From positions 248,001 to 312,000 of the forward strand of contig NZ_SSNL01000006.1 of the NCBI RefSeq assembly GCF_007004735.1: a DNA stretch of 64,000 nucleotides. The letters run 5' to 3'. The stretch is from Salinigranum halophilum (GTDB lineage: Archaea > Halobacteriota > Halobacteria > Halobacteriales > Haloferacaceae). Shown here in pieces: positions 1 to 64,000 of the stretch. The notes under the pieces are model-generated. The model had not been told where the DNA came from, ran no database searches, and saw only the letters and a list, made by a program, of their open reading frames with translations. The position numbers and the translations under genes are program-made. The first letter of the stretch is position 1. Each line of letters opens with the position of its first letter.

Positions 1-1788
1 CTCCCGCATCGGAGACACGAGCACCCCGTCGAGGCTGGCTGTCGGGTCGAACGCGCGAACTGCGGCTATGAGGTCGTCGTAGACGTTGCCCGCACGGTCC
101 GGGTCGACGTCGAGGGCGACACCCCCCGCGTCGGACTTGTGGACGATGTCTGGGGTTACGATCTTTAGTGCGACCGGCCCGTCAAAGTCGGCCGCTGCTG
201 ATACGGCTTCGTCAGGATTGGTCACGAACTCGAACGGTGTAACCGGGAGCCCACTTGCCGCGAGGGCACGCTTCGATTCGAGCTCCGAGAGCTGGCTCCG
301 ACCCTCGGAGATGGAACCGTCGGCTGGATCTGGTGCAGGGTCGTGGGCGAGGCGAAAATCACTGCTTTCGGCCAGCGCCCGGGAACGAGCACCGTACGTC
401 GACACGGCCGCCAGGGTCGCACTGGCGACGTCGAGCGACTCGAGGACCGGGACCCCCCGCTCTCGGAGGACGGCATGCGGCGCCGTGTCGAACCCTTCGT
501 AGGCGCTTTGGACGACGATTGGCGTCTCGTAGTCGGCCACGAGGTTGGCTAGCTCCGTCGCGGCCTCCACCTCGACGTCTGTGTACTGCTCGGCGAACCG
601 GATCCCGTATCCACCGAAGAGGCCGGTCAGCAAGAGCGCATCCACATTAGGATCAGCTAAGATCGCCGCAGCGCAGTCAACGAACACGGACTGGTCCTCG
701 TCGGTCCCCCCTGCAACGTCAACCGGGTTGACCACACTTGCAGCGTCCGGGAGGCTCTCGCGGAGGCGAGCCTGCGTGGACTCACTGAGGCGTGGGACCG
801 ACAGTCCACGCTCGGCGAGGGCGTCGGCCGCGAGCGTCGCGTGACCACCCCCATCAGCGAGGACGCCGACGTTCAAGCCGTCCGGGCGGGGGAGTGACGC
901 CAGCGCGTTCGCGACGTTCAGTAGTTCGTCGGAGCGGTCCACGCTGACAACTCCTGCCTGTTCGAGGACAGAGTCGGTCACAGCCGCGTCACCGGCGAGC
1001 GAACCGGTGTGAGACGACGCCGAGCGCTTCCCGACCACAGACCGGCCGCTCTTGAGGACGACGACTGGCGTCTCGGTGACGACCTCTCGGGCCTGTTGTA
1101 AGAACGCGCGCCCGTCGCTCAATCCTTCGACGTAACAGACGATCACCTCGGTCTCGGGGTCGGCGTTGAGATACGGAAGATACTCGTGGAACTGCAGATC
1201 GGCTTCGTTGCCGACGCCGACGTAGTGGCTGAACCCAACACCGTCGCGCGTCGCGGCCTCAGTGAACAGCGATATCGCCATATTCCCGCTCTGACAGAGT
1301 AACGCGAGGCCGCCTTCAGGGACTGTGTCCGTTCCGACGAGATTCAGGCCCCGGTGGACGTTGATCATCCCGGAGGTGTTCGGGCCAATCAGTCTAATGC
1401 CCTGTTCGCGGGCGAGCGAGACGATTTCGTCCTCAAGCGACTGTCCCTCCTCGCCCATCTCGCCGAACCCGACTGCAACGACAACCGCGCCAGCGAGGTC
1501 GGTTCCCTCGCAATCTTCGAGCACGCTTGGGACGACTTCAGCGGGCGTGACGATGAGCGCAAGATCGACGCGCTCGGGGATCGCAGAGACAGTCGGATAG
1601 ACCCGCAAGCCTCTGATTTCGTCGGCATGTGGGTTAACCGGATAGATCTCACCGTCGTAGCCGCCCTCGTGGAGAGTTTCGATGGCCTGATAGCCCCGTT
1701 TGGTCTCGTCGGTCGAGGCACCGACCACCGCGACCACGTCGGGGTCCATGATGCGGTCGATATCTGTTGTGTCGACCGACACACTCAC
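1..1788 (-). CDS. Acyl-CoA synthetase, NDP-forming (acetate-CoA ligase family), 3' end beyond window
   Basis: This is a fused alpha-beta ADP-forming acyl-CoA synthetase, which interconverts acyl-CoA + ADP + Pi with acid + CoA + ATP. The visible part (about 596 codons) runs from the CoA-binding Rossmann domain with GASTDETKRGY near residue 20, through the succinyl-CoA-ligase-like domain with the phosphohistidine-loop region LCQSGNMA and the conserved SSHTGSLAGD, into an ATP-grasp domain with PVALKIVTPDIVHKSDAGG. The frame is still open at base 1, so about 100 residues are missing. I chose GTG at 1788 because it overlaps the hydratase stop by 4 nt (GTGA); GTG at 1782 is the alternative. Together with the hydratase it suggests fatty or aromatic acid degradation. 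The acyl substrate cannot be read from sequence. Confidence 0.93.
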   Translation of the reverse strand, partial: MSVSVDTTDIDRIMDPDVVAVVGASTDETKRGYQAIETLHEGGYDGEIYPVNPHADEIRGLRVYPTVSAIPERVDLALIVTPAEVVPSVLEDCEGTDLAGAVVVAVGFGEMGEEGQSLEDEIVSLAREQGIRLIGPNTSGMINVHRGLNLVGTDTVPEGGLALLCQSGNMAISLFTEAATRDGVGFSHYVGVGNEADLQFHEYLPYLNADPETEVIVCYVEGLSDGRAFLQQAREVVTETPVVVLKSGRSVVGKRSASSHTGSLAGDAAVTDSVLEQAGVVSVDRSDELLNVANALASLPRPDGLNVGVLADGGGHATLAADALAERGLSVPRLSESTQARLRESLPDAASVVNPVDVAGGTDEDQSVFVDCAAAILADPNVDALLLTGLFGGYGIRFAEQYTDVEVEAATELANLVADYETPIVVQSAYEGFDTAPHAVLRERGVPVLESLDVASATLAAVSTYGARSRALAESSDFRLAHDPAPDPADGSISEGRSQLSELESKRALAASGLPVTPFEFVTNPDEAVSAAADFDGPVALKIVTPDIVHKSDAGGVALDVDPDRAGNVYDDLIAAVRAFDPTASLDGVLVSPMRE

Positions 1789-2585
1789 TCCCCCTCGAAC
1801 GACGGATCTCGTCCCTCGGCGAACGCGTCGACCCCTTCCTGCCAGTCGTCAGTCGCCATGCAGGCCAGCAGGGCCTCAGCCTCGGCGGTCAGCATGTCGT
1901 CGCGTGTGGCCGTCCCGACTCGGCCGAACTGCTTTTTGGCGAACTCCATCGGGATAGGCGCGTGCTGCACGAGGGTTTCGGTTAACTCCCTTACGGCTCC
2001 CTCCAACTCGGAGGCCGGATGAGCGCTGGTGGCAACACCCTCCTCTGCGGCCTCGTCTCCGGTGAGCGTGGCCGCCGAGAGGATGAGTTCTTTCGCCCGG
2101 GCTGCTCCCACGCGCTGGCTGAGGGTGTACGAGACACCCCCGCCCACGTACGTGCCGACCCCGACCTCGGGGAACCGAAATTCGGCGTCATCCGCTGCCA
2201 GAACGAAATCCGCGCTGAGTGCCAACTCTGCGCCAGCACCAATCGCGTACCCGTCCACCTTCGCGACGACAGGTTGGGGGTGTGTCTGAACCGCTCTACA
2301 GGTGTTCTGTGCAGCCCAAACGTAGTCACGCCGCTCTTTTGGAGTGCGACGCGTCTCGTCGTGCTGCTGCATGTCTGCGCCGGCACAGAAGGCGCGGCCC
2401 TCCCCTTCGAGAACGACCACCCGGGCATCCTCGCTGGCTGCACGGTCGAGCCCTTCCCGAACGCCCTCGTACAGCGCTGGGGTCACGGCGTTGAGGCTGT
2501 CCGGCCGGTTCAATCGGATGGAGGAGACAGCCCCGTCTCGGTGGTAGATGGTCGGGGGGTCTCTTGTGGTGTCTTTCTGGTTCAT
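1785..2585 (-). CDS. Enoyl-CoA hydratase/isomerase (crotonase) family protein
   Basis: A 266-residue crotonase-fold enzyme, which would hydrate or isomerise enoyl-CoA thioesters. The N-terminal IRLNRPDSLNAV and the oxyanion-hole segment FCAGADMQQ are typical, followed by GAELALSADFVLAADDAEF and FPEVGVG, which carries the usual catalytic-region glutamate. The start MNQKDTT at 2585 is preferred over an in-frame ATG at 2624, because the extra 13 residues fall outside the family and overlap the TATA-like region. It is translationally coupled to the downstream acyl-CoA synthetase. The exact substrate is unknown. Confidence 0.93.
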   Translation of the reverse strand: MNQKDTTRDPPTIYHRDGAVSSIRLNRPDSLNAVTPALYEGVREGLDRAASEDARVVVLEGEGRAFCAGADMQQHDETRRTPKERRDYVWAAQNTCRAVQTHPQPVVAKVDGYAIGAGAELALSADFVLAADDAEFRFPEVGVGTYVGGGVSYTLSQRVGAARAKELILSAATLTGDEAAEEGVATSAHPASELEGAVRELTETLVQHAPIPMEFAKKQFGRVGTATRDDMLTAEAEALLACMATDDWQEGVDAFAEGRDPSFEGE

Positions 2586-2727
2586 GTGCGAACTGCTACC
2601 TAAGCTCTCAGGGGCAATCCACATAAATTTTATCTCGATACAAATTTAGGGGCTATAATTAGCAAAAAGTTTGAATTAGAGTCTACAATCTGCGAAAGAT
2701 TATTATGGCAGTCTGTAGAACAGTAGC
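2586..2727. promoter_or_regulatory. Divergent promoter region between the hydratase and the ABC importer
   Basis: This AT-rich gap separates the two divergent operons. On the plus strand, the TATA-like AGATTATTATGG at about 2697-2708 lies roughly 26 nt before the ATG at 2728, which fits a leaderless mRNA. On the minus strand, ATAAAATTTATG at about 2623-2634 would start transcription near 2600, about 15 nt before the hydratase ATG. Confidence 0.55.
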
Positions 2728-3906
2728 ATGCCAATGTCGAACATAGACATGCGCAAACGACGTAACGTGCTGAAAGCGGCCGGCGTGGGGATGGTGACGG
2801 CCCTCGCAGGCTGCACTGGCGGCGGTGGCTCCGGGTCGGGGTCAAGCGGAAACGCGGGGTCGGGAACGGAGTCCAGTTCCGGTTCGACGTCGACGAGTCA
2901 GTCAGGATCAGGTTCGGAATCGAGTGGCGGTGGGACGCTTCGGTTCCTCGGGTTCGGCGGGAACACACAGAAGTCCCAGATGTCTGTCTTTGAGGGGTGG
3001 AGCCAGGAGACCGGAGCGACAGTGAAGGGGACGTCCGCAGGTGGCACGACGGAGATGATCTCGCTCATCAAGCAGAATCCTGGCTCTTTCGACATCGTCG
3101 CATTGAACGATACCGGGATGGCGCGCGCACAACAGGAGGGGGTGATCGAGCCACTCGATCTCTCGAAGGTGCCGAACTACGAGAAGAACATCAAAGAGTC
3201 CGCCCGGTCGCTCTCGTTCAACATGAACGGCGACGAGACGATGGGGCTCATTCGTGAGAACGGTGCCACGGGCTTCGCGTACAACACAGAGAAAGTCGAT
3301 GGGGAACTGAACTCCTGGGACGCACTGCTCGATTCGAAGTACGAAGGGAAGGTGTCGCTCATCGACCGGACGATCGACCGCCTGTCGAACAGCGCGGCGG
3401 CAGCGGGACTCAACATCAACGAGGTGCCGGATAACCAGTCGAAGACCGATCAGATGTTCGAGCGGGCCGAAAAGGAGAACCAGAACGTCTTCTCGTACTG
3501 GGGAGACGGCGCCACATCGATCCGTTACCTTCGCCAGGAGAACGCCTGGATATGTGAAGCGTGGGGCGGCCGCGTGCTCGCACTGCAAGAAGAAGGCTAC
3601 GACCACATCGAGTACGTCATTCCGAAAGAGGGGGCAATGGGCTGGGCCGACAACCTCGCGGTCGTCAAGGGGTCCGAGAGCCGCGAGTTGGCCCACGAGC
3701 TGCTGAACTACACCTACAAGCGGGAGAACCTGCTCACTCTCTCGGATGACATGAACTACACCGTGCAGGTGAAGAACCCTCCGAGTGAGATGCAGCAGCT
3801 GCCCGACTACGCACCGGCAGAAGACCTCGCCTTCCGCAACTGGGAGAAAGTCCTCCCGAAACAGGACGTGTGGACTCAGCGACTGGACAAAATCAAACAG
3901 AGTTGA
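2728..3906 (+). CDS. ABC transporter substrate-binding lipoprotein, spermidine/putrescine (PotD) type
   Basis: A 392-residue extracellular solute-binding protein. The N-terminus has a Tat-type signal (RKRRNVLKAAG) and the lipobox LAGC near residue 30, so it should be exported folded and anchored by a lipidated cysteine. A Gly/Ser/Glu-rich linker typical of haloarchaeal lipoproteins follows, then a PotD-like binding domain (ETGATVKGTSAGGTTEM, PGSFDIVALNDTGMARAQQEG, VYAF-type C-terminal lobe). It is the first gene of a four-gene importer operon. Ligand prediction is unsafe: polyamine, iron and thiamine binders share this fold. ATG 2728 fits the promoter spacing; ATG 2734 is possible. Confidence 0.92.
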   Translation: MPMSNIDMRKRRNVLKAAGVGMVTALAGCTGGGGSGSGSSGNAGSGTESSSGSTSTSQSGSGSESSGGGTLRFLGFGGNTQKSQMSVFEGWSQETGATVKGTSAGGTTEMISLIKQNPGSFDIVALNDTGMARAQQEGVIEPLDLSKVPNYEKNIKESARSLSFNMNGDETMGLIRENGATGFAYNTEKVDGELNSWDALLDSKYEGKVSLIDRTIDRLSNSAAAAGLNINEVPDNQSKTDQMFERAEKENQNVFSYWGDGATSIRYLRQENAWICEAWGGRVLALQEEGYDHIEYVIPKEGAMGWADNLAVVKGSESRELAHELLNYTYKRENLLTLSDDMNYTVQVKNPPSEMQQLPDYAPAEDLAFRNWEKVLPKQDVWTQRLDKIKQS

Positions 3907-3911
3907 GATTG

Positions 3912-4955
3912 ATGCTCGAAGTCAGGGGTTTCACGAAATACTACGGCGATCTCTGTGCAGTCGAGGACCTCTCGTTCCACATCGAGGAAGGGGAGTTCGT
4001 TACGTTACTGGGTCCCTCCGGCTGCGGCAAATCGACGACGTTGCACGCGATTGCCGGGCTTGTTGAGCCGACGGAGGGGAATATCTATCTTCGTGGCGAC
4101 GACGTGACCGACCTCCCACCCGAAAAGCGGAACATCGGGATGGCGTTTCAGTCTACTGCCCTGTTTCCGCACATGACCGTTCGCGAGAACATCGCTTACG
4201 GGTTGAAAATGCACGGCTACGCGAAGGCCGACGTGACCGACCGTGTCGAGGAGTCACTCGAACTCGTCGACATGCCTGAACATGGCCAGCACAAGCCGGG
4301 TGAGCTCTCCGGTGGCCAGCAACAGCGCGTCTCTCTGGCCCGTGCCCTGGCGTACGAGCCCGACATTCTCCTGTTGGACGAACCACTCACGGGGCTCGAC
4401 CGCGTCCTCCGTGACGAGATGCGTGGCTGGCTCAACCGGATTCAGCGCGAAGTTGGTGTCACGACGCTCTACGTCACGCACGATCAAGAGGACGCACTGT
4501 CGATGTCCGACACGGTCGTCGTCCTCAACGACGGCCGCGACCAACAGATCGACAGCCCCGAACGTATCTACGAGTCACCTACTAACCCGTTCGTCGCGGA
4601 GTTCGTCGGCAAGTCCACGCAGTTTACCGGAGAAGTCACCCACGAGAACGGCCAGGCCGTTGTTTACAATCAAGACAAACGGATCGAGTTGGACGGAGCG
4701 CAGTTTGCTGACGGCACCGCAGTTTCACTGTACGTTCGCCCCGAAGACATCGAAGTAAGCCACGAGGCAGTCGAGACGCAGAACGAACTCCGTGGGACGG
4801 TCACTGACGTCGCAAATCTCGGTAACCGTGCCGAGGTGTCAGTCGAACTCGGCACTGGTTCGACTGCACTCGCACATACGAATCGATTCCCTGACTTCTC
4901 AGTTGGCGATGAGGTGTACGTCCGATTCGACTCCCGACAGGTGATCGTTCTATGA
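3912..4955 (+). CDS. ABC transporter ATP-binding protein (PotA type)
   Basis: A 347-residue importer ATPase. Walker A GPSGCGKST is near residue 37, the Q-loop sits in GMAFQSTALFPHMTV, the signature is LSGGQQQRVSLARAL, Walker B is ILLLDEPL, and the H-loop is VTHDQEDALSMSD. A C-terminal TOBE domain (about residues 240-347) follows, as in PotA/UgpC proteins. The start at 3912 (MLEVRGF) is preferred over an ATG at 3870, which would overlap the substrate-binding gene by 37 nt and add residues foreign to the family. The gene overlaps the first permease by 4 nt. Confidence 0.95.
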   Translation: MLEVRGFTKYYGDLCAVEDLSFHIEEGEFVTLLGPSGCGKSTTLHAIAGLVEPTEGNIYLRGDDVTDLPPEKRNIGMAFQSTALFPHMTVRENIAYGLKMHGYAKADVTDRVEESLELVDMPEHGQHKPGELSGGQQQRVSLARALAYEPDILLLDEPLTGLDRVLRDEMRGWLNRIQREVGVTTLYVTHDQEDALSMSDTVVVLNDGRDQQIDSPERIYESPTNPFVAEFVGKSTQFTGEVTHENGQAVVYNQDKRIELDGAQFADGTAVSLYVRPEDIEVSHEAVETQNELRGTVTDVANLGNRAEVSVELGTGSTALAHTNRFPDFSVGDEVYVRFDSRQVIVL

Positions 4956-5815
4956 GCGTTCAGCGGTCGGGTCTGAACGGACTCACGCACCTGATCGGCG
5001 ATCGTCTTGAAGGCCGCGTTTCTAACCGCCATCTCGCAGGGTTCGGCGTCGGATTCGTCGGGCTTTTCTTTATCGTCCCAATCGCTCTGTTGGTCCCTGA
5101 GAGCCTTCACCTCGGGAGTGCGACGCCGTTCGAGTCCTATCGGCGGGTGACGAACGGCATCTACGTGAACGCGTTCGTCCGTTCGTTCCTGTACGGAGCG
5201 CTCACGACTGTCGTGACGCTCGCGCTGGCGTACCTGCTGTCGTACTTTCTCGTGTTCTCGTCCGACCGAGTCCGTCTCGGAATGACGCTCATCGTCGTTC
5301 CCCTCTGGATCGCGTACATCGTGCGGTACTTCGGGATTTTGCTGTTCTTGTCACCGGCCGGTCCGTTCGCCGATTTGACCGGGATCGAACCGGAGCTGCT
5401 CTTTACGACGCCTGCGGTGATCATCGGGCTCGCGAACGTCTACCTTCCGTTCGCGGTGTTGCCGATATACAACTCGCTCAACGCCATCGACGGGGCATTG
5501 ATCGACGCGTCTCGGGTCCTCGGTGCTGATAAGTGGCGAACCCTTGGCAAGGTGGTGTTCCCGCTCAGCCTTCCCGGACTGGTCGCAGCTGGGCTCATCG
5601 TCTTTATTCTTGCAGCCGGCTCGTTCCTCGGGCCAGCCGTCCTCGGTGGCCCGAAGCAGACGATGATCGCGAACGTCATCGCCCAGTCGTTCCTGGAGAA
5701 CTTCAATATCCAGTTCGCATCGGCACTCGCCGTCGTATACACCGTCTTGCTGGTTGGGCTCCTCTTGGTGTTCAATACAGTCTTCGACCTTCAGGAGGTG
5801 CTCGGGAACATATGA
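4952..5815 (+). CDS. ABC transporter permease (PotB type)
   Basis: A 287-residue membrane protein with about six hydrophobic segments. The first, FGVGFVGLFFIVPIALLVP, begins near residue 30. The cytoplasmic EAA loop that docks on the ATPase is clear: IDASRVLGADKWRTLGKVV, followed by FPLSLPGL. It overlaps both neighbouring genes by 4 nt (ATGA), which indicates translational coupling. It should form the transmembrane channel with the next gene product. Confidence 0.93.
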   Translation: MSVQRSGLNGLTHLIGDRLEGRVSNRHLAGFGVGFVGLFFIVPIALLVPESLHLGSATPFESYRRVTNGIYVNAFVRSFLYGALTTVVTLALAYLLSYFLVFSSDRVRLGMTLIVVPLWIAYIVRYFGILLFLSPAGPFADLTGIEPELLFTTPAVIIGLANVYLPFAVLPIYNSLNAIDGALIDASRVLGADKWRTLGKVVFPLSLPGLVAAGLIVFILAAGSFLGPAVLGGPKQTMIANVIAQSFLENFNIQFASALAVVYTVLLVGLLLVFNTVFDLQEVLGNI

Positions 5816-6600
5816 CTCAGACCACGACGGCTCGACTCGAAGGTCTCACGCTCCGCGTGATGGTCACGGTCGTGTTCGGGTTCTTGCTCCTCCCAGTCGT
5901 GATCGTCGTCCTGACGTCGTTCACGACACAGAGTTTCCCAGCCATCCCGCAGGAGGGAGTCTCGCTCACGTGGTACGCCGAACTGCTAGCAGACCAGAAA
6001 CTACTGGACGCGCTGACGGTGAGTCTCATCGTCGCGACTGCGTCTGCGGTCCTGTCGGCAATCGTCGGAACCATTGCCGCCGTCGGCTTCGTTCGAGGAG
6101 AGTTCCCTTACAAGGAACAGATCTCGACGGCTATGCTCTTACCGATCATCATTTCACCGGTCATTACCGGTATCGCGCTCGTTCGGTACTTCAGTACGGT
6201 CGGGCTCTCCTCGGGATATCCAGCACTCGTTCTTGGCCACACGGTGCTGTCGCTCCCGTACGTGTTCTTGTTGGTCCGTTCTGAGCTTCTGACCTTCGAT
6301 CAGGACCTCGAACGGGCCTCGCGGATCCTCGGTGCCGACCCAGTAACGACCTTCAGGCATGTGACCGGGCCCATCATCTCTCCTGCGATTCTCGCCGGTG
6401 GCTTCATCGCGTTCGTTGTCTCCTTCGGGGAGTTCACCGCAACGCAGTTCCTTATCTCACCCGACACCAGTACCGTGCCGGTCGTCATCTACACGATGCT
6501 CAGGACGGGCCTGACGCCGACGATCAACGCCCTTTCGGTGGTTTTGATCGTCGTCATGCTCCTCCTCGCACTGAGTAGTCGGCAACTCTCTTCTTCGTGA
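5812..6600 (+). CDS. ABC transporter permease (PotC type)
   Basis: A 262-residue second permease. Start ATG 5812 overlaps the upstream stop (ATGA); a longer in-frame extension back to 5533 lies inside potB and is rejected. The sequence has about six membrane helices, beginning with MVTVVFGFLLLPVVIVVLTS, and an EAA loop LERASRILGADPVTTFRHV. It completes the importer operon (binding protein, ATPase, two permeases). Confidence 0.93.
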   Translation: MTQTTTARLEGLTLRVMVTVVFGFLLLPVVIVVLTSFTTQSFPAIPQEGVSLTWYAELLADQKLLDALTVSLIVATASAVLSAIVGTIAAVGFVRGEFPYKEQISTAMLLPIIISPVITGIALVRYFSTVGLSSGYPALVLGHTVLSLPYVFLLVRSELLTFDQDLERASRILGADPVTTFRHVTGPIISPAILAGGFIAFVVSFGEFTATQFLISPDTSTVPVVIYTMLRTGLTPTINALSVVLIVVMLLLALSSRQLSSS

Positions 6601-6609
6601 GGCCCCCGC

Positions 6610-6825
6610 TTGGCCGATGTTGATTCATCGAACGGTGTGTCGGATCGCAGGCGGCATGTTACAGAGATACTCAATCGAACAGCTGTCATGCCCCCGACCG
6701 CGTGGGGCGAGAGGCGAGACCGCCTGTACGACCCCGAGTGCAGGTCACTACACGGCACGCTCGGCAGGAGTCTCCGCGATGCAGGCATCGATATCGCTCT
6801 CTACGACCTCACGACCCAAGCATAA
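6610..6825 (+). other. Doubtful 71-codon reading frame or gene remnant after the importer operon
   Basis: A TTG-started frame 9 nt after the permease stop could encode 71 residues ending in SLRDAGIDIALYDLTTQA. Codon choice in the second half looks haloarchaeal, but the first half does not, and I recognise no family. It may be the 3' remnant of a lost operon gene. The rest of 6601-6897 shows no other feature. Confidence 0.2.
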
Positions 6826-6897
6826 TCTGTGGAAATATCCGCGTTCTATGGGGCTGAACCACGCGCTGTATGGCGATTCACCAGCGCCCTTACGAGA

Positions 6898-7347
6898 TCA
6901 CTGTGACGACCACAGTGTCTCTATGCGTTGCTCTATTGCTGTGAGGACGGTGGAGTATACTTCGAGTGGATGGAGCGACGGGCGTTCGAGGTCGGTAATT
7001 TCGGTGGCAGACGGTGGCTTGTGGACATGCAATCGGGTGTTGTGCGCGTTCGGGTGCCGGTCCCAGCGACACTCCCAGCGTTCCCCGTCCTCGTGCTCTT
7101 CGACGTAGTGGACTGAGAAATCGCCAGTCGTGAACCATCGGATGTCGAGACGGACCGCTGTTACTGTGTCTGGATATCGTCCAGCGTCGAGCAGTCCACG
7201 AAGCAGTCGAGGTTCGTATGAATCCGGGTCGAACGCAGTCTCGGCGACGAGTGAATCGGACGACAGGTGTCGCTCCAGCAGGCGCAGCGTCTGTCTGTCC
7301 GCTGGCCCTGTCGAGCGCGGGGCCGAATCCTCCGGTGGCTGGCTCAT
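6898..7347 (-). CDS. DUF6516-like (TumE-type) small protein, putative toxin partner
   Basis: A 149-residue protein with a conserved core VTAVRLDIRWFTTGDFSVHYVE and the downstream motif WDRHPNAHN, followed by a His/Pro-rich segment. The same arrangement recurs in the protein at 8007-8459 (RLDIQWSELGMYSFHYVD, FDRHPNTHSPETHFHPPP), so the two are paralogues. By memory such proteins belong to the DUF6516/TumE-like group, often encoded with a winged-helix partner as a toxin-antitoxin pair. Its ATG immediately abuts the TAA of the upstream winged-helix gene. The toxin role is inference; no catalytic residues are known to me. Confidence 0.7.
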   Translation of the reverse strand: MSQPPEDSAPRSTGPADRQTLRLLERHLSSDSLVAETAFDPDSYEPRLLRGLLDAGRYPDTVTAVRLDIRWFTTGDFSVHYVEEHEDGERWECRWDRHPNAHNTRLHVHKPPSATEITDLERPSLHPLEVYSTVLTAIEQRIETLWSSQ

Positions 7348-7875
7348 TTAGGCCGGAATCAGATGCCCGTCATTCTGGGAGAGCTGGCGAGCAAGTTCGT
7401 ACAGCCGGATATCTCGAATCACGCCCTGCCACTCGCTGATGGCGGTCATCCGCTCGTGAATGGTTTCGTGACTATCGTGATCGAACACGTTGACAGCCGT
7501 TGGGTCGGTCGTCTCGAACTGCGCTTCGTATTCCGTTCGCTGGGCTTCAAGCGCCTCCACGCGGTCGATGATTGCTTCGATAGAGAGCTCGGTTGCGATT
7601 CGACTGGCGTCCTGCCATTCGAGATACCCCTCGTTACGTTCGTATGTTGCTGGGCGACTGTCTCTCTCGGCTCGAGCGATGCCCATCTCTGCCAAGCGAT
7701 CGAGGTGCTTTTTGGCGGCATTCGGAGAGCAGTCTGCAAGCTCAGCGATCTCGGTGTAGGCAGTCGGTGAGGTAACGCCGAGGACGACGTCGTAGACACG
7801 ACCAAACGTGTCTGTCCCCGTCTGCCACCGGCGCTGCGTATCGTCGGACGTGGGGGTCGGATCGAACTCGGTCAT
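7348..7875 (-). CDS. Winged-helix protein (DUF7342-type), putative antitoxin/regulator
   Basis: A 175-residue protein with a winged helix-turn-helix at about residues 25-80 (YTEIAELADCSPNAAKKHLDRL AEMGIA), then a helical C-terminal region. It shares its N-terminal pattern (W-TGTDTFGRVYDVV) with the protein at 8456-8968 (W-ADTTPFERVYEII), so the two cassettes are duplicates. It precedes and abuts the DUF6516-like gene. A DNA-binding antitoxin or autorepressor role is inferred from architecture. Confidence 0.75.
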   Translation of the reverse strand: MTEFDPTPTSDDTQRRWQTGTDTFGRVYDVVLGVTSPTAYTEIAELADCSPNAAKKHLDRLAEMGIARAERDSRPATYERNEGYLEWQDASRIATELSIEAIIDRVEALEAQRTEYEAQFETTDPTAVNVFDHDSHETIHERMTAISEWQGVIRDIRLYELARQLSQNDGHLIPA

Positions 7876-7899
7876 ATCTCTCTGTAGGCGGCTACTCTC

Positions 7900-7909
7900 A
7901 ATATATCTT
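7900..7909 (-). promoter_or_regulatory. TATA-like box for the winged-helix/DUF6516 cassette 1
   Basis: AAGATATATTG on the minus strand is centred about 28 nt upstream of the ATG at 7875. That spacing is typical of a leaderless archaeal transcript. Confidence 0.5.
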
Positions 7910-8006
7910 CTGATTTTTCAAATATATGCGCAACCGTGATGGGCTACCGAAACAGCAGACTCGCTCTCGCTCCCCGTCAGGGGCCCCGCTCGGGCCTATA
8001 CATTGA

Positions 8007-8459
8007 TTACGGCGGGTTTGATACGCTATTCAGCCGGTCGATGTCGTCGTCCTCGTAGGCTGCTCGCCACATCGCGTGGACAGCACGCGTCACGAGTGAG
8101 ACCTCGGTCACCTCGATGCAGGACGGTACGGCGGCCGACGTTGCGGCCTCGGGTGGCGGATGGAAATGGGTCTCGGGAGAGTGTGTATTCGGGTGGCGAT
8201 CGAAGCGCCAGTTGACGCCGTCGCTATCGACGTAGTGAAACGAATACATCCCGAGTTCGCTCCATTGGATATCGAGCCGAGCGCTGGCGGCGTCGCCAAG
8301 GCCGTCAGCGAGACTGATCTGCAGTTCCGTGGGGGCGACGACGTCATCGTACGCTGTTTCGTCGACTAACGGCTCGAGGTCGAGCCAGAGATCGCGAATC
8401 CGCTGGAGCGCCGGAAGATAAATTGGCCCGAACTCCCCGGCGCGGTCGTCATCGCTCAT
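8007..8459 (-). CDS. DUF6516-like (TumE-type) small protein, second copy
   Basis: A 150-residue paralogue of the protein at 6898-7347, with the shared RLDIQW...SFHYVD core and the FDRHPNTHSPETHFHPPP motif. The start MSDDDRAG at 8459 overlaps the upstream winged-helix stop by the ATGA arrangement; an extension to 8555 would run through that gene and is rejected. It forms a two-gene unit with 8456-8968. The function as a toxin is inferred only from the pairing. Confidence 0.7.
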   Translation of the reverse strand: MSDDDRAGEFGPIYLPALQRIRDLWLDLEPLVDETAYDDVVAPTELQISLADGLGDAASARLDIQWSELGMYSFHYVDSDGVNWRFDRHPNTHSPETHFHPPPEAATSAAVPSCIEVTEVSLVTRAVHAMWRAAYEDDDIDRLNSVSNPP

Positions 8460-8968
8460 ACAGCGAGCTGGTGGCTGGCCTCGTCGTAGGCGAGTGCGGC
8501 TTGGGCAACGGCGAGATTCTGTCGCGTTGTGCGCCACGCCGTAAGATCGTCCCACACCTCCGTCTCGTCGGCGTCGAGTTGCTGGGCAAGTTCCTCCGGT
8601 GACACCACGTCGTAGCGGTCCTCGTAGCGCCGGATATCGGCCTTCATCTCCTTGATGCCCTCGAGCAACTCCGTCCGAGTCGCTTCGTCGCGAAGTTCAC
8701 GGATCCGGGACATCAGCACCCGGTCGCTGTTGCGACGATACAGCGTTGTTTGGCCGTCTGGTTCCGTTTCTGCGAACCCGGTGTTTACGAGCGCCTTGCA
8801 GTGACGCCGGGCCGTCGGCTCGCTCACCAGCGCTCGATCGGCGATCTCGGCTGCTGACTGCCCCTCGTGGGTTTGTTCGATGATCTCGTACACGCGCTCG
8901 AACGGTGTGGTGTCTGCTTTCCAGTCGGCTTTGACCTGCTCGTTGACGTCGTCCCACGTCTCGGTCAT
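8456..8968 (-). CDS. Winged-helix protein (DUF7342-type), second copy
   Basis: A 170-residue protein with winged helix EIADRALVSEPTARRHCKALVNTGFAE at about residues 35-65 and a helical C-terminus. The start MTETWDD at 8968 is chosen because a TATA-like AAATTATTTG lies about 28 nt upstream (8993-9002). An extension to 9016 would run through that box. It overlaps the DUF6516-like partner by 4 nt. Together with 6898-7875 it makes a tandem pair of similar cassettes. Confidence 0.75.
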   Translation of the reverse strand: MTETWDDVNEQVKADWKADTTPFERVYEIIEQTHEGQSAAEIADRALVSEPTARRHCKALVNTGFAETEPDGQTTLYRRNSDRVLMSRIRELRDEATRTELLEGIKEMKADIRRYEDRYDVVSPEELAQQLDADETEVWDDLTAWRTTRQNLAVAQAALAYDEASHQLAV

Positions 8969-9037
8969 ACTGGGAGGTACGGACTCTAACGTCAAATAAT
9001 TTCTCAAGGAAAGCATTCTTTTCTAAACCGACCGCGA

Positions 9038-9412
9038 TCAGACAATCTGCTCCTCTAACGTGTCTCGATGCGACCGGATGGTTGGTGGAGTGACGCTCGC
9101 CACCTCCGCGACGTCCGCCTGCGTCAGCCATTGTCCCTCCTCGCGACCCGCCTTGTACAGACAGGCCGCTGCGAAACCTGACGGGTTGACACCCGATGCG
9201 ACGCCTGACGATTCTGACTGTTCAGCCAAGCTCCGCGCTCGCTGTCGGATGTCCACCGGAACATCGAGTGCTGACGCGAACCGGGGGACGAACTCACTCG
9301 GGCGAACCGGCTGAGTCGGGAGCCCAAGTTCTGTATTCAGGGTCTTGTACGCATTCGCGACGCTCGATTGTTCGACGCGTGCTGTGTCGACGACGTCGTC
9401 GACGACCTCTAC
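9038..9412 (-). pseudogene. N-terminally truncated transcription initiation factor TFB
   Basis: The frame encodes about 120 residues matching the end of the first and the whole second cyclin fold of TFB: SVANAYKTLNTELGL, then SGVNPSGFAAACLYKAG, LTQADVAEVASVTPPTIRSH. The zinc ribbon, B-finger and most of the first cyclin repeat are absent. Upstream the frame runs into an 18-bp palindrome (9386-9403), beyond which an unrelated fragment lies on the other strand. It could be expressed from the GTG near 9256 as a short C-terminal protein, but a dead fragment is more likely. Confidence 0.75.
9386..9403. repeat. Perfect 18-bp palindrome at a gene-fragment junction
   Basis: GTCGACGACGTCGTCGAC reads identically on both strands. 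It lies where a truncated TFB frame (minus strand) and the 3' end of another gene (plus strand) meet. On each strand it encodes VDDVVD-type residues in frame with the fragment. Confidence 0.7.
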
Positions 9413-9508
9413 ACCTATCTCGACACCAGCGGTGCCCAGCGGACGTCTCGACTTCCCGAGTGGGAGGACTTCCTAGAACTCGCCGAGGAGTACGAGGTGG
9501 CGCCATGA
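9386..9508 (+). pseudogene. 3' fragment of an unidentified plus-strand gene
   Basis: The frame VDDLYTYLDTSGAQRTSR LPEWEDFLELAEEYEVAP then stop (TGA 9506-9508) has strongly haloarchaeal codon choice and acidic composition. Only about 36 codons remain, because upstream of the palindrome the same frame is antisense TFB. I do not recognise the family. The remaining 80 bases to the next gene hold nothing I can name. Confidence 0.45.
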
Positions 9509-9588
9509 GGGCGTGCTTTGATCGCTCAAACGGGGGATGCTGAGCGGTCACAAATCCTCGTACGATGCGTCTCCTTCTATCCCATCCC

Positions 9589-10098
9589 TCAGCTACGATT
9601 CGAAACCAGGTCTTCGATGAACCGGAACCCGTTCACGAACGTCACCGAGTCACCGTACCCCTCACTCGCGAGTACGGTCTCAGCCCCCTCTCCAGCCGCA
9701 ATGTCGGTCGTGTAGATGTACACCTCGGCCGCCGTCCCCGCGCTGAGGTGCTGGGCAGCTAGCGCAGTGAGGGCGGGGTCCGCTCGTTCAACCTCGTCAG
9801 CAGGGCGGTCGTCGGCGTTCGCGATATACCGCTGGACACCGTCCATCACCCGCGAGACGATCGGTTCGGAGAACTCCAGCGGTGACGCAACCGTCGCCCA
9901 ACCCTCGTCGTTCACGTCGTCGACGGGCGGGGCTTCGATATCGGGGTCGTCGACGGTCAGCTCCTCGTACACCCGTTCGGGGAGGACGAAGGTGACGTCG
10001 TTTCGGCGGGCGAATCGCCGAACAGCTTGGTAGCGGCTGTTCGAGGGCTGGCCCATCGCGACGAATAGCCCGGTGTCGGCGATGTGGAGCCGGCTCAC
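9589..10098 (-). CDS. PIN-like domain protein, putative toxin/RNase of a two-gene cassette
   Basis: A 169-residue protein. The start MSRLHIADTGLFVAMG resembles the first PIN-domain Asp motif (IADTG). An internal acidic pair ADDRPADEVERADPALTALAAQ and the late IYTTDIAAGEGAE match the spacing of the remaining PIN acidic residues (D-P-A-L-T-A-L-A then T-T-D). PIN domains are Mg-dependent ribonucleases. It overlaps the upstream regulator-like gene by 4 nt, the usual order regulator then nuclease. Nuclease activity is inferred. Confidence 0.65.
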   Translation of the reverse strand: MSRLHIADTGLFVAMGQPSNSRYQAVRRFARRNDVTFVLPERVYEELTVDDPDIEAPPVDDVNDEGWATVASPLEFSEPIVSRVMDGVQRYIANADDRPADEVERADPALTALAAQHLSAGTAAEVYIYTTDIAAGEGAETVLASEGYGDSVTFVNGFRFIEDLVSNRS

Positions 10099-10688
10099 GT
10101 GTCGTCAGTGCCGTTGCCGATGTCCAACTCACCGAGCCCTGCCCCAGCCTCCTCGAAATCGTAGTGCTCGTGGACGACGGGCCGGAGCGCTTGCAGAATC
10201 ATCTCCGCGGCCAGCGGTGAGATGTCGAGGTCCTCCGCCATCAGTCGGTGGGTCACCTCGCCGCGTTCGCGGGCGACAGCGTATGTGAGCGCCGTCGCGA
10301 GTCCGGCGACGCCGTGGCGGTCGATGTAGGTGTCGATGTCAGAGTTCGTCTCCCGGCGGCCCACCGCGTCGATGAGTGCCGGCGTGATCGTGTACTCGCG
10401 GTCGCCGGCAGTCGTCGTCACGGTCAGGTCGATTGCGCGGGCGGCGTACTGCCGGGGCTGTTCGTCTTGTGTAACTTCGACGACGCCGGTGTCGACGAGC
10501 CGGTTCACGTAGCTGTATGCCGTTCCCTGGGCGAGGTCGAGGTCCTCCATCACGTCCTGGACGGTCGCCTCCCCCTCCTGGGCGAGATACGCGTACAGCT
10601 GAGCTAGCTGTGGCTTTTCCAGCAAGTCCGCGACCGAGAGGAAGTCACGGACGATGTCGCCGTCGGCGCGCTTTGAGGTGCGCGACAT
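10095..10688 (-). CDS. TrmB/winged-helix transcriptional regulator-like protein, cassette partner of PIN-like gene
   Basis: A 197-residue protein with an N-terminal winged helix at about residues 25-75 (QLAQLYAYLAQEGEATVQDVM EDLDLAQGTAYSYVNRLVDTG). A conserved C-terminal region follows (ITPALIDAVGRRETNSDIDTY, GEVTHRLMAEDLDISPLAAEM ILQAL). This architecture is common in haloarchaeal regulators of small defence or toxin cassettes. The ATGA overlap with the PIN-like gene suggests a co-translated antitoxin-like role, which is inference. Confidence 0.75.
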   Translation of the reverse strand: MSRTSKRADGDIVRDFLSVADLLEKPQLAQLYAYLAQEGEATVQDVMEDLDLAQGTAYSYVNRLVDTGVVEVTQDEQPRQYAARAIDLTVTTTAGDREYTITPALIDAVGRRETNSDIDTYIDRHGVAGLATALTYAVARERGEVTHRLMAEDLDISPLAAEMILQALRPVVHEHYDFEEAGAGLGELDIGNGTDDT

Positions 10689-10738
10689 GGGCCGTTCTTG
10701 ATTACAGTTTACAGCAAATCAGTAAAAAGTGTTTTGGG

Positions 10739-11074
10739 TCACTCTGCCGGCGTTGTGACGAGGTGTTCCTCGAGGTCGCGTGTCCAGTACGTTGCGGGGC
10801 CGCCGGGACTACATCTCGCACACAGCTGTAGTGGGCCTTCTAGGTGGCCGAATTCGACACGGAACCGGGTGAGGGCTGCAAGTGCGTCGACGACGAGCCC
10901 GCACCCGTCGCAGGCGGAATGGTCACGCTCGTCGGGATCGAGATTCGACTGGATCGCGCAGTCGACGCAGATCGGGTGTGTGACTTGTTCGTCTTTTCCC
11001 CAGGTATGTGCCTCCCCCACGTCTGTACCGGGAACCGAATCGCAGAAGGCACAGCCAGCAAGTGTCTGTTGCAT
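10739..11074 (-). CDS. Haloarchaeal zinc-finger-like small protein (DUF7558-type)
   Basis: A 111-residue protein with three paired-cysteine motifs: CAFC near residue 8, CVDC near 37 with CDGC near 55, and CARC near 86. It probably binds two zinc ions. The start MQQTLAGCAFC at 11074 was chosen because upstream codons in this frame lack haloarchaeal character and because the stop of the ancestral upstream gene overlaps this ATG (TGATG). Function is unknown. Confidence 0.7.
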   Translation of the reverse strand: MQQTLAGCAFCDSVPGTDVGEAHTWGKDEQVTHPICVDCAIQSNLDPDERDHSACDGCGLVVDALAALTRFRVEFGHLEGPLQLCARCSPGGPATYWTRDLEEHLVTTPAE

Positions 11075-11432
11075 CACGCTCCTCCCTCGTCGGTGTCGCG
11101 AGCAAAGCGAGGCGCGACGAAGTAGTGCCTCGATAGCGAACGGCGACCAGTGGGAGCCATGAGCAAGCAGCAGCGGTCCAGCCTCGATGGAAGACCGCGA
11201 GTTGGAGTATCGAGTCGAATGTCTCGTCACTTGGCTCGTGGACGAGAACGCGTTCGTTGGGGATGGGACTGACGACGTCGTCGTCGACGAGGGCACTGAC
11301 CAGAGAATGGGCTCTCCTCTCGTCGATATCCGCTACCGCCACGCGGACAGCAACTTGATCCTGTGCGACGAGTTCTGCTTCAAACCGTTCGTGGTCGGCT
11401 GATGCATCGTCGAGTGCGTCTGTACCGGGCAT
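11074..11432 (-). pseudogene. Frameshifted conserved haloarchaeal small gene
   Basis: The N-terminal 78 or so residues (MPGTDALDD ... HSLVSALVDDDVVSPIPNERV, LAVFHRGWTAA) look genuine. After about 11190 the frame loses haloarchaeal codon character and would run on to 10923, overlapping the next gene by about 150 nt. One base out of register the reading ends in FVAPRFARDTDEGGA then stop at 11074-11076, exactly overlapping the next ATG. That strongly suggests a single-base shift. Either the gene is broken or the read contains an indel. Function unknown. Confidence 0.55.
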
Positions 11433-11452
11433 AGGAATCACGTCGGCGCGAA

Positions 11453-11641
11453 TTGACGCGCCTCGGTCTCTCAGGCGCGGACAAACTGCTCGCTGTTACG
11501 TGCTTAACCAACGCTGCAGGGGGGTATGATTCTGTGTTGGTTAATTCGCGGCGGCGTGACAAAATCGTTGGTGTGCTGGTCTGGACGCTCCTCCCGCTGG
11601 TCGTCGGCTATCTCGGGTTCCGCCGGGCCGACCTGAGCTAG
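11453..11641 (+). pseudogene. Probable 3' remnant of an ABC-2-type permease gene
   Basis: The last 27 codons (DKIVGVLVWTLLPLVVGYLG FRRADLS) resemble the final membrane helix and tail of ABC-2 family permeases of haloarchaea. Upstream codons are not convincing and no ATPase gene is nearby. The rest of the 11442-11763 stretch holds only a weak TATA-like CACTTGATATGTTC near 11720 that may serve the following membrane protein gene. Confidence 0.35.
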
Positions 11642-11763
11642 TCGGTCTTGACGGGCTGTCTATTCGGGTCCAGAGAACCGACGCTGGCATCAGATTCTCG
11701 GGCGACAGAGATAACCATCTCACTTGATATGTTCCGTCTGCGTAGGAGGGGACGTGACTACCG

Positions 11764-12759
11764 ATGACGTTCGACGGACTCGACAGACAGAAGCTGGGAT
11801 ACCTTGGACGATTCACGCTGGTCCACGTGCTCGCGTACATCCTCGTCGGGGCTGCGTTCCTGAGTATCCAGAACGCAATCCCCGCTGCTGACCGGGTCGC
11901 GATCGACTTCTTCGAACCGTACCGCCCGGTCGAGATCACTGTGCTCGGCTGGGAACTCGTTCGCGGTGCCCTGCTCGCGGTCGTACTCTCTCCCTTCTAC
12001 GGCGACATCCTCGGGAGAGACCGGGGCTGGTTGGTCCTCTTCACCACGGTGCTCGGTCTGACGATCGTCGGGTCCGTCGAACCGAGGGCGGGGTCGATCG
12101 AGGGCGTCCTGTACACGGAGACGACGGCGGTCGCCCACCTCGCCGTCCTCGGAGCCAGTGTCGTCCAGGTCGGACTGCTCACCGGCGCGTTCTTCTGGTG
12201 GGAACGGCGGGCGACTACGGACGTCTCGGGAGAGCGACGGAACTCCCTGGTCGACCGCGAGGTTCGCGGAGCGATCCCGAAGTACGTCGGCCGTTTCACC
12301 GTCGTGCACGTCGTGACGTACTTTCTGGCCGGCATCGCGTTCTTCGAGTTGCAGGATTACGAGACCGCGTTCGCGACGATGGAGGCGTTCGAGCTCTACC
12401 GGCCTCTCGATGGAGCAGTGGGCATCTTCGTGTTCCCGACGCAGATCATCCGTGGAGCGTTCCTCGCCGCTTTGCTCGTCCCCTTCTACTCGACCATCTT
12501 CCGTAGCGACCGGGGCTGGCTCTACCTGTTCGGATTGTTCCTGGGTATGACGCTGTTCGGCGCGCCTAACTTGCTCCAGGAGTTCGTCGAAACGCTGGCG
12601 TCCGGCTCGCTCGCGGAGGCGTTCGTGGGGACTGCCGAGGTCACCGTGCAGATGGCCGTGTTCTCACTCCTCCTCTGGTGGTGGGAACGGCGGTCGCTCG
12701 CCCGTCGCGACCGCACCGCGAGCGAAGGGGGGCGTAATGCACGCTTGTTCCAGTTATAG
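11764..12759 (+). CDS. Internally duplicated multi-pass membrane protein, function unknown
   Basis: A 331-residue membrane protein made of two similar halves (about residues 10-152 and 172-318). Matching segments are GYLGRFTLVHVLAYILVG / KYVGRFTVVHVVTYFLAG, then FFEPYRPVE / AFELYRPLD, then ELVRGALLAVVLSPFYGDI / QIIRGAFLAALLVPFYSTI, then DRGWLVLF / DRGWLYLF, and FFWWERR / LLWWWERR. Each half has about four hydrophobic segments. I do not recognise the family. The conserved Arg-Gly and Asp-Arg-Gly-Trp positions in both halves suggest a pseudo-symmetric fold. It converges on queC. Confidence 0.85.
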   Translation: MTFDGLDRQKLGYLGRFTLVHVLAYILVGAAFLSIQNAIPAADRVAIDFFEPYRPVEITVLGWELVRGALLAVVLSPFYGDILGRDRGWLVLFTTVLGLTIVGSVEPRAGSIEGVLYTETTAVAHLAVLGASVVQVGLLTGAFFWWERRATTDVSGERRNSLVDREVRGAIPKYVGRFTVVHVVTYFLAGIAFFELQDYETAFATMEAFELYRPLDGAVGIFVFPTQIIRGAFLAALLVPFYSTIFRSDRGWLYLFGLFLGMTLFGAPNLLQEFVETLASGSLAEAFVGTAEVTVQMAVFSLLLWWWERRSLARRDRTASEGGRNARLFQL

Positions 12760-12776
12760 TCCAAACGCGTGTCGGA

Positions 12777-13469
12777 TTAGACGTACGACGGTCGCTCAGC
12801 GTATTCGATGGGATCGTGTTCCTCGAGATTCTGGAAAGCCTGCAGACGGAACGCACAGGAGTCACACGTCCCACAGGCGGGTTCCTCTTCTCGGTAACAT
12901 GACCACGTGTGTTCGTAGGGGACCCCAAGTTCGAGCCCTCGCTCGGCGATGTCCGTTTTCGTCCACTCGACGAACGGTGCGACCAGGGAAATATCCGTCT
13001 CGGGTTTCGTTCCGACGTCGATTACCTGCTGGAACGCCTCGAAAAAGGCCGGGCGGCAATCAGGATATCCTGCGAAGTCTTCCGAATGAGCGCCGATGAA
13101 GATGGCTGATGCGTCGTGTGCCTCCGCGTAGGACGTCGCCATCGACAGGAGATTTGCGTTCCTGAACGGAACGTACGACGTGGGGATTTCTTCGTTGTCC
13201 ATATCCGCGTCGTCGACCTCGATATCCTCATCAGTCAGTGATGAGGCACCGATTCTGGCGAGGTGCTCGGTCTCGATATGGAGGAAGTCATCGGCATCGA
13301 CGACGTCTGCGAGTTTCTGCGCTGACTCGAACTCCTTATCTTCGGTTCGTTGTCCGTACGACGTGTGGAGGAAGAGGGGATCGTATCCACTCTCGATTGC
13401 TTCGTACACAGCTGTCGCACTATCCATTCCGCCTGAAACGAGAATCACCGCCTTGTCGTGTTCGCTCAT
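12777..13469 (-). CDS. queC: 7-cyano-7-deazaguanine synthase (preQ0 synthase) QueC
   Basis: A 230-residue enzyme converting 7-carboxy-7-deazaguanine to preQ0 with ATP and ammonia. The PP-loop SGGMDSATAVY is at residues 11-21, VPFRNANLL and GAHSEDFAGYPDCRPAF are family motifs, and the C-terminal zinc site is WSCYREEEPACGTCDSC. It is the last gene of the queD-queE-folE-queC operon and overlaps folE by 4 nt. PreQ0 feeds archaeosine in tRNA. The divergent dpdA-like operon next door indicates that this copy serves DNA modification (inference). Confidence 0.97.
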   Translation of the reverse strand: MSEHDKAVILVSGGMDSATAVYEAIESGYDPLFLHTSYGQRTEDKEFESAQKLADVVDADDFLHIETEHLARIGASSLTDEDIEVDDADMDNEEIPTSYVPFRNANLLSMATSYAEAHDASAIFIGAHSEDFAGYPDCRPAFFEAFQQVIDVGTKPETDISLVAPFVEWTKTDIAERGLELGVPYEHTWSCYREEEPACGTCDSCAFRLQAFQNLEEHDPIEYAERPSYV

Positions 13470-14083
13470 ATGTTTGAGTCGTTATCGATTGCTCGTTCGA
13501 ACTGCTGTACAACGGTCTCCGAGACGTCTCCAGAGACTGATCGTGTGGTCGTCGTCGTCGATCGCTCGACGCCTCGCATCGCCTCACAGAGATGGGTCGC
13601 TGAAATCTCAACGACGACACCGACGGCACCGAGTTCGTCGTAGAGACCAGTCGCGATATCACGCGTCAGTGACTCTTGCATCGTCAGCTGACGAGACTGC
13701 CAGCGGACGTACCGTGGTAGTTTCGAGAGTCCAACGACTTCGCCATCGGGGACATAGGCGACGTGGGCAACGCCATGATACGGAAGAAGGTGGTGCTCAC
13801 AGAGACTGTACAACGGAATCCCGGTCTTGACTACTGGATTCGACTCTTCGACGGGGAACGTTCTGAGTGTCGGCTTTGCCGCTGTGCGAGTCCCTTCGGT
13901 CAGTGTCTCGAATGTCTGTGGGACCCGACGCGCCCACGTGTCATGGAGTTCCTCACGCTCTGGGTCCGCTCCGACGGCTTCCAAGAGGAGTTTGGTTCCC
14001 TCTTGTGCTTTCTGCCAGTCGATCTCCGTTCCATCGGGTGCTCGCTGACTCTGCTTCGTCTTCCCGTTTGTTTCACCCGTCAT
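13466..14083 (-). CDS. folE: GTP cyclohydrolase I, bacterial-type FolE
   Basis: A 205-residue GCYH-IA enzyme making 7,8-dihydroneopterin triphosphate from GTP, the first step to preQ0. The zinc-binding SLCEHHLLPYHGVAHVAYVP, GLSKLPRYVRWQSRQLTMQE, and HLCEAMRGV (zinc Cys and Arg-Gly) are all present, so it should be active. As known to me, haloarchaea usually use the archaeal MptA/FolE2-type enzyme for this step. The presence of FolE inside a que operon therefore points to horizontal acquisition as a pathway cassette. It lies 3 nt after queE. Confidence 0.95.
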   Translation of the reverse strand: MTGETNGKTKQSQRAPDGTEIDWQKAQEGTKLLLEAVGADPEREELHDTWARRVPQTFETLTEGTRTAAKPTLRTFPVEESNPVVKTGIPLYSLCEHHLLPYHGVAHVAYVPDGEVVGLSKLPRYVRWQSRQLTMQESLTRDIATGLYDELGAVGVVVEISATHLCEAMRGVERSTTTTTRSVSGDVSETVVQQFERAIDNDSNI

Positions 14084-14086
14084 GAA

Positions 14087-14872
14087 TCACGTCCCCGGAG
14101 CGTCGTTCCACAGGTCGACATGCAAGCGTGGCGTGTACCGATATCCGTACTCGAGTGCGAGCTCTGCGGTCAACTCGCGGGTTTCGGACAGACGTTCTCG
14201 AGTCATCCCCTCAGGCATCAATAAGACGTCTTCGTTCCGAATCGAGGCAGTACTCACCTCTCGGAGTTCTTCAACGAGTGACTCGATCTCGTCCATGTCC
14301 TCGCGGTCAGTGACGACGAACTTCAGCTGGAAGTCATAGGCCTCAACGAGAGCCGCAAGCGCGTCGTAATCCAGTCGGTCCCGTTCGTGTCGTTCATCCC
14401 AGACGCCGATATCGGTGTCGCCGCCCGCAGGGGGTCGTTCTTCCGTCGGGGTCGACGAGGCGAGTTTCGGACTAATCGAAGCGAGATCCATCGGGACGTC
14501 GCGGAAGACGGTCCCGTTCGTCTCGACCGTGATGTGGTAGCCTTCCCGATTGAGTGTCTCCAGCAGACTGTCGACTCGGTCATGCATCATCGGCTCTCCG
14601 CCGGTAAGAACGACATGTTCACTCTCGTGTTCGGTCGCCTGTGAGACGACCTCGTCGATATCGAGCCAGCCGTGTGTTGGCTCCCACGACGTGTGATACG
14701 AGTCACAGAACCAGCATCGGAGGTTACACCCCGACGTCCGGATGAACGTGCTCGGGACCCCAGCCAATTTCCCCTCACCCTGCAGCGAGTGGAATATCTC
14801 GTTGATAGGGAGTGTGTCGTCCCCCTGCTCGACAGGGCGAGAGACTGACCCCGAGTCCGAATTGACAGGCAT
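14087..14872 (-). CDS. queE: 7-carboxy-7-deazaguanine synthase QueE (radical SAM)
   Basis: A 261-residue radical SAM enzyme that contracts 6-carboxytetrahydropterin to 7-carboxy-7-deazaguanine. SLQGEGKLAGVPSTFIR is followed by the cluster motif CNLRCWFC (CX3CX2C) near residue 50, and LTGGEPMMH is the SAM-binding GGE motif. The insert PTEERPPAGGDTDIGVWDER and QLKFVV match the archaeal form. It sits 4 nt after queD and 3 nt before folE. Confidence 0.95.
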   Translation of the reverse strand: MPVNSDSGSVSRPVEQGDDTLPINEIFHSLQGEGKLAGVPSTFIRTSGCNLRCWFCDSYHTSWEPTHGWLDIDEVVSQATEHESEHVVLTGGEPMMHDRVDSLLETLNREGYHITVETNGTVFRDVPMDLASISPKLASSTPTEERPPAGGDTDIGVWDERHERDRLDYDALAALVEAYDFQLKFVVTDREDMDEIESLVEELREVSTASIRNEDVLLMPEGMTRERLSETRELTAELALEYGYRYTPRLHVDLWNDAPGT

Positions 14873-14876
14873 AAAA

Positions 14877-15341
14877 TCAGATACCCGAACAGAGTTCGTG
14901 CGTCTCGGCGACTTCGACAGAGACGTCGGAGATGTTGTCTGGGAGCGATTCGAGTATCCGATGTTCGAGAACGACTGCCATTACCTCTGCAGTCGGTGGA
15001 TGCTGAAGAACGACGACAGCATCGCCGTCTCCCGACTGTTCGAACGCGTCGATGAGTGGATCACCCGCTTCGAGGAGGAATCGATGATCCCACTCGTCGA
15101 TGATGCTCGTGATATCTCCTTTGTCGACAACCCACCCTTCCTCAGTGAGTTCGCCAGTCACAGTGACTGCAATCTCGTAGTTGTGGCCGTGCGGTCGAGC
15201 GCACTTGCCGTCGTGGTGCTGGATACGATGCCCAGAACTGATCCGTATCGGACGATCACGGCCCACGTGGAGGGTCCGCTCGCCCGCCTCAGATAATGGC
15301 GAGTGAGACGAATCAGTTTCTTCGAGTACTCTCTGAGTCAT
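14877..15341 (-). CDS. queD: 6-carboxytetrahydropterin synthase QueD
   Basis: A 154-residue PTPS-fold enzyme converting dihydroneopterin triphosphate to 6-carboxytetrahydropterin. The zinc histidines appear in SSGHRIQHHDGKCARPHGHNY, with the catalytic cysteine in GKC. The late ETHELC carries the substrate-binding Glu. Start MTQRVLEE at 15341 is preferred, because a TATA-like box lies about 25 nt upstream and the longer frame to 15401 would include it. It is the first gene of the preQ0 operon. Confidence 0.95.
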   Translation of the reverse strand: MTQRVLEETDSSHSPLSEAGERTLHVGRDRPIRISSGHRIQHHDGKCARPHGHNYEIAVTVTGELTEEGWVVDKGDITSIIDEWDHRFLLEAGDPLIDAFEQSGDGDAVVVLQHPPTAEVMAVVLEHRILESLPDNISDVSVEVAETHELCSGI

Positions 15342-15360
15342 ACTCGGATATTCTTCAGGT

Positions 15361-15371
15361 CGTATTAAAAT
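15361..15371 (-). promoter_or_regulatory. TATA-like box of the queD-queE-folE-queC operon
   Basis: ATTTTAATACG on the minus strand lies about 25 nt before the queD ATG at 15341, which predicts a leaderless mRNA. Confidence 0.55.
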
Positions 15372-15489
15372 GATGCGCTTCGGAGTGAAAGTGAACAGCA
15401 TCGACCCTCAGCCCGTTAGCGATGGTTTCCACAGAACGTGATACAGTTTGAGTGCAGTACCAAACTCTAATTCGCCGAAACGGCACCTG

Positions 15490-15765
15490 TCACTCAGACC
15501 GACACACGACAGGCCCACGATTCCCTTCTTCGGTTGTGGCACTGATCTCGCAGTGAAAATACTCCCCTTGTGGATACATGATGAATCGGTCTTCGTCATC
15601 GTTTTCGACACGACCGACTCCCGAGATAGACCACTCTGCATCCTCAACCCCGTGCCATGTGAAATATTCTTGTTCGTCAGAGACGGCAAAATCGAGCGTT
15701 CCGGTCCCACTGCCGAGAATGTGCTCGACCTGGTCGAGTACGATATCATCGGTAATGACAGCCAT
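15490..15765 (-). CDS. Small acidic protein of unknown function beside the dpdA-like operon
   Basis: A 91-residue acidic protein (DFAVSDEQEYFTWHGVEDAEWS, MYPQGEYFHCEIS) with haloarchaeal codon choice. I recognise no family. An AATTAAAT box lies about 27 nt upstream of its ATG, supporting a leaderless transcript. It lies between the preQ0 operon and the divergent dpdA-like gene, so it may be a regulator or accessory protein, but nothing in it shows this. The larger frame on the opposite strand is less plausible. Confidence 0.55.
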   Translation of the reverse strand: MAVITDDIVLDQVEHILGSGTGTLDFAVSDEQEYFTWHGVEDAEWSISGVGRVENDDEDRFIMYPQGEYFHCEISATTEEGNRGPVVCRSE

Positions 15766-15787
15766 AGCATGAGATACTGCGCCATCG

Positions 15788-15797
15788 CATTTAATTG
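15788..15797 (-). promoter_or_regulatory. TATA-like box for the 91-residue gene
   Basis: CAATTAAATG on the minus strand is spaced about 27 nt from the ATG at 15765. The plus-strand promoter of the dpdA-like gene must lie in the same 108-bp gap, but no box there is convincing. Confidence 0.45.
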
Positions 15798-15873
15798 TAG
15801 AGACGAGTTCTACTCTCGTTTGAGAGGATTCATTACCCCGAGCAAGGTATGATGGGCCGGTGAATATCTAGCT

Positions 15874-18800
15874 GTGAGGTTCTACGTGCCCGAGTGGGAT
15901 GATGCAGTCGACGCTCACTATGATTTCGAGCACGACGAGCTCTCTGAACTCGACCGTGACAATCGAGAACTCAACTACATCTGGGATATCTTCGGACCTG
16001 AAACGACGCCGATCGATGGGGTTCTGATCTCACGCGAACAGGTCGAAACCTCGGACCGGAAGTTTGCGCGACTCACATCTGATGGCGTCTACGAAGATGA
16101 CGTTCTCTCGGTCCCCGACTGGTTGCCGACAATCAGTGACTGCGGTGCATGGGGCTACAAATCGCTCCCCTTCCCGCCGTACGGGAACAAAGAGATGCTC
16201 GACTTTTACGACGAGCTGCAAGTGACGACAGGGGTGACAATCGATCACCTCGTGTTGGGATCGGGAAAGGACATGGGGCGGTTGTATCTCGATAAACGCG
16301 CCTTCGGTGACGGCTTCAAACAGTCTGATATCCCTGATTCGGTGACTGATGTGGTCGACGTTATGATTGATGAGTGGCCTGACGAGTGGCCACCGTATGT
16401 GGACAAGTATGAACCATCGATCCGGACTTCACGTGACGAGGACGTACCGCCGTTCACGCGAGAAGATTTTGAGGGGGATGTCGAGACGGTGCTATCGTGT
16501 CTCGATGACGATTCGCGGGCGGTCTATCGTGAGGACGACAAGCAGTTCCGATACGACCTGACCCTTCGGAACGCTCGCGAGATGTATGACCTGTATCAAA
16601 ACGGGCCCGACTCATCTCCAGAGAAAGACTATCGCTTCCGTCTCATGGTCGCAATCCAGGGATGGGATACCGAATCGTATCGGACTGCCGCGTCGGAGGT
16701 ACTCGACTTGGGGTACGATTATCTCGGGATCGGTGGCGTTGCTGGGAGCCCGATCCACGAAGTCCGAAAGATTGTGAAGGGAGTCGGAAAGACGATCAAG
16801 GAATTCGAACGCACTAGGACGACACGGGTTGACTCACACGTGTTCGGCTTCGCAAAAACCGAAGCTTTCGAAACGATCGGACGCTCGGGGATGACCAGTT
16901 TCGACAGTGCCAGCATGCTCCGCTCTGCGTGGACGGGTGGAGAAAATTACCGATTGGACACTGAGGAGCGGTATGATGCGATTCGTGTTCGGTATTCGTC
17001 ACCGGGAGATAATCTCTCTGAAGCGATCGAAAAGTCACTTCGCGGTCGAGAAACACTTGTTGCCCTTCGGGCGTATGCCGCAGAAGAGTCGATTAGCGAT
17101 GCACTACGGGATTGGGAACATACGGCTGAAAAGGTTCTTCCGGAAACTCGGCAGTTCCTTCGCAACCATCGACACGACACATGTTACGATGAATCGCGCC
17201 TTCGAGACGTCGAGACAGCACTCAGAGAACGGTTGACGCCCGCAAGAGAACTCCAAGCGAGTTTCAGTGACGACCTTCGTGGAAAACTCATCAAACTCCT
17301 CCGTGCGGATGACCCCGAAGATTCACTCCCGTTCGCGGAGTACGAAGAACTTCTCGATCAGGCGGAGTCGATATTCGAGTCGTTCCCACGGATGCAAGAC
17401 GAACTCGAGGGGATGGAGTCGGCCACACCGTTAGAGCAGGTCTGGACCGTCGTCAAAGACTACGCAGAATGGATTGGTGACGAAGACCTCCTCGAAGAGT
17501 ACTACGAAACCTTGGCTGCACGCCCGTGGGAGAAATGTGACTGCCGTATCTGTGGGGATACCGAAGATCCTACCCAGGGCCATGGAATCGAAGTGTGTAT
17601 CTTCCGCGGGAACGACCGAAACCGGCGACGGGGATTCCACAACACCAAACGGTTCTACGACCAGTTTGCCGAGGCGCTCCCGAAGATCCTAGTCGTCTCT
17701 CGTGGAACTGACGACATCAATCAGTACGAGAGGGTCCAAGAGTACCTCGCGGCCGAACAACCGGAGTTCTGGTCGCATATTCACGACCTGCCAGTCGCTG
17801 AGATCGGTGTAGTAGACAAAGAGGGCGTTCGAGAGTGGTGGACAGACACCGATACGTCCGGTACTCCGAATCCACCGATAGAAAGCCTCACAGAGCATGC
17901 CCAACGGTACCAGCACCTTTTCGTCCATACTCCCACCCAGCAGGGACTCAGTGACGAAACCCGAACCACTATCGAAGAGACTGGATGTGATGTGACGGAA
18001 CTTTCGGAGGCAACTGCACTCCGAGAAACTGTCCTCGAAGCCTGTGGTGACAACTACGCGGTCGGTCGTGACTTTCTCCCCCATCCGCCCGAAATCGAAA
18101 CAAAAGACGGACTTGATGTACTGGTCATCGATCAGTGTTCGGGATCGAAAAACGTCCCAGAGACAGCACCGGTTTTCGGCGCCGAAGAGACACTCAAACA
18201 CTCACGAAAAGAACTCCTCAACCGGGAGAACGTCCTTGGTATCGAAGCGCGCGACCTCTATGCGGGGCGTCAGCAAGAGTATATCACCAACGCAGTTCGG
18301 CAGTTGCGGAGAGCTCACGATGTCGACCGGTATTTCATCAGTGCAGGGTTCGGACTCGTCAAAGAAGACGAGAAACTTCCCCCGTATGAGGTGACGTTCA
18401 GTTCGATGAAGGTCTCTGAAATCAGAGACCGATCCGAGCGGTTGCACATCAAACAGGACGTCCAGCGATTGGTACACGAGTCGTCCTACGACGTCGTATT
18501 CTTCACTCTCGGAAAAGACTACTACACGAGCATCGATATCGACGAGATGGTTCAGCAGGTCCCAGCGAATCGGATCGGTGTCGTGTTCAATCGCGAACTT
18601 GTCGAAGAGCAGTTCGAAAATATCGTCTCTGTCCCTGCACGCACCGAAGACGCGAAGAACCACGGGACCATCGTTATTGGCCTCAAGGGGCGGTACATGG
18701 AACACTTTGCTCGTCGGGTCGACGCCGTGGACACCCTTACACCCGCACGAATCGAAGAGCTCTGTCGCCGAATCGACGAGGAGCCAACACAAACCGGGTT

Positions 18801-19401
18801 CGGGTCTGAAGACGAAGACCAAACGAACGGCAACGACGAGAGTACCTCATCAGAGACACTGACTGATGAGAGCACTACAATCGGCCCACAGGCGGTCTAC
18901 GATGCGTTGGTCGGCCTCTCAGAACTCTCTGCAGAGACGTATCGTGAACTCGAATTTGATGAACTAACTGAGCTCCTGGCTGCGTTCGGTATCGATTCGA
19001 GCACCGTCACCAACCTCGGTGATGACGCGTATCTGGTTCAACCCGAAGGACCACACGCCACGGACTTTGTCGTGCTGTGTGGAACAGCTGTATCGACAAC
19101 TGCAGCCGGAGAAGGGCCGGTCCGTGCTAAGGAGACACCCCTCCCTGTACTGGCAGAGAAGGCCAGCGACGACGAGAGATTTCGAGAACTCGAGAATCCG
19201 CTCTTCTTAGACGTCAACTCGAACCAAGTCGCGGTGTACAGCGATCGGTATCAGCAGGTAATCTATCTACATGACCGTACAGGAGACTGGGAGCCCGTCG
19301 CTGCGCAAGTCCCACTGTCGATCGAGGTGGCCACAGAGCTCTATGAGGTATTCAGTCCACTGGAATCTCGAGTCTCCCAGACGCAGTTAGAATCGTTCTA
19401 A
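15874..19401 (+). CDS. dpdA: DpdA-like DNA deazaguanine transglycosylase fused to a DUF6884/YaaA-like domain
   Basis: A 1175-residue protein. Residues 1-600 look like a TGT-fold transglycosylase of the DpdA group: the active-site segment DCGAWGYK (D89), FYDELQVTTGVTIDHLV (Asp near 124), YDYLGIGGVAGSP near 290, GFAKTEAFETIGRSGMTSFD near 330, and a Cys cluster CDCRICG near 555 followed by FRGNDRNRRRGFHN. DpdA enzymes exchange guanine for preQ0 in DNA. Residues 745-905 match the DUF6884/YaaA-like fold (VLVIDQCSGSKN, FISAGFGLVKEDEKLPPYE), related to DpdC, which acts on preQ0-DNA. The C-terminal 170 residues are unassigned. The 108-bp gap to the 91-residue gene and the divergent que operon supply context. 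GTG 15874 is the only plausible start. Confidence 0.85.
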   Translation: MRFYVPEWDDAVDAHYDFEHDELSELDRDNRELNYIWDIFGPETTPIDGVLISREQVETSDRKFARLTSDGVYEDDVLSVPDWLPTISDCGAWGYKSLPFPPYGNKEMLDFYDELQVTTGVTIDHLVLGSGKDMGRLYLDKRAFGDGFKQSDIPDSVTDVVDVMIDEWPDEWPPYVDKYEPSIRTSRDEDVPPFTREDFEGDVETVLSCLDDDSRAVYREDDKQFRYDLTLRNAREMYDLYQNGPDSSPEKDYRFRLMVAIQGWDTESYRTAASEVLDLGYDYLGIGGVAGSPIHEVRKIVKGVGKTIKEFERTRTTRVDSHVFGFAKTEAFETIGRSGMTSFDSASMLRSAWTGGENYRLDTEERYDAIRVRYSSPGDNLSEAIEKSLRGRETLVALRAYAAEESISDALRDWEHTAEKVLPETRQFLRNHRHDTCYDESRLRDVETALRERLTPARELQASFSDDLRGKLIKLLRADDPEDSLPFAEYEELLDQAESIFESFPRMQDELEGMESATPLEQVWTVVKDYAEWIGDEDLLEEYYETLAARPWEKCDCRICGDTEDPTQGHGIEVCIFRGNDRNRRRGFHNTKRFYDQFAEALPKILVVSRGTDDINQYERVQEYLAAEQPEFWSHIHDLPVAEIGVVDKEGVREWWTDTDTSGTPNPPIESLTEHAQRYQHLFVHTPTQQGLSDETRTTIEETGCDVTELSEATALRETVLEACGDNYAVGRDFLPHPPEIETKDGLDVLVIDQCSGSKNVPETAPVFGAEETLKHSRKELLNRENVLGIEARDLYAGRQQEYITNAVRQLRRAHDVDRYFISAGFGLVKEDEKLPPYEVTFSSMKVSEIRDRSERLHIKQDVQRLVHESSYDVVFFTLGKDYYTSIDIDEMVQQVPANRIGVVFNRELVEEQFENIVSVPARTEDAKNHGTIVIGLKGRYMEHFARRVDAVDTLTPARIEELCRRIDEEPTQTGFGSEDEDQTNGNDESTSSETLTDESTTIGPQAVYDALVGLSELSAETYRELEFDELTELLAAFGIDSSTVTNLGDDAYLVQPEGPHATDFVVLCGTAVSTTAAGEGPVRAKETPLPVLAEKASDDERFRELENPLFLDVNSNQVAVYSDRYQQVIYLHDRTGDWEPVAAQVPLSIEVATELYEVFSPLESRVSQTQLESF

Positions 19402-19522
19402 TTCAGCGCCCCGACCTGTTCTGAGCGTCATCCTAGATAAAGCATGGTATAGCCTAGCAGACGTGTCAATACATATCAAATAGTTATTAATACTCCCCGA
19501 GCCTGTTGAAGCTCGTCGTTCG
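19402..19522 (+). promoter_or_regulatory. Intergenic region with a possible internal promoter
   Basis: An AT-rich stretch with GTTATTAATA at about 19483-19492 lies roughly 35 nt before the TGT-like ATG. The following operon may therefore be transcribed separately from dpdA. Confidence 0.4.
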
Positions 19523-20557
19523 ATGCTCTATCGCCAACGGACCCTCGAGACGCCACACGGTGACCTGGAGACACCCGTACTGTTTCCAGTCAGCAACGTG
19601 GGAAAGCGATCCTCAGATAACACACCTGCTTACGCTGATCAGATACCCGATCTGCGGACAGCGATGGTCAACGCCCGAGCGATTCGTCAACGCGAACCGC
19701 AGTGGGAACGGTTACTGGACGGGTCTTCCCTCCGCCAAGAAATGGGGGTCCCAGACGACACCATCGTGTTTGCAGATAGCGGTGGGTTCGACTTCCACAC
19801 CGAAACGCTCGATACGACGCCAGAGAAAACATTAGAAACGCAAATTCGAATCGATGCAGACGTGTTCGGAACCGTCGACCTCCCCCTCTCGCGGGAAGAT
19901 CGACAGGCCAAAAATCAACGACGCATCAATGAGAGTATCCAGTACGCGTTGGCCGCGAGTGACGCGCACGAGGGTGATTCACTCTTGTTCGCAAGCGTTC
20001 ACGGTCACGACCCAGAGACGGTCCGTAATTCGATTCGCTATCTCGACCGACACGGTGATTTCGATGGGTTCGCACTCGGGAGTCTCGTCCCGATTCGGAC
20101 CGATTACCGAAAAACGACGAAACTGATTCTCGCCGCTCGATTGGCGACGGACAAACCGCTCCACGTCTATGGGTTGGGTGGATTGGTGTATCAACCGCTC
20201 CTCTTATATCTAGGAGTCGACACATTCGACTCGTCGTCGTTCATTCGGAGTGCGGGAAATCGGAACTACTTGATTCCAGGGTTCGGGGGTCGGGAGATGC
20301 ACCGGATAGAGGGGTTGGAGTACTTGCCCTGTCCATGTCCGGTGTGTGGGCCGCGCACTACTGAAGCGGTTCGCGCCGACCGCAACCTCCTCGTCCAGCA
20401 CAACCTCTGGGCACTCACCATCGAACTCAGGCGGTTTCGATATATGATCGCCGCCGGTGAGGATATCGAGTCATATCTCGAATTAAGATTTCAGGGGAAC
20501 GATGTGACCCACCGTGCGTATCGAATGGCCAAACAACAAGTCCGGAGGCTTGCGTGA
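19523..20557 (+). CDS. TGT-family transglycosylase, second copy in the island
   Basis: A 344-residue TGT-fold protein closer to tRNA-guanine transglycosylases than its giant neighbour. Active-site segment FADSGGF (Asp near residue 85), FALGSLVPIR, HVYGLGG, DTFDSSSF, and a zinc site CPCPVC near residue 270 with a downstream His (QHNLW) are all present. It lacks the PUA-type C-terminal domains of archaeal ArcTGT, so tRNA is not a secure substrate. In this context it may be a second DNA transglycosylase or a partner subunit of the DpdA-like protein. It overlaps the next gene by 4 nt (GTGA). Confidence 0.85.
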   Translation: MLYRQRTLETPHGDLETPVLFPVSNVGKRSSDNTPAYADQIPDLRTAMVNARAIRQREPQWERLLDGSSLRQEMGVPDDTIVFADSGGFDFHTETLDTTPEKTLETQIRIDADVFGTVDLPLSREDRQAKNQRRINESIQYALAASDAHEGDSLLFASVHGHDPETVRNSIRYLDRHGDFDGFALGSLVPIRTDYRKTTKLILAARLATDKPLHVYGLGGLVYQPLLLYLGVDTFDSSSFIRSAGNRNYLIPGFGGREMHRIEGLEYLPCPCPVCGPRTTEAVRADRNLLVQHNLWALTIELRRFRYMIAAGEDIESYLELRFQGNDVTHRAYRMAKQQVRRLA

Positions 20558-21450
20558 GCGAACGGCCCACCGTTCGACCGGTCACTCTTGGTCGCCTCGT
20601 CGAACTTACCCACGCATGTGAGCACGATCCGCAGACAACCGACGATATTGAGACTCGACTCGACGTCTCTCGACGAAGAGCACGCGAGACGCTTCTCGAA
20701 GCGATCCGACTCGACTTGGTCGATGAACTCGAAGATGGTGACGTCCTTCGGTACACGACGACCGACATCGGCCTTGAGTTCCTCAACGCAATTCGAGAAG
20801 AAGCGTGGGACGGTGTCAGCAGTCTGCTTGAAGCCCACAGTCCCCACTACCACGCCTTCCTCGAAGTGCTACGCGATATCGGCCCGGCGGAACTCGAACT
20901 CGTGTTAGCCGAACTAACGCACCGTGAATCGGCATCGAACCGAACGTACAACCAGACGAGCATCGAAATCCTGAGTGACTGGGGAGAGCGACTGCAAGCA
21001 GTTCAGCGGAACGCTTTCACCGGAAGCTACTACGTCATCAACGACTGGTCTGCGCCGACTGCGTTCGCGGATGAACTCCTCAGCGTCTACGACGACCTCG
21101 AACAGACCGCTGGCGTCAATCTCCGACAGCGATATCTATCGATCCCAAAACTCCGAGAACACTTCTGTGAGCGGACGGGTTGCTCGCGGGAGTCGTTCGA
21201 CAAGTCCCTTATAGAGTTGGTCAGCCAGAATATCGGCTCACTTGAGCTGTCGGGAGCCCCTATCGATACGGGAGCAAAGGACGCACTCCTCGGAATCAAA
21301 TCAATTGCACTGAGCGACAGTGACGGGTTGGTTTCGACGACGCAGTCAACAGCACAGATTATGACCGGTGTCGAACAGTACGGAAAACAGTTCTACTACC
21401 TCGCGGTGCACGAGCGAGACATCACCTACACCCCCAACCACAACCCATGA
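20554..21450 (+). CDS. Winged-helix protein of the modification/restriction operon (DpdG-like position)
   Basis: A 298-residue protein with an N-terminal winged helix (about residues 10-75, QTTDDIETRLDVSRRRARETL LEAIRLDLVDE, then an YTTTDIGLEFL wing). A mostly helical C-terminal region of unknown fold follows. It starts with GTG at 20554, overlapping the TGT stop, and its own stop overlaps the ATPase start. The order winged helix then ATPase recurs in the second operon (49277-53040), which suggests a DNA-sensing adaptor for the ATPase. Confidence 0.75.
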   Translation: MSERPTVRPVTLGRLVELTHACEHDPQTTDDIETRLDVSRRRARETLLEAIRLDLVDELEDGDVLRYTTTDIGLEFLNAIREEAWDGVSSLLEAHSPHYHAFLEVLRDIGPAELELVLAELTHRESASNRTYNQTSIEILSDWGERLQAVQRNAFTGSYYVINDWSAPTAFADELLSVYDDLEQTAGVNLRQRYLSIPKLREHFCERTGCSRESFDKSLIELVSQNIGSLELSGAPIDTGAKDALLGIKSIALSDSDGLVSTTQSTAQIMTGVEQYGKQFYYLAVHERDITYTPNHNP

Positions 21451-22613
21451 GTAATACCCAGTTCACCATCACCGACCAGCAGCGAGACTACTCCCAGTTC
21501 GGTCTCTCGGAAAATCCGTTCCCGTACAGCCCAGTCCCGGATGATGATCCAGCCGTCTACTGCGGGCAAGAACATGCGACCAGAGAGATCAGCGAGACCG
21601 TCTCGACGGTCCTCAGTACAGGAAAATCGAAGCACCTCGTCATCACCGCGAAGTATGGGAATGGAAAGTCACATACCCTCAAATACACGCGGTCACTCAT
21701 CCGTGACCGATCGGATGTGATTGTTGGGTACGTTGCACAACCGGGTGAGGGGTTTCACGACATCTACCAGGAGTTCATTTACGACCTCGGCTTCGACCGG
21801 ATTCAGCGGTTGGCCTACGAGTATCTCGCGGTCTTGTCCTGTGAGGTGACAGAGTTCGAACCGACCGGCCCGGACGAGATGCAACGGCTCATTGATGACG
21901 GCGAGATACTGCTGTCGGAGTTAATCCCCGAAGCGATTCGTCGACTGAACGAAATTACGGCGTTCGCCGACTTTGCTCGCGCGATGCTTCACATGGTGTA
22001 TGAGGATACAAACCTCTACGCATGGCAGTGGCTCACCGCTGATGGCATTCGGTACGAACAGCGAAAACAGATGGAGATACACAGCGCACTCGACGATGAC
22101 ACGTCGAGTGTTCGAGCCTTTACTGCGCTGAAGAACTTGGTGGTCGAACTCGGATACACCGGTATTTTCCTCTTCATCGACGAGTTTGAGAGCATCTCTC
22201 GTCTGAGTCCGAAAGACAAGCAAACGACGCTCAATAGCATCCGTCATCTGATGGATCAGAACAGCCATGGCCTGTGTGTTCTCTTCGGGTGTGCCCCAGA
22301 GGTCTGGCAGGACGTCATGAGTGAATATCACGCCTTCTCTGAACGCATCGGCAAAGAGGTCGCGTTGAAACCACTCTCCGATGAGAACCTCAGATACCTG
22401 GTCCGGAGTTATCTCGAACTCGCCCGTGAGAGTGGTGAGGAAACGCTCGCCCCCTTTGGAGAAGACGGGCTGAACGTTGTGTTACAATACTCACAAGGGA
22501 ACATCAGACAGGCACTGTCTATCTGCAGTCAGACACTGGATCAAGCGGTCGAACAGGACCTCGACGTGATTGATGCGGCGTTTGTCGAAGCACAGATATC
22601 GAATCGGAGCTAA
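21447..22613 (+). CDS. AAA+ ATPase, Orc/BrxD-like
   Basis: A 388-residue P-loop ATPase. The N-terminus (FGLSENPFPYSPVPDD) is typical of AAA+ proteins of the ExeA/Orc/BrxD type. Walker A is AKYGNGKSHT near residue 68, Walker B is FLFIDEFES near residue 241, and a sensor-like segment CVLFGCAPEVWQD follows. A C-terminal helical lid includes YSQGNIRQAL. BrxD proteins act in BREX phage defence, but no other BREX gene is here. The likely role is an ATP-driven motor or switch for the helicase and nuclease downstream (inference). Confidence 0.8.
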   Translation: MSNTQFTITDQQRDYSQFGLSENPFPYSPVPDDDPAVYCGQEHATREISETVSTVLSTGKSKHLVITAKYGNGKSHTLKYTRSLIRDRSDVIVGYVAQPGEGFHDIYQEFIYDLGFDRIQRLAYEYLAVLSCEVTEFEPTGPDEMQRLIDDGEILLSELIPEAIRRLNEITAFADFARAMLHMVYEDTNLYAWQWLTADGIRYEQRKQMEIHSALDDDTSSVRAFTALKNLVVELGYTGIFLFIDEFESISRLSPKDKQTTLNSIRHLMDQNSHGLCVLFGCAPEVWQDVMSEYHAFSERIGKEVALKPLSDENLRYLVRSYLELARESGEETLAPFGEDGLNVVLQYSQGNIRQALSICSQTLDQAVEQDLDVIDAAFVEAQISNRS

Positions 22614-22643
22614 TATCCCTGTTGGACCCCCGGGGTGACCAGT

Positions 22644-22653
22644 TTTATATATC
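22644..22653 (+). promoter_or_regulatory. TATA-like box inside the operon
   Basis: TTTATATATC is centred about 26 nt upstream of the TTG at 22675. The 61-bp gap here is the only break in an otherwise overlapping gene series downstream of 19523. Confidence 0.55.
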
Positions 22654-22674
22654 AAGGCAGGGAGTTGCGAGACG

Positions 22675-23751
22675 TTGAGACAGACTGTCTTACTCCCCGA
22701 TGGCGGCGGTACGCAATCCTTCGAGTCGCTGCTACGAGACTGCAAGGAAACACTGCGGAGCGCACGAAACACGCAGTCACAACTTGCTGATTTCGAGACA
22801 CCGCCTTCCAGGCTGTTGGACGCACTTTCTGAGTGTGAGCACGAGTATAAAGAACTCGACGGAGAGATAAATATCGGAGAAACCGAACGGCAGACTGTGG
22901 GGCAGGTGGCGACGCGCCTCGAACTGATCGAAGCGGTTTTTACAGCATACCTCTCGTATCACGAATCTCTCGTCGCCCATGATGCCGAACTCTATCAGAC
23001 ATGGCGAACTGGCCTTGACGAGTTGGCGGCGTCGACGACGCGTCTCAGTGCAATCGACGGCGTCGAAAGGCAGTGGACGGCCGTCGAGAAACTCGCATCG
23101 AAGGGGCGATTCGCCCAACTCGCAACGAATGACCGATTCAATCTGTCGTTGCTCGATAGCGCCCTCCGCGAAGCCGACAGCGCATATCGAACCACAGTCG
23201 AGACCGATCCCTACAGGGAGTACTGCCGGACGATCGGGACCGAGCACCGACGTGCCTGTATCGAGCTACTCAATGAACTCACGGAAGACAATCCGGCGAA
23301 AGTAGAGTTCGGGTCGACGCTCTCGACGTGTGCTGATCTGCTCGACGCAACAGCGGTCGAAAAGACACGAGAGGGGATGGAGGGCCTCGCGATGACACGC
23401 TACAGCATCAACCGAGCTGTGGCACGCCAAGAGACAGCACAAACCCTGGTGACAGAACTGGAGTCGACGCTTGCAGGCGAGAAACGAGCCGAAGTCGACA
23501 CTGAGGCGTTGTCGGAGCGTGCCGCATGCGGCGACATGGATGCCGTTCAAGCGGCCGTCGTCGACGTCGTTGGGGCGGCAGTCACGAGACCACCAGAAGA
23601 CCAACTCCGACGACAACTCTCCGCAGCAGATGGCAGTCTCCTCGCCGTGATGAACGAGTACGGACAGTCACTCGCGGACATACAGCCGCTTCTCCAGACG
23701 ATGCTTGAACGAAACGAAATCAGTGACATAACGGTACAGTTCGATGAGTGA
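22675..23751 (+). CDS. Alpha-helical protein of unknown function, operon partner of the helicase
   Basis: A 358-residue protein predicted mostly helical, with heptad-like stretches (ESLLRDCKETLRSARNTQSQ, LLDALSECEHEYKELDGEI). No motif was recognised. The start is TTG at 22675, chosen because the TATA-like box 26 nt upstream predicts a transcript beginning at or near this codon. The first internal ATG is far downstream. It overlaps the helicase gene by 8 nt. The coiled-coil-like protein between ATPase and helicase has its counterpart in the second operon (53037-53813). Confidence 0.7.
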   Translation: MRQTVLLPDGGGTQSFESLLRDCKETLRSARNTQSQLADFETPPSRLLDALSECEHEYKELDGEINIGETERQTVGQVATRLELIEAVFTAYLSYHESLVAHDAELYQTWRTGLDELAASTTRLSAIDGVERQWTAVEKLASKGRFAQLATNDRFNLSLLDSALREADSAYRTTVETDPYREYCRTIGTEHRRACIELLNELTEDNPAKVEFGSTLSTCADLLDATAVEKTREGMEGLAMTRYSINRAVARQETAQTLVTELESTLAGEKRAEVDTEALSERAACGDMDAVQAAVVDVVGAAVTRPPEDQLRRQLSAADGSLLAVMNEYGQSLADIQPLLQTMLERNEISDITVQFDE

Positions 23752-26524
23752 ACACGCCGGGACCGATATCCCAACTGAGGAGGTAATCGACCGAGCGTGG
23801 TCGACGTTCAAGGACGCCGAGGCGTTCGAAACGGTTCGATCGCGTGTGCTGAAAGCCGTCGACGAGGAGTGCCGCAAGCAACTCAACGCCGGCGATTACG
23901 ACCCCACAGTCGCTCTCGCGACAGTCTTCGAGGCGTTCGAAGGCGGATATTACGACGCGGACGAGAGTGTCGACAGTACGGATTACGTCGGAGAACTCCT
24001 GGAAGAAACCGACCTGTTCTTGGACGTCCTCGATTACAGCGAACAGCGTCTCAAGCGACTCCTCTGTACGCGGTTGGTGGAGCAACTCGACAGAAACGAC
24101 GAACTGCTCTATGTATACGACAGACAGCGCGTCCGGGGTCGTGTCGCCGAGATGGCGCGGTATTTCGCACTTATGCGCCAGCGGATTACGGCCGACACCG
24201 ATTTCGAGTTCACACCGAGTCTGGTGAAGATGGTGAAGATGGACGTGCTCGACCGGCAGCAACCCATCTTCGGTGCGGATCGACCCGAGGCGGACTCCTT
24301 TCAGACGCCGCTCCGAGAGATTAACTCGAAAGTATCCGAGGAGACCACCCGCCCAGCGTTCGAGCTTGAACAGACACTCGGCGACGAGTGGCGGACGGCG
24401 GTCCAAGAGACACTTGAGACGTTCAAGCAGTTCTTACAGGACGGTCTTCCCGACGAGTTCGACTCGCTGGCCCGCTATCAATCAGCGTCGTTCAGTAGTC
24501 TATATCTCGACGCAGTCACAGCCAACACCGAAGGGAGTGACTCTCATTCGAACGTCATCACCGCAAGTACCGGTGGGGGAAAGACGGAGGCGTTCATGTT
24601 TCCAGCGCTTGCGTACTGCATCACGGCTTGGAAGGCAGGAATCAGCGGGAACAACGCCGTCTTCACGTATCCACGACGAGACCTCTGTAACAACCAGTTT
24701 CGCCGCGTCGTCAAGTACGCGTTCATGCTCAATCGGCAACTCGGGTGCGCAGACGAGGACGTTCATGAGGCACCCATCTCTGTCTCACTACAACACGGTG
24801 GTCGAAAGTCGATCGAGGTACCGTGTCCGTATGACTCCTGTAGTGGGACCCTTCGGCCGCCGAAAAAGCCCAACAGTGACAAACACGATGACGGACCACT
24901 GCACTGCAGTCGGCATGACGATCACGTCCTTGCGTTTGTGACGACGGATCGCAAAAGCGCTGCAGACGTCATCGTCACGACACAAAATTCGCTTCACATC
25001 CGACTGATGGATCTTTATGGGGCCGATGCCTACTGGAATGCTGAATTCCCGACCAAATTCGTCGTCATCGACGAGGTCCACGTTTACACCGAGCAAGCCG
25101 GTATGCACGTTGCGAACGTTATTCGGCGATTCAAACAGGCGCTAAGGAAACAACAACGCCGTCAACAGCCGACACTAGTCGCTTCGAGTGCGACGATCAA
25201 CAACGCCGAAGAATTCACGAAGAAGATATTCGATACAGAGACTGCAGCACACATCACACCGGCTGCAAACGAACTTGAGACGACTGGTCGCGAATACATA
25301 ATTTTCGTCAAAGCAACCGAGCCCAGGGACGTCGCGATACCTGTCGGGGACTCCGTGTTCAAGCCACGAGACGAGTGGGAGGATATCACTCGATCGACGG
25401 CATCGAATCTCTCGTGTATGATTCAGGTGGCGTTTGGGTTTTATCATACGATGCGGAAAGAGCGGACTGGGAGTCGGCCTGGACTGGATGTGGACAAAGA
25501 CAAGATTCTGGGCTTTGTCGATTCTATCGACTCGGTCAGTCGACTCGGTGGTAAAGTACAGGAAGCAGAGCGCGAAAACGGATTGTACAAGCTCCGCCGC
25601 CCAGATGCCGTCTTATCCGGGGAAGGAACGAATCCCGACTGTCCGAAAGAGCAGTTCCAATCCGCCGCCGATGAAGAAACTGGAGAGCGTGCGGTCTGTG
25701 ACCCGCTCCCGCCGAATCCACACCTGAACTCCTGTCCGGTCTACGAAGCCGGTGAGTGTTGGTGGACGATGCGGAGTCGGTTAGACCTCAAGGAGATGCG
25801 CGTCGCGATTCACAAAAGTGGGACCACGAGTCGACCAGATTCAGATGAGAATCCCGGCGACGAATGGGAAGAGATGATCTCGACCAGCGCGCTCGAAGTC
25901 GGATTCGACCATCCGAGTATCATCGGCACCTTCCAGTATCGAGCTCCAAGAAACGTGCCCGGATTCGTCCAGCGGAAAGGACGGGGCGGTCGCGACTCAG
26001 ACGACAAACCTGTGACCGTTGCCGTGTTAGGTTCGACGTCGACGGACGCGTACTACTTCCACCACTCGGAGTATCTGAGCAACCCTGGCGAGAAGCATAT
26101 GACAATCCCACTCGACCAGAACAACCGCTTCATTCGTCGTGAACATATGACTGCGGCCGTCTTCGACTACTTCAATCTGCACGAGTCCGTGGACTCGATT
26201 CGGATCTATCGAGGCGGGTACAACAGTGGGCCGGATATCGATCAACTCCAAGCGGAGTTGGAGTATCGCCGTGAGGAATTGGCTGACTGGCTGCGGTCGG
26301 TGTTTGCCACGAGTGACAGCGGCGAGTTGAACGAAGAAGTTGAACTCGTCCTCGACAATCTTGAAACGTACGCCCAGTCGCTGTCAGAGCCAATCGCTCC
26401 AGAGCACGACGAGACGCCATACTGGAAGTTTTTCAACTCCGTCGTCGACGAAACGGGCAATGCTGGTCGGAACACGCGTCTGGATGACCTTCTCGAGACA
26501 CTGATAGAGGGAGGAAGTACATGA
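23744..26524 (+). CDS. SF2 DEVH-box helicase (DrmA/DUF1998-partner type)
   Basis: A 926-residue superfamily 2 helicase. Walker A TASTGGGKTEAFMFPA is near residue 275, motif Ia VFTYPRRDLCNNQF, Walker B VVIDEVHVYTEQAGM near 440, motif III VASSATI near 480, motif V STSALEVGFDHPS, and motif VI QRKGRGGRDSDD near 743. A CPYDSC...C pair and a second Cys-rich insert (NSCPVYEAGECWW) suggest a zinc or Fe-S element between lobes. It overlaps the DUF1998 gene by 4 nt; a helicase split from its DUF1998 partner recalls DISARM DrmA/DrmB and archaeal PbeABCD. It probably translocates on unmodified DNA (inference). Confidence 0.9.
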   Translation: MSEHAGTDIPTEEVIDRAWSTFKDAEAFETVRSRVLKAVDEECRKQLNAGDYDPTVALATVFEAFEGGYYDADESVDSTDYVGELLEETDLFLDVLDYSEQRLKRLLCTRLVEQLDRNDELLYVYDRQRVRGRVAEMARYFALMRQRITADTDFEFTPSLVKMVKMDVLDRQQPIFGADRPEADSFQTPLREINSKVSEETTRPAFELEQTLGDEWRTAVQETLETFKQFLQDGLPDEFDSLARYQSASFSSLYLDAVTANTEGSDSHSNVITASTGGGKTEAFMFPALAYCITAWKAGISGNNAVFTYPRRDLCNNQFRRVVKYAFMLNRQLGCADEDVHEAPISVSLQHGGRKSIEVPCPYDSCSGTLRPPKKPNSDKHDDGPLHCSRHDDHVLAFVTTDRKSAADVIVTTQNSLHIRLMDLYGADAYWNAEFPTKFVVIDEVHVYTEQAGMHVANVIRRFKQALRKQQRRQQPTLVASSATINNAEEFTKKIFDTETAAHITPAANELETTGREYIIFVKATEPRDVAIPVGDSVFKPRDEWEDITRSTASNLSCMIQVAFGFYHTMRKERTGSRPGLDVDKDKILGFVDSIDSVSRLGGKVQEAERENGLYKLRRPDAVLSGEGTNPDCPKEQFQSAADEETGERAVCDPLPPNPHLNSCPVYEAGECWWTMRSRLDLKEMRVAIHKSGTTSRPDSDENPGDEWEEMISTSALEVGFDHPSIIGTFQYRAPRNVPGFVQRKGRGGRDSDDKPVTVAVLGSTSTDAYYFHHSEYLSNPGEKHMTIPLDQNNRFIRREHMTAAVFDYFNLHESVDSIRIYRGGYNSGPDIDQLQAELEYRREELADWLRSVFATSDSGELNEEVELVLDNLETYAQSLSEPIAPEHDETPYWKFFNSVVDETGNAGRNTRLDDLLETLIEGGST

Positions 26525-28593
26525 CGAAGCGCTCGTTGAGCAGGGAGGAGAGAATCGGCCGTCTCGAAGGGATCAACCGCCATCTCGAAGACCTACAGGG
26601 CAAGAATTACAGTTGGCTCCACCTGCCGAATATCTTCGCTCATGACCCGGTTGCCGAAGAACCGTTCGTCCTGTCGAGTAGTTTTATCCCCGAAAGTATC
26701 GGTGGGTCGGTCAGCGTTGTCGAGACCGAGGACGGTGAAGTGCTCGCACAGGAGAACCTCAATCAGATGCTCTCGAACTTCCTCCCCGGTGGGTACAAAC
26801 AGCGGTGGAAACGGTTCGACCTCTGGCAGGGGGATTGGCGAGTTATTCACGATGGCACTGGCGTCGTGAACGTCCAACCGATGTTCGAGGTAAAAGAGAC
26901 GAGCTGGCTCTCCGAAGAAATCGGTGATGTTGGAGCCGAACAGTACACCGGACTCGAACTCGACCCCGACGAAGTCCTGGTGTACATCCCTCGGACGATA
27001 CGGGTGAAACAACTCCAAAAGCGAAACGTCGAATACTACTGGTCGGTGGACTATCAAGTCGTCACTGCGGGAGGGGAACCACCGGGGAAATACCTCCGTC
27101 TTGGTGATTCCGACCCGACGACGAACTACCTCTGGTTCAAGCATCTCGTCTCCGAGCGTGACGGAACACCGTTAGCCCTCGCACCGACGAACGACATTGT
27201 CGTCGACGGAACGTATCTTCTGGACGTGGAGTTCCTCCGCTGCTACTACACGTCACTGTTGACGCTCTACGAGAAGGACACGAACAAGACGCTCTCGCGA
27301 ACGATCAGATATCGGCATGGGACGGGTGGACCTCCTGCATTCGTCGGGAGTCGCGAGAAGAGCCAGGCACTTCTCTTCGATCTGCAGCGAGAGACAATCC
27401 GTGAGCGAATCGCGACCGTACTCGATGACTCGGAGCCACTGAAACGCGATCTGCAGTTTGCGTTCCTCTATCGACTCGTCTGGGACCACCTCTTTTTCGA
27501 GGCACAAGGCGAGATTCTGGATCACGTCTACGAGGTGGGGCCCTTCGTCGATCACCTTCGAGCAGTCGACTATCGGAGTAAACTCCGAAAGCCGGCTGGT
27601 AACGGAGTATTCGACGAATCTCTCGAGGATATCGAGGTGACATTGGGCGAACTGCTTTCGGACGAGGCGGAGACACGACTCACACAGATGGGGTATGCGT
27701 CAGTCGATGAGTCACATATTTTTGACGTCATCCACACCTATGAGGGGATCGTCGAAGAACTCCTCAAGAAAGTCGATGACGAGGCTGCTCTCCTCGACTT
27801 TGCCGAGGAAGTGTTCGTCCATTCGGCTGAGCATGCACTCTCTGCGTGGGCGACAGAGGAGACAGCAGCTGGTGTCGATTTCGAGTTATGGTACGACGTT
27901 AATTTCCAGGCCACGGAGACAGAGACAACGCCCGTGGGAGTCTATGACTCGATTCAGGGGGGCTCCGGGATTGCAGATGAAATCCATGAGCGATTGCTCG
28001 AGACGCCAGATATCGACCTCGATACCGCAATCGAACGACAAGGTGAGTGTCACACTGCCGTCACAGATCGCATCGTCATCGAATTGCTCGGAGACGCGGA
28101 TTCACAGTTCCTCTTCGAGGAGTTTTGGGAGCACCGACAACGGTTCGAAGACCGCCTTGACCAAGTCATCTCCTCGGCAATCGGCGCCGAAGTCGATGCC
28201 TACAACGAGTCCGACCTCCTCTTACACGTCGGAAATCGGATTCGGACGCTGTTGGAGACGCGCGAACTCGCCCGATTCAACACCTACGTCGCTGGTGAAT
28301 ACGAGGGAGTCGCAGAGACGATCGACCGAACACCTCGAGCTGTCGATCTCGTACTCCATCTCGACCAGCATTACTTCAGAGACCCGCGAATCAGATCGAC
28401 GTACGAGCAGTTCACCGATGCGTCGAGTCGTCGTGACCTTTCGGAACTCGCAGAACGTGTCGGTGAGCTCACCATGCAGTGTGTGACTGCCTGCCCGGAC
28501 TGTCTCGAAGTCGATACGCCAACGTGTATTCACGGCATGAAATATCAGTCACAACTACTCAATCGCAAGTTGCTCCAAGCGGTGATCGAATGA
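26521..28593 (+). CDS. DUF1998-containing protein (DrmB-like)
   Basis: A 690-residue protein. The C-terminal third fits DUF1998: VYDSIQGGSGIADEIHERL near residue 480 and the cysteine set CVTACPDCLEVDTPTCIHG at about 653-671, followed by a LLNRKLLQ helix. This module accompanies MrfA-, DrmA/B- and DpdJ-type helicases, where it is thought to bind metal and aid DNA handling. The N-terminal 450 residues are not recognisable to me. It overlaps both neighbours by 4 nt. Confidence 0.8.
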   Translation: MTKRSLSREERIGRLEGINRHLEDLQGKNYSWLHLPNIFAHDPVAEEPFVLSSSFIPESIGGSVSVVETEDGEVLAQENLNQMLSNFLPGGYKQRWKRFDLWQGDWRVIHDGTGVVNVQPMFEVKETSWLSEEIGDVGAEQYTGLELDPDEVLVYIPRTIRVKQLQKRNVEYYWSVDYQVVTAGGEPPGKYLRLGDSDPTTNYLWFKHLVSERDGTPLALAPTNDIVVDGTYLLDVEFLRCYYTSLLTLYEKDTNKTLSRTIRYRHGTGGPPAFVGSREKSQALLFDLQRETIRERIATVLDDSEPLKRDLQFAFLYRLVWDHLFFEAQGEILDHVYEVGPFVDHLRAVDYRSKLRKPAGNGVFDESLEDIEVTLGELLSDEAETRLTQMGYASVDESHIFDVIHTYEGIVEELLKKVDDEAALLDFAEEVFVHSAEHALSAWATEETAAGVDFELWYDVNFQATETETTPVGVYDSIQGGSGIADEIHERLLETPDIDLDTAIERQGECHTAVTDRIVIELLGDADSQFLFEEFWEHRQRFEDRLDQVISSAIGAEVDAYNESDLLLHVGNRIRTLLETRELARFNTYVAGEYEGVAETIDRTPRAVDLVLHLDQHYFRDPRIRSTYEQFTDASSRRDLSELAERVGELTMQCVTACPDCLEVDTPTCIHGMKYQSQLLNRKLLQAVIE

Positions 28594-31500
28594 TATACGA
28601 CCTCGCTGAGGTCGCTGCGAAGTACGACTCACTGAGCGGTTCAGAAATCACGGTTCGGTGTCGTGTTCAGAGCGATCCGCGGTCGGGTCCTGCACACGGT
28701 CAGAAGACCCTGTATGTAATCGACGATCCGACCGGGTCGATGCCACACGAGGGGTTGTTGTCGTTCTGGACGAGCGAACCGGACATTCCCAACGTTACCC
28801 GAACCGAACCGTACGTCATCTCTGCAATCGGGGAGACAGAACCTGGAGCGCCACCGGCGACACTTCGACGCGGTGAGACCGTCTTGGTCCGAGGGATTCC
28901 GAATCTCCTCACCTCGGATGGGCAGTCGAAGCTGTACATCAACGTGACGACGGCGGTTATTCGAGCGCCAGACATTCGAATCGGAAAGAGTGAGATGCGC
29001 GTCCGCGAGCAGTGTTCCCGCGAGTACTACCTCTCGTTCGTCAAGAAGGTGTACTCGGGACGAAAGCGCCTGAACGGGGCGATGCTGCGTGGGCAAATCG
29101 TTCATAAAGCGATCGAGAAAGGACTGGACGAACAGCTCGACCGATTTCGCGATGATGGGTGGGGCGCGTCGAATACGAGGCAGTTCGTCGACCAGATCGT
29201 CGACGAGCAGTTCTCGCTTGAGTTGGCGAAACTCGTCGCTGCCGGGATCGGAAAAAGCCCTGTCGAAGACGCGAAATCACTCACGGAGACACTGTTTCAG
29301 GACGCGGAGTTTCAACGGCGACTCACAGCCGCATCGAATCCGCAGACTGAGCGCGAACTCCCCGTCGCGTACGGATACCGTGGTGACGTCGACCTCGTCC
29401 TCGATGGTGTACCGTACGAACTCAAGACGACGCACAATCCAAGCCCGAAGATACGTGAGAAACACGAATTCCAGCTGAAACTGTATCTGTTAGTCTTGTT
29501 GCTCGAGCGATTAGATCGTGGGGACTCGCTCGCCGATGAGTTAGCCAACAGTGTCGAGGGCTATCTGCTCTACCCGAACACCGATAATGATGAGGGGGTG
29601 CGATTCGTGCGCGTTACCCTCCAAGAGGACGATATATCGACACTTATGAGATTTCGAAACGCGGTCGCAGACGCTCGGACGACGTTCGGCGTCCCATCCC
29701 CATACAACAAAGACTGTGACGGGTGTCGCCACCGGACCGAGACGAAACTTGGCGATGCAACACTGCCGTCACCGTGTAAGTACCACTGTCAGACCGAGCG
29801 CCGGTGGTCATGCTACAATATCGAACAAAACGGAGCAGTGACGTCAGACTGTTCACTGTTTGCAGAGTGTGAACAACGCTTCGAGTTCATCGATTCGGAG
29901 AAAAATGATCATTACAACCGTCTCCGAAAGGCACTCCGGACTGAACACGAGGCGCGAACCACAGCCGGGAATTTAATCGAGCGACTGGACGAGTCCACAC
30001 TGACACGTAGTGGCCGGTTGATAACGGGGGCCTCCCTCTCAGGCGCTCAGTCACCGTCGGTGGCGATCTTCGGCTGGACCGAAGACACGATACCGGCGTT
30101 TGTCCCAGGTGACGAGCTTACTGTCATCCCAGAAACCCCTGGAGAAACCGCCGAATATGCAACGTATCGTGGACACGGCGATGGCGAGCTCTATCTGGAG
30201 TTCGCTCCGAAAATTCCCACTCGGTTCATCCGTGACGATGTCTCGTTCAGTATCTCATATCGGTTCAACGCCGACACAGTCTCTCGGAAGTACCTCCCGT
30301 ATCTCGATTATGCCCAACGACGCGACACCAACCCACGGTTCAATCACGATGCGGCTGCGACATCGACGACACAACAGCCGGATGTACTCACTGATACAGC
30401 AGACATCTCCAGTTCTCTCACTGCGAATACGGAACTGTTCGTCGACGTTCCGGTCCGGGCGGACCGTCATACTGTCGTCGAAGAACTCATCTACGAACTC
30501 CTCACTGCACAATACTTCGACCTCGAGGATGAACCGGTTACCAGTGCTGGACGACGGACCCTCGTTCTCACAGGCAACCCACAGCAGCTAGCGGCAGTCG
30601 AAGACACAACGCCCGCAGGAAACCATTACCGACTGGACGGCCGAACGGGAGGCGAGAAGACGATCGATCCGACGGATTCGTTCCACGAGATACAAACACA
30701 GTTACTCAATTCACGATCGCTACTCTCGACGATACAGTACGCCCTCGAATCGGAGACGTTTCACACACTCAGAGAAGGTGGCTTCGGGAACCGAGATCAC
30801 TCCGACCGCTTTTTCGACGTCCTCGTCTTGCTTGGGGCCGAGCAACTCACCGAACCGGAGTATCTCTTCGTGAATGACTTGGCAGATAGAGTCGTTTCGA
30901 TCGGCGATCGGCGCCATGGTGGTCCGACGATGCTCAGCCCGGCAGCTCGTAACGAAGGGCTCGCAGAATCGTATTTCGCCTGGGGGCACTCGAGGTATCA
31001 GTCAGTCCCGGCGTCGGAGGCGACGAGTCTCTCGTTCGGTGGTCACGGGAACACGTTCCTCGAGGAGTTGTATCCAGACACGACTTGGGAGCCACATGAA
31101 ACCTCGTTCACCTTTTTACCGGTGAGTGGGACAGACGCGACGGACTTAGACACGCTCGAACTACACGCGTCGGTCCGTGCAGAGTCAGGGGATGCCCATC
31201 AGTTCGTCTTCGATACGACACATACGACGGCGAATCCGTACGAGGTTCAGGCATCATTCATCGAGCGAACCCAACTCGATGACGAAGCGTTCGTTCAGGG
31301 CGAGGTATATCTTATCGACGACCACTCACTGCACCTCGTCGAAAAGGAGCGACTCGCAGACGAAGAGACCGCGTCTCACAAGATCATCATTCAGGCAGAA
31401 GCCGAAGAAGTCTCAGCCCTCACCGAGAGCTTTCTGTACAACCGTCAAGAGGCAGGCGTCGTGGCATCGGTTGTCGCCGAGTCCAACCCAGACGTCGTCG

Positions 31501-31805
31501 TTACCCCCTTTGCCGCCCAGGCAAACGCGATCCAATCACAACTGGTCGATCGCGGATTGGAGGTGCCTGTGATGCTGGCAGACCAACTCAATGGGACGCG
31601 ATACGACAGCGCAATCGTGAGTTTCGCCGTCGCAAACGACATCAATGTCCTTCGCCCACCACTGACCGAACCAGGAACGCTGTACCAACTGCTGAGTTGT
31701 GCGGACGATATCGTGCTCGTGGGAGACCGTGAGACAGTTGGATCCAAAGACCTGCTGAAACGCCTGCTTGAAGAGGAAGCGGCAGAGTACGTCTCACCGA
31801 TGTAA
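28590..31805 (+). CDS. OB-fold / Cas4-RecB-like nuclease fused to a degenerate SF1 (Dna2-like) helicase
   Basis: A 1071-residue protein. An OB-fold-like region (about residues 12-130) precedes a PD-(D/E)XK nuclease of Cas4/RecB type: GDVDLVLDG near residue 265 and YELKT near 276, with Cys residues (EQCSREYY, CDGCRH near 375, SPCKYHC) that could hold an Fe-S cluster. The C-terminal half aligns in layout with Dna2/Upf1 helicases, but the P-loop position reads VPVRADRHTVVEELIYELL and motif II reads LLGAEQLTEPE, so the catalytic Lys and Asp-Glu are lost. Motif III (SIGDRRHGG) and a motif V/VI-like end persist. I expect an ATP-independent, nuclease-competent effector. Start 28590 overlaps the upstream stop; the longer start at 28479 is rejected. 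Confidence 0.8.
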   Translation: MIYDLAEVAAKYDSLSGSEITVRCRVQSDPRSGPAHGQKTLYVIDDPTGSMPHEGLLSFWTSEPDIPNVTRTEPYVISAIGETEPGAPPATLRRGETVLVRGIPNLLTSDGQSKLYINVTTAVIRAPDIRIGKSEMRVREQCSREYYLSFVKKVYSGRKRLNGAMLRGQIVHKAIEKGLDEQLDRFRDDGWGASNTRQFVDQIVDEQFSLELAKLVAAGIGKSPVEDAKSLTETLFQDAEFQRRLTAASNPQTERELPVAYGYRGDVDLVLDGVPYELKTTHNPSPKIREKHEFQLKLYLLVLLLERLDRGDSLADELANSVEGYLLYPNTDNDEGVRFVRVTLQEDDISTLMRFRNAVADARTTFGVPSPYNKDCDGCRHRTETKLGDATLPSPCKYHCQTERRWSCYNIEQNGAVTSDCSLFAECEQRFEFIDSEKNDHYNRLRKALRTEHEARTTAGNLIERLDESTLTRSGRLITGASLSGAQSPSVAIFGWTEDTIPAFVPGDELTVIPETPGETAEYATYRGHGDGELYLEFAPKIPTRFIRDDVSFSISYRFNADTVSRKYLPYLDYAQRRDTNPRFNHDAAATSTTQQPDVLTDTADISSSLTANTELFVDVPVRADRHTVVEELIYELLTAQYFDLEDEPVTSAGRRTLVLTGNPQQLAAVEDTTPAGNHYRLDGRTGGEKTIDPTDSFHEIQTQLLNSRSLLSTIQYALESETFHTLREGGFGNRDHSDRFFDVLVLLGAEQLTEPEYLFVNDLADRVVSIGDRRHGGPTMLSPAARNEGLAESYFAWGHSRYQSVPASEATSLSFGGHGNTFLEELYPDTTWEPHETSFTFLPVSGTDATDLDTLELHASVRAESGDAHQFVFDTTHTTANPYEVQASFIERTQLDDEAFVQGEVYLIDDHSLHLVEKERLADEETASHKIIIQAEAEEVSALTESFLYNRQEAGVVASVVAESNPDVVVTPFAAQANAIQSQLVDRGLEVPVMLADQLNGTRYDSAIVSFAVANDINVLRPPLTEPGTLYQLLSCADDIVLVGDRETVGSKDLLKRLLEEEAAEYVSPM

Positions 31806-31862
31806 TCGAGACGAGTCGATTATCGGCCATCAAGAGAGCCTCAGGCAGCAGTCGCCCTCAGC

Positions 31863-32864
31863 TCACTCACCGACAGGACTGCCTTCCAGACACACCGTGG
31901 GAACGTCTTTATACGCAGATCGGAGTGTCATCGTGGAGACCCCCGCTGCAGTGGCGAGTTCTGTCTGTGTGAGCCTCGGTTCGGTCTCACGGCTCCACAG
32001 TAGACGACACCAGCAGCTACGCCACCAGGATACCTCCCGACGAATGTGTCGGTACTCATCGCCTCTCGGAGCAACTGACGCGCTGCGGACTCGGTTTCTG
32101 AAGACGCATCCACCGCCGTCAGGATTTGTGGCAGAACATCTGTGGGTTCGACGGGGGGGACGCCCAGTCGGAACTCCTTCAACATCGCACGATACGCTCG
32201 CTCGATTCGTTTCCGCTCGACTCGAGACACACAAACGACCGCCGCAATCCCCCGTGGAATCCGCTCGATTCGAGCGCCTGCGTACAGCGCCGCACTCGCA
32301 CACCCTTCGATGGTTCGGCCGTGGAGGAATCCCTCATCGTGGATACGTCGATACACCATCGACCCCGTTTCAGTGACGGCCTGTGGGAGGCCGAGCGCCG
32401 ATGCCATCCGGTCAATCTCACGGAGTCCAGTCCGAAGCGTCCGCTCGTTCCCACCGTGCGACACCATGCATGCCACGTTCGCAGGCGACTGAGTTGCATC
32501 CGCTTTCGCGCCGAGAGCGGCCGACCGTTACTGTTGTAGTTCCCCCACCCGATGTCGGTCGTCAACCCTTTGTCGTGACGAGTCAACGTCGCTGGGGATC
32601 CGACACGCGACCTCGAGTCCCCCTCATCGGACACAAAACTCCGCCACTCCGGACCCGGGTCGATCTCCGCTCTGTTCCGTCGGGGATGACACTCGAATCG
32701 CACTCTGGACACCGTTGTGTCGTCGCAGCAGTCTCGTGGGGGCTGGTTTTCTCAGTGTGGTCTGTTTCGTCTGCCTCTGAAGGATTCGAACAGTCGTCGT
32801 GTTGGCACTGAGTGATGTCATCTGTGTCGCTGTAGATGACACCGAGATTTCCGGGAGCAGCCAT
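31863..32864 (-). pseudogene. Decayed transcription initiation factor TFB
   Basis: TFB homology is spread over several frames. The start MAAPGNLG with CPECDSSVIPDGT is one frame, EIDPGPEWRSF ... GLTTDIGWGNYNSNGRPLSAR a second, MASALGLPQAVTETGSMVYRRI ... VERKRIERAYRAM a third, and LTQTELATAAGVSTMTLRSAY a fourth. Part of the zinc ribbon is missing. At least three shifts mean the gene is dead. The middle frame (31928-32476) could still yield a partial cyclin fold, but nothing suggests it is translated. Confidence 0.85.
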
Positions 32865-33394
32865 CTTATCTAGCACCTCCGGAGGACGTTGGCAGTTCAA
32901 GTGGGAGGGCTTGGGTGCCTTCGTCGGTGAGAGACGCGAGGATAGGATTGGGGATGTGGGTGACTGAGTGTTGCAGCCAGTCACCGGTGGTTCGAGTTGA
33001 CTGGTGGGGAGTCTCAGGCACGTCCGATGCGTAACAGCGGTGGGCCCGTTCACACTGAGGCCATCCAGGAACCAATATCCGGTCACTTCTATCTCTACAA
33101 CATCTACGATGGTGGGGGCCTGCCGCTGACTTTGAGGGGTGGCTCGTCTTTTCAGTCCCCGAGTCTATGCCCTCAGAGATTCACATATGCATGTCAGGTG
33201 GGTGTGGAACACCCGTCGTGGCCGTCTGGTCTGGCCGAATGAAGCCGGCATGACGCTGCTGGACTCTCGGTGAAACGCATCACTGATCGGGGTTTCAACA
33301 AACCACGAGAACAGGTTGCTAACCGCGAACCGTAATATCCCAACTCAGCGGCGCGGTGCCGTGGGATTCCCGCGTGTTCACGCGCAGGAGGATC
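32865..33394. other. 530-bp stretch without a convincing gene
   Basis: No frame here shows haloarchaeal codon character or recognisable protein features. A short plus-strand frame at 32997-33242 is judged chance. No tRNA, terminal repeat or direct repeat was seen. The end probably contains the 3' region of the DUF932-like gene transcript. Confidence 0.5.
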
Positions 33395-34639
33395 TCAATC
33401 CGACTCTGGTCGTGCCAGACGTGCGCGAAGCGTCTCCTCGCGGCGTTCGAACGACGCTGCTTTCGTTTCGATGTCCTGACTCACTCGCTGAAGGCTCGCC
33501 AGAGCCGCTTGACTCTCGATACCCGTCTGCCCATCGCGCTTCGTCTCTGATTCGGCACGACGTTCGTACGACTGCTTCACCGTCTCTAACGTCGTCTCTG
33601 GATTAAACAGGAGATCGTTGGCTGTCCGGACGTAGCCGTCTAGTGCAGACCCCTCCTTTCCGGTGAAAAAGTGTGTGAGTGCGTACGTTGCACCCGAGTG
33701 CAGTGTCCAGAAGTCGATCTCAAACGGATCTGCTGTGTTGACGTTCGCATCACTCGCTGCCCGCTTCGAGAGATACTCCGGGAAGCCCAAGAGCTCGTAG
33801 AACGACTCCACCGAAAACGGCATCGCGGCGAAGTCGACAGTGAGCTCCTGCGCGTCGACGATGAACTCGTAGAGGTCGTTCGCGACCAGTTCGAGTTGGG
33901 TGAGCGTCTCCCCCCACCACGTTCCGAAGCCGCCGACGTCGCCGACGTGCTTCACTGTCTCGCGGTCGGTCAGCGAGCGAATCGAGTTCGCACACGTCGT
34001 ATCCCGGGCGAAGCCCTCGACGTAGACCGCATGGCCGCCGAAGAAGTCATAGCCCGATGAGAGGCCCATCGTGATCGGGTCGCGGCGGGCCGGGAGTTCG
34101 ACCGACAGCCCATCGAACATGACGTCCATGTGTACCTCGCCGCCACCGCGGTACTGTCGAATCTCACCGAAGACCACGTCACCGAGTGCATGGCTGTCGA
34201 TGGTCGTCTCGCGGAGGACGCGCTCTAAGGGAGCGTACACATCTGAGGGGTTGATCACCGAGTACGATTGAGTAGGGATGTGGAAGAGCGCGTCTTCTGA
34301 GACGGTGTGACCGTCCTCGGTTGCAGGCGAACCCGAGGATGTCGTCCCCCCGTCCGGTTCGAGGTGAGTTGGCCTGTTGTCTTGTTCCTGTTCTCGCGTC
34401 ACCAGCCGAGATGGCTCCACGAGCGCGTTGAATCGTGACGTCTTGACCCACGAGTCAGTGTACGGATTGTGGTAGGCGACCTGCGTTTCGACCGCTCGGG
34501 GGAGGTCTCTGATTGCTTCGGCGAACGAGACGACTGCTGGTTGTTCGACGTCTGTCTGTGCTGCGTACCAGTCTGGAAGCTGTGCGTCCGCGCGTCCGTC
34601 GACGCCCGCGAACACGGTTGTTGTCTCTTTTCGTGGCAT
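33395..34639 (-). CDS. DUF932-family plasmid/virus protein
   Basis: A 414-residue protein. The middle (YSVINPSDVYAPLERVLRETT, GEVHMDVMFDGLSVE, ITMGLSSGYDFFGGHAVYVEG FARDT, CANSIRSL) matches the DUF932/TIGR03299 phage- and plasmid-associated family in haloarchaeal form. A C-terminal helical segment follows. Its function is unknown; members sit on plasmids and viruses and may bind DNA. MPRKETT at 34639 is the preferred start, because a conserved hairpin leader lies directly upstream (34640-34696). Confidence 0.75.
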   Translation of the reverse strand: MPRKETTTVFAGVDGRADAQLPDWYAAQTDVEQPAVVSFAEAIRDLPRAVETQVAYHNPYTDSWVKTSRFNALVEPSRLVTREQEQDNRPTHLEPDGGTTSSGSPATEDGHTVSEDALFHIPTQSYSVINPSDVYAPLERVLRETTIDSHALGDVVFGEIRQYRGGGEVHMDVMFDGLSVELPARRDPITMGLSSGYDFFGGHAVYVEGFARDTTCANSIRSLTDRETVKHVGDVGGFGTWWGETLTQLELVANDLYEFIVDAQELTVDFAAMPFSVESFYELLGFPEYLSKRAASDANVNTADPFEIDFWTLHSGATYALTHFFTGKEGSALDGYVRTANDLLFNPETTLETVKQSYERRAESETKRDGQTGIESQAALASLQRVSQDIETKAASFERREETLRARLARPESD

Positions 34640-34696
34640 TTCTGCTCCACGAGGCACGCTTCTTCGCGCCCCGCACCCTTCAGGGGGCGATAAAAC
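34640..34696 (-). promoter_or_regulatory. Conserved hairpin-forming leader before the DUF932 gene (copy A)
   Basis: Reading the minus strand, a CCCCCT-GAAGGG arm pair is followed by GGGTGCGGGGCGCGAAGA and a CTCGTGGAG segment, ending just before the ATG. The 18-nt core is identical in the leader of the TFB gene (35819-35876), and the two leaders align over nearly 60 nt. It is likely an RNA-level or DNA-level regulatory element of this replicon. Confidence 0.6.
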
Positions 34697-34883
34697 TCGC
34701 TAGACGATCGCCGACACGTTCAGCGGGCGGTAAACGAGAGGTCAAGCGGCGTTTCGTGCGCGAAGTTGTCGTCTTCACGGGGGGTCGCTCTTCGACCTCC
34801 GAGAGCCACTGCTGGACCGTCTCATCCGACGCGTCCACACCGGCCGTGATGTCGACGCGAATCTCAGATCCATCTCGACTCAA
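34680..34883 (-). CDS. Possible 67-residue protein between TFB and DUF932 genes
   Basis: A TTG-started frame overlaps the end of the TFB gene (TTGA) and encodes SRDGSEIRVDITAGVDASDET VQQWLSEVEERPPVK and a basic tail. The first 35 codons look haloarchaeal. Its last few codons run into the conserved leader of the DUF932 gene. No family recognised; may be a small operon protein. Confidence 0.4.
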   Translation of the reverse strand: MSRDGSEIRVDITAGVDASDETVQQWLSEVEERPPVKTTTSRTKRRLTSRLPPAERVGDRLASFIAP

Positions 34884-35818
34884 TCGAGATGCGCTCGAAG
34901 CTCGTCACGCCGTGCTCGAATCGTCGTCGGCGTCGTCCCGGCAATCTCCGCAAGGTCGGTCTGTCGAACCCACTGATTCGACTCGTTCAGCGCGAGATAC
35001 AGACACGCCGCCGCAACACCCGACGGACTCCGGCCGTTCGCGATACCCGATGATTCCGCATACGCTACCAACTCCTCCGCACGCCGCCTCGTCATCGGCG
35101 AGAGCGAACATTCGAGTTCCGAGATGAGTCGAGGCAGGAGTGTTCGTGGCCTAATCAGTGCCGTTTCGAGGCCGAGTTCACTGTTAATCGCTCTGTAGGC
35201 GTTGTTCACCGACGACTCGTCGACGTGTGCGACCCTGACTACCTCGTCGAGGGTTCTCCCGGACCCTGCACAGCGACAGACCGCATAGACACACGCCGCG
35301 GCCATCGCTTCGATCGATCGCCCGACGATGAGATCTGCTGCCATCGCTTCGCGATACAGCGCACTCGCCTGTTCGCGGACGTCCCAGCCGAGGTCGAGCG
35401 CGCTCGTTAGCCGTGCGATTTCGCCACAGGCAAACGAGAGATTCTTTTTTGCTTTTGTCGACCACCGTGCCTGAGTCTGGTGATATCGAAGCCGTCTGAA
35501 CTTCGCTCGCGTCTCACCAGAGAGCGTGTTGCCGTAGCCGTCGCGTTTGTAGCCGATTTCAGTCGAGAGGCCACGGTCGTGCCGAGTCGCTGTCAACGGT
35601 GCACCCGTTCGCTTCGTCTGTTGCTCCTCATCATCGAACAACCGCCCATCTGCGGCGTGGTCGATCCAGTACTCGGTGACGATGAACCCACAGTCGAGAC
35701 AGGAGACTTCACCACCGTCTGTTTCGAGGCACCCGGTACACTCCGGGCACGCCTCGGTCGCAATCGTCTTGCCAGTCTCTTCATCGAAGCCGGTTTCGTA
35801 GGGATTTCCAAGCGACAT
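34880..35818 (-). CDS. tfb: Transcription initiation factor TFB, divergent accessory copy
   Basis: A 312-residue TFIIB homologue. The N-terminal zinc ribbon CPECTGCLETDGGEVSCLDCG, a B-finger region (RTGAPLTATRHDRGLSTEIGY), first cyclin fold (SFACGEIARLTSALDLG ... GRSIEAMAAACVYAVCR) and second (AYAESSGIANGRSPSGVAAACL ... TDLAEIAGTTPTTIRARR) are complete. The ribbon has an unusual Cys spacing (CPECTGC) and a long acidic linker, as in plasmid TFBs. It recruits RNA polymerase to TATA/BRE promoters, probably for a subset of genes. The start MSLGNPY at 35818 follows a conserved leader. Confidence 0.9.
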   Translation of the reverse strand: MSLGNPYETGFDEETGKTIATEACPECTGCLETDGGEVSCLDCGFIVTEYWIDHAADGRLFDDEEQQTKRTGAPLTATRHDRGLSTEIGYKRDGYGNTLSGETRAKFRRLRYHQTQARWSTKAKKNLSFACGEIARLTSALDLGWDVREQASALYREAMAADLIVGRSIEAMAAACVYAVCRCAGSGRTLDEVVRVAHVDESSVNNAYRAINSELGLETALIRPRTLLPRLISELECSLSPMTRRRAEELVAYAESSGIANGRSPSGVAAACLYLALNESNQWVRQTDLAEIAGTTPTTIRARRDELRAHLD

Positions 35819-35876
35819 CAGTTCTCCACGGAGCGCATCTCTTCGCGCCCCGCACCCCTCTGGGGGGAACAAAATC
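35819..35876 (-). promoter_or_regulatory. Conserved hairpin-forming leader before the TFB gene (copy B)
   Basis: On the minus strand this reads CCCCCC-AGA-GGGG, then GGGTGCGGGGCGCGAAGA, then GCGCTCCGTGGAG, ending next to the ATG at 35818. It matches copy A almost throughout, although the genes that follow are unrelated, so the leader itself is what is conserved. Confidence 0.6.
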
Positions 35877-35958
35877 GGCTTGCGGTGACGGACTCGCCAG
35901 TCACGCGTCGGCGGTCGCCGAACGAAGCGACGCTTCCCCTGCACGCCGGTATGGCTTT

Positions 35959-36927
35959 GTGGTGTCACGTACACCCAGCAGTGTGTTCAGACGCGACGGT
36001 CTCTCCGTACTCGCCCTCTCGATACTCCTCTTGCTTGCCGGCTGTACGGCCGGTATCTCGCCGACAACACAGGCGACAGAGTCAACTGGAGCTGGAAGCC
36101 TTGAACAGGGAGTCACTGTCACAGTCATCAAGGTGACCGATGGCGACACGATGGACGTCCGTTTCGCCAACGGGAGCGAGGAGACGATTCGACTGCTCGG
36201 CGTCGACACACCCGAAGTCTACGCGGAGAACAGCCCCAGCGAGTGGGAGGGAGTTCCCGAGACGCAGGCCGGCCGCGACTGGCTCCGACAGTGGGGCGCG
36301 AGAGCCAGCGAGTTCGCGACGAGCGAACTCGACGGCGAGCGTGTCGAGATTCGCGTCGACCCACAGGAAGATCGGCGTGGGGGGTACGGTCGCCTCCTTG
36401 TGTATCTCTCGACAGCCGACACTGAGCGGTCGTTCAACTACCGACTCATCGAGCGCGGCTATGCACGACTGTACGATACACCGTTCACCGAGCGCGATGC
36501 GTTCGTTGCGGCCGAGGCAGACGCACGAGAATCCGGGACCGGCGTGTGGAGCTTTGGCGACGAGATAGAGAGTCAGACAGCATCGAGTATCCAAGACTCC
36601 CCACTCGAACTCGTCGAGGTCAACGCGGACGCCGCAGGTAACGACAACGAAAACCTCGACGATGAGTACCTCGTCTTCGAGAATACTGACCCGGAGCCAC
36701 TCGAGATCTCGGGGTGGACGGTTTCCGATTCAGCAGGGCACACGTACACCGTTCCAGATGGCGTCCGGCTGAAACCGGGTGCACGTATTCGACTCGTCAC
36801 AGGGCCGGGGAGCGATACACAGTCGGCGCTTTACTGGGGCGAAGACCAAGCACTCTGGAACAACGGTGGGGATACAGTGACGGTTCGGACGGCGAATGGT
36901 GAGACGGTTCTGAAGCAAGCCTACTGA
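35959..36927 (+). CDS. Secreted thermonuclease-like lipoprotein with lamin-tail domain
   Basis: A 322-residue lipoprotein. The signal helix SVLALSILLLLAGC ends at a lipobox Cys near residue 28. Residues 50-205 are an SNase (micrococcal nuclease) domain: VTVIKVTDGDTMDVRF, IRLLGVDTPEV (Arg and Asp of the active site), QEDRRGGYGRLLVYL. Residues 215-322 form a lamin-tail domain (DEYLVFENTDPEPLEISGWTV, WNNGGDTVTV). It should degrade nucleic acid outside the cell. GTG 35959 is a likely start; the adjacent GTG is equivalent. Confidence 0.9.
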   Translation: MVSRTPSSVFRRDGLSVLALSILLLLAGCTAGISPTTQATESTGAGSLEQGVTVTVIKVTDGDTMDVRFANGSEETIRLLGVDTPEVYAENSPSEWEGVPETQAGRDWLRQWGARASEFATSELDGERVEIRVDPQEDRRGGYGRLLVYLSTADTERSFNYRLIERGYARLYDTPFTERDAFVAAEADARESGTGVWSFGDEIESQTASSIQDSPLELVEVNADAAGNDNENLDDEYLVFENTDPEPLEISGWTVSDSAGHTYTVPDGVRLKPGARIRLVTGPGSDTQSALYWGEDQALWNNGGDTVTVRTANGETVLKQAY

Positions 36928-36964
36928 AAATGAGACCAAGCGACGCAGTAGCTCTCAGCCACGG

Positions 36965-37360
36965 TCAACCGCGTGACTCTCTATACGTTTCGAGGTCCAG
37001 TCCCTCGATAGCGTGGAAATAGTCGTCTCCGGCAACGAGCGGAACTCCGAGTGAGCGCGCAGTCCCAGCGATGTAGAGATCACTCCTGTTGATTAACTCG
37101 CCCTTAGAACGGAGTTCAGTGCGGATCGCCGCCGCTCCAGCGGCAGTCGTATTCGTGAATGCCACCGGCTCAACCCACTCGTATTTCGACATCGCTTCCT
37201 CCTGTGTCATTTCTTGGGTGATCATCAACCCCCGATAGAGTTCGGAACAGACGATAGTTGACGCGCCAATCTCTTCGGCGTCGTGAGCGGCCAAGTAGGT
37301 GAGTGCGTCCTCGTCTCCTATCGCGTAATCGATAAGAAAAGATGAGTCGACGAGCTTCAC
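36965..37360 (-). CDS. vapC: PIN-domain toxin VapC
   Basis: A 131-residue VapC-type ribonuclease. The four acidic positions are seen in MKLVDSSFLIDY (D5), ICSELYRG-like VCSELYRGL (E40), NRSDLYIAG (D near 96) and VAGDDYF (D near 114). VapC cleaves tRNA or rRNA when released from VapB. The start is GTG at 37360, overlapping the upstream vapB stop by 4 nt. The vapB partner is frameshifted, so expression of this toxin may be low, altered or tolerated. Confidence 0.9.
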   Translation of the reverse strand: MKLVDSSFLIDYAIGDEDALTYLAAHDAEEIGASTIVCSELYRGLMITQEMTQEEAMSKYEWVEPVAFTNTTAAGAAAIRTELRSKGELINRSDLYIAGTARSLGVPLVAGDDYFHAIEGLDLETYRESRG

Positions 37361-37613
37361 GATTCTCCCGAGAGCTGCTCGTCGATGTCGTCGCCGAGTT
37401 CGTCGAGCGAACTGTCAGTATCCTCGAGCCCGCGAGCGACCGCTGCTTCGAGGTCTGCAGCCTCCTCGTCGGTGAGAAAGCGTTGGTCCGCCAATTGGAA
37501 TCAAGTTCGTTGAGGACCCGATCGAGCGTCTCACTGAAACTCTCGTCGCCACGCTTGTGCGCCTTGAGCCATTTGTAGACCTCTTCTTTGATACCAATGT
37601 TCTTCGAGGCTAT
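37357..37613 (-). pseudogene. VapB-type antitoxin, start codon lost and frameshifted
   Basis: The N-terminal half (ASKNIGIKEEVYKWLKAHKRG, ESFSETLDRVLNELDSNW) and the C-terminal half (RFLTDEEAADLEAAVARG ... DEQLSGES, stop at 37357-37359) are clearly one antitoxin but lie in two frames, switching near 37490. The expected initiator in front of ASKNIGI reads ATA, and an in-frame TGA lies a few codons upstream. Two lesions suggest real decay rather than one read error. Confidence 0.75.
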
Positions 37614-37680
37614 TCGTTGTTTGTGTACACATCAATGTTAGTTGCCGGGCTTAATCTATGGGGACGTGTGGCTCGTCGAA

Positions 37681-38145
37681 TCAGAGCCCGTTCTCACCAA
37701 ATCTCTGGAAACACGCCCAGCAGGGGAGCGAATCGAGTTCAGCACAGACACCACAGTCATCGGCCTCAGTCGAAGACGACTCGGAAGTCGCTTCCTCGCG
37801 AGAGCGCGCAGACTGACCTGACACCACCGAGGCGTACCCACCATCGGCGACCACGTTGACTTGTGTGACGACGTCGAGAATCTGCCGGCGCATCGCGACG
37901 GCGACACGGTGTTTACAGGCTCCGTCGAATCGAGCATCAGCTGGACAGGTACACGCGACTGGGACGCCCGCACGAACTGCCACGATGTACTCGTGATTCT
38001 CTGGGTCGGCGTAACTCTCGTTTCGCACCTGAACACCGTCGGGAACAAGCGAGAACTCGAACGCTTCGTACTGGGCACGCTTGCGAACTCGACCGGAGAA
38101 GTCGAGCCGCGCGAGTGGATGCACTGTCGGGTTGTGGTCGGACAT
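37681..38145 (-). CDS. SWIM zinc-finger protein
   Basis: A 154-residue protein with a SWIM finger C-T-C...C-K-H (VACTCPADARFDGACKHRVAV) at about residues 65-85. A C-terminal CGVC...CWAC pair follows, which may bind a second zinc. SWIM domains bind DNA or protein. A start at MSDHNPTV (38145) is preferred over 38331, because a hairpin leader lies between them. It is encoded just downstream of polB in the same direction, as in other haloarchaeal mobile elements. Confidence 0.8.
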   Translation of the reverse strand: MSDHNPTVHPLARLDFSGRVRKRAQYEAFEFSLVPDGVQVRNESYADPENHEYIVAVRAGVPVACTCPADARFDGACKHRVAVAMRRQILDVVTQVNVVADGGYASVVSGQSARSREEATSESSSTEADDCGVCAELDSLPCWACFQRFGENGL

Positions 38146-38226
38146 GAGTGACTCCGCGGAGTCTCCAGAGGGACAGTCCTCGTCGACTGCACCACTCGAA
38201 GCCCCGCGCCCCTGCCGGGGCTGAGA
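38146..38226 (-). promoter_or_regulatory. Hairpin leader before the SWIM gene (copy C, diverged)
   Basis: On the minus strand AGCCCCGGCAGGGGCGCGGGGCT can fold as AGCCCC/GGGGCT, followed by TTCGAG. It resembles copies A and B in the C-run, G-run, GCGGGGC order, but it lies about 54 nt from the start codon and differs downstream, with its own CTCCGCGGAG palindrome near 38150. Confidence 0.45.
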
Positions 38227-38260
38227 AACGCGCTCCGCAGCGATGACCAAGCCAGCCTCC

Positions 38261-40396
38261 TCAGTCGTTCCTGAACGACCGCAGCGTCGTCGCTGTCGTT
38301 CCACTGCAGTAGCCACGAACGCGCCGCTCACGCCACCCGAGCGGAGCGAGGACGCTCACAGCTGCTCGGATCAACAGGGCGTCGTAAAAGTCGGTGTCGT
38401 AGCGCTCGTCGGATTCAGTGGCGAGTCGGACGCGGTCGGCCGTCTCATAATCGTCGTCGACGACGACATACGACAGCGTCTCACCCGGCGAGGTGTCGAG
38501 CCCCAGCTGCTCCGCGCGTTCGAGTGCGGCGACGTTCCGCGTCGCCTGCGTGTACTGGTCGAGTCGCTTCGAGACGCGATTGTCGATCACCAAATCCCTC
38601 GGATTGACGTCACCGCGTCGAAGCCGGCCGCGCCAGTACTGGAGTCGTTCACAGACGGCCTCTGGGTCGCGATGGGCGTCGAGTGTCTCGATGAGGTCAC
38701 GCTGTGCTTCGGCAACGAAGGGAGGTGTACTCCGCTGTCGGCACTCGGTCCCTCGGTACTTGTACTCGTCTCGACCGCGAACACGACCAAAATACTTCGT
38801 CAGCGCACCTGCCTCGCTGTCTCGCATCGGGCAAAAGGCGATCCAGTCGTACGCATCTTCGTACTCGAGGCGAATCTCGGTCGTCTCCGTGAGGTCAGCA
38901 CAGAGTTCGGTGAGTGGTGTTTGTGGCTCTCCTTCCCTCGGCGTCACCCACAGACTGTCGACGATACCGTGAACGATCTCCCAGCCGCTCTCCTCTAAGA
39001 CGTCCTTCGCGTCGAGCAAAATCTCACGGGCGAATGCGTTGATCGCTTCGTGACATTCGATACGGCCGAACTTCGCGTTCGAGAAGCCCTGATACCCGAA
39101 ACAGGAGACGAGAATCCACTTTAGCGCGTCTGACTGTCCCTCTAATCGGCGAATACACTCTGGGTCGACCGCCTCCGATAATTCAGCCTTGATCTCATCA
39201 CGGTCGGAGACGATCGGTTCGAGCACGTCGGGGAGAAACCCGGGCTCGTCGCAGATGCTGTAGTCGAGGCCAGGCACGTCCGAGCAGTCGTGACAGTCAC
39301 AGCGAACCGTCTCGGGGCTGATGTTCCGCGTGATGATGATGTTCGGATAGAGGCTCGAGAAGTCGAGTTCGTGGACGTCTTCATGCAGGCCGACGTTCGG
39401 CGCGAAAGTGTACCCCCCGCGGTCGGCCTCGTGGAGTTGCCGCATGGTTTTGAACCGCTCCGGACGCCACGACTTCCACTGCACCAAGACGTCTCTCGCG
39501 TGGGCCTCGCGAATCTGGATCGCCGTGAGGACGTTTCCGATCGAGGCCCACGCGAGTTCCTGCAGCGGCTTTCGCGAGCGTGCCACGAGGTCGAGACAGC
39601 CGTCGAGATTCGTCTCGTCGAAGAAGAACGTGTTCGCGCGATTCACGAGGACTCGTCCAGGAAGGTCATACCGAGCAGGCGAGTGCCCGACACGACCGTA
39701 AGTCGTATACGTCGATTTTCCTGCTAACTCTGTCCAGCCGGGCTCTCGTCCGAGTGCAAAGTCCGTGTCCTCACACTCTTCCGCCAGTTCGAACAGGGTT
39801 GGAACGAGTTCGGCCGTATCGACGATGAGGACGTCCGGGTCGCGTTCTGCAAGGGCCGCGGTGACGGCTGCGAGCAACTCGGTCGGCGAGCCAGTATGAG
39901 TCGTCCCATCGATTTCGATTGCTTCGAGTGGCGGGGTCGAGATATCCACGAGGTCCACACCGAGCGAAAGCGTCGAGAGCGTCGACGGCGGTGTCGGGTC
40001 GAGGTTGTTCTCGAGACAGTAGCGAAACTGTGGCGAGAAGTCGACGTTGAAACAGCGGTACGTCCCGGGTGTCTCCCAGGTGTGGATCTGACGTGCGACG
40101 CGGCCGGCCGCGTGGGGTGGCCCGTCGAGGTCGACGGCGAGGACTGTCTCTAGACTCCTCCGCCAACTCGGTCGGCGCTCGACCTCCGAAATGGTATCCA
40201 CGAACGGGAGCCTCTGGAGCCGCTCGGCAGTCTCTACGCGACCGGGAGCCGCTGAGTCACAAATACTGACGTACAGCCGAGGGCGATACGACTCGTCTTC
40301 GATCCATCTCGTCTGTGTCCCGTCCGTCTGCCAGATGGTGACGGTGCCATCTTCGTCGAACTCGAATTTGAACGGCACGAGCGATGAAGTCGACAT
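38261..40396 (-). CDS. polB: Family B DNA polymerase, plasmid/element type
   Basis: A 711-residue PolB. Motif A is DFSSLYPNIII near residue 345, motif B is LKWILVSCFGYQGFSNAKFG near 430, and motif C reads VHGIVDSLWV near 480 instead of the usual YGDTDS: the second Asp is kept, the first is not. The N-terminal exonuclease region retains a fold (IVDTAELVPTLFELAEECED) but I see no clear catalytic set. It may be a replication or repair polymerase of the element; proofreading is doubtful. It is preceded 4 nt upstream by the 92-residue gene. Confidence 0.9.
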   Translation of the reverse strand: MSTSSLVPFKFEFDEDGTVTIWQTDGTQTRWIEDESYRPRLYVSICDSAAPGRVETAERLQRLPFVDTISEVERRPSWRRSLETVLAVDLDGPPHAAGRVARQIHTWETPGTYRCFNVDFSPQFRYCLENNLDPTPPSTLSTLSLGVDLVDISTPPLEAIEIDGTTHTGSPTELLAAVTAALAERDPDVLIVDTAELVPTLFELAEECEDTDFALGREPGWTELAGKSTYTTYGRVGHSPARYDLPGRVLVNRANTFFFDETNLDGCLDLVARSRKPLQELAWASIGNVLTAIQIREAHARDVLVQWKSWRPERFKTMRQLHEADRGGYTFAPNVGLHEDVHELDFSSLYPNIIITRNISPETVRCDCHDCSDVPGLDYSICDEPGFLPDVLEPIVSDRDEIKAELSEAVDPECIRRLEGQSDALKWILVSCFGYQGFSNAKFGRIECHEAINAFAREILLDAKDVLEESGWEIVHGIVDSLWVTPREGEPQTPLTELCADLTETTEIRLEYEDAYDWIAFCPMRDSEAGALTKYFGRVRGRDEYKYRGTECRQRSTPPFVAEAQRDLIETLDAHRDPEAVCERLQYWRGRLRRGDVNPRDLVIDNRVSKRLDQYTQATRNVAALERAEQLGLDTSPGETLSYVVVDDDYETADRVRLATESDERYDTDFYDALLIRAAVSVLAPLGWRERRVRGYCSGTTATTLRSFRND

Positions 40397-40399
40397 GGG

Positions 40400-40678
40400 T
40401 CAGGCTCCGTTCGGTGGCTCACCTGAGGACTCGCCTTCGCCGAGACGCTGCTCCAGTTCACAGAGCCGGCGTTCGTGTTCGAGGAGGATTGAAACAAGGA
40501 GTGGGAGTTCCTCAAGCTGAGGATTCAGATAACCACCCGCAGCGGCGTGGGCTCGAGCGTGCTCGAAGAGGCGATCGAAGTGTGGCTGGTCGTCACGACG
40601 AAGCGCTCGTCGGTATGGTTGCCACTGGTCTTCGAGGCCGCGAATCGAATCCCGGTAGGTCGGATTAGTCCGCCCCAT
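40400..40678 (-). CDS. Small conserved haloarchaeal protein upstream of polB (DUF8156-type)
   Basis: A 92-residue helical protein (MGRTNPTYRDSIRGLEDQWQ, HFDRLFEHARAHAAAGGYLN, LLVSILLEHERRLCELEQRL). It overlaps the RecA-like gene by 14 nt and ends 4 nt before polB, the conserved order in related elements. It may be a polymerase accessory subunit; nothing in it proves this. Start at 40678 was chosen by codon quality. Confidence 0.75.
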   Translation of the reverse strand: MGRTNPTYRDSIRGLEDQWQPYRRALRRDDQPHFDRLFEHARAHAAAGGYLNPQLEELPLLVSILLEHERRLCELEQRLGEGESSGEPPNGA

Positions 40679-41447
40679 CAACCGACACCTCCCGAGACAG
40701 TGATGACGCCCTGGTGAACGACGGCGACGCTGGGACTGCTGCTGTCGATGGCGTCGTCCCCTCTTCCATTGCCTCGAAGCGTACCGAGAGGATCTCAGCC
40801 CAGTACGACAGCGTCGTCTGGAAGCCTCCCTCGACCGGATAGACGAGCGTCTCGAACTTTTCATTCCCCCCACGCTCGCCGACGAAGCGCGGGCCGAAGC
40901 GAGTGAGCTCACACTCGAGGACAGAGTCGGCCGCCTCCACAAGGGCCGCGCTCAACGGTGCGGTCGTCTCACGCGTCATCAGTATCGGAATTTCCCGCTC
41001 GTGTGCGAGTTCCTGAAGCACCCGGACGTTGGCCTCGACAAGCTCGTGTGCGACACCGAACCGGATGTCCGGACTCCGATAGTGGAACTCGAGTTCGGGA
41101 ACGACGACGAGCGAGGTCTGAGTGTCGACGACCTCGTGTAGTTGTGAGACGAGCGTCCGGTGTTGATACGGCGTGAACGCCCGTGCAACGTGGATCCGGT
41201 CGAGGAGACGCATACTCGGAACGAGCCGGGTGAGTGTACTCGTCGTCGCCATGCCGTTGCTGTCGACCCATATGGCCGTACTGCCGGTCGGTCCCTGCGT
41301 GAGGACGTGGTTGATTACCAGCGACTGAATCGTTCCGACGGCCCGTTCGTCGACGTCGATGAGGTGGAGCCCCGGGTCGAGTGAGGGCAAGGTCGGGGTC
41401 GTTCCCTGTTCGTCAGTGCGAGCCGGTGTGTTCGGTCGATGTCTCAT
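40665..41447 (-). CDS. RecA/RadB-fold protein lacking a clear Walker A
   Basis: A 260-residue protein that looks like a RadB-type core: LHLIDVDERAVGTIQSLVINH, IWVDSNGMATTSTLTRLV, RIHVARAFTPYQHRTLVSQL, then a Walker-B-like SLVVVPELEFHY. The P-loop position has no GxxxxGKT/S, so ATP hydrolysis is unlikely. It heads a minus-strand run with the 92-residue gene and polB. Likely a replication or recombination accessory factor (inference). Confidence 0.65.
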   Translation of the reverse strand: MRHRPNTPARTDEQGTTPTLPSLDPGLHLIDVDERAVGTIQSLVINHVLTQGPTGSTAIWVDSNGMATTSTLTRLVPSMRLLDRIHVARAFTPYQHRTLVSQLHEVVDTQTSLVVVPELEFHYRSPDIRFGVAHELVEANVRVLQELAHEREIPILMTRETTAPLSAALVEAADSVLECELTRFGPRFVGERGGNEKFETLVYPVEGGFQTTLSYWAEILSVRFEAMEEGTTPSTAAVPASPSFTRASSLSREVSVDGAD

Positions 41448-41622
41448 ACCACCCTATGCAGCCACCAGCGAATTAACCGCGAGCGGGTCGTTTCCGAAAG
41501 TTCCGGCGACCGGGCAGCAAGAGTTTCCAGCGATCACTGACGGCTAGTTACCGAGAGTCAACATCAAAGCCCCATCAGATAGGACCGATGCACGTCGCGT
41601 TGAGGGAGTACGGTGGAGTACT

Positions 41623-41772
41623 TCACTCGTCTCGCCGTGCGACGATGATGCCAGCGGCGAACAGGACGACTCCGAGTCCAATCAAGCCGACAGTCGCGAT
41701 CTGACCGGACAACAGAAATCCCGCAACGACCAGCACAGAGGCGACGGCATGCAATACGGCGGTTTGGTTCAC
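41623..41772 (-). CDS. 49-residue membrane protein
   Basis: GTG at 41772 opens a frame of two hydrophobic segments (AVLHAVASVLVVAGFLLSG and VGLIGLGVVLFAAGIIV) with a short charged tail ARRDE. The upstream extension to 41961 has no haloarchaeal character. The flanking 41448-41622 and 41773-41944 intervals hold no gene; 41485-41535 has GTTTCC-type short motifs that may be origin-like. Confidence 0.6.
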   Translation of the reverse strand: MNQTAVLHAVASVLVVAGFLLSGQIATVGLIGLGVVLFAAGIIVARRDE

Positions 41773-41944
41773 ACGCTGACCAGGGAAAGCTCGTACAAAA
41801 ACACCCGGAAATGGGTGGCCACTACCTGGCCGCAGAGGACACCCTTCTCCAGCACGGCCGTAAGAAGTCTCCGTATCTGAAACCGTCAGGAGAGCTGAAT
41901 GCAGGCTGGCAACGAACCCGTTCGAGCACTGACCCGACACCGCC

Positions 41945-42964
41945 TCACGGCTCCGGTGCACGAGCCGCTAGCCGATACTGTCGCCCGCGTTTCTGTCCCT
42001 CGGCTCGAATCAGGTTGTACTGTTCGAGCTTCGAGCAGTAGTTTCGAATCGTCCGCTTCGTCTTCGGGTCGTCGACGCGCTCGCGATACGCGTCGTACAA
42101 CGAACCTGGACTCACCTCGTCGGCCTCGGCGATGATCTCGTAGACGACGTGCTGATGCGGGGTGAGTTTCTCTATGTCTTTCCGTTTCAGTTCCGATTTC
42201 CCCTCGGGAACCGCACTCTCGACGACGGCCATCGGGATGTGGTCGAGGCCCTGACTCTGTGCCTCTCGGGCTGCGGTGCGGAGGATGCCGATCGAGACGC
42301 GGGCATCACCCGCTGCGGCCTCGGCGATGTATCGAAGTGCCTCAGTGTCGATGACACCGTCGTCGAGCCCCCACCGCACGCGGTCTGAGAGGATGGCGAC
42401 TAGTTCATCCGTCCCGTACTTGTCGAACTGAATCCGAACCGAACTCTGCAGTCGGCTCCGGACCCGCTCGTCAAGTCGCGAAAAGAGATCGGTCTCGCGG
42501 TTGGCGATGAGGATTGGGTGGACACCCCTGATACGATACAAATCGTAGAGGACGTCCGTCGATTCGAGTTGGTCGACTTCGTCGAGAATGACCACATAGG
42601 GCTTGCCGTCGTACGCGTGCAGTCGGTCAAGGAGTTCGTCCTTGGGAGTGGAGCGGCGATGGATGTCGAGCGTCTGGCCGATGCCATCTAAGAGCCGGTA
42701 GAGTAATCGGAATCTCGTGTAGTCCTGCCAGCAGTTGACGTACTGGTACTCGAGTTCGAGGACCGCTTCACGAAGGCGGTCGACGGTAAAACGGGCGATG
42801 CACGTTTTCCCGGTCCCCGAGGGGCCCAAGAGAAGGGGTGTTTCCGGGGATTCGCCCAGCGTGAGTGGGTCGAGTGTTCGCGAGAGATGGTTGACTTCGG
42901 CGTCCCGGTGTGCGACCTCCTTCGGGATGAATTCGGGCTGCAACACGCGGGCGTCCTGTATCAC
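41945..42964 (-). CDS. orc: Orc1/Cdc6 replication initiator
   Basis: A 339-residue AAA+ initiator. Walker A is LLGPSGTGKTCIARF near residue 45, Walker B VVILDEVDQL near 127, sensor 1 PILIANRETD, then a lid domain and a C-terminal winged helix (LTPHQHVVYEIIAEADEVSPG, TIRNYCSKLEQYNLI). It should bind origins and load MCM. It is divergent from the repeat-protein gene across a 171-bp gap with a perfect inverted repeat. Together with PolB and TFB it marks 31.8-43 kb as a replicon or integrated-element backbone. Confidence 0.92.
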   Translation of the reverse strand: MIQDARVLQPEFIPKEVAHRDAEVNHLSRTLDPLTLGESPETPLLLGPSGTGKTCIARFTVDRLREAVLELEYQYVNCWQDYTRFRLLYRLLDGIGQTLDIHRRSTPKDELLDRLHAYDGKPYVVILDEVDQLESTDVLYDLYRIRGVHPILIANRETDLFSRLDERVRSRLQSSVRIQFDKYGTDELVAILSDRVRWGLDDGVIDTEALRYIAEAAAGDARVSIGILRTAAREAQSQGLDHIPMAVVESAVPEGKSELKRKDIEKLTPHQHVVYEIIAEADEVSPGSLYDAYRERVDDPKTKRTIRNYCSKLEQYNLIRAEGQKRGRQYRLAARAPEP

Positions 42965-43013
42965 ACCAGAGTACTGGGGCGTGGAGGGACTTAATGGGAA
43001 CAGGGTCGTTTCC

Positions 43014-43056
43014 GATACTTCCGATACGATGTGTGGGTTGTTGGATTGGAAGTATC
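43014..43056. repeat. Perfect 9-bp inverted repeat upstream of orc
   Basis: GATACTTCC (43014-43022) and GGAAGTATC (43048-43056) are separated by 25 bp. They lie upstream of the orc TATA-like CATTAAGT (about 42991-42998) and about 80 bp before the repeat-protein start. A similar TTTCCGAAAGTTCCG lies at about 41489-41503. They could be Orc-binding boxes or a regulator site. Confidence 0.5.
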
Positions 43057-43090
43057 AGAGTCGACCCGATTTTCAGGATATACAATATGT

Positions 43091-43098
43091 ATTTATAC
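43091..43098 (+). promoter_or_regulatory. TATA-like box of the repeat-protein operon
   Basis: TTTATACC lies about 41 nt upstream of the ATG at 43136, which leaves a short 5' leader of about 15 nt. Confidence 0.45.
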
Positions 43099-43135
43099 CT
43101 GGACGCATTCGCGTAGCCTATCGACAAAGTCATTT

Positions 43136-46100
43136 ATGACTAATATTCAGAGACTTGTCTCAAACGCTGCCATTGATTACGAGGCGGATTTACTCACGTC
43201 GACGGGCAAGAGTGGACTGTTCTCGACCGGTTATCTCGCGACGAAACCACTCATCGAATATCTAAATTCGGGAGAAATCCCGCTTGTTGTGTTTACCTCG
43301 CCGAAGGAGTCACCGAGCGTGCAAAATGGAGATGAACCGGTGGTAGAGTTTCCGAGTGCCGAAGGATACCAGTCGTTTGGTGTCGTCACCGATTCTCGAA
43401 TTCTCCTCCTCACCGGCAATGATGACGGAGACGTTTCCTACTCGTTCTCACTCATGGACATCGATACCGTCTCGGTCGAAACTACCTCCTCGTTTTTGTC
43501 ATCCCAAGCTCGTCTGGTCATCACGACGGTCGACGGCGTAGAGGCTGTAACCCATCGGCTCACGTCAGTTGACCCGCATGAAGCTGCGGAGGTCATCGTG
43601 GAGAAGGCAAACGAGAACCGGTGTGTCGAGCTTACTGATCGACTCGAAGAGTCAGCACAACAACTCGCTGCTGGTGACAGTCGAAGAGACTCCCTCGAGA
43701 TCCTTGAGCAAGCCGCTGACCGATTATTTACGGTCACTTCTTATAACGACGCACAAACAGGAGAGGCCGATTCTCTCACCGACTCAGGCCGTCGGTTACA
43801 GGAACTTCGAGGCCAGGTACAGAGTGCCCAAACCGCCCTCTCGAAACTACAGGACGTCGAGGACACGATTCAGGACGGTGATGATGCGGTCCAAATTGGT
43901 TCCTCGAACGCGATCGGACACTACGAGACAGCGCTTGACCAACTTCAGTCCTTACAAACTGTAGTCGAAAAGAATGAGCTTCCATTTGCGGATATCCTTT
44001 TGGGTCGAATACAGAAGGTAAACAATCGCTTAGAGAACCACCGTCCGACCACAACTCACGAGAGACTCCACAAGTTACTCACGAAAGGACGGGACGCCAT
44101 CGCGCAAGCAGATCGCACCGACGGACCGAAAGACCGACTCGAACACCTCCAAACCGCGGTTGAGACACTCAGAGAGTACGCGGCCACAGTGAAAGATGCT
44201 GGGTTCGAAGGAGGTGTGAACAAAGGCGAACGATGTGAGATCTGTCAGCGACCAACATCGGTTCGTTGTGAGACCCACCTCAACTCGGATATCGTCTACA
44301 CCTGTCTGCCGTGCCGGTCGTTTGGTGCTGAGACGGATGAGGGGTTGCTCCTGTCCGCACAAGTCACCAAGCAGATCGATGAGTGTGAACGACGACTGGG
44401 GCAAACACTCGCCGATTCCAAATTCGTTCTGTACGCGAACGGTTCGTGGAGCGGATTTCCCGGGTCTGAAGCGTACTCGAAGCGAGTCCGTCGTATCACG
44501 GCGCTCATCTGTCTCACAGACGCGCTCGGACGTGTGCCCTCGTACAACGAGGCAACCACTCGGTTCCCGGATGGCTTGAGCCCACCTCACGACTACTACG
44601 ACTTTGCCGCCGAGGTCGGTGTCCGTCTCGATGAGGCGTTCCTCGATCAACTCCGAGAACAATCCTCCAACGACGAACTAGCACCTACGGCCGATCAACT
44701 CATCGAGGAGAGTGCGTATCCCCGATCCCAGTATGAGAAGCGGTTCGGGTCAATAAACAGTGCCATCGAGAAGGCGGGAGTTCGATTTGGTCAATCGGAC
44801 AGTTGGGTCCCTGCTATTCGTGAGTACTACGAGACACACCGAAGTGCACCGACTCCCGACGAACTGGAGGCGGAGTTCGGTGTCGAGATCGGAGACATCC
44901 TTCTGGACGCCCAGACATGGCGAGAGGCACTGTTGTGGGCTGGGATTCCAGAACGCGACATCGTTGAAGAGGACCCGATCCGCGATGAGGCCTTGCGGAT
45001 CGAAGGCGAGCTCGAACATCGCCCCACTGTCGAGGAGATACGGTTCTACTTCTCGTACCCCACTCGGGCGCTCAGACGATACATCCCACGAGGAGAGTCA
45101 CTCGAGGAAGTCCTTGACCGACTTTCGTTCCAGTATCCGGAGCGATCATTGGAGCCAACAGGAGATCTCGATGAATCCCCGGATTCGGCGTCGGATATCC
45201 CATCCCACACGGACTTGTTGAGAGAAGCACTGTGGCTCGTCCGGCGACACGGACAGGCGAAGTGTAGAGCCGAATTCGCGGACCTCTCTATGTTCGATAT
45301 TCAACACTACGATGTCCAATTTGGGTCACCCGACGCTGCCATTGAGCGTGCTGTTGGTCTCTCGACTCACGACCCCACCCAAGCGGAATACGCCCCGAAG
45401 GTGCAACTCGCCGAGGAAATCGAGGAGTTTGGAGACTTTCTGGGTCGGTCACCAAAGCCGATCGAGTTACTGTTGTACGGTTCGGTGTCAGTCGATAAAT
45501 TCGCGCAGAAGTTCGAATCGATGGCCGAGTTGAGTGAGGCTGCTGGTCACTCTTGGCCCCAAAGTATTCCTTCGAACGAAGCTCTTCTGTCTGACCTCAA
45601 GCGTGTTGCTGTCCCGCTCGGGTCGCCCCCTACGCTCGAACAGTACGCCCAGAACGGTGAGTACCCTTATGAACACCTCGTCCGCCGATTTGATGACTGG
45701 TTCGGCGTCCTCAGAGCTGCCGGGTTCTCACCGCTGTCTGAGGGGAATCCAGTACTCGAATACCACTCGTCGGATGTCGACTTAGTTCGGTTCGACGCTG
45801 ACGTGCGAGTTCGTACTGGCCTCGGCCGTGATGAGATACTCATCGATGAAATCTACCGAATCGCGTACGAACTCGGTGGGCGGCCGACACCGGACTCCGT
45901 GCAAACCCTCTCACAGTACCCCATCGATCTCTACGCTGAGGAATTCGGCTCCGTTCAAAACGCGATCGAGGTGGCTGACCTCGAGGATCTTGCCGACGTC
46001 GACCCTGCAGTCAATGCCCACGTTCGTGGTGATTTACGAACAGCGCTACAGGCGCTCATCGAAGAGTCACCGCACCCACCGCTGTCGCACGTCGTTTCCG

Positions 46101-48271
46101 CTGAACTTCAGTACTCAACACTATCGTTCATCACTGTGTTCGGTTCGTTCGAGAACGCGCTGAAGGCTCTTGGGTATTCCGCGGACGAACTGCCCACTGC
46201 CACGAAACCCGAACTCCTCGAGGCGTTCAGTACCGTAATGGATCAACTCGACGAGGTCCCGACCCCACAACAACTACACCGTCACTCGCGATTTGCAGCG
46301 CAAGACTTCGTGCTAGTCTTTGAGACGTGGCACTCGGTGTATGACGAGGCGAGTGTTGAACGCCCTTCGGAGATGTTCGGGAGTACCTCTTCTGAGGCCA
46401 ATGAGAGTCAACAGCCGTCCGAACCTGTCTCCGAGTTCGAGTTTGACTCCGAAGTCGAGTCCGAATCTGGCACCAGAGGTACCGAAGAGAACGAGTCTGG
46501 AGCCTCACCAACGCGAGCGGAACTGATCGAGGCAATCCAATCGACGAACGAACGTGTTAGTGGGCCACTCAAATCGTCGGATCTCAATGCACACTCTCCG
46601 TACTCCCAACACCAGTTCACGACTGAGTTCGGCTCGATAGAGGAGGCACTTGAACACAGTGGGATCGACAGACGCGAGCAGTGTCTCGACGAAATTGGCT
46701 TCGTTATCGACGAAATCGGCAGATTCCCGAATCAGGCCGATGTCGGTCGGCATGCGCGTGTAAGTGGGCCCTTCATCAATCGATACTTCGACGACTGGCT
46801 CGACGCGCTGACGGCGTTCGCAGACCGTCAGGGACTCTCAGGAAAAACCGCGAGTGATGAGTTGCTACTCGGTGAGATCGAGCGACTCGGTTCCAAGCAA
46901 GCCGACGCTGTGATGCCGTCTCAGATAGAACAAAAGGGTGTTTTCGAGCCGGCCGACTACGTGGAACGGTTTGGGTCCTGGCCGGAGGCACTCAACTCCG
47001 CCGGTATCGAGGCAGAAACTGAACTCCTCGAATCAATCCGCCGACTGAGACGCGATGCTGATGGGCCGCTCACCGAACAGTCGTTAGAGAGGAGTGATCG
47101 ATTCGACACGGACATACTCGATGAAGTGTTTGGATCGCTCGAAGCCGCTATCGACGCGTACGTCGAATCGTACGACACTGACATCGCCACGACGTCAAAC
47201 GCTGTCGCTGGTGACGAATCTGATGAGCAACAACCAGCCTCGGACGAATCAACACATCAAGCCGGAGGGGCGGGTACCCGGACAGAAACGCCGGATAGCC
47301 CGACAGATGAGGCAAACGAAAACACGTCAGACACGGGCTCAGAACCCACCTCTAATGACGAACTGCGCGAAGCGCTGATCGAAACACTTCGTGATCTTCA
47401 CAACGAGTTAGCGCACCCGGTGATGTCCTATGACATTAGTGAAAAGACGTCCTACTCTCAGTACGACTATTCGTCCGAATTCGGGTCACTGGACAACGCC
47501 TTCGAGGCAGCAGGTATCGACCGAACAGACTCGTTCCTCTGTGAGTACCATCGAGTGGCGCTGGAAGTCGGAGAACTCCCCTCGAAAGCGACATTCGACG
47601 AACACGCACATTTCAGCTATGTCACCTTGGTAAACAGACTGGGCGACTGGGATGAGATTCAAGCTCGCTATCGGGAGTGGGTAGAGGGTAGGTCCGACTC
47701 ACCTGGCGACACAGAGATCCACAGCGGTTCAAGGGAGGCACAGAATGACTCCGACGCTGACTCCAAAGGGGCTGGTTCGTCATCCACTGAACGTGAGACG
47801 GGCGGTTCACTCGAAGAAGAGAGTGCGCCGGCAAACGAATTCGATGAGCCAGTCGAGACGGTCACCTTCTCCGATGTCGCCGTCGGCTCTCAATACGACC
47901 AACCGATTGCGGTACGCTTAGTCGCAACCGAACCGGAGACCGCCAGTGATGTAGACGCCCTCCTTACAGTCGAAGATACGAGTGGCGAGCGGGTACAATT
48001 TCGCGTTCTCACGGGCCACTCTCCGGGGGTCGATTGGACCGTCGGAGACTGGTACGAGATACAGAGATTTTGGAGTGGCAATAAATACAAAAACGGTGAG
48101 CCGCACCGATATTTACTGAGTACAGAGAGGCTCTCAGCTCAGCAACTCGATACTGCTGAACAAGCGAACGAGGACAGCACTGATCATGACAAGGATAATA
48201 ATATCGATGACAGTGATGAATTGATGGGTTCGATAGATGAACAACTCGATGAGTTGCTTGGAGAGACATGA
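43136..48271 (+). CDS. Giant protein: PH-like domain, zinc motif, about 16 HEAR-type repeats, OB-fold
   Basis: A 1711-residue protein. Residues 25-160 resemble a bacterial PH domain (LVVFTSPKES, GVVTDSRILLLTG), 165-365 are helical, and a zinc motif CEIC...CLPC begins at 367. From about 450 to 1516 I count roughly 16 copies of a 45-60-residue unit with a Gly-x-x-Pro turn and an FGS-W/I-x-x-A-x-x-x-A-G end (FGSINSAIEKAGV, FGSWPEALNSAGI, FGSLDNAFEAAGI). These resemble homing-endonuclease-associated repeats. They fall in three blocks split by acidic linkers. Residues 1572-1664 look like an OB-fold (VTFSDVAVGSQYDQPIAVRLV). No nuclease motif seen. The repeats may form a DNA-contact or recruitment scaffold (inference). 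Confidence 0.8.
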   Translation: MTNIQRLVSNAAIDYEADLLTSTGKSGLFSTGYLATKPLIEYLNSGEIPLVVFTSPKESPSVQNGDEPVVEFPSAEGYQSFGVVTDSRILLLTGNDDGDVSYSFSLMDIDTVSVETTSSFLSSQARLVITTVDGVEAVTHRLTSVDPHEAAEVIVEKANENRCVELTDRLEESAQQLAAGDSRRDSLEILEQAADRLFTVTSYNDAQTGEADSLTDSGRRLQELRGQVQSAQTALSKLQDVEDTIQDGDDAVQIGSSNAIGHYETALDQLQSLQTVVEKNELPFADILLGRIQKVNNRLENHRPTTTHERLHKLLTKGRDAIAQADRTDGPKDRLEHLQTAVETLREYAATVKDAGFEGGVNKGERCEICQRPTSVRCETHLNSDIVYTCLPCRSFGAETDEGLLLSAQVTKQIDECERRLGQTLADSKFVLYANGSWSGFPGSEAYSKRVRRITALICLTDALGRVPSYNEATTRFPDGLSPPHDYYDFAAEVGVRLDEAFLDQLREQSSNDELAPTADQLIEESAYPRSQYEKRFGSINSAIEKAGVRFGQSDSWVPAIREYYETHRSAPTPDELEAEFGVEIGDILLDAQTWREALLWAGIPERDIVEEDPIRDEALRIEGELEHRPTVEEIRFYFSYPTRALRRYIPRGESLEEVLDRLSFQYPERSLEPTGDLDESPDSASDIPSHTDLLREALWLVRRHGQAKCRAEFADLSMFDIQHYDVQFGSPDAAIERAVGLSTHDPTQAEYAPKVQLAEEIEEFGDFLGRSPKPIELLLYGSVSVDKFAQKFESMAELSEAAGHSWPQSIPSNEALLSDLKRVAVPLGSPPTLEQYAQNGEYPYEHLVRRFDDWFGVLRAAGFSPLSEGNPVLEYHSSDVDLVRFDADVRVRTGLGRDEILIDEIYRIAYELGGRPTPDSVQTLSQYPIDLYAEEFGSVQNAIEVADLEDLADVDPAVNAHVRGDLRTALQALIEESPHPPLSHVVSAELQYSTLSFITVFGSFENALKALGYSADELPTATKPELLEAFSTVMDQLDEVPTPQQLHRHSRFAAQDFVLVFETWHSVYDEASVERPSEMFGSTSSEANESQQPSEPVSEFEFDSEVESESGTRGTEENESGASPTRAELIEAIQSTNERVSGPLKSSDLNAHSPYSQHQFTTEFGSIEEALEHSGIDRREQCLDEIGFVIDEIGRFPNQADVGRHARVSGPFINRYFDDWLDALTAFADRQGLSGKTASDELLLGEIERLGSKQADAVMPSQIEQKGVFEPADYVERFGSWPEALNSAGIEAETELLESIRRLRRDADGPLTEQSLERSDRFDTDILDEVFGSLEAAIDAYVESYDTDIATTSNAVAGDESDEQQPASDESTHQAGGAGTRTETPDSPTDEANENTSDTGSEPTSNDELREALIETLRDLHNELAHPVMSYDISEKTSYSQYDYSSEFGSLDNAFEAAGIDRTDSFLCEYHRVALEVGELPSKATFDEHAHFSYVTLVNRLGDWDEIQARYREWVEGRSDSPGDTEIHSGSREAQNDSDADSKGAGSSSTERETGGSLEEESAPANEFDEPVETVTFSDVAVGSQYDQPIAVRLVATEPETASDVDALLTVEDTSGERVQFRVLTGHSPGVDWTVGDWYEIQRFWSGNKYKNGEPHRYLLSTERLSAQQLDTAEQANEDSTDHDKDNNIDDSDELMGSIDEQLDELLGET

Positions 48272-49146
48272 CCTCCGACATGAGTGCGCCGATTGAGTCG
48301 ATCGACGGTGTCCCAACGGATTCGATCATCGTTATTTCAGATCCTGCGACGTCAGGTGGTGATCGAGGGAACATGGGGTGGTTGCGAAGCCTTCCGTACT
48401 TGGTGCGGCAGGGAGTGACCACGTATACGTTCAATCCGGCGTGGCTTCGATACGGATCGGATGAGACGTTCGATGAGGTCTTAGAAGAACAACCTGGAGA
48501 AGGCGGATATACGTACCGCGCAATCGACGATTTCAGCTTCCAGTATCAACTGATCGAGACGGACACTCCCGTATCCACGATCACTGCCCCACACATCTGT
48601 CAGTACACGAGTCAAGAGGGCGAGCACAAGGGTGAGGTAAGTACGACTCACAAACTGCTTCGAGCCTATGATGCGGGACAGTTAGACGAGCTCGTCCTTG
48701 TCGTCGACAAGTCTGGATTCCGTCTCTCGAAGCAAGAGACCGACAAGCCACTGATTGAAGCCTTAGACGTACATGAGCTCTCATATCGAGGGGTTGCGAG
48801 TTATTATCTCAAACACGAACTTCCTGTCCGCTATCTCGGCCTGGACGAGACGCTCAATATCTGGTTACATGAGGCAGCAATCGAGTACGCCAGCGTCATG
48901 GAGTCCGAACCCAACCGGATCGCTGATCTGTTCGAATTCGATGTACTGCAACCTGGTATTCGGACGTGGGGCTTTCTGGAGTTCTTAGCGAATAAAACGA
49001 CCGAAGAACAGACCGATCACGTGCAAGCGACGATCCGGCCATGGGTAGAACGCGACATTACGAAAATTCGTGATCACATCCTCAATGCGCTCCAGCGGTT
49101 CGAATTCGATGCTGAACAGGTCCGAGCGTTTCGGAACTCCAGATAA
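48268..49146 (+). CDS. Unknown 292-residue protein between the repeat protein and DpdG-like gene
   Basis: This gene overlaps the giant repeat-protein stop by 4 nt (ATGA). The sequence begins SIIVISDPATSGGDRGNMGWL and has YRAIDDFSFQYQLIETDTPVS, LDELVLVVDKSGFRLSKQETD and ELPVRYLGLDETLNIWLHEAA. The order of strands and helices suggests an alpha/beta fold. A position near dpdG-J invites comparison with DpdK, a PLD-like nuclease, but no HxK motif is present. Function unknown. Confidence 0.75.
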   Translation: MTSDMSAPIESIDGVPTDSIIVISDPATSGGDRGNMGWLRSLPYLVRQGVTTYTFNPAWLRYGSDETFDEVLEEQPGEGGYTYRAIDDFSFQYQLIETDTPVSTITAPHICQYTSQEGEHKGEVSTTHKLLRAYDAGQLDELVLVVDKSGFRLSKQETDKPLIEALDVHELSYRGVASYYLKHELPVRYLGLDETLNIWLHEAAIEYASVMESEPNRIADLFEFDVLQPGIRTWGFLEFLANKTTEEQTDHVQATIRPWVERDITKIRDHILNALQRFEFDAEQVRAFRNSR

Positions 49147-49211
49147 CGGCCTCAGTGGTGGTGTTTCCCTCTCCGGACGGTGATTGTCAAACGCGATACG
49201 GGCGGGCATAG

Positions 49212-49221
49212 ATATTTTAAT
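49212..49221 (+). promoter_or_regulatory. TATA-like box before the dpdG-like gene
   Basis: ATATTTTAAT in a 130-bp gap. With a transcript start near 49243 the ATG at 49277 would have a leader of about 34 nt. Confidence 0.45.
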
Positions 49222-49276
49222 GGCTCTTTCTTGATTGATTATATCACCCGCGAAGTATCCCTCTCTCGACACCACC

Positions 49277-50065
49277 ATGGCGCTATTTAGGAGAAACGTT
49301 GTTGGCACTGAGGTCCTCTCGATGTGGCGATACGTATCCCACGCCGAACCAGTCACTCGGAAGGAACTTATTCAGCGATACTATCCCGGAGATGCATCGA
49401 ACCCCAACGAGAGTGATCAGCGAAAACCACTTGTTGATGCAATCGATTTCCTCATCGACACTCGACAGTTCCTGGAGCACGAGAATGGACTGGTGATTAC
49501 GGACGCAGCCCGTGAGGAAGTGTGTCCGGAAGTTTCGATTCTCCGTGGGATCCGTACCGCGACCGGCGAAGACGCCGCCTACAACGACGTCCTCGACGTG
49601 CTGACCGAAGACGACCAGGTCTTCTTCGATCGAGGAGATCCATTGGTAGACCTGCTGAGTGGGCGACGGAGCGATGTCAGTTGGAACTCCACCCGTCTGA
49701 ACTACTGGCGACGAATGATGGATGCGATTGGCGTCGTCAGAGACGTTGATGCGGATTCAGATGAGGACTATACCACCATGTTGTCCCTCCATCGAGAGCT
49801 ACTGAATGCACTGCTTCGCTCAGTGATGGAGCCGTCCGAACCGGCGCAACTCAGCCAAGTCCTCAATGACCTTCACGAAGAGTACCTCCCAGTGTATGCG
49901 GGCGCGAATCGAAACAGCGTGGCAGCATACATCGAGCGTGCACTCTCCCACGCTCAAGCACACGACGACGTGAATATCGGACAGGAAAGTGACTTTGGAC
50001 CGACAGTTGACCTCAACGGAGCTGGAGTCAACTTAATTGCACTCCGAGTACGCAGTCAAGAATGA
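49277..50065 (+). CDS. dpdG: DpdG-like winged-helix protein
   Basis: A 262-residue protein with an N-terminal winged-helix-like region (LSMWRYVSHAEPVTRKELIQRYYPG, then DAIDFLIDTRQFLEHENGLVIT). A helical C-terminal part follows. Its stop overlaps the next gene's ATG. Assignment to DpdG rests on the order and sizes of this gene and the three after it, matching dpdG-dpdH-dpdI-dpdJ in bacterial dpd clusters. ATG 49277 is preferred to a TTG at 49235, which would lie inside the likely untranslated leader. Confidence 0.6.
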   Translation: MALFRRNVVGTEVLSMWRYVSHAEPVTRKELIQRYYPGDASNPNESDQRKPLVDAIDFLIDTRQFLEHENGLVITDAAREEVCPEVSILRGIRTATGEDAAYNDVLDVLTEDDQVFFDRGDPLVDLLSGRRSDVSWNSTRLNYWRRMMDAIGVVRDVDADSDEDYTTMLSLHRELLNALLRSVMEPSEPAQLSQVLNDLHEEYLPVYAGANRNSVAAYIERALSHAQAHDDVNIGQESDFGPTVDLNGAGVNLIALRVRSQE

Positions 50066-53040
50066 CGACCTATCCAAAAAATTGGACGACAGATGCGATC
50101 CGCAAGTACATCACACAAGAATCACAACAGAAAGATCGTGAGTCGTTCGAGAAAACACACGTCCCGATAAGTCGAATACGGGTTGAAGAGGACAAAGCAG
50201 TGTCCTCTTGGGTCGACGAAGACCAACGACTAGTTGGCGAAGAGATCGTCTTGGAGACCGTTCTCGACTCAACGCCTGACCAAGGGAATCGACTGTTCTT
50301 CGTTGTCGGTGAGAGTGGGAGTGGAAAGTCCGAACTCTGTCAGTGGCTCGATTACAAGATTCAAGACGAGGTCACTGATCAGACATCGGATAGCTTCGCA
50401 CACGAGCCGATCCTCATCCCACGCCAGGTCAGAGAACCCCGGGATGTACTACAGTTACTCACTGAGAACCTCGACGAGTGGGATTTCGAGGATGTAAAGT
50501 ATCTCTCGGACCTTCCGGAGTCGGGCATCTTCAAAACGGTCACTGGGAATATCATCAATCGGTTTAACAAACGCCAGACCGCGACGGTCGACTTTCTCAA
50601 CGACGACCTGTTCGAAGACAAAGTCAAAACGAATCTGAGTGAGTACGTCGACACCTTCGCCGACCCCGACCAAAGTGTTGAGTTCGAACCGATCTCTCAG
50701 GAATCTCTCGAGTCGTTGCTCGAGAAATTCCCGCGCGTCACGCACGAACACGAGCACCACGATATCGAACCAACAGAATACCTGTATCGTGAGATCAAGA
50801 CTGCAGCAACTGACGCTATCGAGGAGATGTTGTTCGATGGAGACTTCATCGATGTGTTGAACGGTGTCGATGAGGCCTATCGAGAGCGAAACCGCCGCCC
50901 GGTGTTGATCATTGAAGACCTGACCGGGTTCACGATCTATGACCACCAGGTTCTCTCGTTCTTTTCGGATCTCGGTTCAGCCCATTTCGACGTGATTGTC
51001 GGGGTAACCACAGGTGTCCACCGGCGGCTCATCGACAAACGACGTGCAGACGTCTCCTCTGAGGACACTATCGATGACCGAACGATGGCTCGGTTCCGAC
51101 TCACCGAAGAGACTGCAGACGGAACTGGCTCTCGGACCCTCTTTCTCGAACAGGAAGACGTCCATATCGACCTCGCTCGAAAGTACTTGACAGCGATTAA
51201 GTCAGAAACCGATGCACAGTACGAACCGCCGCTGCCTGCGGGGTTGAGCGCAGACGACGTTGAATCTGCGTTCGGTGACGGGTTGTACCCGTTCAACGAG
51301 CAGTTCCTCACCCGGATTTACCAGAATCTCCAAGAAGACGAGATCCGCAAACAGACTCCGCGTGTCTATCTCACGTTCGTCATCGAGGAACTACTGAACA
51401 GCATTACTCCTCCCTTCGAGCATGCAGAGAAGTTACAACAGCGGTTGGGCGTAATCGAGAACCCGATCTCACCAAGCTACAACGGCGAGGACGAACCAGT
51501 CCTGAAGTGGTACGGGGTCGTCTCTGGCCGCGCGCAGGTCGCCGACTCGCGGATTCCCGGGTCATTCGGGATTGACAGTGAGGGGCGTGCTCCAATCGTC
51601 GACGATCCCGTTGATGTGTGTCCCGAGTGTGGAACCGGGATCTACCAAGACAGCGATGAGTGGGTCTGTCCTGAGTGTGGATACGAGTCCACGTCGGGAG
51701 ACACACGTAGGGAAACCTTCGACGAACAAAAAAACGAGCTCCTAGCGTGGTGCCGCGGGGAGACGGATTTCAATCAGACGAAGAACATTGAGCGTGGTGC
51801 AGAACGAGTGATTCGATTTTTCCACCGGACGCCGGACTCACTCGTTCGACCGGGGAACTATTCACAGTCGGCGGCATATTTCAGGTGGGAGAAGGGGTCG
51901 ACGCGAGTCCCCGTCCATATCGACAATGGGGACAGCCCGAACTTCACACAGGTCGTGTTGAACCCCGATTTAGACGAGAAACTCCTCAGAGACCTCCTGC
52001 GAGTTGGTGTCTGGGACGATATCGGCATCACGACACACGACGCCAAGGAGAATATCGACCTGGGTCAGTTGCGAGAGTGGGCTGACGACGCTGTCCAAAC
52101 GCTCCGAGCAGACATTGAATCTGATATTCACGACACGTACGGTGCTGATCTCGATGAGATCGCGATTTTCGGGAAGTATCTTCTCAACGTCTTCACTGGA
52201 ACCAGCACCGAGTTCACCGCAAGGGCGCTGGCACAACCAGTCGATGAGTCGCGAATACAGCTCGCCTTCTCCACGACAGCGTTCGAAGGCGATCTAAACA
52301 AGCTCCAAAATAAAGCCGAGTTCCTCCGAGGTCTCTTCCACGCTCGGTTCCACGTTCGGAGAAACGTCGTCGATGCCGACCAACTCGAAGAGACAGTGGG
52401 CGATCTCGACCCTGAGAAACTTCTCCTCCGCATCGGGTCGATCAGTGGAAGTCTCAAGGGACTCAAAATCGGACCGAAGTCCTCTGAGACGATCGAATTC
52501 GACACTCTACTCAAATCCCCGGTCTCTCTCAACATTAGAGGGTTCGCGCGTGATATCGATGAGTACAGTTCCATCTTCGCGGACGATCTGGAGTCGATTC
52601 GGTCCGAATACGGAGGGTTGTATCGACGACTCAATGGCATCGAATCTGAGTTCGACATCAAGACACTGACCGAGGCGTACTCAGTCGTGACGCGCCAGCA
52701 GCCAAACGACCTCAGCGAGATAGACGACATCGAGCTCTCGACAGTCAAGACGCTCATGAGCGAACTGGAGAGCATCGCCCAATCCGTAGAAACGTGTGAC
52801 TCAGTGTGGGACTTCCTCCTTCTGAAGCAAACGGCGTATCAACTGAAATACAAGGGGTCACTGAGTGATTATTTTTCTCAGTTCAGTACCTTTGTCGATG
52901 AATTGGAGGGGCTCGAGACGGATCTCGACGCTCGAATCGCGGAATTAGAAGACACGGAGTTTAATCCGGACACTGAGTCGTTCGACCAGGCACAGCAGAC
53001 TGCTCGGACGCTTCGTGAGAGGTTAGGTGAGTCACTATGA
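50062..53040 (+). CDS. dpdH: DpdH-like large P-loop ATPase
   Basis: A 992-residue ATPase. Walker A FFVVGESGSGKSELCQWLDY is near residue 82, Walker B-like RPVLIIEDLTGFTIY near 280, followed by VGVTTGVHRRLID. A zinc ribbon CPECGTGIYQDSDEWVCPECG lies at about 519-540. The remaining C-terminal half is helical. In the described dpd cluster DpdH is an ATPase with a restriction role. It overlaps both neighbours by 4 nt. Confidence 0.7.
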   Translation: MTTYPKNWTTDAIRKYITQESQQKDRESFEKTHVPISRIRVEEDKAVSSWVDEDQRLVGEEIVLETVLDSTPDQGNRLFFVVGESGSGKSELCQWLDYKIQDEVTDQTSDSFAHEPILIPRQVREPRDVLQLLTENLDEWDFEDVKYLSDLPESGIFKTVTGNIINRFNKRQTATVDFLNDDLFEDKVKTNLSEYVDTFADPDQSVEFEPISQESLESLLEKFPRVTHEHEHHDIEPTEYLYREIKTAATDAIEEMLFDGDFIDVLNGVDEAYRERNRRPVLIIEDLTGFTIYDHQVLSFFSDLGSAHFDVIVGVTTGVHRRLIDKRRADVSSEDTIDDRTMARFRLTEETADGTGSRTLFLEQEDVHIDLARKYLTAIKSETDAQYEPPLPAGLSADDVESAFGDGLYPFNEQFLTRIYQNLQEDEIRKQTPRVYLTFVIEELLNSITPPFEHAEKLQQRLGVIENPISPSYNGEDEPVLKWYGVVSGRAQVADSRIPGSFGIDSEGRAPIVDDPVDVCPECGTGIYQDSDEWVCPECGYESTSGDTRRETFDEQKNELLAWCRGETDFNQTKNIERGAERVIRFFHRTPDSLVRPGNYSQSAAYFRWEKGSTRVPVHIDNGDSPNFTQVVLNPDLDEKLLRDLLRVGVWDDIGITTHDAKENIDLGQLREWADDAVQTLRADIESDIHDTYGADLDEIAIFGKYLLNVFTGTSTEFTARALAQPVDESRIQLAFSTTAFEGDLNKLQNKAEFLRGLFHARFHVRRNVVDADQLEETVGDLDPEKLLLRIGSISGSLKGLKIGPKSSETIEFDTLLKSPVSLNIRGFARDIDEYSSIFADDLESIRSEYGGLYRRLNGIESEFDIKTLTEAYSVVTRQQPNDLSEIDDIELSTVKTLMSELESIAQSVETCDSVWDFLLLKQTAYQLKYKGSLSDYFSQFSTFVDELEGLETDLDARIAELEDTEFNPDTESFDQAQQTARTLRERLGESL

Positions 53041-53813
53041 CGACAGCACAGAACGTCTCGACTGTGCAAGACCGTATCGAATCGATTCACAACAAGGCTG
53101 AACAGGTTGCCGAACTTGCAGAGGAGGCCGATCAGATCAAGGCGAAACGCGAACGGGCCCAAGCAAAAAACAACGGGTTCGAATCGCTCGAGAGTAAACT
53201 CGATGACGTCGAAGAACAGTACGGCAAACTCAAAACATGGGTACAGATCGCGGGGTGCCTCAACGTCTCTGTCGAACGGGATGAACTTCGAGCAGTAATC
53301 GAAGAGATCGACGGCGATATCGGTTCGTTCCTCGAGAGAGATTACGAGGGGTTCTACAACCGGAGTGACGTCGATGACGAAGCGGCGTCGTTTGAACACC
53401 ATCGAGAGACCCTTCGAGGCTTCACCGATGAGGTAAAGCGTGATGTCCAATCGGTGGCACAACAGGAGGCAAAATCCGTCGATCGGATCCAGTCGCTTCT
53501 TCAGATTCCAGACATCGGAACTGACGAGGACAAACAGGTTTGTGATAATTATCAGTACTTCCTCGGCCAGATCTCGAAAGGGAACATGCATCAAATCACT
53601 ATCGAGCGCCTCTCTCAGCATCGTGATGACTTCCACTCGTTGGATATCAGTCTGGGTACGGATCTCTCAGAGGAAGCGAGAGACGTGATTTGGAGTATTC
53701 TCGAAGACAAAGAGGTCACACTCGCGGAAGTGAGTAGTGACGTCCTGGCCGATCTCAAGAGCTTCGAGGAGTTCAGCCAGCGACTCACTGTTGAATTCAC
53801 GAGGTCTACATGA
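53037..53813 (+). CDS. dpdI: Coiled-coil protein, DpdI-like position
   Basis: A 258-residue helical protein with an N-terminal coiled coil (VQDRIESIHNKAEQVAELAEE, LESKLDDVEEQYGKLKTWVQI). No catalytic motif is visible. It overlaps the ATPase stop and the helicase start by 4 nt. DpdI is assigned by position only. A structural bridge between the ATPase and helicase is plausible. Confidence 0.5.
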   Translation: MTTAQNVSTVQDRIESIHNKAEQVAELAEEADQIKAKRERAQAKNNGFESLESKLDDVEEQYGKLKTWVQIAGCLNVSVERDELRAVIEEIDGDIGSFLERDYEGFYNRSDVDDEAASFEHHRETLRGFTDEVKRDVQSVAQQEAKSVDRIQSLLQIPDIGTDEDKQVCDNYQYFLGQISKGNMHQITIERLSQHRDDFHSLDISLGTDLSEEARDVIWSILEDKEVTLAEVSSDVLADLKSFEEFSQRLTVEFTRST

Positions 53814-56800
53814 CTCGATTCGATCCGATTGCTCTCGGGGAATACGCACAAGATAGCTACGCGACGTACCTCATCGGTGGTAACCAGCGAGGGTATCATG
53901 GCCTGCTTGAAGGATTTCAAACTGACACAGCATCGGCAGAGGGGACTCCGACTGAGTTCATTCGCTCAAAAGGACCGATTCTTCAGGGTGTTCCTGCGGC
54001 AACCTGGAGTGAGACCCCCTGGACAACGTTTGCACGCTCGGTAGACGGAACGTTCGCCCCGAACGGACTCGAAAAGCCGATTATTGACGCGTTCACCGAC
54101 GAGGGGTTCGAGAGCCTCCAGACACATCAGGAGGAAGCGATACAGTGGCTCGTCGATGACAAGCACGCACTCATTGCTGCGGGAACGGGACGTGGGAAGA
54201 CGGAAGCGTGGTTCATCCCAATACTGCAATACGCACTGCGTGCGAAGCGTGGTCGCATAGAGGGGCACTCTGGCTACGATTCGTCGATCAAAGCGGTTAT
54301 CACATATCCGACAAAAGCACTTGCACAGGACCAACTCAAACGCTTCATCGAGTATCTCTGGTTGGTCAACGAAAAGACCGACCTACCGAGCGATCAGAAA
54401 CTCACTATCGGCGTCTACGACGGTGACACGCCGTATCGAAACTGGGTCTCCGGAGAGAACAAAGACCCCTTCACGTACCTCATCGACTCGTTCAAACACT
54501 TCGAGTTACCAGGGACGATCGCAGAACAGACCGCGATTGATGAGGCGACCCTCGAGGAGGTCCCACCCAGTGTCTTCGTTGAGAAGGGAAGTACCACAAA
54601 CGAGTATCGACTCAAGTTACGAGAGGAATACGGCGGCCACCGCCTGGATTTCGTGCATCTCACACGCGACAAGATGCACGAGGATCCACCAGACATCCTG
54701 TTGACTAACCCGGACACCATCAATTATCGACTCTTCAACATCAATGACGAGCAGGCCCACCGGATGTTCGTCGACCAACCCAAGTTCTTGGTGTTCGACG
54801 AGGTTCACACGTATCAGGGCCTTTTCGGCGCACACGTCTCCATGCTCGTCAAACGACTCCGGCAACTCCGAACCGAACGCGGAGTCGAAGATCAACTTCG
54901 GATTATCGCCTCAAGTGCAACGATTGACGAGCGAGAAGTACTGTTCCAACGGTTATTCAACGTCCCTACCGACGAGCGAGACACGACGTACAAACTCATC
55001 GAAGAAGCGACCTCCGACGAGGTATCGGGCGAATCCGGCGAGTTGCCGGACAGTTTGACCACGGTCCGGTTTGACCCTGATACGATCGACCAGCCCGACT
55101 CGTGGTCAGTAGAGGTACGCGAGCAATTTTCGGACCTCGGGATCGACCCGACGGATGGGGGTGAACTCTCAGAGCAAGTGTCGGCTGCCGTGTCTGATGG
55201 GTCGCTCCAGTGTGTTGACCACCTTCACGGTGTTCTTCAAGACCCGCTTGCAGACGAATATGATATCGATGCCGCACCGGAATTCGATGACTTCACCGAC
55301 TACATCGAACGCACATACGGGTGTAACTCCGCCGAGGCGACACGTGCGGCGCACAACGTTCTCGTGCTGTTTGGACTTGCAGGATATGAACTTCGGGCTC
55401 ACGTACTCAACTGGCCCGTTGACGGCTACTACAAATGCCTCCACTGTCACCAGATATACTCGAAGCCGAAAGAGTGTGATTGTGAAGGTCACGAACACAG
55501 CACCTCGTTCGTTACTAAACTTCGATTGTGTCAAGACTGTGGTGAGCAGGTGTATGAAGCATGGCTCTGCCCCGACTGTGGGACAGTCCGCCCGGTGACA
55601 CAGGAGACAGAAGGTGAGTATCTCTATGCAAGCAAACCGGAGTGTAATCACCCAAAGCACGCAGAGTTACAACGTGTTTACTGGACTCCCGAGTACCAGT
55701 GCGCTTCGTGCGGGACGATCGAGCGACTCAGCGATGGCTTGGGCTACTGTGCGTGTGGGGGGTCGCTGACCCGGACAACCGACGGCCTCGTTTGTAAAGA
55801 CCCGACCTGTGAGAGAGAGAACAAGCCTGCAGAGAGTAGCTGTGCTGACTGTGGTGGGCAGTTGGAGCTCTTAGAACCAGAGCGACTCGAGTGCTCTGAC
55901 CCATCCTGTGAGCGCCATGGAGACGATCAGGAGGGTAGAAACTGTCGCGACTGTGATTCACGACTGGTTCCGAAGGTTTCCCTCTCGTGGATCTGTAGCA
56001 ATGAGAATCACCGTGGGCATCGACCGTGGGAAAGCCCTGGTACCTGTGACTGCGGTCGTTCGACGTTCGTCCTCCCGGCGTATATCGATACCCAAGAGGC
56101 GGATTACTGCGTCGACTGCAACGAAAGCCGGAAATCCGAGGTCTATCACCTCGCCGGGACAGGTTGTGCAATCGAAGGACACGATTCGATCGACAGAGAG
56201 TACTCTTCGTTCGGACTCAAGGCGGTGTACCGTGATTCGGACGGCAACATCCGTCTTGCATCACCCGGTAAGGCCTCGCATGCGCTCCCCTGCTATCACG
56301 GACGGCGTCGGAACTACGACTCACTCATGCGGTCACCGACGAACGCGGGCGTCACGATGAGCCAGTTTATGTTGCGACGATTGGCTGATCGCAACGGCTC
56401 CCAAGAGCAGGCCAAACTCATGTCATTCGCGGATTCGTACCGTGACATGGAACGGCTCGCAAACGACTTTGACGAACCCGAACGGAAACTGTTCATCCAA
56501 CAGCGGATCCTGTCGTTCCTTGTCGAGCATCAAACAGCGACGCTCACCGAACTCCTTGAGGGAACACTCGAATCAGCACGGGCGTATTGGAACGACATCG
56601 AGGCGAGCGATGACGTAATCGATGACGTCATTGGCTACGGGCAGTGGAGAGGGACACTCATGGGGCAACTGCTGCCGGGGTCGTATCTGCTGTACAATAA
56701 TAATATCTCCCGCCAGTACGGCGAACTTGTCAACAAAGGATTCGTCGATATTTCGTTCGCAAAGCCACTGCGAACCCCAGAAGAACGGAAGATCTGTCGG

Positions 56801-59398
56801 GAGTTGTTGGAAGAAAACCGCCAGCCTCGGCAGTCACTCCTCAAGACGATTCGCGAATCAACCGAGATTGCGAACCCAGTTTCGGTCATCAGCGATTTGA
56901 AAGAGCGTGGCGTCCTCAGAGAAGACGAAGAGTACGACCGCATCGGATTCGACTTGGACGCAATCGCGGTCAAGTTAGTCTCCGACGCGCATGGAATACC
57001 GTACAATCCCCATTACGATACCTTCTGGAGTACGGCAGAGAGGGAGGTCGGGAAATCGATTCCGGAGACAGTCCAGTTTACCGTTCGATACACTGAGCGG
57101 GCAGACCCAGGCTCACCATACTTCGAGCGGACAGCGTACAGGGCAGCGACGACCAGCCCTCGACTACTACTCAGTCAAGTCTACAAGGGAGACGTCCCTG
57201 CTGACGAACGACGACGGATCGAGCACGAATTCAAGCACGATCCGACGCCGAATTTCCTCTCGACCGGGCCGGCGATGGAGATCGGGATCGATATCGGAGA
57301 CCTCAACACGTTGCTACTGATGGGGACGCCACCGAATACGAACGCGTATCTCCAGCGGATTGGCCGAGCAGGACGTGACGTCGGCAAGTCACTGGTCACG
57401 ACGGTCAGTAAGCGCAACCCCATCGATTTCTACTATCACAAACTCCCGGAGAAACTCATCAGCTCGGCCGAAAAGCCTGTGCCACTCAACCAGCACAACG
57501 AGAGTGTTCTTCGAATTGCACTGACATGGTCGGTGATGGATTACATCGCTGCTCGATATCACATTCCGTGGGAACGAAACGAGCACGTCGACAGCCAAGA
57601 GATAACGAAACCCGACCCGAGCGAGTGGGATCGTTATCGGAAAGAAAACCCACGAGACAAGCCCCCCTCGGACGTTCAGCGCTTTACGCAACTCTACAAC
57701 AAACGAGTCGAACAGATTAATCACGGGTCGATTTTCGAGGTGCTCCAGCACATCGTCGAACATGATGACGGGGTCGACAAATGGCTCCATGATCTTCTGG
57801 ACTACGTCTACTGCCGAAACTGCCAACATATCTTTTCTGCAGAGACGACAGGAGAGTGCACGGAGTGTTCCGAGGGAGATCTTCGCCACGCAAGAGAGGA
57901 GTTCGACGAACTCATCGACGACGTCCTCAATAACTTCGCCAGTCGAGTGGTGTATCCTGCCTACAACTATCGGAGTGACTTACAGTCGGATCTCCAAGGA
58001 GTCGTCGACGAAATCGATGAACTGGAAGGGACTGCACAGGCAGGTGGAGGGGGAGCGTTCGGCGGAGGCGGATTCGATGAGCTTGACTCGCAAGGGTCCG
58101 ACTCAGAAGTCGATCGCCGTCTCAGTCGCCTCAAACTCAAGCGAGACATGATACAAGACCTCATCAGCGAGTACAACAGCTCGAAGTTCAGTGACATCCA
58201 TGGTCGGTCTGCGGTCTCCGAGTACGTCCCTCAACTACGAGCGTTCGGTGACTCGGTGGCGGTGACGCGTCGTGAGCGGTCCAACCGCGGGACGATCAAA
58301 GCCGAGAGCAAGTCCTCGTGGGACAGAGATTCCGCCATGGCGATTCGCGAACTCCATCCGTACGCATACGTTCTTCGCAACAAGCGCGGATACGTGGTGA
58401 CAAAGGTGGAGCGCGATACCGAGGGGACACGCGCGCTCCAAGAGCAAACTGGCGGACCGAAACTCCGCTGCCGAAAGTGTGGGTTCACGACACAGTGGGA
58501 AGAGCAATCCCAGTGTCCAGATGACGGCTGTGATGCGGGTGCGGAGCACCTCGTGAAAGTGGAATCGATAGCCATCAACGGTGTCGAGCTCACGGAGGCG
58601 TCTGTCGAAGAAAACGACTACAACGTGACGGACGTGTATCCGCTTTCAGGGTACAATACGAATCCACGGAGCACCTTCGGGCACACCTCGACTGAGATCC
58701 CAGAGTTCGAAGTCGAGCGATCCGTAACGTTCACCGGCCCCGATGACGCGCTGCTGTTCACGGTTGAACAGGGGAGAGTCGAGGTCGTCGAAGCCGTCAC
58801 ATCCTTTACGACCTCCTATGATGACGAGCAGAAAGATCCACGAGAACAACCCCTCCGAATCTGTCACGATCGCGACTGTGGGAGTGTTGTGGTCCCCGGC
58901 GCTGATGGGACGAAACGGTGTCTGAGCGATCCGACCCACGACCGCTCTGAACAGGCCGACGTCTTCGTGGGCCGGACCTTCACGACGAAAGGGCTGCGTA
59001 TAACGGGGTCAGAACTCTCTGATTCGTGTCTTCATACGCTCGCGCATGGCTTCAGACTCGCACTGCAGCGGACCGGTGGACTGGATATCCGCAGTCTGCA
59101 GGAAGCGTTCAACGAGGGCGATGACGAAGCGTTCGTTTTCGAGAGTGCTGTTGGTGGGAACGGCGTCACGGATCTCCTCTTCCAAGTGGAAGATGATGTC
59201 CACGTCGAGTTGCTCGACGCATTGACCGTCATGCACCAGAATATCACCGGGTGTGACTGTGCAACGGGTTGTCCCGAGTGTCTGTATCAGTACGGGTGTT
59301 CCGAACGCAATCGGGATACGACGCTTGCGAAAGACCTCACTGAAGAACTCCTTGACTCGCTACTGAGTCAGCAACCTGAGGAGATCATCACCGGATAA
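53810..59398 (+). CDS. dpdJ: DpdJ-like DEVH helicase with a zinc-finger array and DUF1998
   Basis: A 1862-residue SF2 helicase. Walker A AAGTGRGKTEAWF is near residue 122, Walker B FLVFDEVHTYQG near 328, motif III IIASSATI, motif V FLSTGPAMEIGIDIG and motif VI LQRIGRAGRD near 1182. Between the lobes (about 540-765) lie at least six CxxC-pair modules (CLHC, CQDCG...CPDCG, CASCG...CACGG, CKDPTC...CADCGG, CSDPSC...CRDC, CDCG). Further pairs CRNC...CTEC and CRKC...CPDDGC follow. A C-terminal DUF1998 ends in CDCATGCPECLYQYGC. It fits DpdJ-type helicases and is at the long end of what I recall for the family. Confidence 0.8.
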   Translation: MTRFDPIALGEYAQDSYATYLIGGNQRGYHGLLEGFQTDTASAEGTPTEFIRSKGPILQGVPAATWSETPWTTFARSVDGTFAPNGLEKPIIDAFTDEGFESLQTHQEEAIQWLVDDKHALIAAGTGRGKTEAWFIPILQYALRAKRGRIEGHSGYDSSIKAVITYPTKALAQDQLKRFIEYLWLVNEKTDLPSDQKLTIGVYDGDTPYRNWVSGENKDPFTYLIDSFKHFELPGTIAEQTAIDEATLEEVPPSVFVEKGSTTNEYRLKLREEYGGHRLDFVHLTRDKMHEDPPDILLTNPDTINYRLFNINDEQAHRMFVDQPKFLVFDEVHTYQGLFGAHVSMLVKRLRQLRTERGVEDQLRIIASSATIDEREVLFQRLFNVPTDERDTTYKLIEEATSDEVSGESGELPDSLTTVRFDPDTIDQPDSWSVEVREQFSDLGIDPTDGGELSEQVSAAVSDGSLQCVDHLHGVLQDPLADEYDIDAAPEFDDFTDYIERTYGCNSAEATRAAHNVLVLFGLAGYELRAHVLNWPVDGYYKCLHCHQIYSKPKECDCEGHEHSTSFVTKLRLCQDCGEQVYEAWLCPDCGTVRPVTQETEGEYLYASKPECNHPKHAELQRVYWTPEYQCASCGTIERLSDGLGYCACGGSLTRTTDGLVCKDPTCERENKPAESSCADCGGQLELLEPERLECSDPSCERHGDDQEGRNCRDCDSRLVPKVSLSWICSNENHRGHRPWESPGTCDCGRSTFVLPAYIDTQEADYCVDCNESRKSEVYHLAGTGCAIEGHDSIDREYSSFGLKAVYRDSDGNIRLASPGKASHALPCYHGRRRNYDSLMRSPTNAGVTMSQFMLRRLADRNGSQEQAKLMSFADSYRDMERLANDFDEPERKLFIQQRILSFLVEHQTATLTELLEGTLESARAYWNDIEASDDVIDDVIGYGQWRGTLMGQLLPGSYLLYNNNISRQYGELVNKGFVDISFAKPLRTPEERKICRELLEENRQPRQSLLKTIRESTEIANPVSVISDLKERGVLREDEEYDRIGFDLDAIAVKLVSDAHGIPYNPHYDTFWSTAEREVGKSIPETVQFTVRYTERADPGSPYFERTAYRAATTSPRLLLSQVYKGDVPADERRRIEHEFKHDPTPNFLSTGPAMEIGIDIGDLNTLLLMGTPPNTNAYLQRIGRAGRDVGKSLVTTVSKRNPIDFYYHKLPEKLISSAEKPVPLNQHNESVLRIALTWSVMDYIAARYHIPWERNEHVDSQEITKPDPSEWDRYRKENPRDKPPSDVQRFTQLYNKRVEQINHGSIFEVLQHIVEHDDGVDKWLHDLLDYVYCRNCQHIFSAETTGECTECSEGDLRHAREEFDELIDDVLNNFASRVVYPAYNYRSDLQSDLQGVVDEIDELEGTAQAGGGGAFGGGGFDELDSQGSDSEVDRRLSRLKLKRDMIQDLISEYNSSKFSDIHGRSAVSEYVPQLRAFGDSVAVTRRERSNRGTIKAESKSSWDRDSAMAIRELHPYAYVLRNKRGYVVTKVERDTEGTRALQEQTGGPKLRCRKCGFTTQWEEQSQCPDDGCDAGAEHLVKVESIAINGVELTEASVEENDYNVTDVYPLSGYNTNPRSTFGHTSTEIPEFEVERSVTFTGPDDALLFTVEQGRVEVVEAVTSFTTSYDDEQKDPREQPLRICHDRDCGSVVVPGADGTKRCLSDPTHDRSEQADVFVGRTFTTKGLRITGSELSDSCLHTLAHGFRLALQRTGGLDIRSLQEAFNEGDDEAFVFESAVGGNGVTDLLFQVEDDVHVELLDALTVMHQNITGCDCATGCPECLYQYGCSERNRDTTLAKDLTEELLDSLLSQQPEEIITG

Positions 59399-59442
59399 GC
59401 AGACGGGTTCCGGAGGTAAGCGTACGTTCAACTCGTCCGGTC

Positions 59443-59871
59443 TCAGATGACCTCACTGAGCGAGGACTCATCATCCCCCTCCTTCGGAAGAGGGGCGCCC
59501 TCTTCAAGGACGAATTCGGCGAACTCGATCGTTGGATCGCCACCCGTGTCGATCGCTTCCTCGAGGATGTCCACGCCGCCAGCTGCATACTCACCGAGGA
59601 TTTCCAGTTGTCGAAGTTGATCAGAGAGGATCTCTGGATTTCCCGTCTCCTGATACGCAATCGAAGCTGCAATCGAGGTATACAAATCTGTGTGGTTCAC
59701 GTTCGCCCAGAGCATCTCCTTGTCCCCATCTTCGTCACGCTGTCTCTGGCCTCGCTGATACCCCAGCGCGGCACAGAACATGAACATATCGACGTAGGAC
59801 CCGAAAATGCCGAACTCTCTGACAAGGGTCTCATACAGTTTCGGTCGGGTGTAATAGATTCGGTCGCTCAT
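59443..59871 (-). CDS. Small protein co-transcribed with DndD-like ATPase
   Basis: A 142-residue acidic protein with a core KLYETLVREFGIFGSYVDMF MFCAALGYQRG and a helical region LYTSIAASIAYQETG. The motif DxFxxAAALGY recalls a family of small DNA-phosphorothioation-associated proteins (dnd-associated protein 4), from memory and not certain. It does not look like DndE. Its ATG overlaps the DndD-like stop. It converges on the dpdJ-like gene across a 44-bp gap with no clear terminator. Confidence 0.65.
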   Translation of the reverse strand: MSDRIYYTRPKLYETLVREFGIFGSYVDMFMFCAALGYQRGQRQRDEDGDKEMLWANVNHTDLYTSIAASIAYQETGNPEILSDQLRQLEILGEYAAGGVDILEEAIDTGGDPTIEFAEFVLEEGAPLPKEGDDESSLSEVI

Positions 59872-61919
59872 AGGGAAGCCTCCTGTCCGGTCAGTTGATC
59901 GTGTTCGGGTTTGAGTTCCGTCACCGGGTACGAACCATCAGCTTCCCCGTCATCGAAGTCGAGAGAATACTGCTTCCCAACGCGTGGACGAAGTTCATCG
60001 GCAACTGGTCCGCTCCACTGTGAATCCGTTGCGAAGACGACGACTTGTTTGGCGAGTTTAGGGATTTCACGGCTGATATGTCGGCGGTGGGTATTGTCTA
60101 GACTCCCGAACGGCGAGTCCATCACGATCGGATAGATTCCACCTGAGAAGTATTGCGCGTCGTTCGCTTCTTCGTGTCGCTTCCGAGCGATCGAGACGAG
60201 GCTTCCAATGAATGTGAGACTCGCGATCTGGCGTTCACCACGGGACATCTCTACCCGCTCATACTGGTTGCCGACCTTCTTTCGAGCCTCTAATTCGAAG
60301 TTCTCGTTGATGATCGCGTGGAGCGCCTCACCGTCCTTGTGCGCGATTGCGTCAAACTGTTCGGAAACCGTCTCGTTTGCCAGTTGGCGCACTGTTTGCT
60401 GGAGTTTTCGGAAGGATGAATCCAGTTCGCCCCACGTCTGCTCTGCTGCCTGCCACCGCCGTCGAGCGAGTTTTGCTTCAGCTTCTTCTTCCCGTGCCTC
60501 TCGGACCTTCTTTTCGATGTTCTCTTTTCGTTCCTGTAACTCCGAGATCTTGTCCTCGATGCGTCCAATGTCTTTCAGGGTCTCCCTGAGCTGCGCTCGT
60601 TTTTCTTCGCGTTCCTGCTGGAGTTCCGCCGGTGATTTACCGTCGACACCTGTTCCACTGAGAGAGGACAGTTTTGTCTCGAGTTCGTCGATTCGTTCGG
60701 TTTGCGCTCCGATCTCGTCTGTGAGTTCCGCTTGTCGCGATCGGCGGTCAGTGAGCGTCGACCGTAACTCCTTGTACTGTTCCTCAGCGAATCCGAGCCG
60801 ACTCTTCGTCTCCACAGCGTGCGCATCGACACCACTCGCATCGTGAGTCGGTTCGATAGCCTCAACTCGATCGTGATATATCGACCCTTCATCTAGGGGT
60901 CGACCGCAGATACACTTCTCTTCTTCAAGCAGGTTATCGAGGAATTCCTGCGAAACCCCGGAACCTAACAAATCGTTCGAACGAAGTTCTTCCAAATCAG
61001 CAACCGTCTCCCTCATCGCAGGAAGAGCAAACGCTAACACGCCGTCTTTTGTGAGTGACTCTCGGATGCTCTTTGTGACCGACTCTCTCTCCCCGATGAG
61101 TCGCTTCCGCTCATCTTCAGCGGCTTGTAATTCCGCTTCAATCTCTTGGCTCTCGTCTTGTTCTTCCAACTGATCGGTTATTTCCTCAATCCGAGCCTCA
61201 AGATCGCGCTCCTTGCCATGGTACGTCTCCAGTTGGGCCTGTTTTTGGGTTAGTTGCGACTCGATCTTGTCTTGTTCGTCGAGAGACTGAGAGAGTCGAT
61301 CGCTTCCTGAGGATTTCAATTCAGAGCGAAACTTCCGAGCGACGTCATCGAGATGGCGGAGTGAGCGCTCTAGAATAGTCAGTCCCATTATGTTCTGGAT
61401 CGCTGTTTTGATGCGCTCTTGATTCGCTGTTTCGGCAAGGGCGTCGATATCTTCACCGTCGAAAAAGAACAGCGAACTTAGTCGTTCGGGAATCACCTGC
61501 ATCAGGCGTGTCTCGGGGTTGTTGATCGTCTGGGACCGGCCCTGCTCATCCGAGGTGAGGTTCGTAGTCGTCTCACCTTGTTCCCCGAGTAAGTCACCCG
61601 CATGTTGTTTCTCGTACGAAGTCGTTCTGGTGGCAACATACTGAACACCATCGTGTACGAACGAGAGTTCCACCGAGACCGGTACCGCATCACCCACTGC
61701 CGCCTCGTCAATCGCCTTCTCGTTTGCGAGTCTTCGAGTACCAGTCTCGAAGTCAGTATTCCCGTACAGCACCCACGTAAATGCGTTCAGTAATGTCGTC
61801 TTTCCCGATCCATTGTCTCCGTGAACGACGGTGACGTTTTGTTGTTCGTCTTGGGAAAAATCTAGTTCTGCATCGCGAAACTGTCTGAAGTTTTTGAGCG
61901 TGAGTCGGTGGAGTTCCAT
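59868..61919 (-). CDS. dndD: DndD-like SMC/Rad50-family ATPase
   Basis: A 683-residue ATPase with Walker A VVHGDNGSGKTTLLNAFTW near residue 34, long coiled coils around a zinc-hook-like CICGRPL near 340, signature-like MSRGERQIASLTF and Walker B YPIVMDSPFGSLDNTHRRH. The ending VVVFATDSQWSG matches DndD proteins of DNA sulfur modification. No dndA, dndB, dndC or dndE is in the window. It may have been recruited to another modification system or belong to a split dnd locus outside. It is flanked by coupled small genes. Confidence 0.8.
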   Translation of the reverse strand: MELHRLTLKNFRQFRDAELDFSQDEQQNVTVVHGDNGSGKTTLLNAFTWVLYGNTDFETGTRRLANEKAIDEAAVGDAVPVSVELSFVHDGVQYVATRTTSYEKQHAGDLLGEQGETTTNLTSDEQGRSQTINNPETRLMQVIPERLSSLFFFDGEDIDALAETANQERIKTAIQNIMGLTILERSLRHLDDVARKFRSELKSSGSDRLSQSLDEQDKIESQLTQKQAQLETYHGKERDLEARIEEITDQLEEQDESQEIEAELQAAEDERKRLIGERESVTKSIRESLTKDGVLAFALPAMRETVADLEELRSNDLLGSGVSQEFLDNLLEEEKCICGRPLDEGSIYHDRVEAIEPTHDASGVDAHAVETKSRLGFAEEQYKELRSTLTDRRSRQAELTDEIGAQTERIDELETKLSSLSGTGVDGKSPAELQQEREEKRAQLRETLKDIGRIEDKISELQERKENIEKKVREAREEEAEAKLARRRWQAAEQTWGELDSSFRKLQQTVRQLANETVSEQFDAIAHKDGEALHAIINENFELEARKKVGNQYERVEMSRGERQIASLTFIGSLVSIARKRHEEANDAQYFSGGIYPIVMDSPFGSLDNTHRRHISREIPKLAKQVVVFATDSQWSGPVADELRPRVGKQYSLDFDDGEADGSYPVTELKPEHDQLTGQEASL

Positions 61920-62077
61920 TAGTTCACCTCTTCCTCGATTATTTTCTTGACTTCAGGGATAATATTGTGCGGTCGCTGGAGGTGGAGCTGCTTTGCCTCA
62001 GCATCAAGAATCCGATTTTGGATACGTTTGATCGTCTCCTCGTCGATCTCGACATCCGCGTCCACATCGTCACTCAT
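61919..62077 (-). CDS. 52-residue protein upstream of the DndD-like gene
   Basis: ATG 62077 to TAA 61919 encodes an acidic and helical peptide (MSDDVDADVEIDEETIKRI, EVKKIIEEEVN) with haloarchaeal codon choice. The stop shares one base with the ATG of the DndD-like gene (TAATG), a coupled arrangement. No family recognised; perhaps a small subunit of the ATPase complex. Confidence 0.65.
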   Translation of the reverse strand: MSDDVDADVEIDEETIKRIQNRILDAEAKQLHLQRPHNIIPEVKKIIEEEVN

Positions 62078-62107
62078 TATTCGTTAGAAGTACTAACCAT
62101 CTGGATG

Positions 62108-62118
62108 TGTATATATTT
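62108..62118 (-). promoter_or_regulatory. TATA-like box of the DndD-like cassette
   Basis: ACAAATATATAC on the minus strand lies about 35 nt before the ATG at 62077, the only clear promoter-like sequence of the three-gene minus-strand unit. Confidence 0.5.
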
Positions 62119-62234
62119 GTCCTGGGATTATCAATTCAGATGTCGGGACTGTGATGACATTGGATTGGGTCGCTCGCCCCCGAACAGAGAGCTCCGACAC
62201 TCGTAGGAACGCCCACCCAATAGTTGAGTTGAGC

Positions 62235-63191
62235 TCATGTTGATAAGTACGATACGTTCTCTGGATAAGGGTACTCGTTTTGAAGATAGTTCAAAACCTT
62301 CTCCGGATATGGTTTGAACGTAGGCGTCGTCTCAGTCAGCTCCGGCCACAACGACTCGAACACCGCCCGTACGTCGAACGGATTCGAGACCCGGACGACC
62401 GCCTTTCCGGTTTCTTTCTCCGTGAGGGTCGGCCGCTTCACTCCGCAGTCACTCATCCACCCTTGAATCGTCTCTGCCCGGTCGACGTTCGACACAGAGA
62501 TGTTGAAACCCCCTGTCGAAAAGTAACCACTTGACTCCAGCCATCCGCGCAGAAAATGCGTCTCCAAGCCATCTCCGACGTGAGGAAAATCACCGGCATC
62601 GTAGTCCGGGTACGGATATCCCGCATCACGCAAGTGACTGATAAACGTCGGATTCGAAATCTGAGTGCTGGTGAGTATGTTCCCAGTCTGAGAGTGCGTG
62701 TTACGTGAGATCGAGTATTCACTGTCGACTGCTTTGGCAAATTCGGTCACAAAATACGACTTCTCTCCAGTTCGGCCAATCAGTAGTGCGGGCTTTTGAT
62801 TCTCTCCGTGAAACTGTAGCGACGAATGGGCGACGAGCGCTCCGAACCAGTATGCCTTCTCTGGGGTTGAGATATCTGCAAAGTATGACTCATCTATTTG
62901 AATCCGAGGTCCCCCTACGTCGCGGGTTTCGAGACCTGCCGCTTCCTTCGCAGCGTTCCACGAGCCAAACACATACCTGATCGCGTCTGCTGAAGTGGCT
63001 AGATCCAGTGAATTGAATTCCTTATATGAGGGAGACTTACCTAGTTGCTCCGCTGCGTAATGGAGGAGTTGGATCAGGTCAGCCCGTCGCTCTTCGCTCA
63101 CCACACGATTTGACGAATCCTTGAACTCCGAACCGTCTGGGAGTTCCTCTGCAAGGAGTGTATCTAACTCTTCCATCAAATCGTCGTTCAT
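62235..63191 (-). CDS. HEAR-repeat plus LAGLIDADG-like protein
   Basis: A 318-residue protein. Residues 35-95 form one repeat unit like those of the giant protein (LIQLLHYAAEQLGKSPSYKEF, YVFGSWNAAKEAAGL). The second part has two LAGLIDADG-like helices, AYWFGALVAHSSLQ and LRGWLESSGYFS, in which the usual acidic end residues are weak (Ala-His and Glu-Ser), so endonuclease activity is uncertain. It may be a domesticated homing-endonuclease relative used as a DNA-binding protein. MNDDLME at 63191 is preferred to a longer start, given the TATA-like box. Confidence 0.75.
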   Translation of the reverse strand: MNDDLMEELDTLLAEELPDGSEFKDSSNRVVSEERRADLIQLLHYAAEQLGKSPSYKEFNSLDLATSADAIRYVFGSWNAAKEAAGLETRDVGGPRIQIDESYFADISTPEKAYWFGALVAHSSLQFHGENQKPALLIGRTGEKSYFVTEFAKAVDSEYSISRNTHSQTGNILTSTQISNPTFISHLRDAGYPYPDYDAGDFPHVGDGLETHFLRGWLESSGYFSTGGFNISVSNVDRAETIQGWMSDCGVKRPTLTEKETGKAVVRVSNPFDVRAVFESLWPELTETTPTFKPYPEKVLNYLQNEYPYPENVSYLST

Positions 63192-63210
63192 GGAGGAATC
63201 ACTGTATGTC

Positions 63211-63220
63211 TGATATATAA
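63211..63220 (-). promoter_or_regulatory. TATA-like box for the LAGLIDADG-like gene
   Basis: TTTATATATCA on the minus strand is about 26 nt upstream of the ATG at 63191, consistent with a leaderless mRNA. Confidence 0.55.
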
Positions 63221-63334
63221 ACATCGGGCAGCAATTCTCAAGTCGTGATACGGTAGGAGTGAGGCTCCTGTGAAGAGGAGTAGCGAGCGGGCTCCAACCA
63301 CGGTTTACGATTACGTGTAGAAGCCAACCGACAG

Positions 63335-63447
63335 CTATAGTAGACTTTGAAACTCTTCGCAGCCGATTGCGCCGCTCTGGCCGTCCCAACGGGTTCACAA
63401 TAGGCCCTGACAATCGAGTGAGTGGATTCTTTCAAAGTCTACTATAG
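63335..63447. mobile_element. MITE with perfect 18-bp terminal inverted repeats
   Basis: CTATAGTAGACTTTGAAA (63335-63352) and its exact complement TTTCAAAGTCTACTATAG (63430-63447) bound a 113-bp element with no coding capacity. It has the form of a miniature inverted-repeat transposable element moved in trans by an IS transposase. The outermost CTATAG is itself a palindrome, so the limits and target duplication cannot be fixed from this copy. The IS family is not assigned. Confidence 0.75.
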
Positions 63448-63721
63448 AGTGCGATTGTTGCTCCGGATCGGATTGTGGTCGACGAGACGAAGTATTGATA
63501 ACGCACGCATTGCTGAGTTTCCTGTCGATGATACATCCACGTTGTGGAGTCTAGCCGCGCTTCGTCGGGCAAGTAAGCTAACAGGCGATGATGTCAAGAT
63601 CAAAACCCTATCTCAGTACACAGACGAAGAATCGAGGGAGATCTCGAAACGATGTAAGAAACTGCGTTCGGTTCTCGGCCAGAAGGAATTACAGAGCTTC
63701 CGTCACAAGCACATGAGTTAG
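63422..63721 (+). pseudogene. Possible 3' gene fragment downstream of the MITE
   Basis: A frame that begins inside the MITE reads on to TAG 63721. The codons after 63448 give IAEFPVDDTSTLWSLAALRR and SQYTDEESREISKRCKKLRS, which look like a real protein end, but the 5' part is the MITE. It may be a gene cut by the insertion, or a short gene with its own start near 63460. I recognise no family. Confidence 0.3.
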
Positions 63722-64000
63722 TGGTCTGCCGGTGGGATGTATAGCCATACTCTCCCACCCGGTCGCCCAGCGATGCAGTCCATGGACCGGAGAGCCTGTG
63801 AAACCAGGTCCCAGAGTTCACCCGGGGGACGGTTACCAACCGAGATCGACTCTAAGGCAGTCGCTTTGACTGTGCTCGTTCTGGCTACCGACTCCGATCG
63901 TATCAGACGAGCGGTGACGACGGTCGCGTTGAGTATCTCCTCTCGTGTGAACGCACCTAAGCTAGTGGCATCGTCGTGAGGCACTGGGTCTTTCCGATCG
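63722..64000. other. Window end without a convincing gene
   Basis: Two overlapping frames, one on each strand, cover this stretch, and neither has clear haloarchaeal character. The sequence stops before any further gene could be judged. Confidence 0.4.

What the first reader, a model, noticed from the sequence alone, without database searches (positions are those of the whole stretch)
43136..48271. Giant repeat protein with about 16 homing-endonuclease-associated-type units
Single repeats of this type usually flank HNH or LAGLIDADG nucleases and are thought to contact DNA. Here about 16 degenerate copies are strung together in three blocks, with a PH-like domain in front and an OB-fold behind, and no nuclease. 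A modular DNA-reading or scaffold protein at the head of a dpdG-J-like operon would be new to such systems.
Basis: partly seen in the sequence, partly recalled or inferred. Interest (0 to 1): 0.85.

Follow-up and report, generated by a model that had tools for sequence, protein, structure and literature searches.

The report
Giant repeat protein in archaeal defence operon
A salt-loving archaeon carries, at the head of a defence-type operon with a giant helicase, a 1,711-residue protein made of about 15 helix-turn-helix-like repeats between a PH-like and a single-strand-DNA-type OB domain; relatives of it are repeatedly coupled or fused to helicases in such operons, so it is probably the part that grips DNA, although DNA binding has not been shown.

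Summary
The 1,711-aa protein (43136-48271) matches Pfam PF18780 HNH_repeat (E 8.7e-90), with 14 clear units and 1-2 partial ones, plus an N-terminal PH-like domain, a zinc site, a C-terminal OB domain and no nuclease. It is translationally coupled (ATGA overlap) to a five-gene cassette, B-C-DpdH-like-E-giant SF2 helicase, on the same window as a DpdA/DpdC-type operon.

Two things are new here. (1) Repeat-array proteins of this kind recur beside a sister form of the cassette (12 of 23 haloarchaeal loci) but not beside the window's own form (no multi-unit, nuclease-free array in 37 other loci); elsewhere they lie next to, or are fused with, SF2 helicases and Pbe-type genes. The window shows a recurring partnership in an unusual place. 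(2) The repeat is predicted at high confidence as a four-helix, HTH-like unit, and Bacillus plasmid arrays of the same family are strongly basic and hypervariable at predicted recognition positions, as modular readers would be.

Against DNA reading: the window's own units are acidic (mean net -5.6 per 51 residues) and show no hypervariable positions. Most likely it is the DNA-engaging scaffold of a helicase-driven restriction module. Size alone is not unique (13-17 units elsewhere).

The parts
43136..48271 (+). Repeat-array protein, 1711 aa (PH-like / helical / Zn site / about 15 HNH_repeat units / OB / acidic tail)
   Evidence: ends in ATGA overlap with the next gene
43184..43615 (+). PH-like domain (aa 17-160)
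   Evidence: homologous to the N-terminal domain of L182/L160/L161; L161 model hits bacterial PH domains; weak bPH_3 hit in relative L039
43628..44200 (+). Helical / coiled-coil region (aa 165-355)
   Evidence: equivalent region of the L161 model is long helices; sequence
44234..44314 (+). Zinc-ribbon-like site C367-x2-C370 ... C390-x2-C393
   Evidence: read from sequence; similar CxxC pair in the one-repeat protein of a Natronorubrum Dpd locus (weak)
44630..45118 (+). Repeat units 1-3 (aa 499-661)
   Evidence: profile hits 60, 47, 29 bits
45287..45352 (+). Partial repeat unit (aa 718-739)
   Evidence: 3.4 bits only
45398..46357 (+). Repeat units 4-8 (aa 755-1074)
   Evidence: profile hits 42-64 bits
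46514..47167 (+). Repeat units 9-12 (aa 1127-1344)
   Evidence: profile hits 47-64 bits; AlphaFold2 model mean pLDDT 91.9
47366..47656 (+). Repeat unit 13 (aa 1411-1461) and unit 14 (about 1470-1507)
   Evidence: 67 bits; second unit 26.2 bits with the Pfam profile, about 0 bits with the iterative profile
47855..48151 (+). OB-fold domain (aa 1574-1672)
   Evidence: aligns with OB domains of L033, L160, L161, L164, L165, L168, L176; fold hits Teb1/POT1/RPA for L161
48268..49146 (+). Cassette gene B (292 aa, no family)
   Evidence: homologues lead the cassette in most type 1 loci
49277..50065 (+). Cassette gene C (no known family; ATG at about 49277, longest ORF from TTG 49235)
50062..53040 (+). 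DpdH-like AAA ATPase with zinc ribbon (992 aa)
   Evidence: NCBIfam DpdH 66.8 bits, E 1.4e-18, below cut-off 450; family in 62 of 392 genomes
53037..53813 (+). Coiled-coil protein E (258 aa)
53810..59398 (+). Giant SF2 helicase, DruE/DpdJ/DrmA-like (1862 aa)
   Evidence: PADLOC DruE1 E 7.9e-56, DpdJ 1.5e-30

Best explanation
The protein is the DNA-engaging scaffold subunit of a helicase-driven, Dpd-like restriction module. Its repeats, each a four-helix HTH-like unit, grip duplex DNA at many points. Its OB domain, of the POT1/RPA class, holds single strand exposed by the giant SF2 helicase made from the same operon. The PH-like domain, helical region and acidic tail dock the DpdH-like ATPase, the helicase or other copies of itself. 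The array would therefore load or retain the helicase/ATPase on invading DNA that lacks the host's modification. Shown here: the domains, the operon coupling, the recurrent pairing and fusion of such arrays with SF2 helicases and their recurrence beside Dpd-like and Pbe-like genes. Inferred: DNA binding, ssDNA binding, docking, and a defence role.
For: Translational coupling: ATGA overlaps of rep/B, C/DpdH, DpdH/E and E/helicase. Arrays with PH, OB or HHH domains lie beside the sister cassette (helicase-B'-C'-DpdH'-E') in 12 of 23 loci, against 0 of 37 for multi-unit nuclease-free arrays at the window's form (Fisher p about 1e-6, loci not independent); in L084, L138, L139 and L144 the array gene is 58-65 bp ahead of the helicase on the same strand. 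PH-repeats-OB is fused to an SF2 helicase in one polypeptide in Halorientalis and Natrinema (L035, L160, L161) and directly follows a PbeA-like helicase in Natronorubrum thiooxidans (L182) and archaeon SHR40 (L165). Among loci found by repeat sequence alone, 8 of 11 non-nuclease arrays but 1 of 11 nuclease-linked ones have a helicase/Pbe/TGT neighbour (p 0.0075). The OB domain of relative L161 hits ssDNA-binding OB structures. Repeat model pLDDT 91.9, four helices per unit.
Against: The window's own repeat units are all acidic (net -2 to -9 per 51 aa), more so than nuclease-linked haloarchaeal units (p 0.005), though like other helicase-linked ones. The closest relatives of the cassette (L067, L068, L133) persist without any repeat protein in the stretch read, so it is not an obligatory part. 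No PDB hit of the repeat model is significant (best E 0.38). PH and OB folds were modelled in a relative, not in the window's protein. No experiment on any member was found.
Confidence: 0.5

Rival explanations
1. The repeats are a protein-protein scaffold. Acidic, degenerate HTH-like units have lost DNA contact and serve as an elongated platform that organises the ATPase and helicase; only the OB domain, if anything, touches nucleic acid.
For: Net charge of the window's units -5.6 on average; entropy is even over all helices (2.1-2.6 bits), with no hypervariable recognition positions. Units are far from the family consensus (best single unit E 1.6e-12 against 1e-22 to 1e-26 for the best haloarchaeal units).
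Against: Haloarchaeal proteins are acidic in general; other helicase-linked arrays are equally acidic and keep OB or HHH domains.
Confidence: 0.25
2. A modular sequence reader, TALE-like: each unit recognises a few bases and the array addresses particular sites (viral genomes, plasmid origins, or sites on the host).
For: In Bacillus plasmid arrays of the same family, 41 distinct units vary strongly only at positions 18, 24-26 and 28 (mean entropy 2.8 against 0.8 bits elsewhere), units come and go between plasmids (17, 15, 14+6), and the longest protein has pI 10.2. Weak profile match of the unit to TetR_N in the recognition-helix register (P 0.0044; TrmB 0.1), and TetR structures dominate the non-significant fold hits.
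Against: The window's own units lack that signature and are acidic; linkers between units are irregular.
Confidence: 0.15
3. A passenger: a homing-endonuclease-derived or plasmid-borne repeat gene inserted ahead of the cassette, with no part in its function.
For: Only 1 of 38 cassettes of this form has it; a separate single-repeat LAGLIDADG-like gene lies 14 kb downstream (62235-63413); the family is common in haloarchaea (261 of 392 genomes).
Against: ATGA overlap with gene B; recurrence beside sister cassettes and helicases.
Confidence: 0.1

Closest known systems
Pfam PF18780 HNH_repeat (homing endonuclease associated repeat)
   Same: Every unit belongs to it by profile; the neighbour gene at 62235-63413 is the textbook form (one unit plus a LAGLIDADG-like domain).
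   Different: About 15 units, no nuclease; PH-like and OB domains; coupled to a helicase operon.
PH-repeats-OB helicase fusions and neighbours of haloarchaea (Halorientalis, Natrinema, Natronorubrum thiooxidans; no family name found)
   Same: Same PH-like domain, repeats, OB domain; SF2 helicase partner.
   Different: 4-5 units rather than 15; ResIII/PbeA-like helicase rather than the giant DruE/DpdJ-like one; no zinc site seen.
Dpd (7-deazapurine in DNA) systems
   Same: DpdH-like and DpdJ-like proteins in the operon; a DpdA-DpdC fusion, TGT and further helicase genes 11-27 kb upstream in the window.
   Different: DpdH and DpdJ far below the equivalog cut-offs; archaeal gene order; repeat protein not part of the Dpd clusters known to me.
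DndD/Pbe (CxC ABC ATPase) systems
   Same: pbeC-like gene 59868-61919 closes the locus; repeat-array genes lie next to pbeC in several other genomes (L033, L162, L163, L176, L182).
   Different: No PbeA, B or D recognised beside it in the window or among the eight genes tested in the next stretch.
TALE / PUF modular readers
   Same: Tandem units; hypervariable residues in Bacillus arrays of this repeat family.
   Different: Fold and unit length; signature not present in the window's protein; binding untested.

Membership tests
PF18780 HNH_repeat | Score above the curated cut-off (26 bits) | tested here: met
   295 bits for the protein, E 8.7e-90; 8 units over the cut-off singly in the genome scan
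Homing endonuclease | Nuclease domain (HNH, LAGLIDADG, GIY-YIG) | tested here: not met
   No such Pfam/NCBIfam hit in the protein
Dpd system | DpdA (TGT-like) modification gene in the locus | tested here: met
   Window 15874-19401 matches DpdA E 2.9e-66 and DpdC 5.8e-10
Dpd system | DpdH equivalog in the cassette | tested here: not met
   66.8 bits against cut-off 450; distant homologue only
Dpd system | DpdJ equivalog in the cassette | tested here: not met
   102.5 bits against cut-off 800
Dpd system | 7-deazapurine actually present in host DNA | not testable with these tools
   needs mass spectrometry
Druantia | DruE helicase with Druantia partner proteins | tested here: not met
   DruE-like helicase E 7.9e-56, but no Druantia partner matches rep, B, C or the DpdH-like protein, and only a coiled-coil match of 0.016 to DruC for E
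Pbe system | PbeA-B-C-D together | tested here: not met
   pbeC-like only (659 bits); no PADLOC Pbe match in the eight genes tested beyond it
PH-repeats-OB family with SF2 helicase | PH-like, at least two repeats and OB in one protein, helicase partner | tested here: met
HTH (TetR-like) fold for the repeat | Significant fold or profile match to HTH families | tested here: inconclusive
   Foldseek best E 0.38; hhalign P 0.0044 with TetR_N, probability only 8%
TALE-like modular reader | Hypervariable positions in otherwise constant units | tested here: not met
   Absent in the window's protein; present in Bacillus arrays

The most novel reading that the evidence does not exclude
HNH_repeat arrays are a new class of modular, multi-unit DNA readers that give SF2-helicase restriction modules (Dpd-like and Pbe-like) their target choice. 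The window holds a giant archaeal example, and the Bacillus plasmid arrays show the underlying one-unit, few-bases code through hypervariable recognition residues.
Probability: 0.2. Interest if true: 0.92.

Novelty: new variant of a known kind. Interest (0 to 1): 0.62.

Why it matters
Modification-linked defence modules with giant helicases (Dpd, Druantia, DISARM, Pbe) lack a well-understood target-finding part. A repeat array that recurs with such helicases, sometimes in the same polypeptide, is a concrete candidate for that part and can be tested in haloarchaeal hosts. If the repeat type proves to be a modular reader, it would add a compact DNA-binding scaffold to the few known.

Tried and rejected
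Scan of genome contigs with the whole protein found no relative, so relatives had to be traced through the repeat and through the DpdH-like gene. An eight-pair repeat alignment was too diverse for pattern scans. No phage record matched the protein; viral contigs gave two weak arrays. No solved structure matches by sequence; the C-type lectin and rbcX hits are taken as chance matches. The A6 alignment misplaced the PH fragments and was replaced by A7. A PH-domain gene pair beside Bacillus arrays was considered as a parallel to the PH-repeat fusion and set aside, since such pairs look like ordinary membrane proteins (inference). Uniqueness by size was rejected (L165, L036). The idea that the repeat protein is a fixed part of the window's cassette type was rejected: the other 37 loci of that type lack it.

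Full report
OBSERVATION. The ORF at 43136-48271 has 13 confident HNH_repeat units and 2-3 weaker ones. Pfam gives E 8.7e-90; an iterative profile gives 29-67 bits per unit, while shuffled sequence gives nothing positive. Pfam's own profile also passes its cut-off for a 14th unit at aa 1470 (26.2 bits). The units fall at aa 499-661, (718), 755-1074, 1127-1344 and 1411-1507, with irregular linkers. In front are a PH-like domain (about aa 17-160), helices, and a CxxC...CxxC zinc site (aa 367-393). Behind are an OB domain (about aa 1574-1672) and an acidic tail. No nuclease is found.

STRUCTURE. AlphaFold2 on four of the window's own units (aa 1122-1346), with 25 related segments, gives mean pLDDT 91.9 and four helices per unit. 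Foldseek finds no significant PDB match; most of the top of the list are TetR regulators at E of at least 0.38. A profile comparison aligns helices 2-4 with the TetR_N HTH in the recognition-helix register (P 0.0044, probability 8%; TrmB control P 0.1). I call the unit HTH-like as a lead, not a finding. For the flanking domains a relative of the same architecture, L161 (Natrinema salsiterrestre, aa 868-1574), was modelled. It hits bacterial PH domains 3dcx/3hsa and OB folds of Teb1, POT1, telomere end-binding protein and RPA, with probability about 1 but E only 0.004-0.06. These are ssDNA-binding OB folds.

SURROUNDINGS. The stop codon overlaps the next start (ATGA at 48268-48271), and the same overlap joins C/DpdH, DpdH/E and E/helicase. 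The operon continues with B and C (no family), a DpdH-like ATPase (NCBIfam 66.8 bits, cut-off 450), a coiled-coil protein and a 1,862-aa SF2 helicase related to DruE, DpdJ and DrmA. Upstream, 171 bp away and divergent, is an Orc1/Cdc6-like gene. Downstream and convergent are a pbeC-like ATPase gene (659 bits to PbeC) and a single-repeat LAGLIDADG-like gene. At 15874-32376 lies a DpdA-DpdC fusion, a TGT, a BrxD-like ATPase, a second DpdJ-like helicase and a PD-(D/E)XK protein, so the window holds a Dpd-like modification operon and this cassette 11 kb apart.

THE CASSETTE ELSEWHERE. A DpdH-like profile finds the family in 62 of 392 haloarchaeal genomes. About 60 neighbourhoods were read. By gene order and helicase size they fall into two forms: type 1, B-C-DpdH-E-helicase of about 1,840 aa (the window plus 37 others, often beside the DpdA operon), and type 2, helicase of about 1,578 aa-B'-C'-DpdH'-E' (23 loci, often with TGT and DUF6884 genes). 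The division is mine, made. Repeat-array proteins occur near type 2 in 12 of 23 loci, with two further loci carrying only the PH-like or the associated 'YGQ' domain. Near type 1 outside the window, multi-unit nuclease-free arrays occur in 0 of 37; one locus has a single-unit protein about 9 kb off (L088) and one a nuclease-like fusion (L078). Fisher p is 1e-6 (5e-5 if those two are counted). Chance proximity would give under one locus in 23, on the assumption of 1.5-6 array genes per genome. Loci are related, so p-values are indicative. In L084, L138, L139 and L144 the array gene is 58-65 bp ahead of the helicase on the same strand, that is at the head of the operon, the position it holds in the window.

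HELICASE PARTNERSHIP. Independent of the cassette, PH-repeats-OB is fused to an SF2 helicase (L035, L038, L160, L161). It follows a PbeA-like helicase by 14 bp in Natronorubrum thiooxidans (L182) and by 115 bp in archaeon SHR40 (L165, 13 units plus OB, 1,647 aa), and repeat proteins lie beside pbeC in L162, L163, L176 and L182. In L034 the same fusion seems to be split by an IS66 element (inference from the shared N-terminal sequence). Among loci fetched by repeat sequence alone, 8 of 11 non-nuclease arrays against 1 of 11 nuclease-linked ones have such a neighbour. The repeat family thus has two lives: with nucleases (HNH, LAGLIDADG, Mrr-like, Vsr-like) and with helicases.

DOES THE ARRAY READ DNA? 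For the repeat type: a Bacillus plasmid protein (L036) is nothing but 17 near-identical units, pI 10.2. Over five Bacillus arrays the 41 distinct units vary at positions 18, 24-26 and 28 (mean 2.8 bits) and little elsewhere (0.8 bits), and whole units are gained or lost between plasmids. This resembles TALE or PUF arrays. For the window's protein: units are acidic (net -2 to -9; mean -5.6), like other helicase-linked haloarchaeal arrays (-4.5 to -4.7) and more acidic than nuclease-linked ones (-3.0; p 0.005). No position class is hypervariable. So multivalent, perhaps non-specific, DNA engagement or scaffolding is likelier than a code.

MECHANISM. Best supported: a DNA-engaging scaffold for the helicase module, with repeats on duplex, OB on the strand exposed by the helicase, and PH/helical parts for docking. 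Domain identity, coupling and recurrence are shown; binding, docking and defence are inferred. Rivals are a pure protein scaffold, a modular reader, and a passenger gene.

NOVELTY. PF18780 is known but without a published function in the library searched. The recent BREX survey (PMC12839542) describes TGT-containing BREX-related systems but, in the passages searched, no such repeat protein. The association of repeat arrays with Dpd-like and Pbe-like helicase modules appears new to me; Dpd, Pbe, SF2 helicases and the repeat itself are known kinds. Hence a new variant of a known kind.

Noticed in passing
window 15874-32376: Dpd-like modification operon: DpdA-DpdC fusion (1175 aa), TGT, BrxD-like ATPase, DpdJ-like helicase, PD-(D/E)XK protein. 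The same genes flank the cassette in other haloarchaea.
   Followed up: partly
window 62235-63413 (-): Single HNH_repeat plus degenerate LAGLIDADG-like domain; relatives lie beside repeat arrays in L165 (1369-2337) and L182 (223-1167).
   Followed up: partly
window 59868-61919 (-): Solitary pbeC-like gene (659 bits to PADLOC PbeC) without recognisable pbeA, B or D.
   Followed up: partly
window 41945-42964 (-): Orc1/Cdc6-like gene divergent from the repeat gene; a homologue stands divergent to the cassette in L080 and L120.
   Followed up: no
L036 7368-10340 (Bacillus subtilis plasmid pNIB353_1, WP_104843671.1); also L228, L229, L230: Arrays of 6-17 near-identical HNH_repeat units (L036: pI 10.2) with hypervariable positions 18, 24-26, 28 and unit gain/loss between plasmids: a candidate modular nucleic-acid reader.
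   Followed up: yes
L165 5580-10523 (archaeon SHR40): 1647-aa protein: membrane segment, HHH, coiled coil, 13 repeats, OB; 115 bp after a PbeA-like helicase.
   Followed up: partly
L043 474-8150 (-): 2558-aa protein joining an SF2 helicase, repeats, DUF4011, an SF1 helicase and a REase_MTES_1575 nuclease.
   Followed up: no
L042/L167 188-3241: Mrr-like N-terminus (weak hit) with about 9-10 repeats and an HHH domain.
   Followed up: no
C-termini of L044, L164, L165, L166, L182 and, more loosely, L033, L162 and the window protein: Shared acidic C-terminal tip of the form ILxxIxxEF[DE]x[LI], possibly a docking motif.
   Followed up: no
L084, L085, L138, L139, L140, L043: An unnamed domain with a YGQQQ motif, mostly followed by a C-terminal HHH, found with the repeats near type 2 cassettes.
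   Followed up: partly
L168 6312-10534 (Salinibaculum litoreum chromosome): Six-repeat OB protein directly ahead of a DpdC-like gene and a TGT gene.
   Followed up: no
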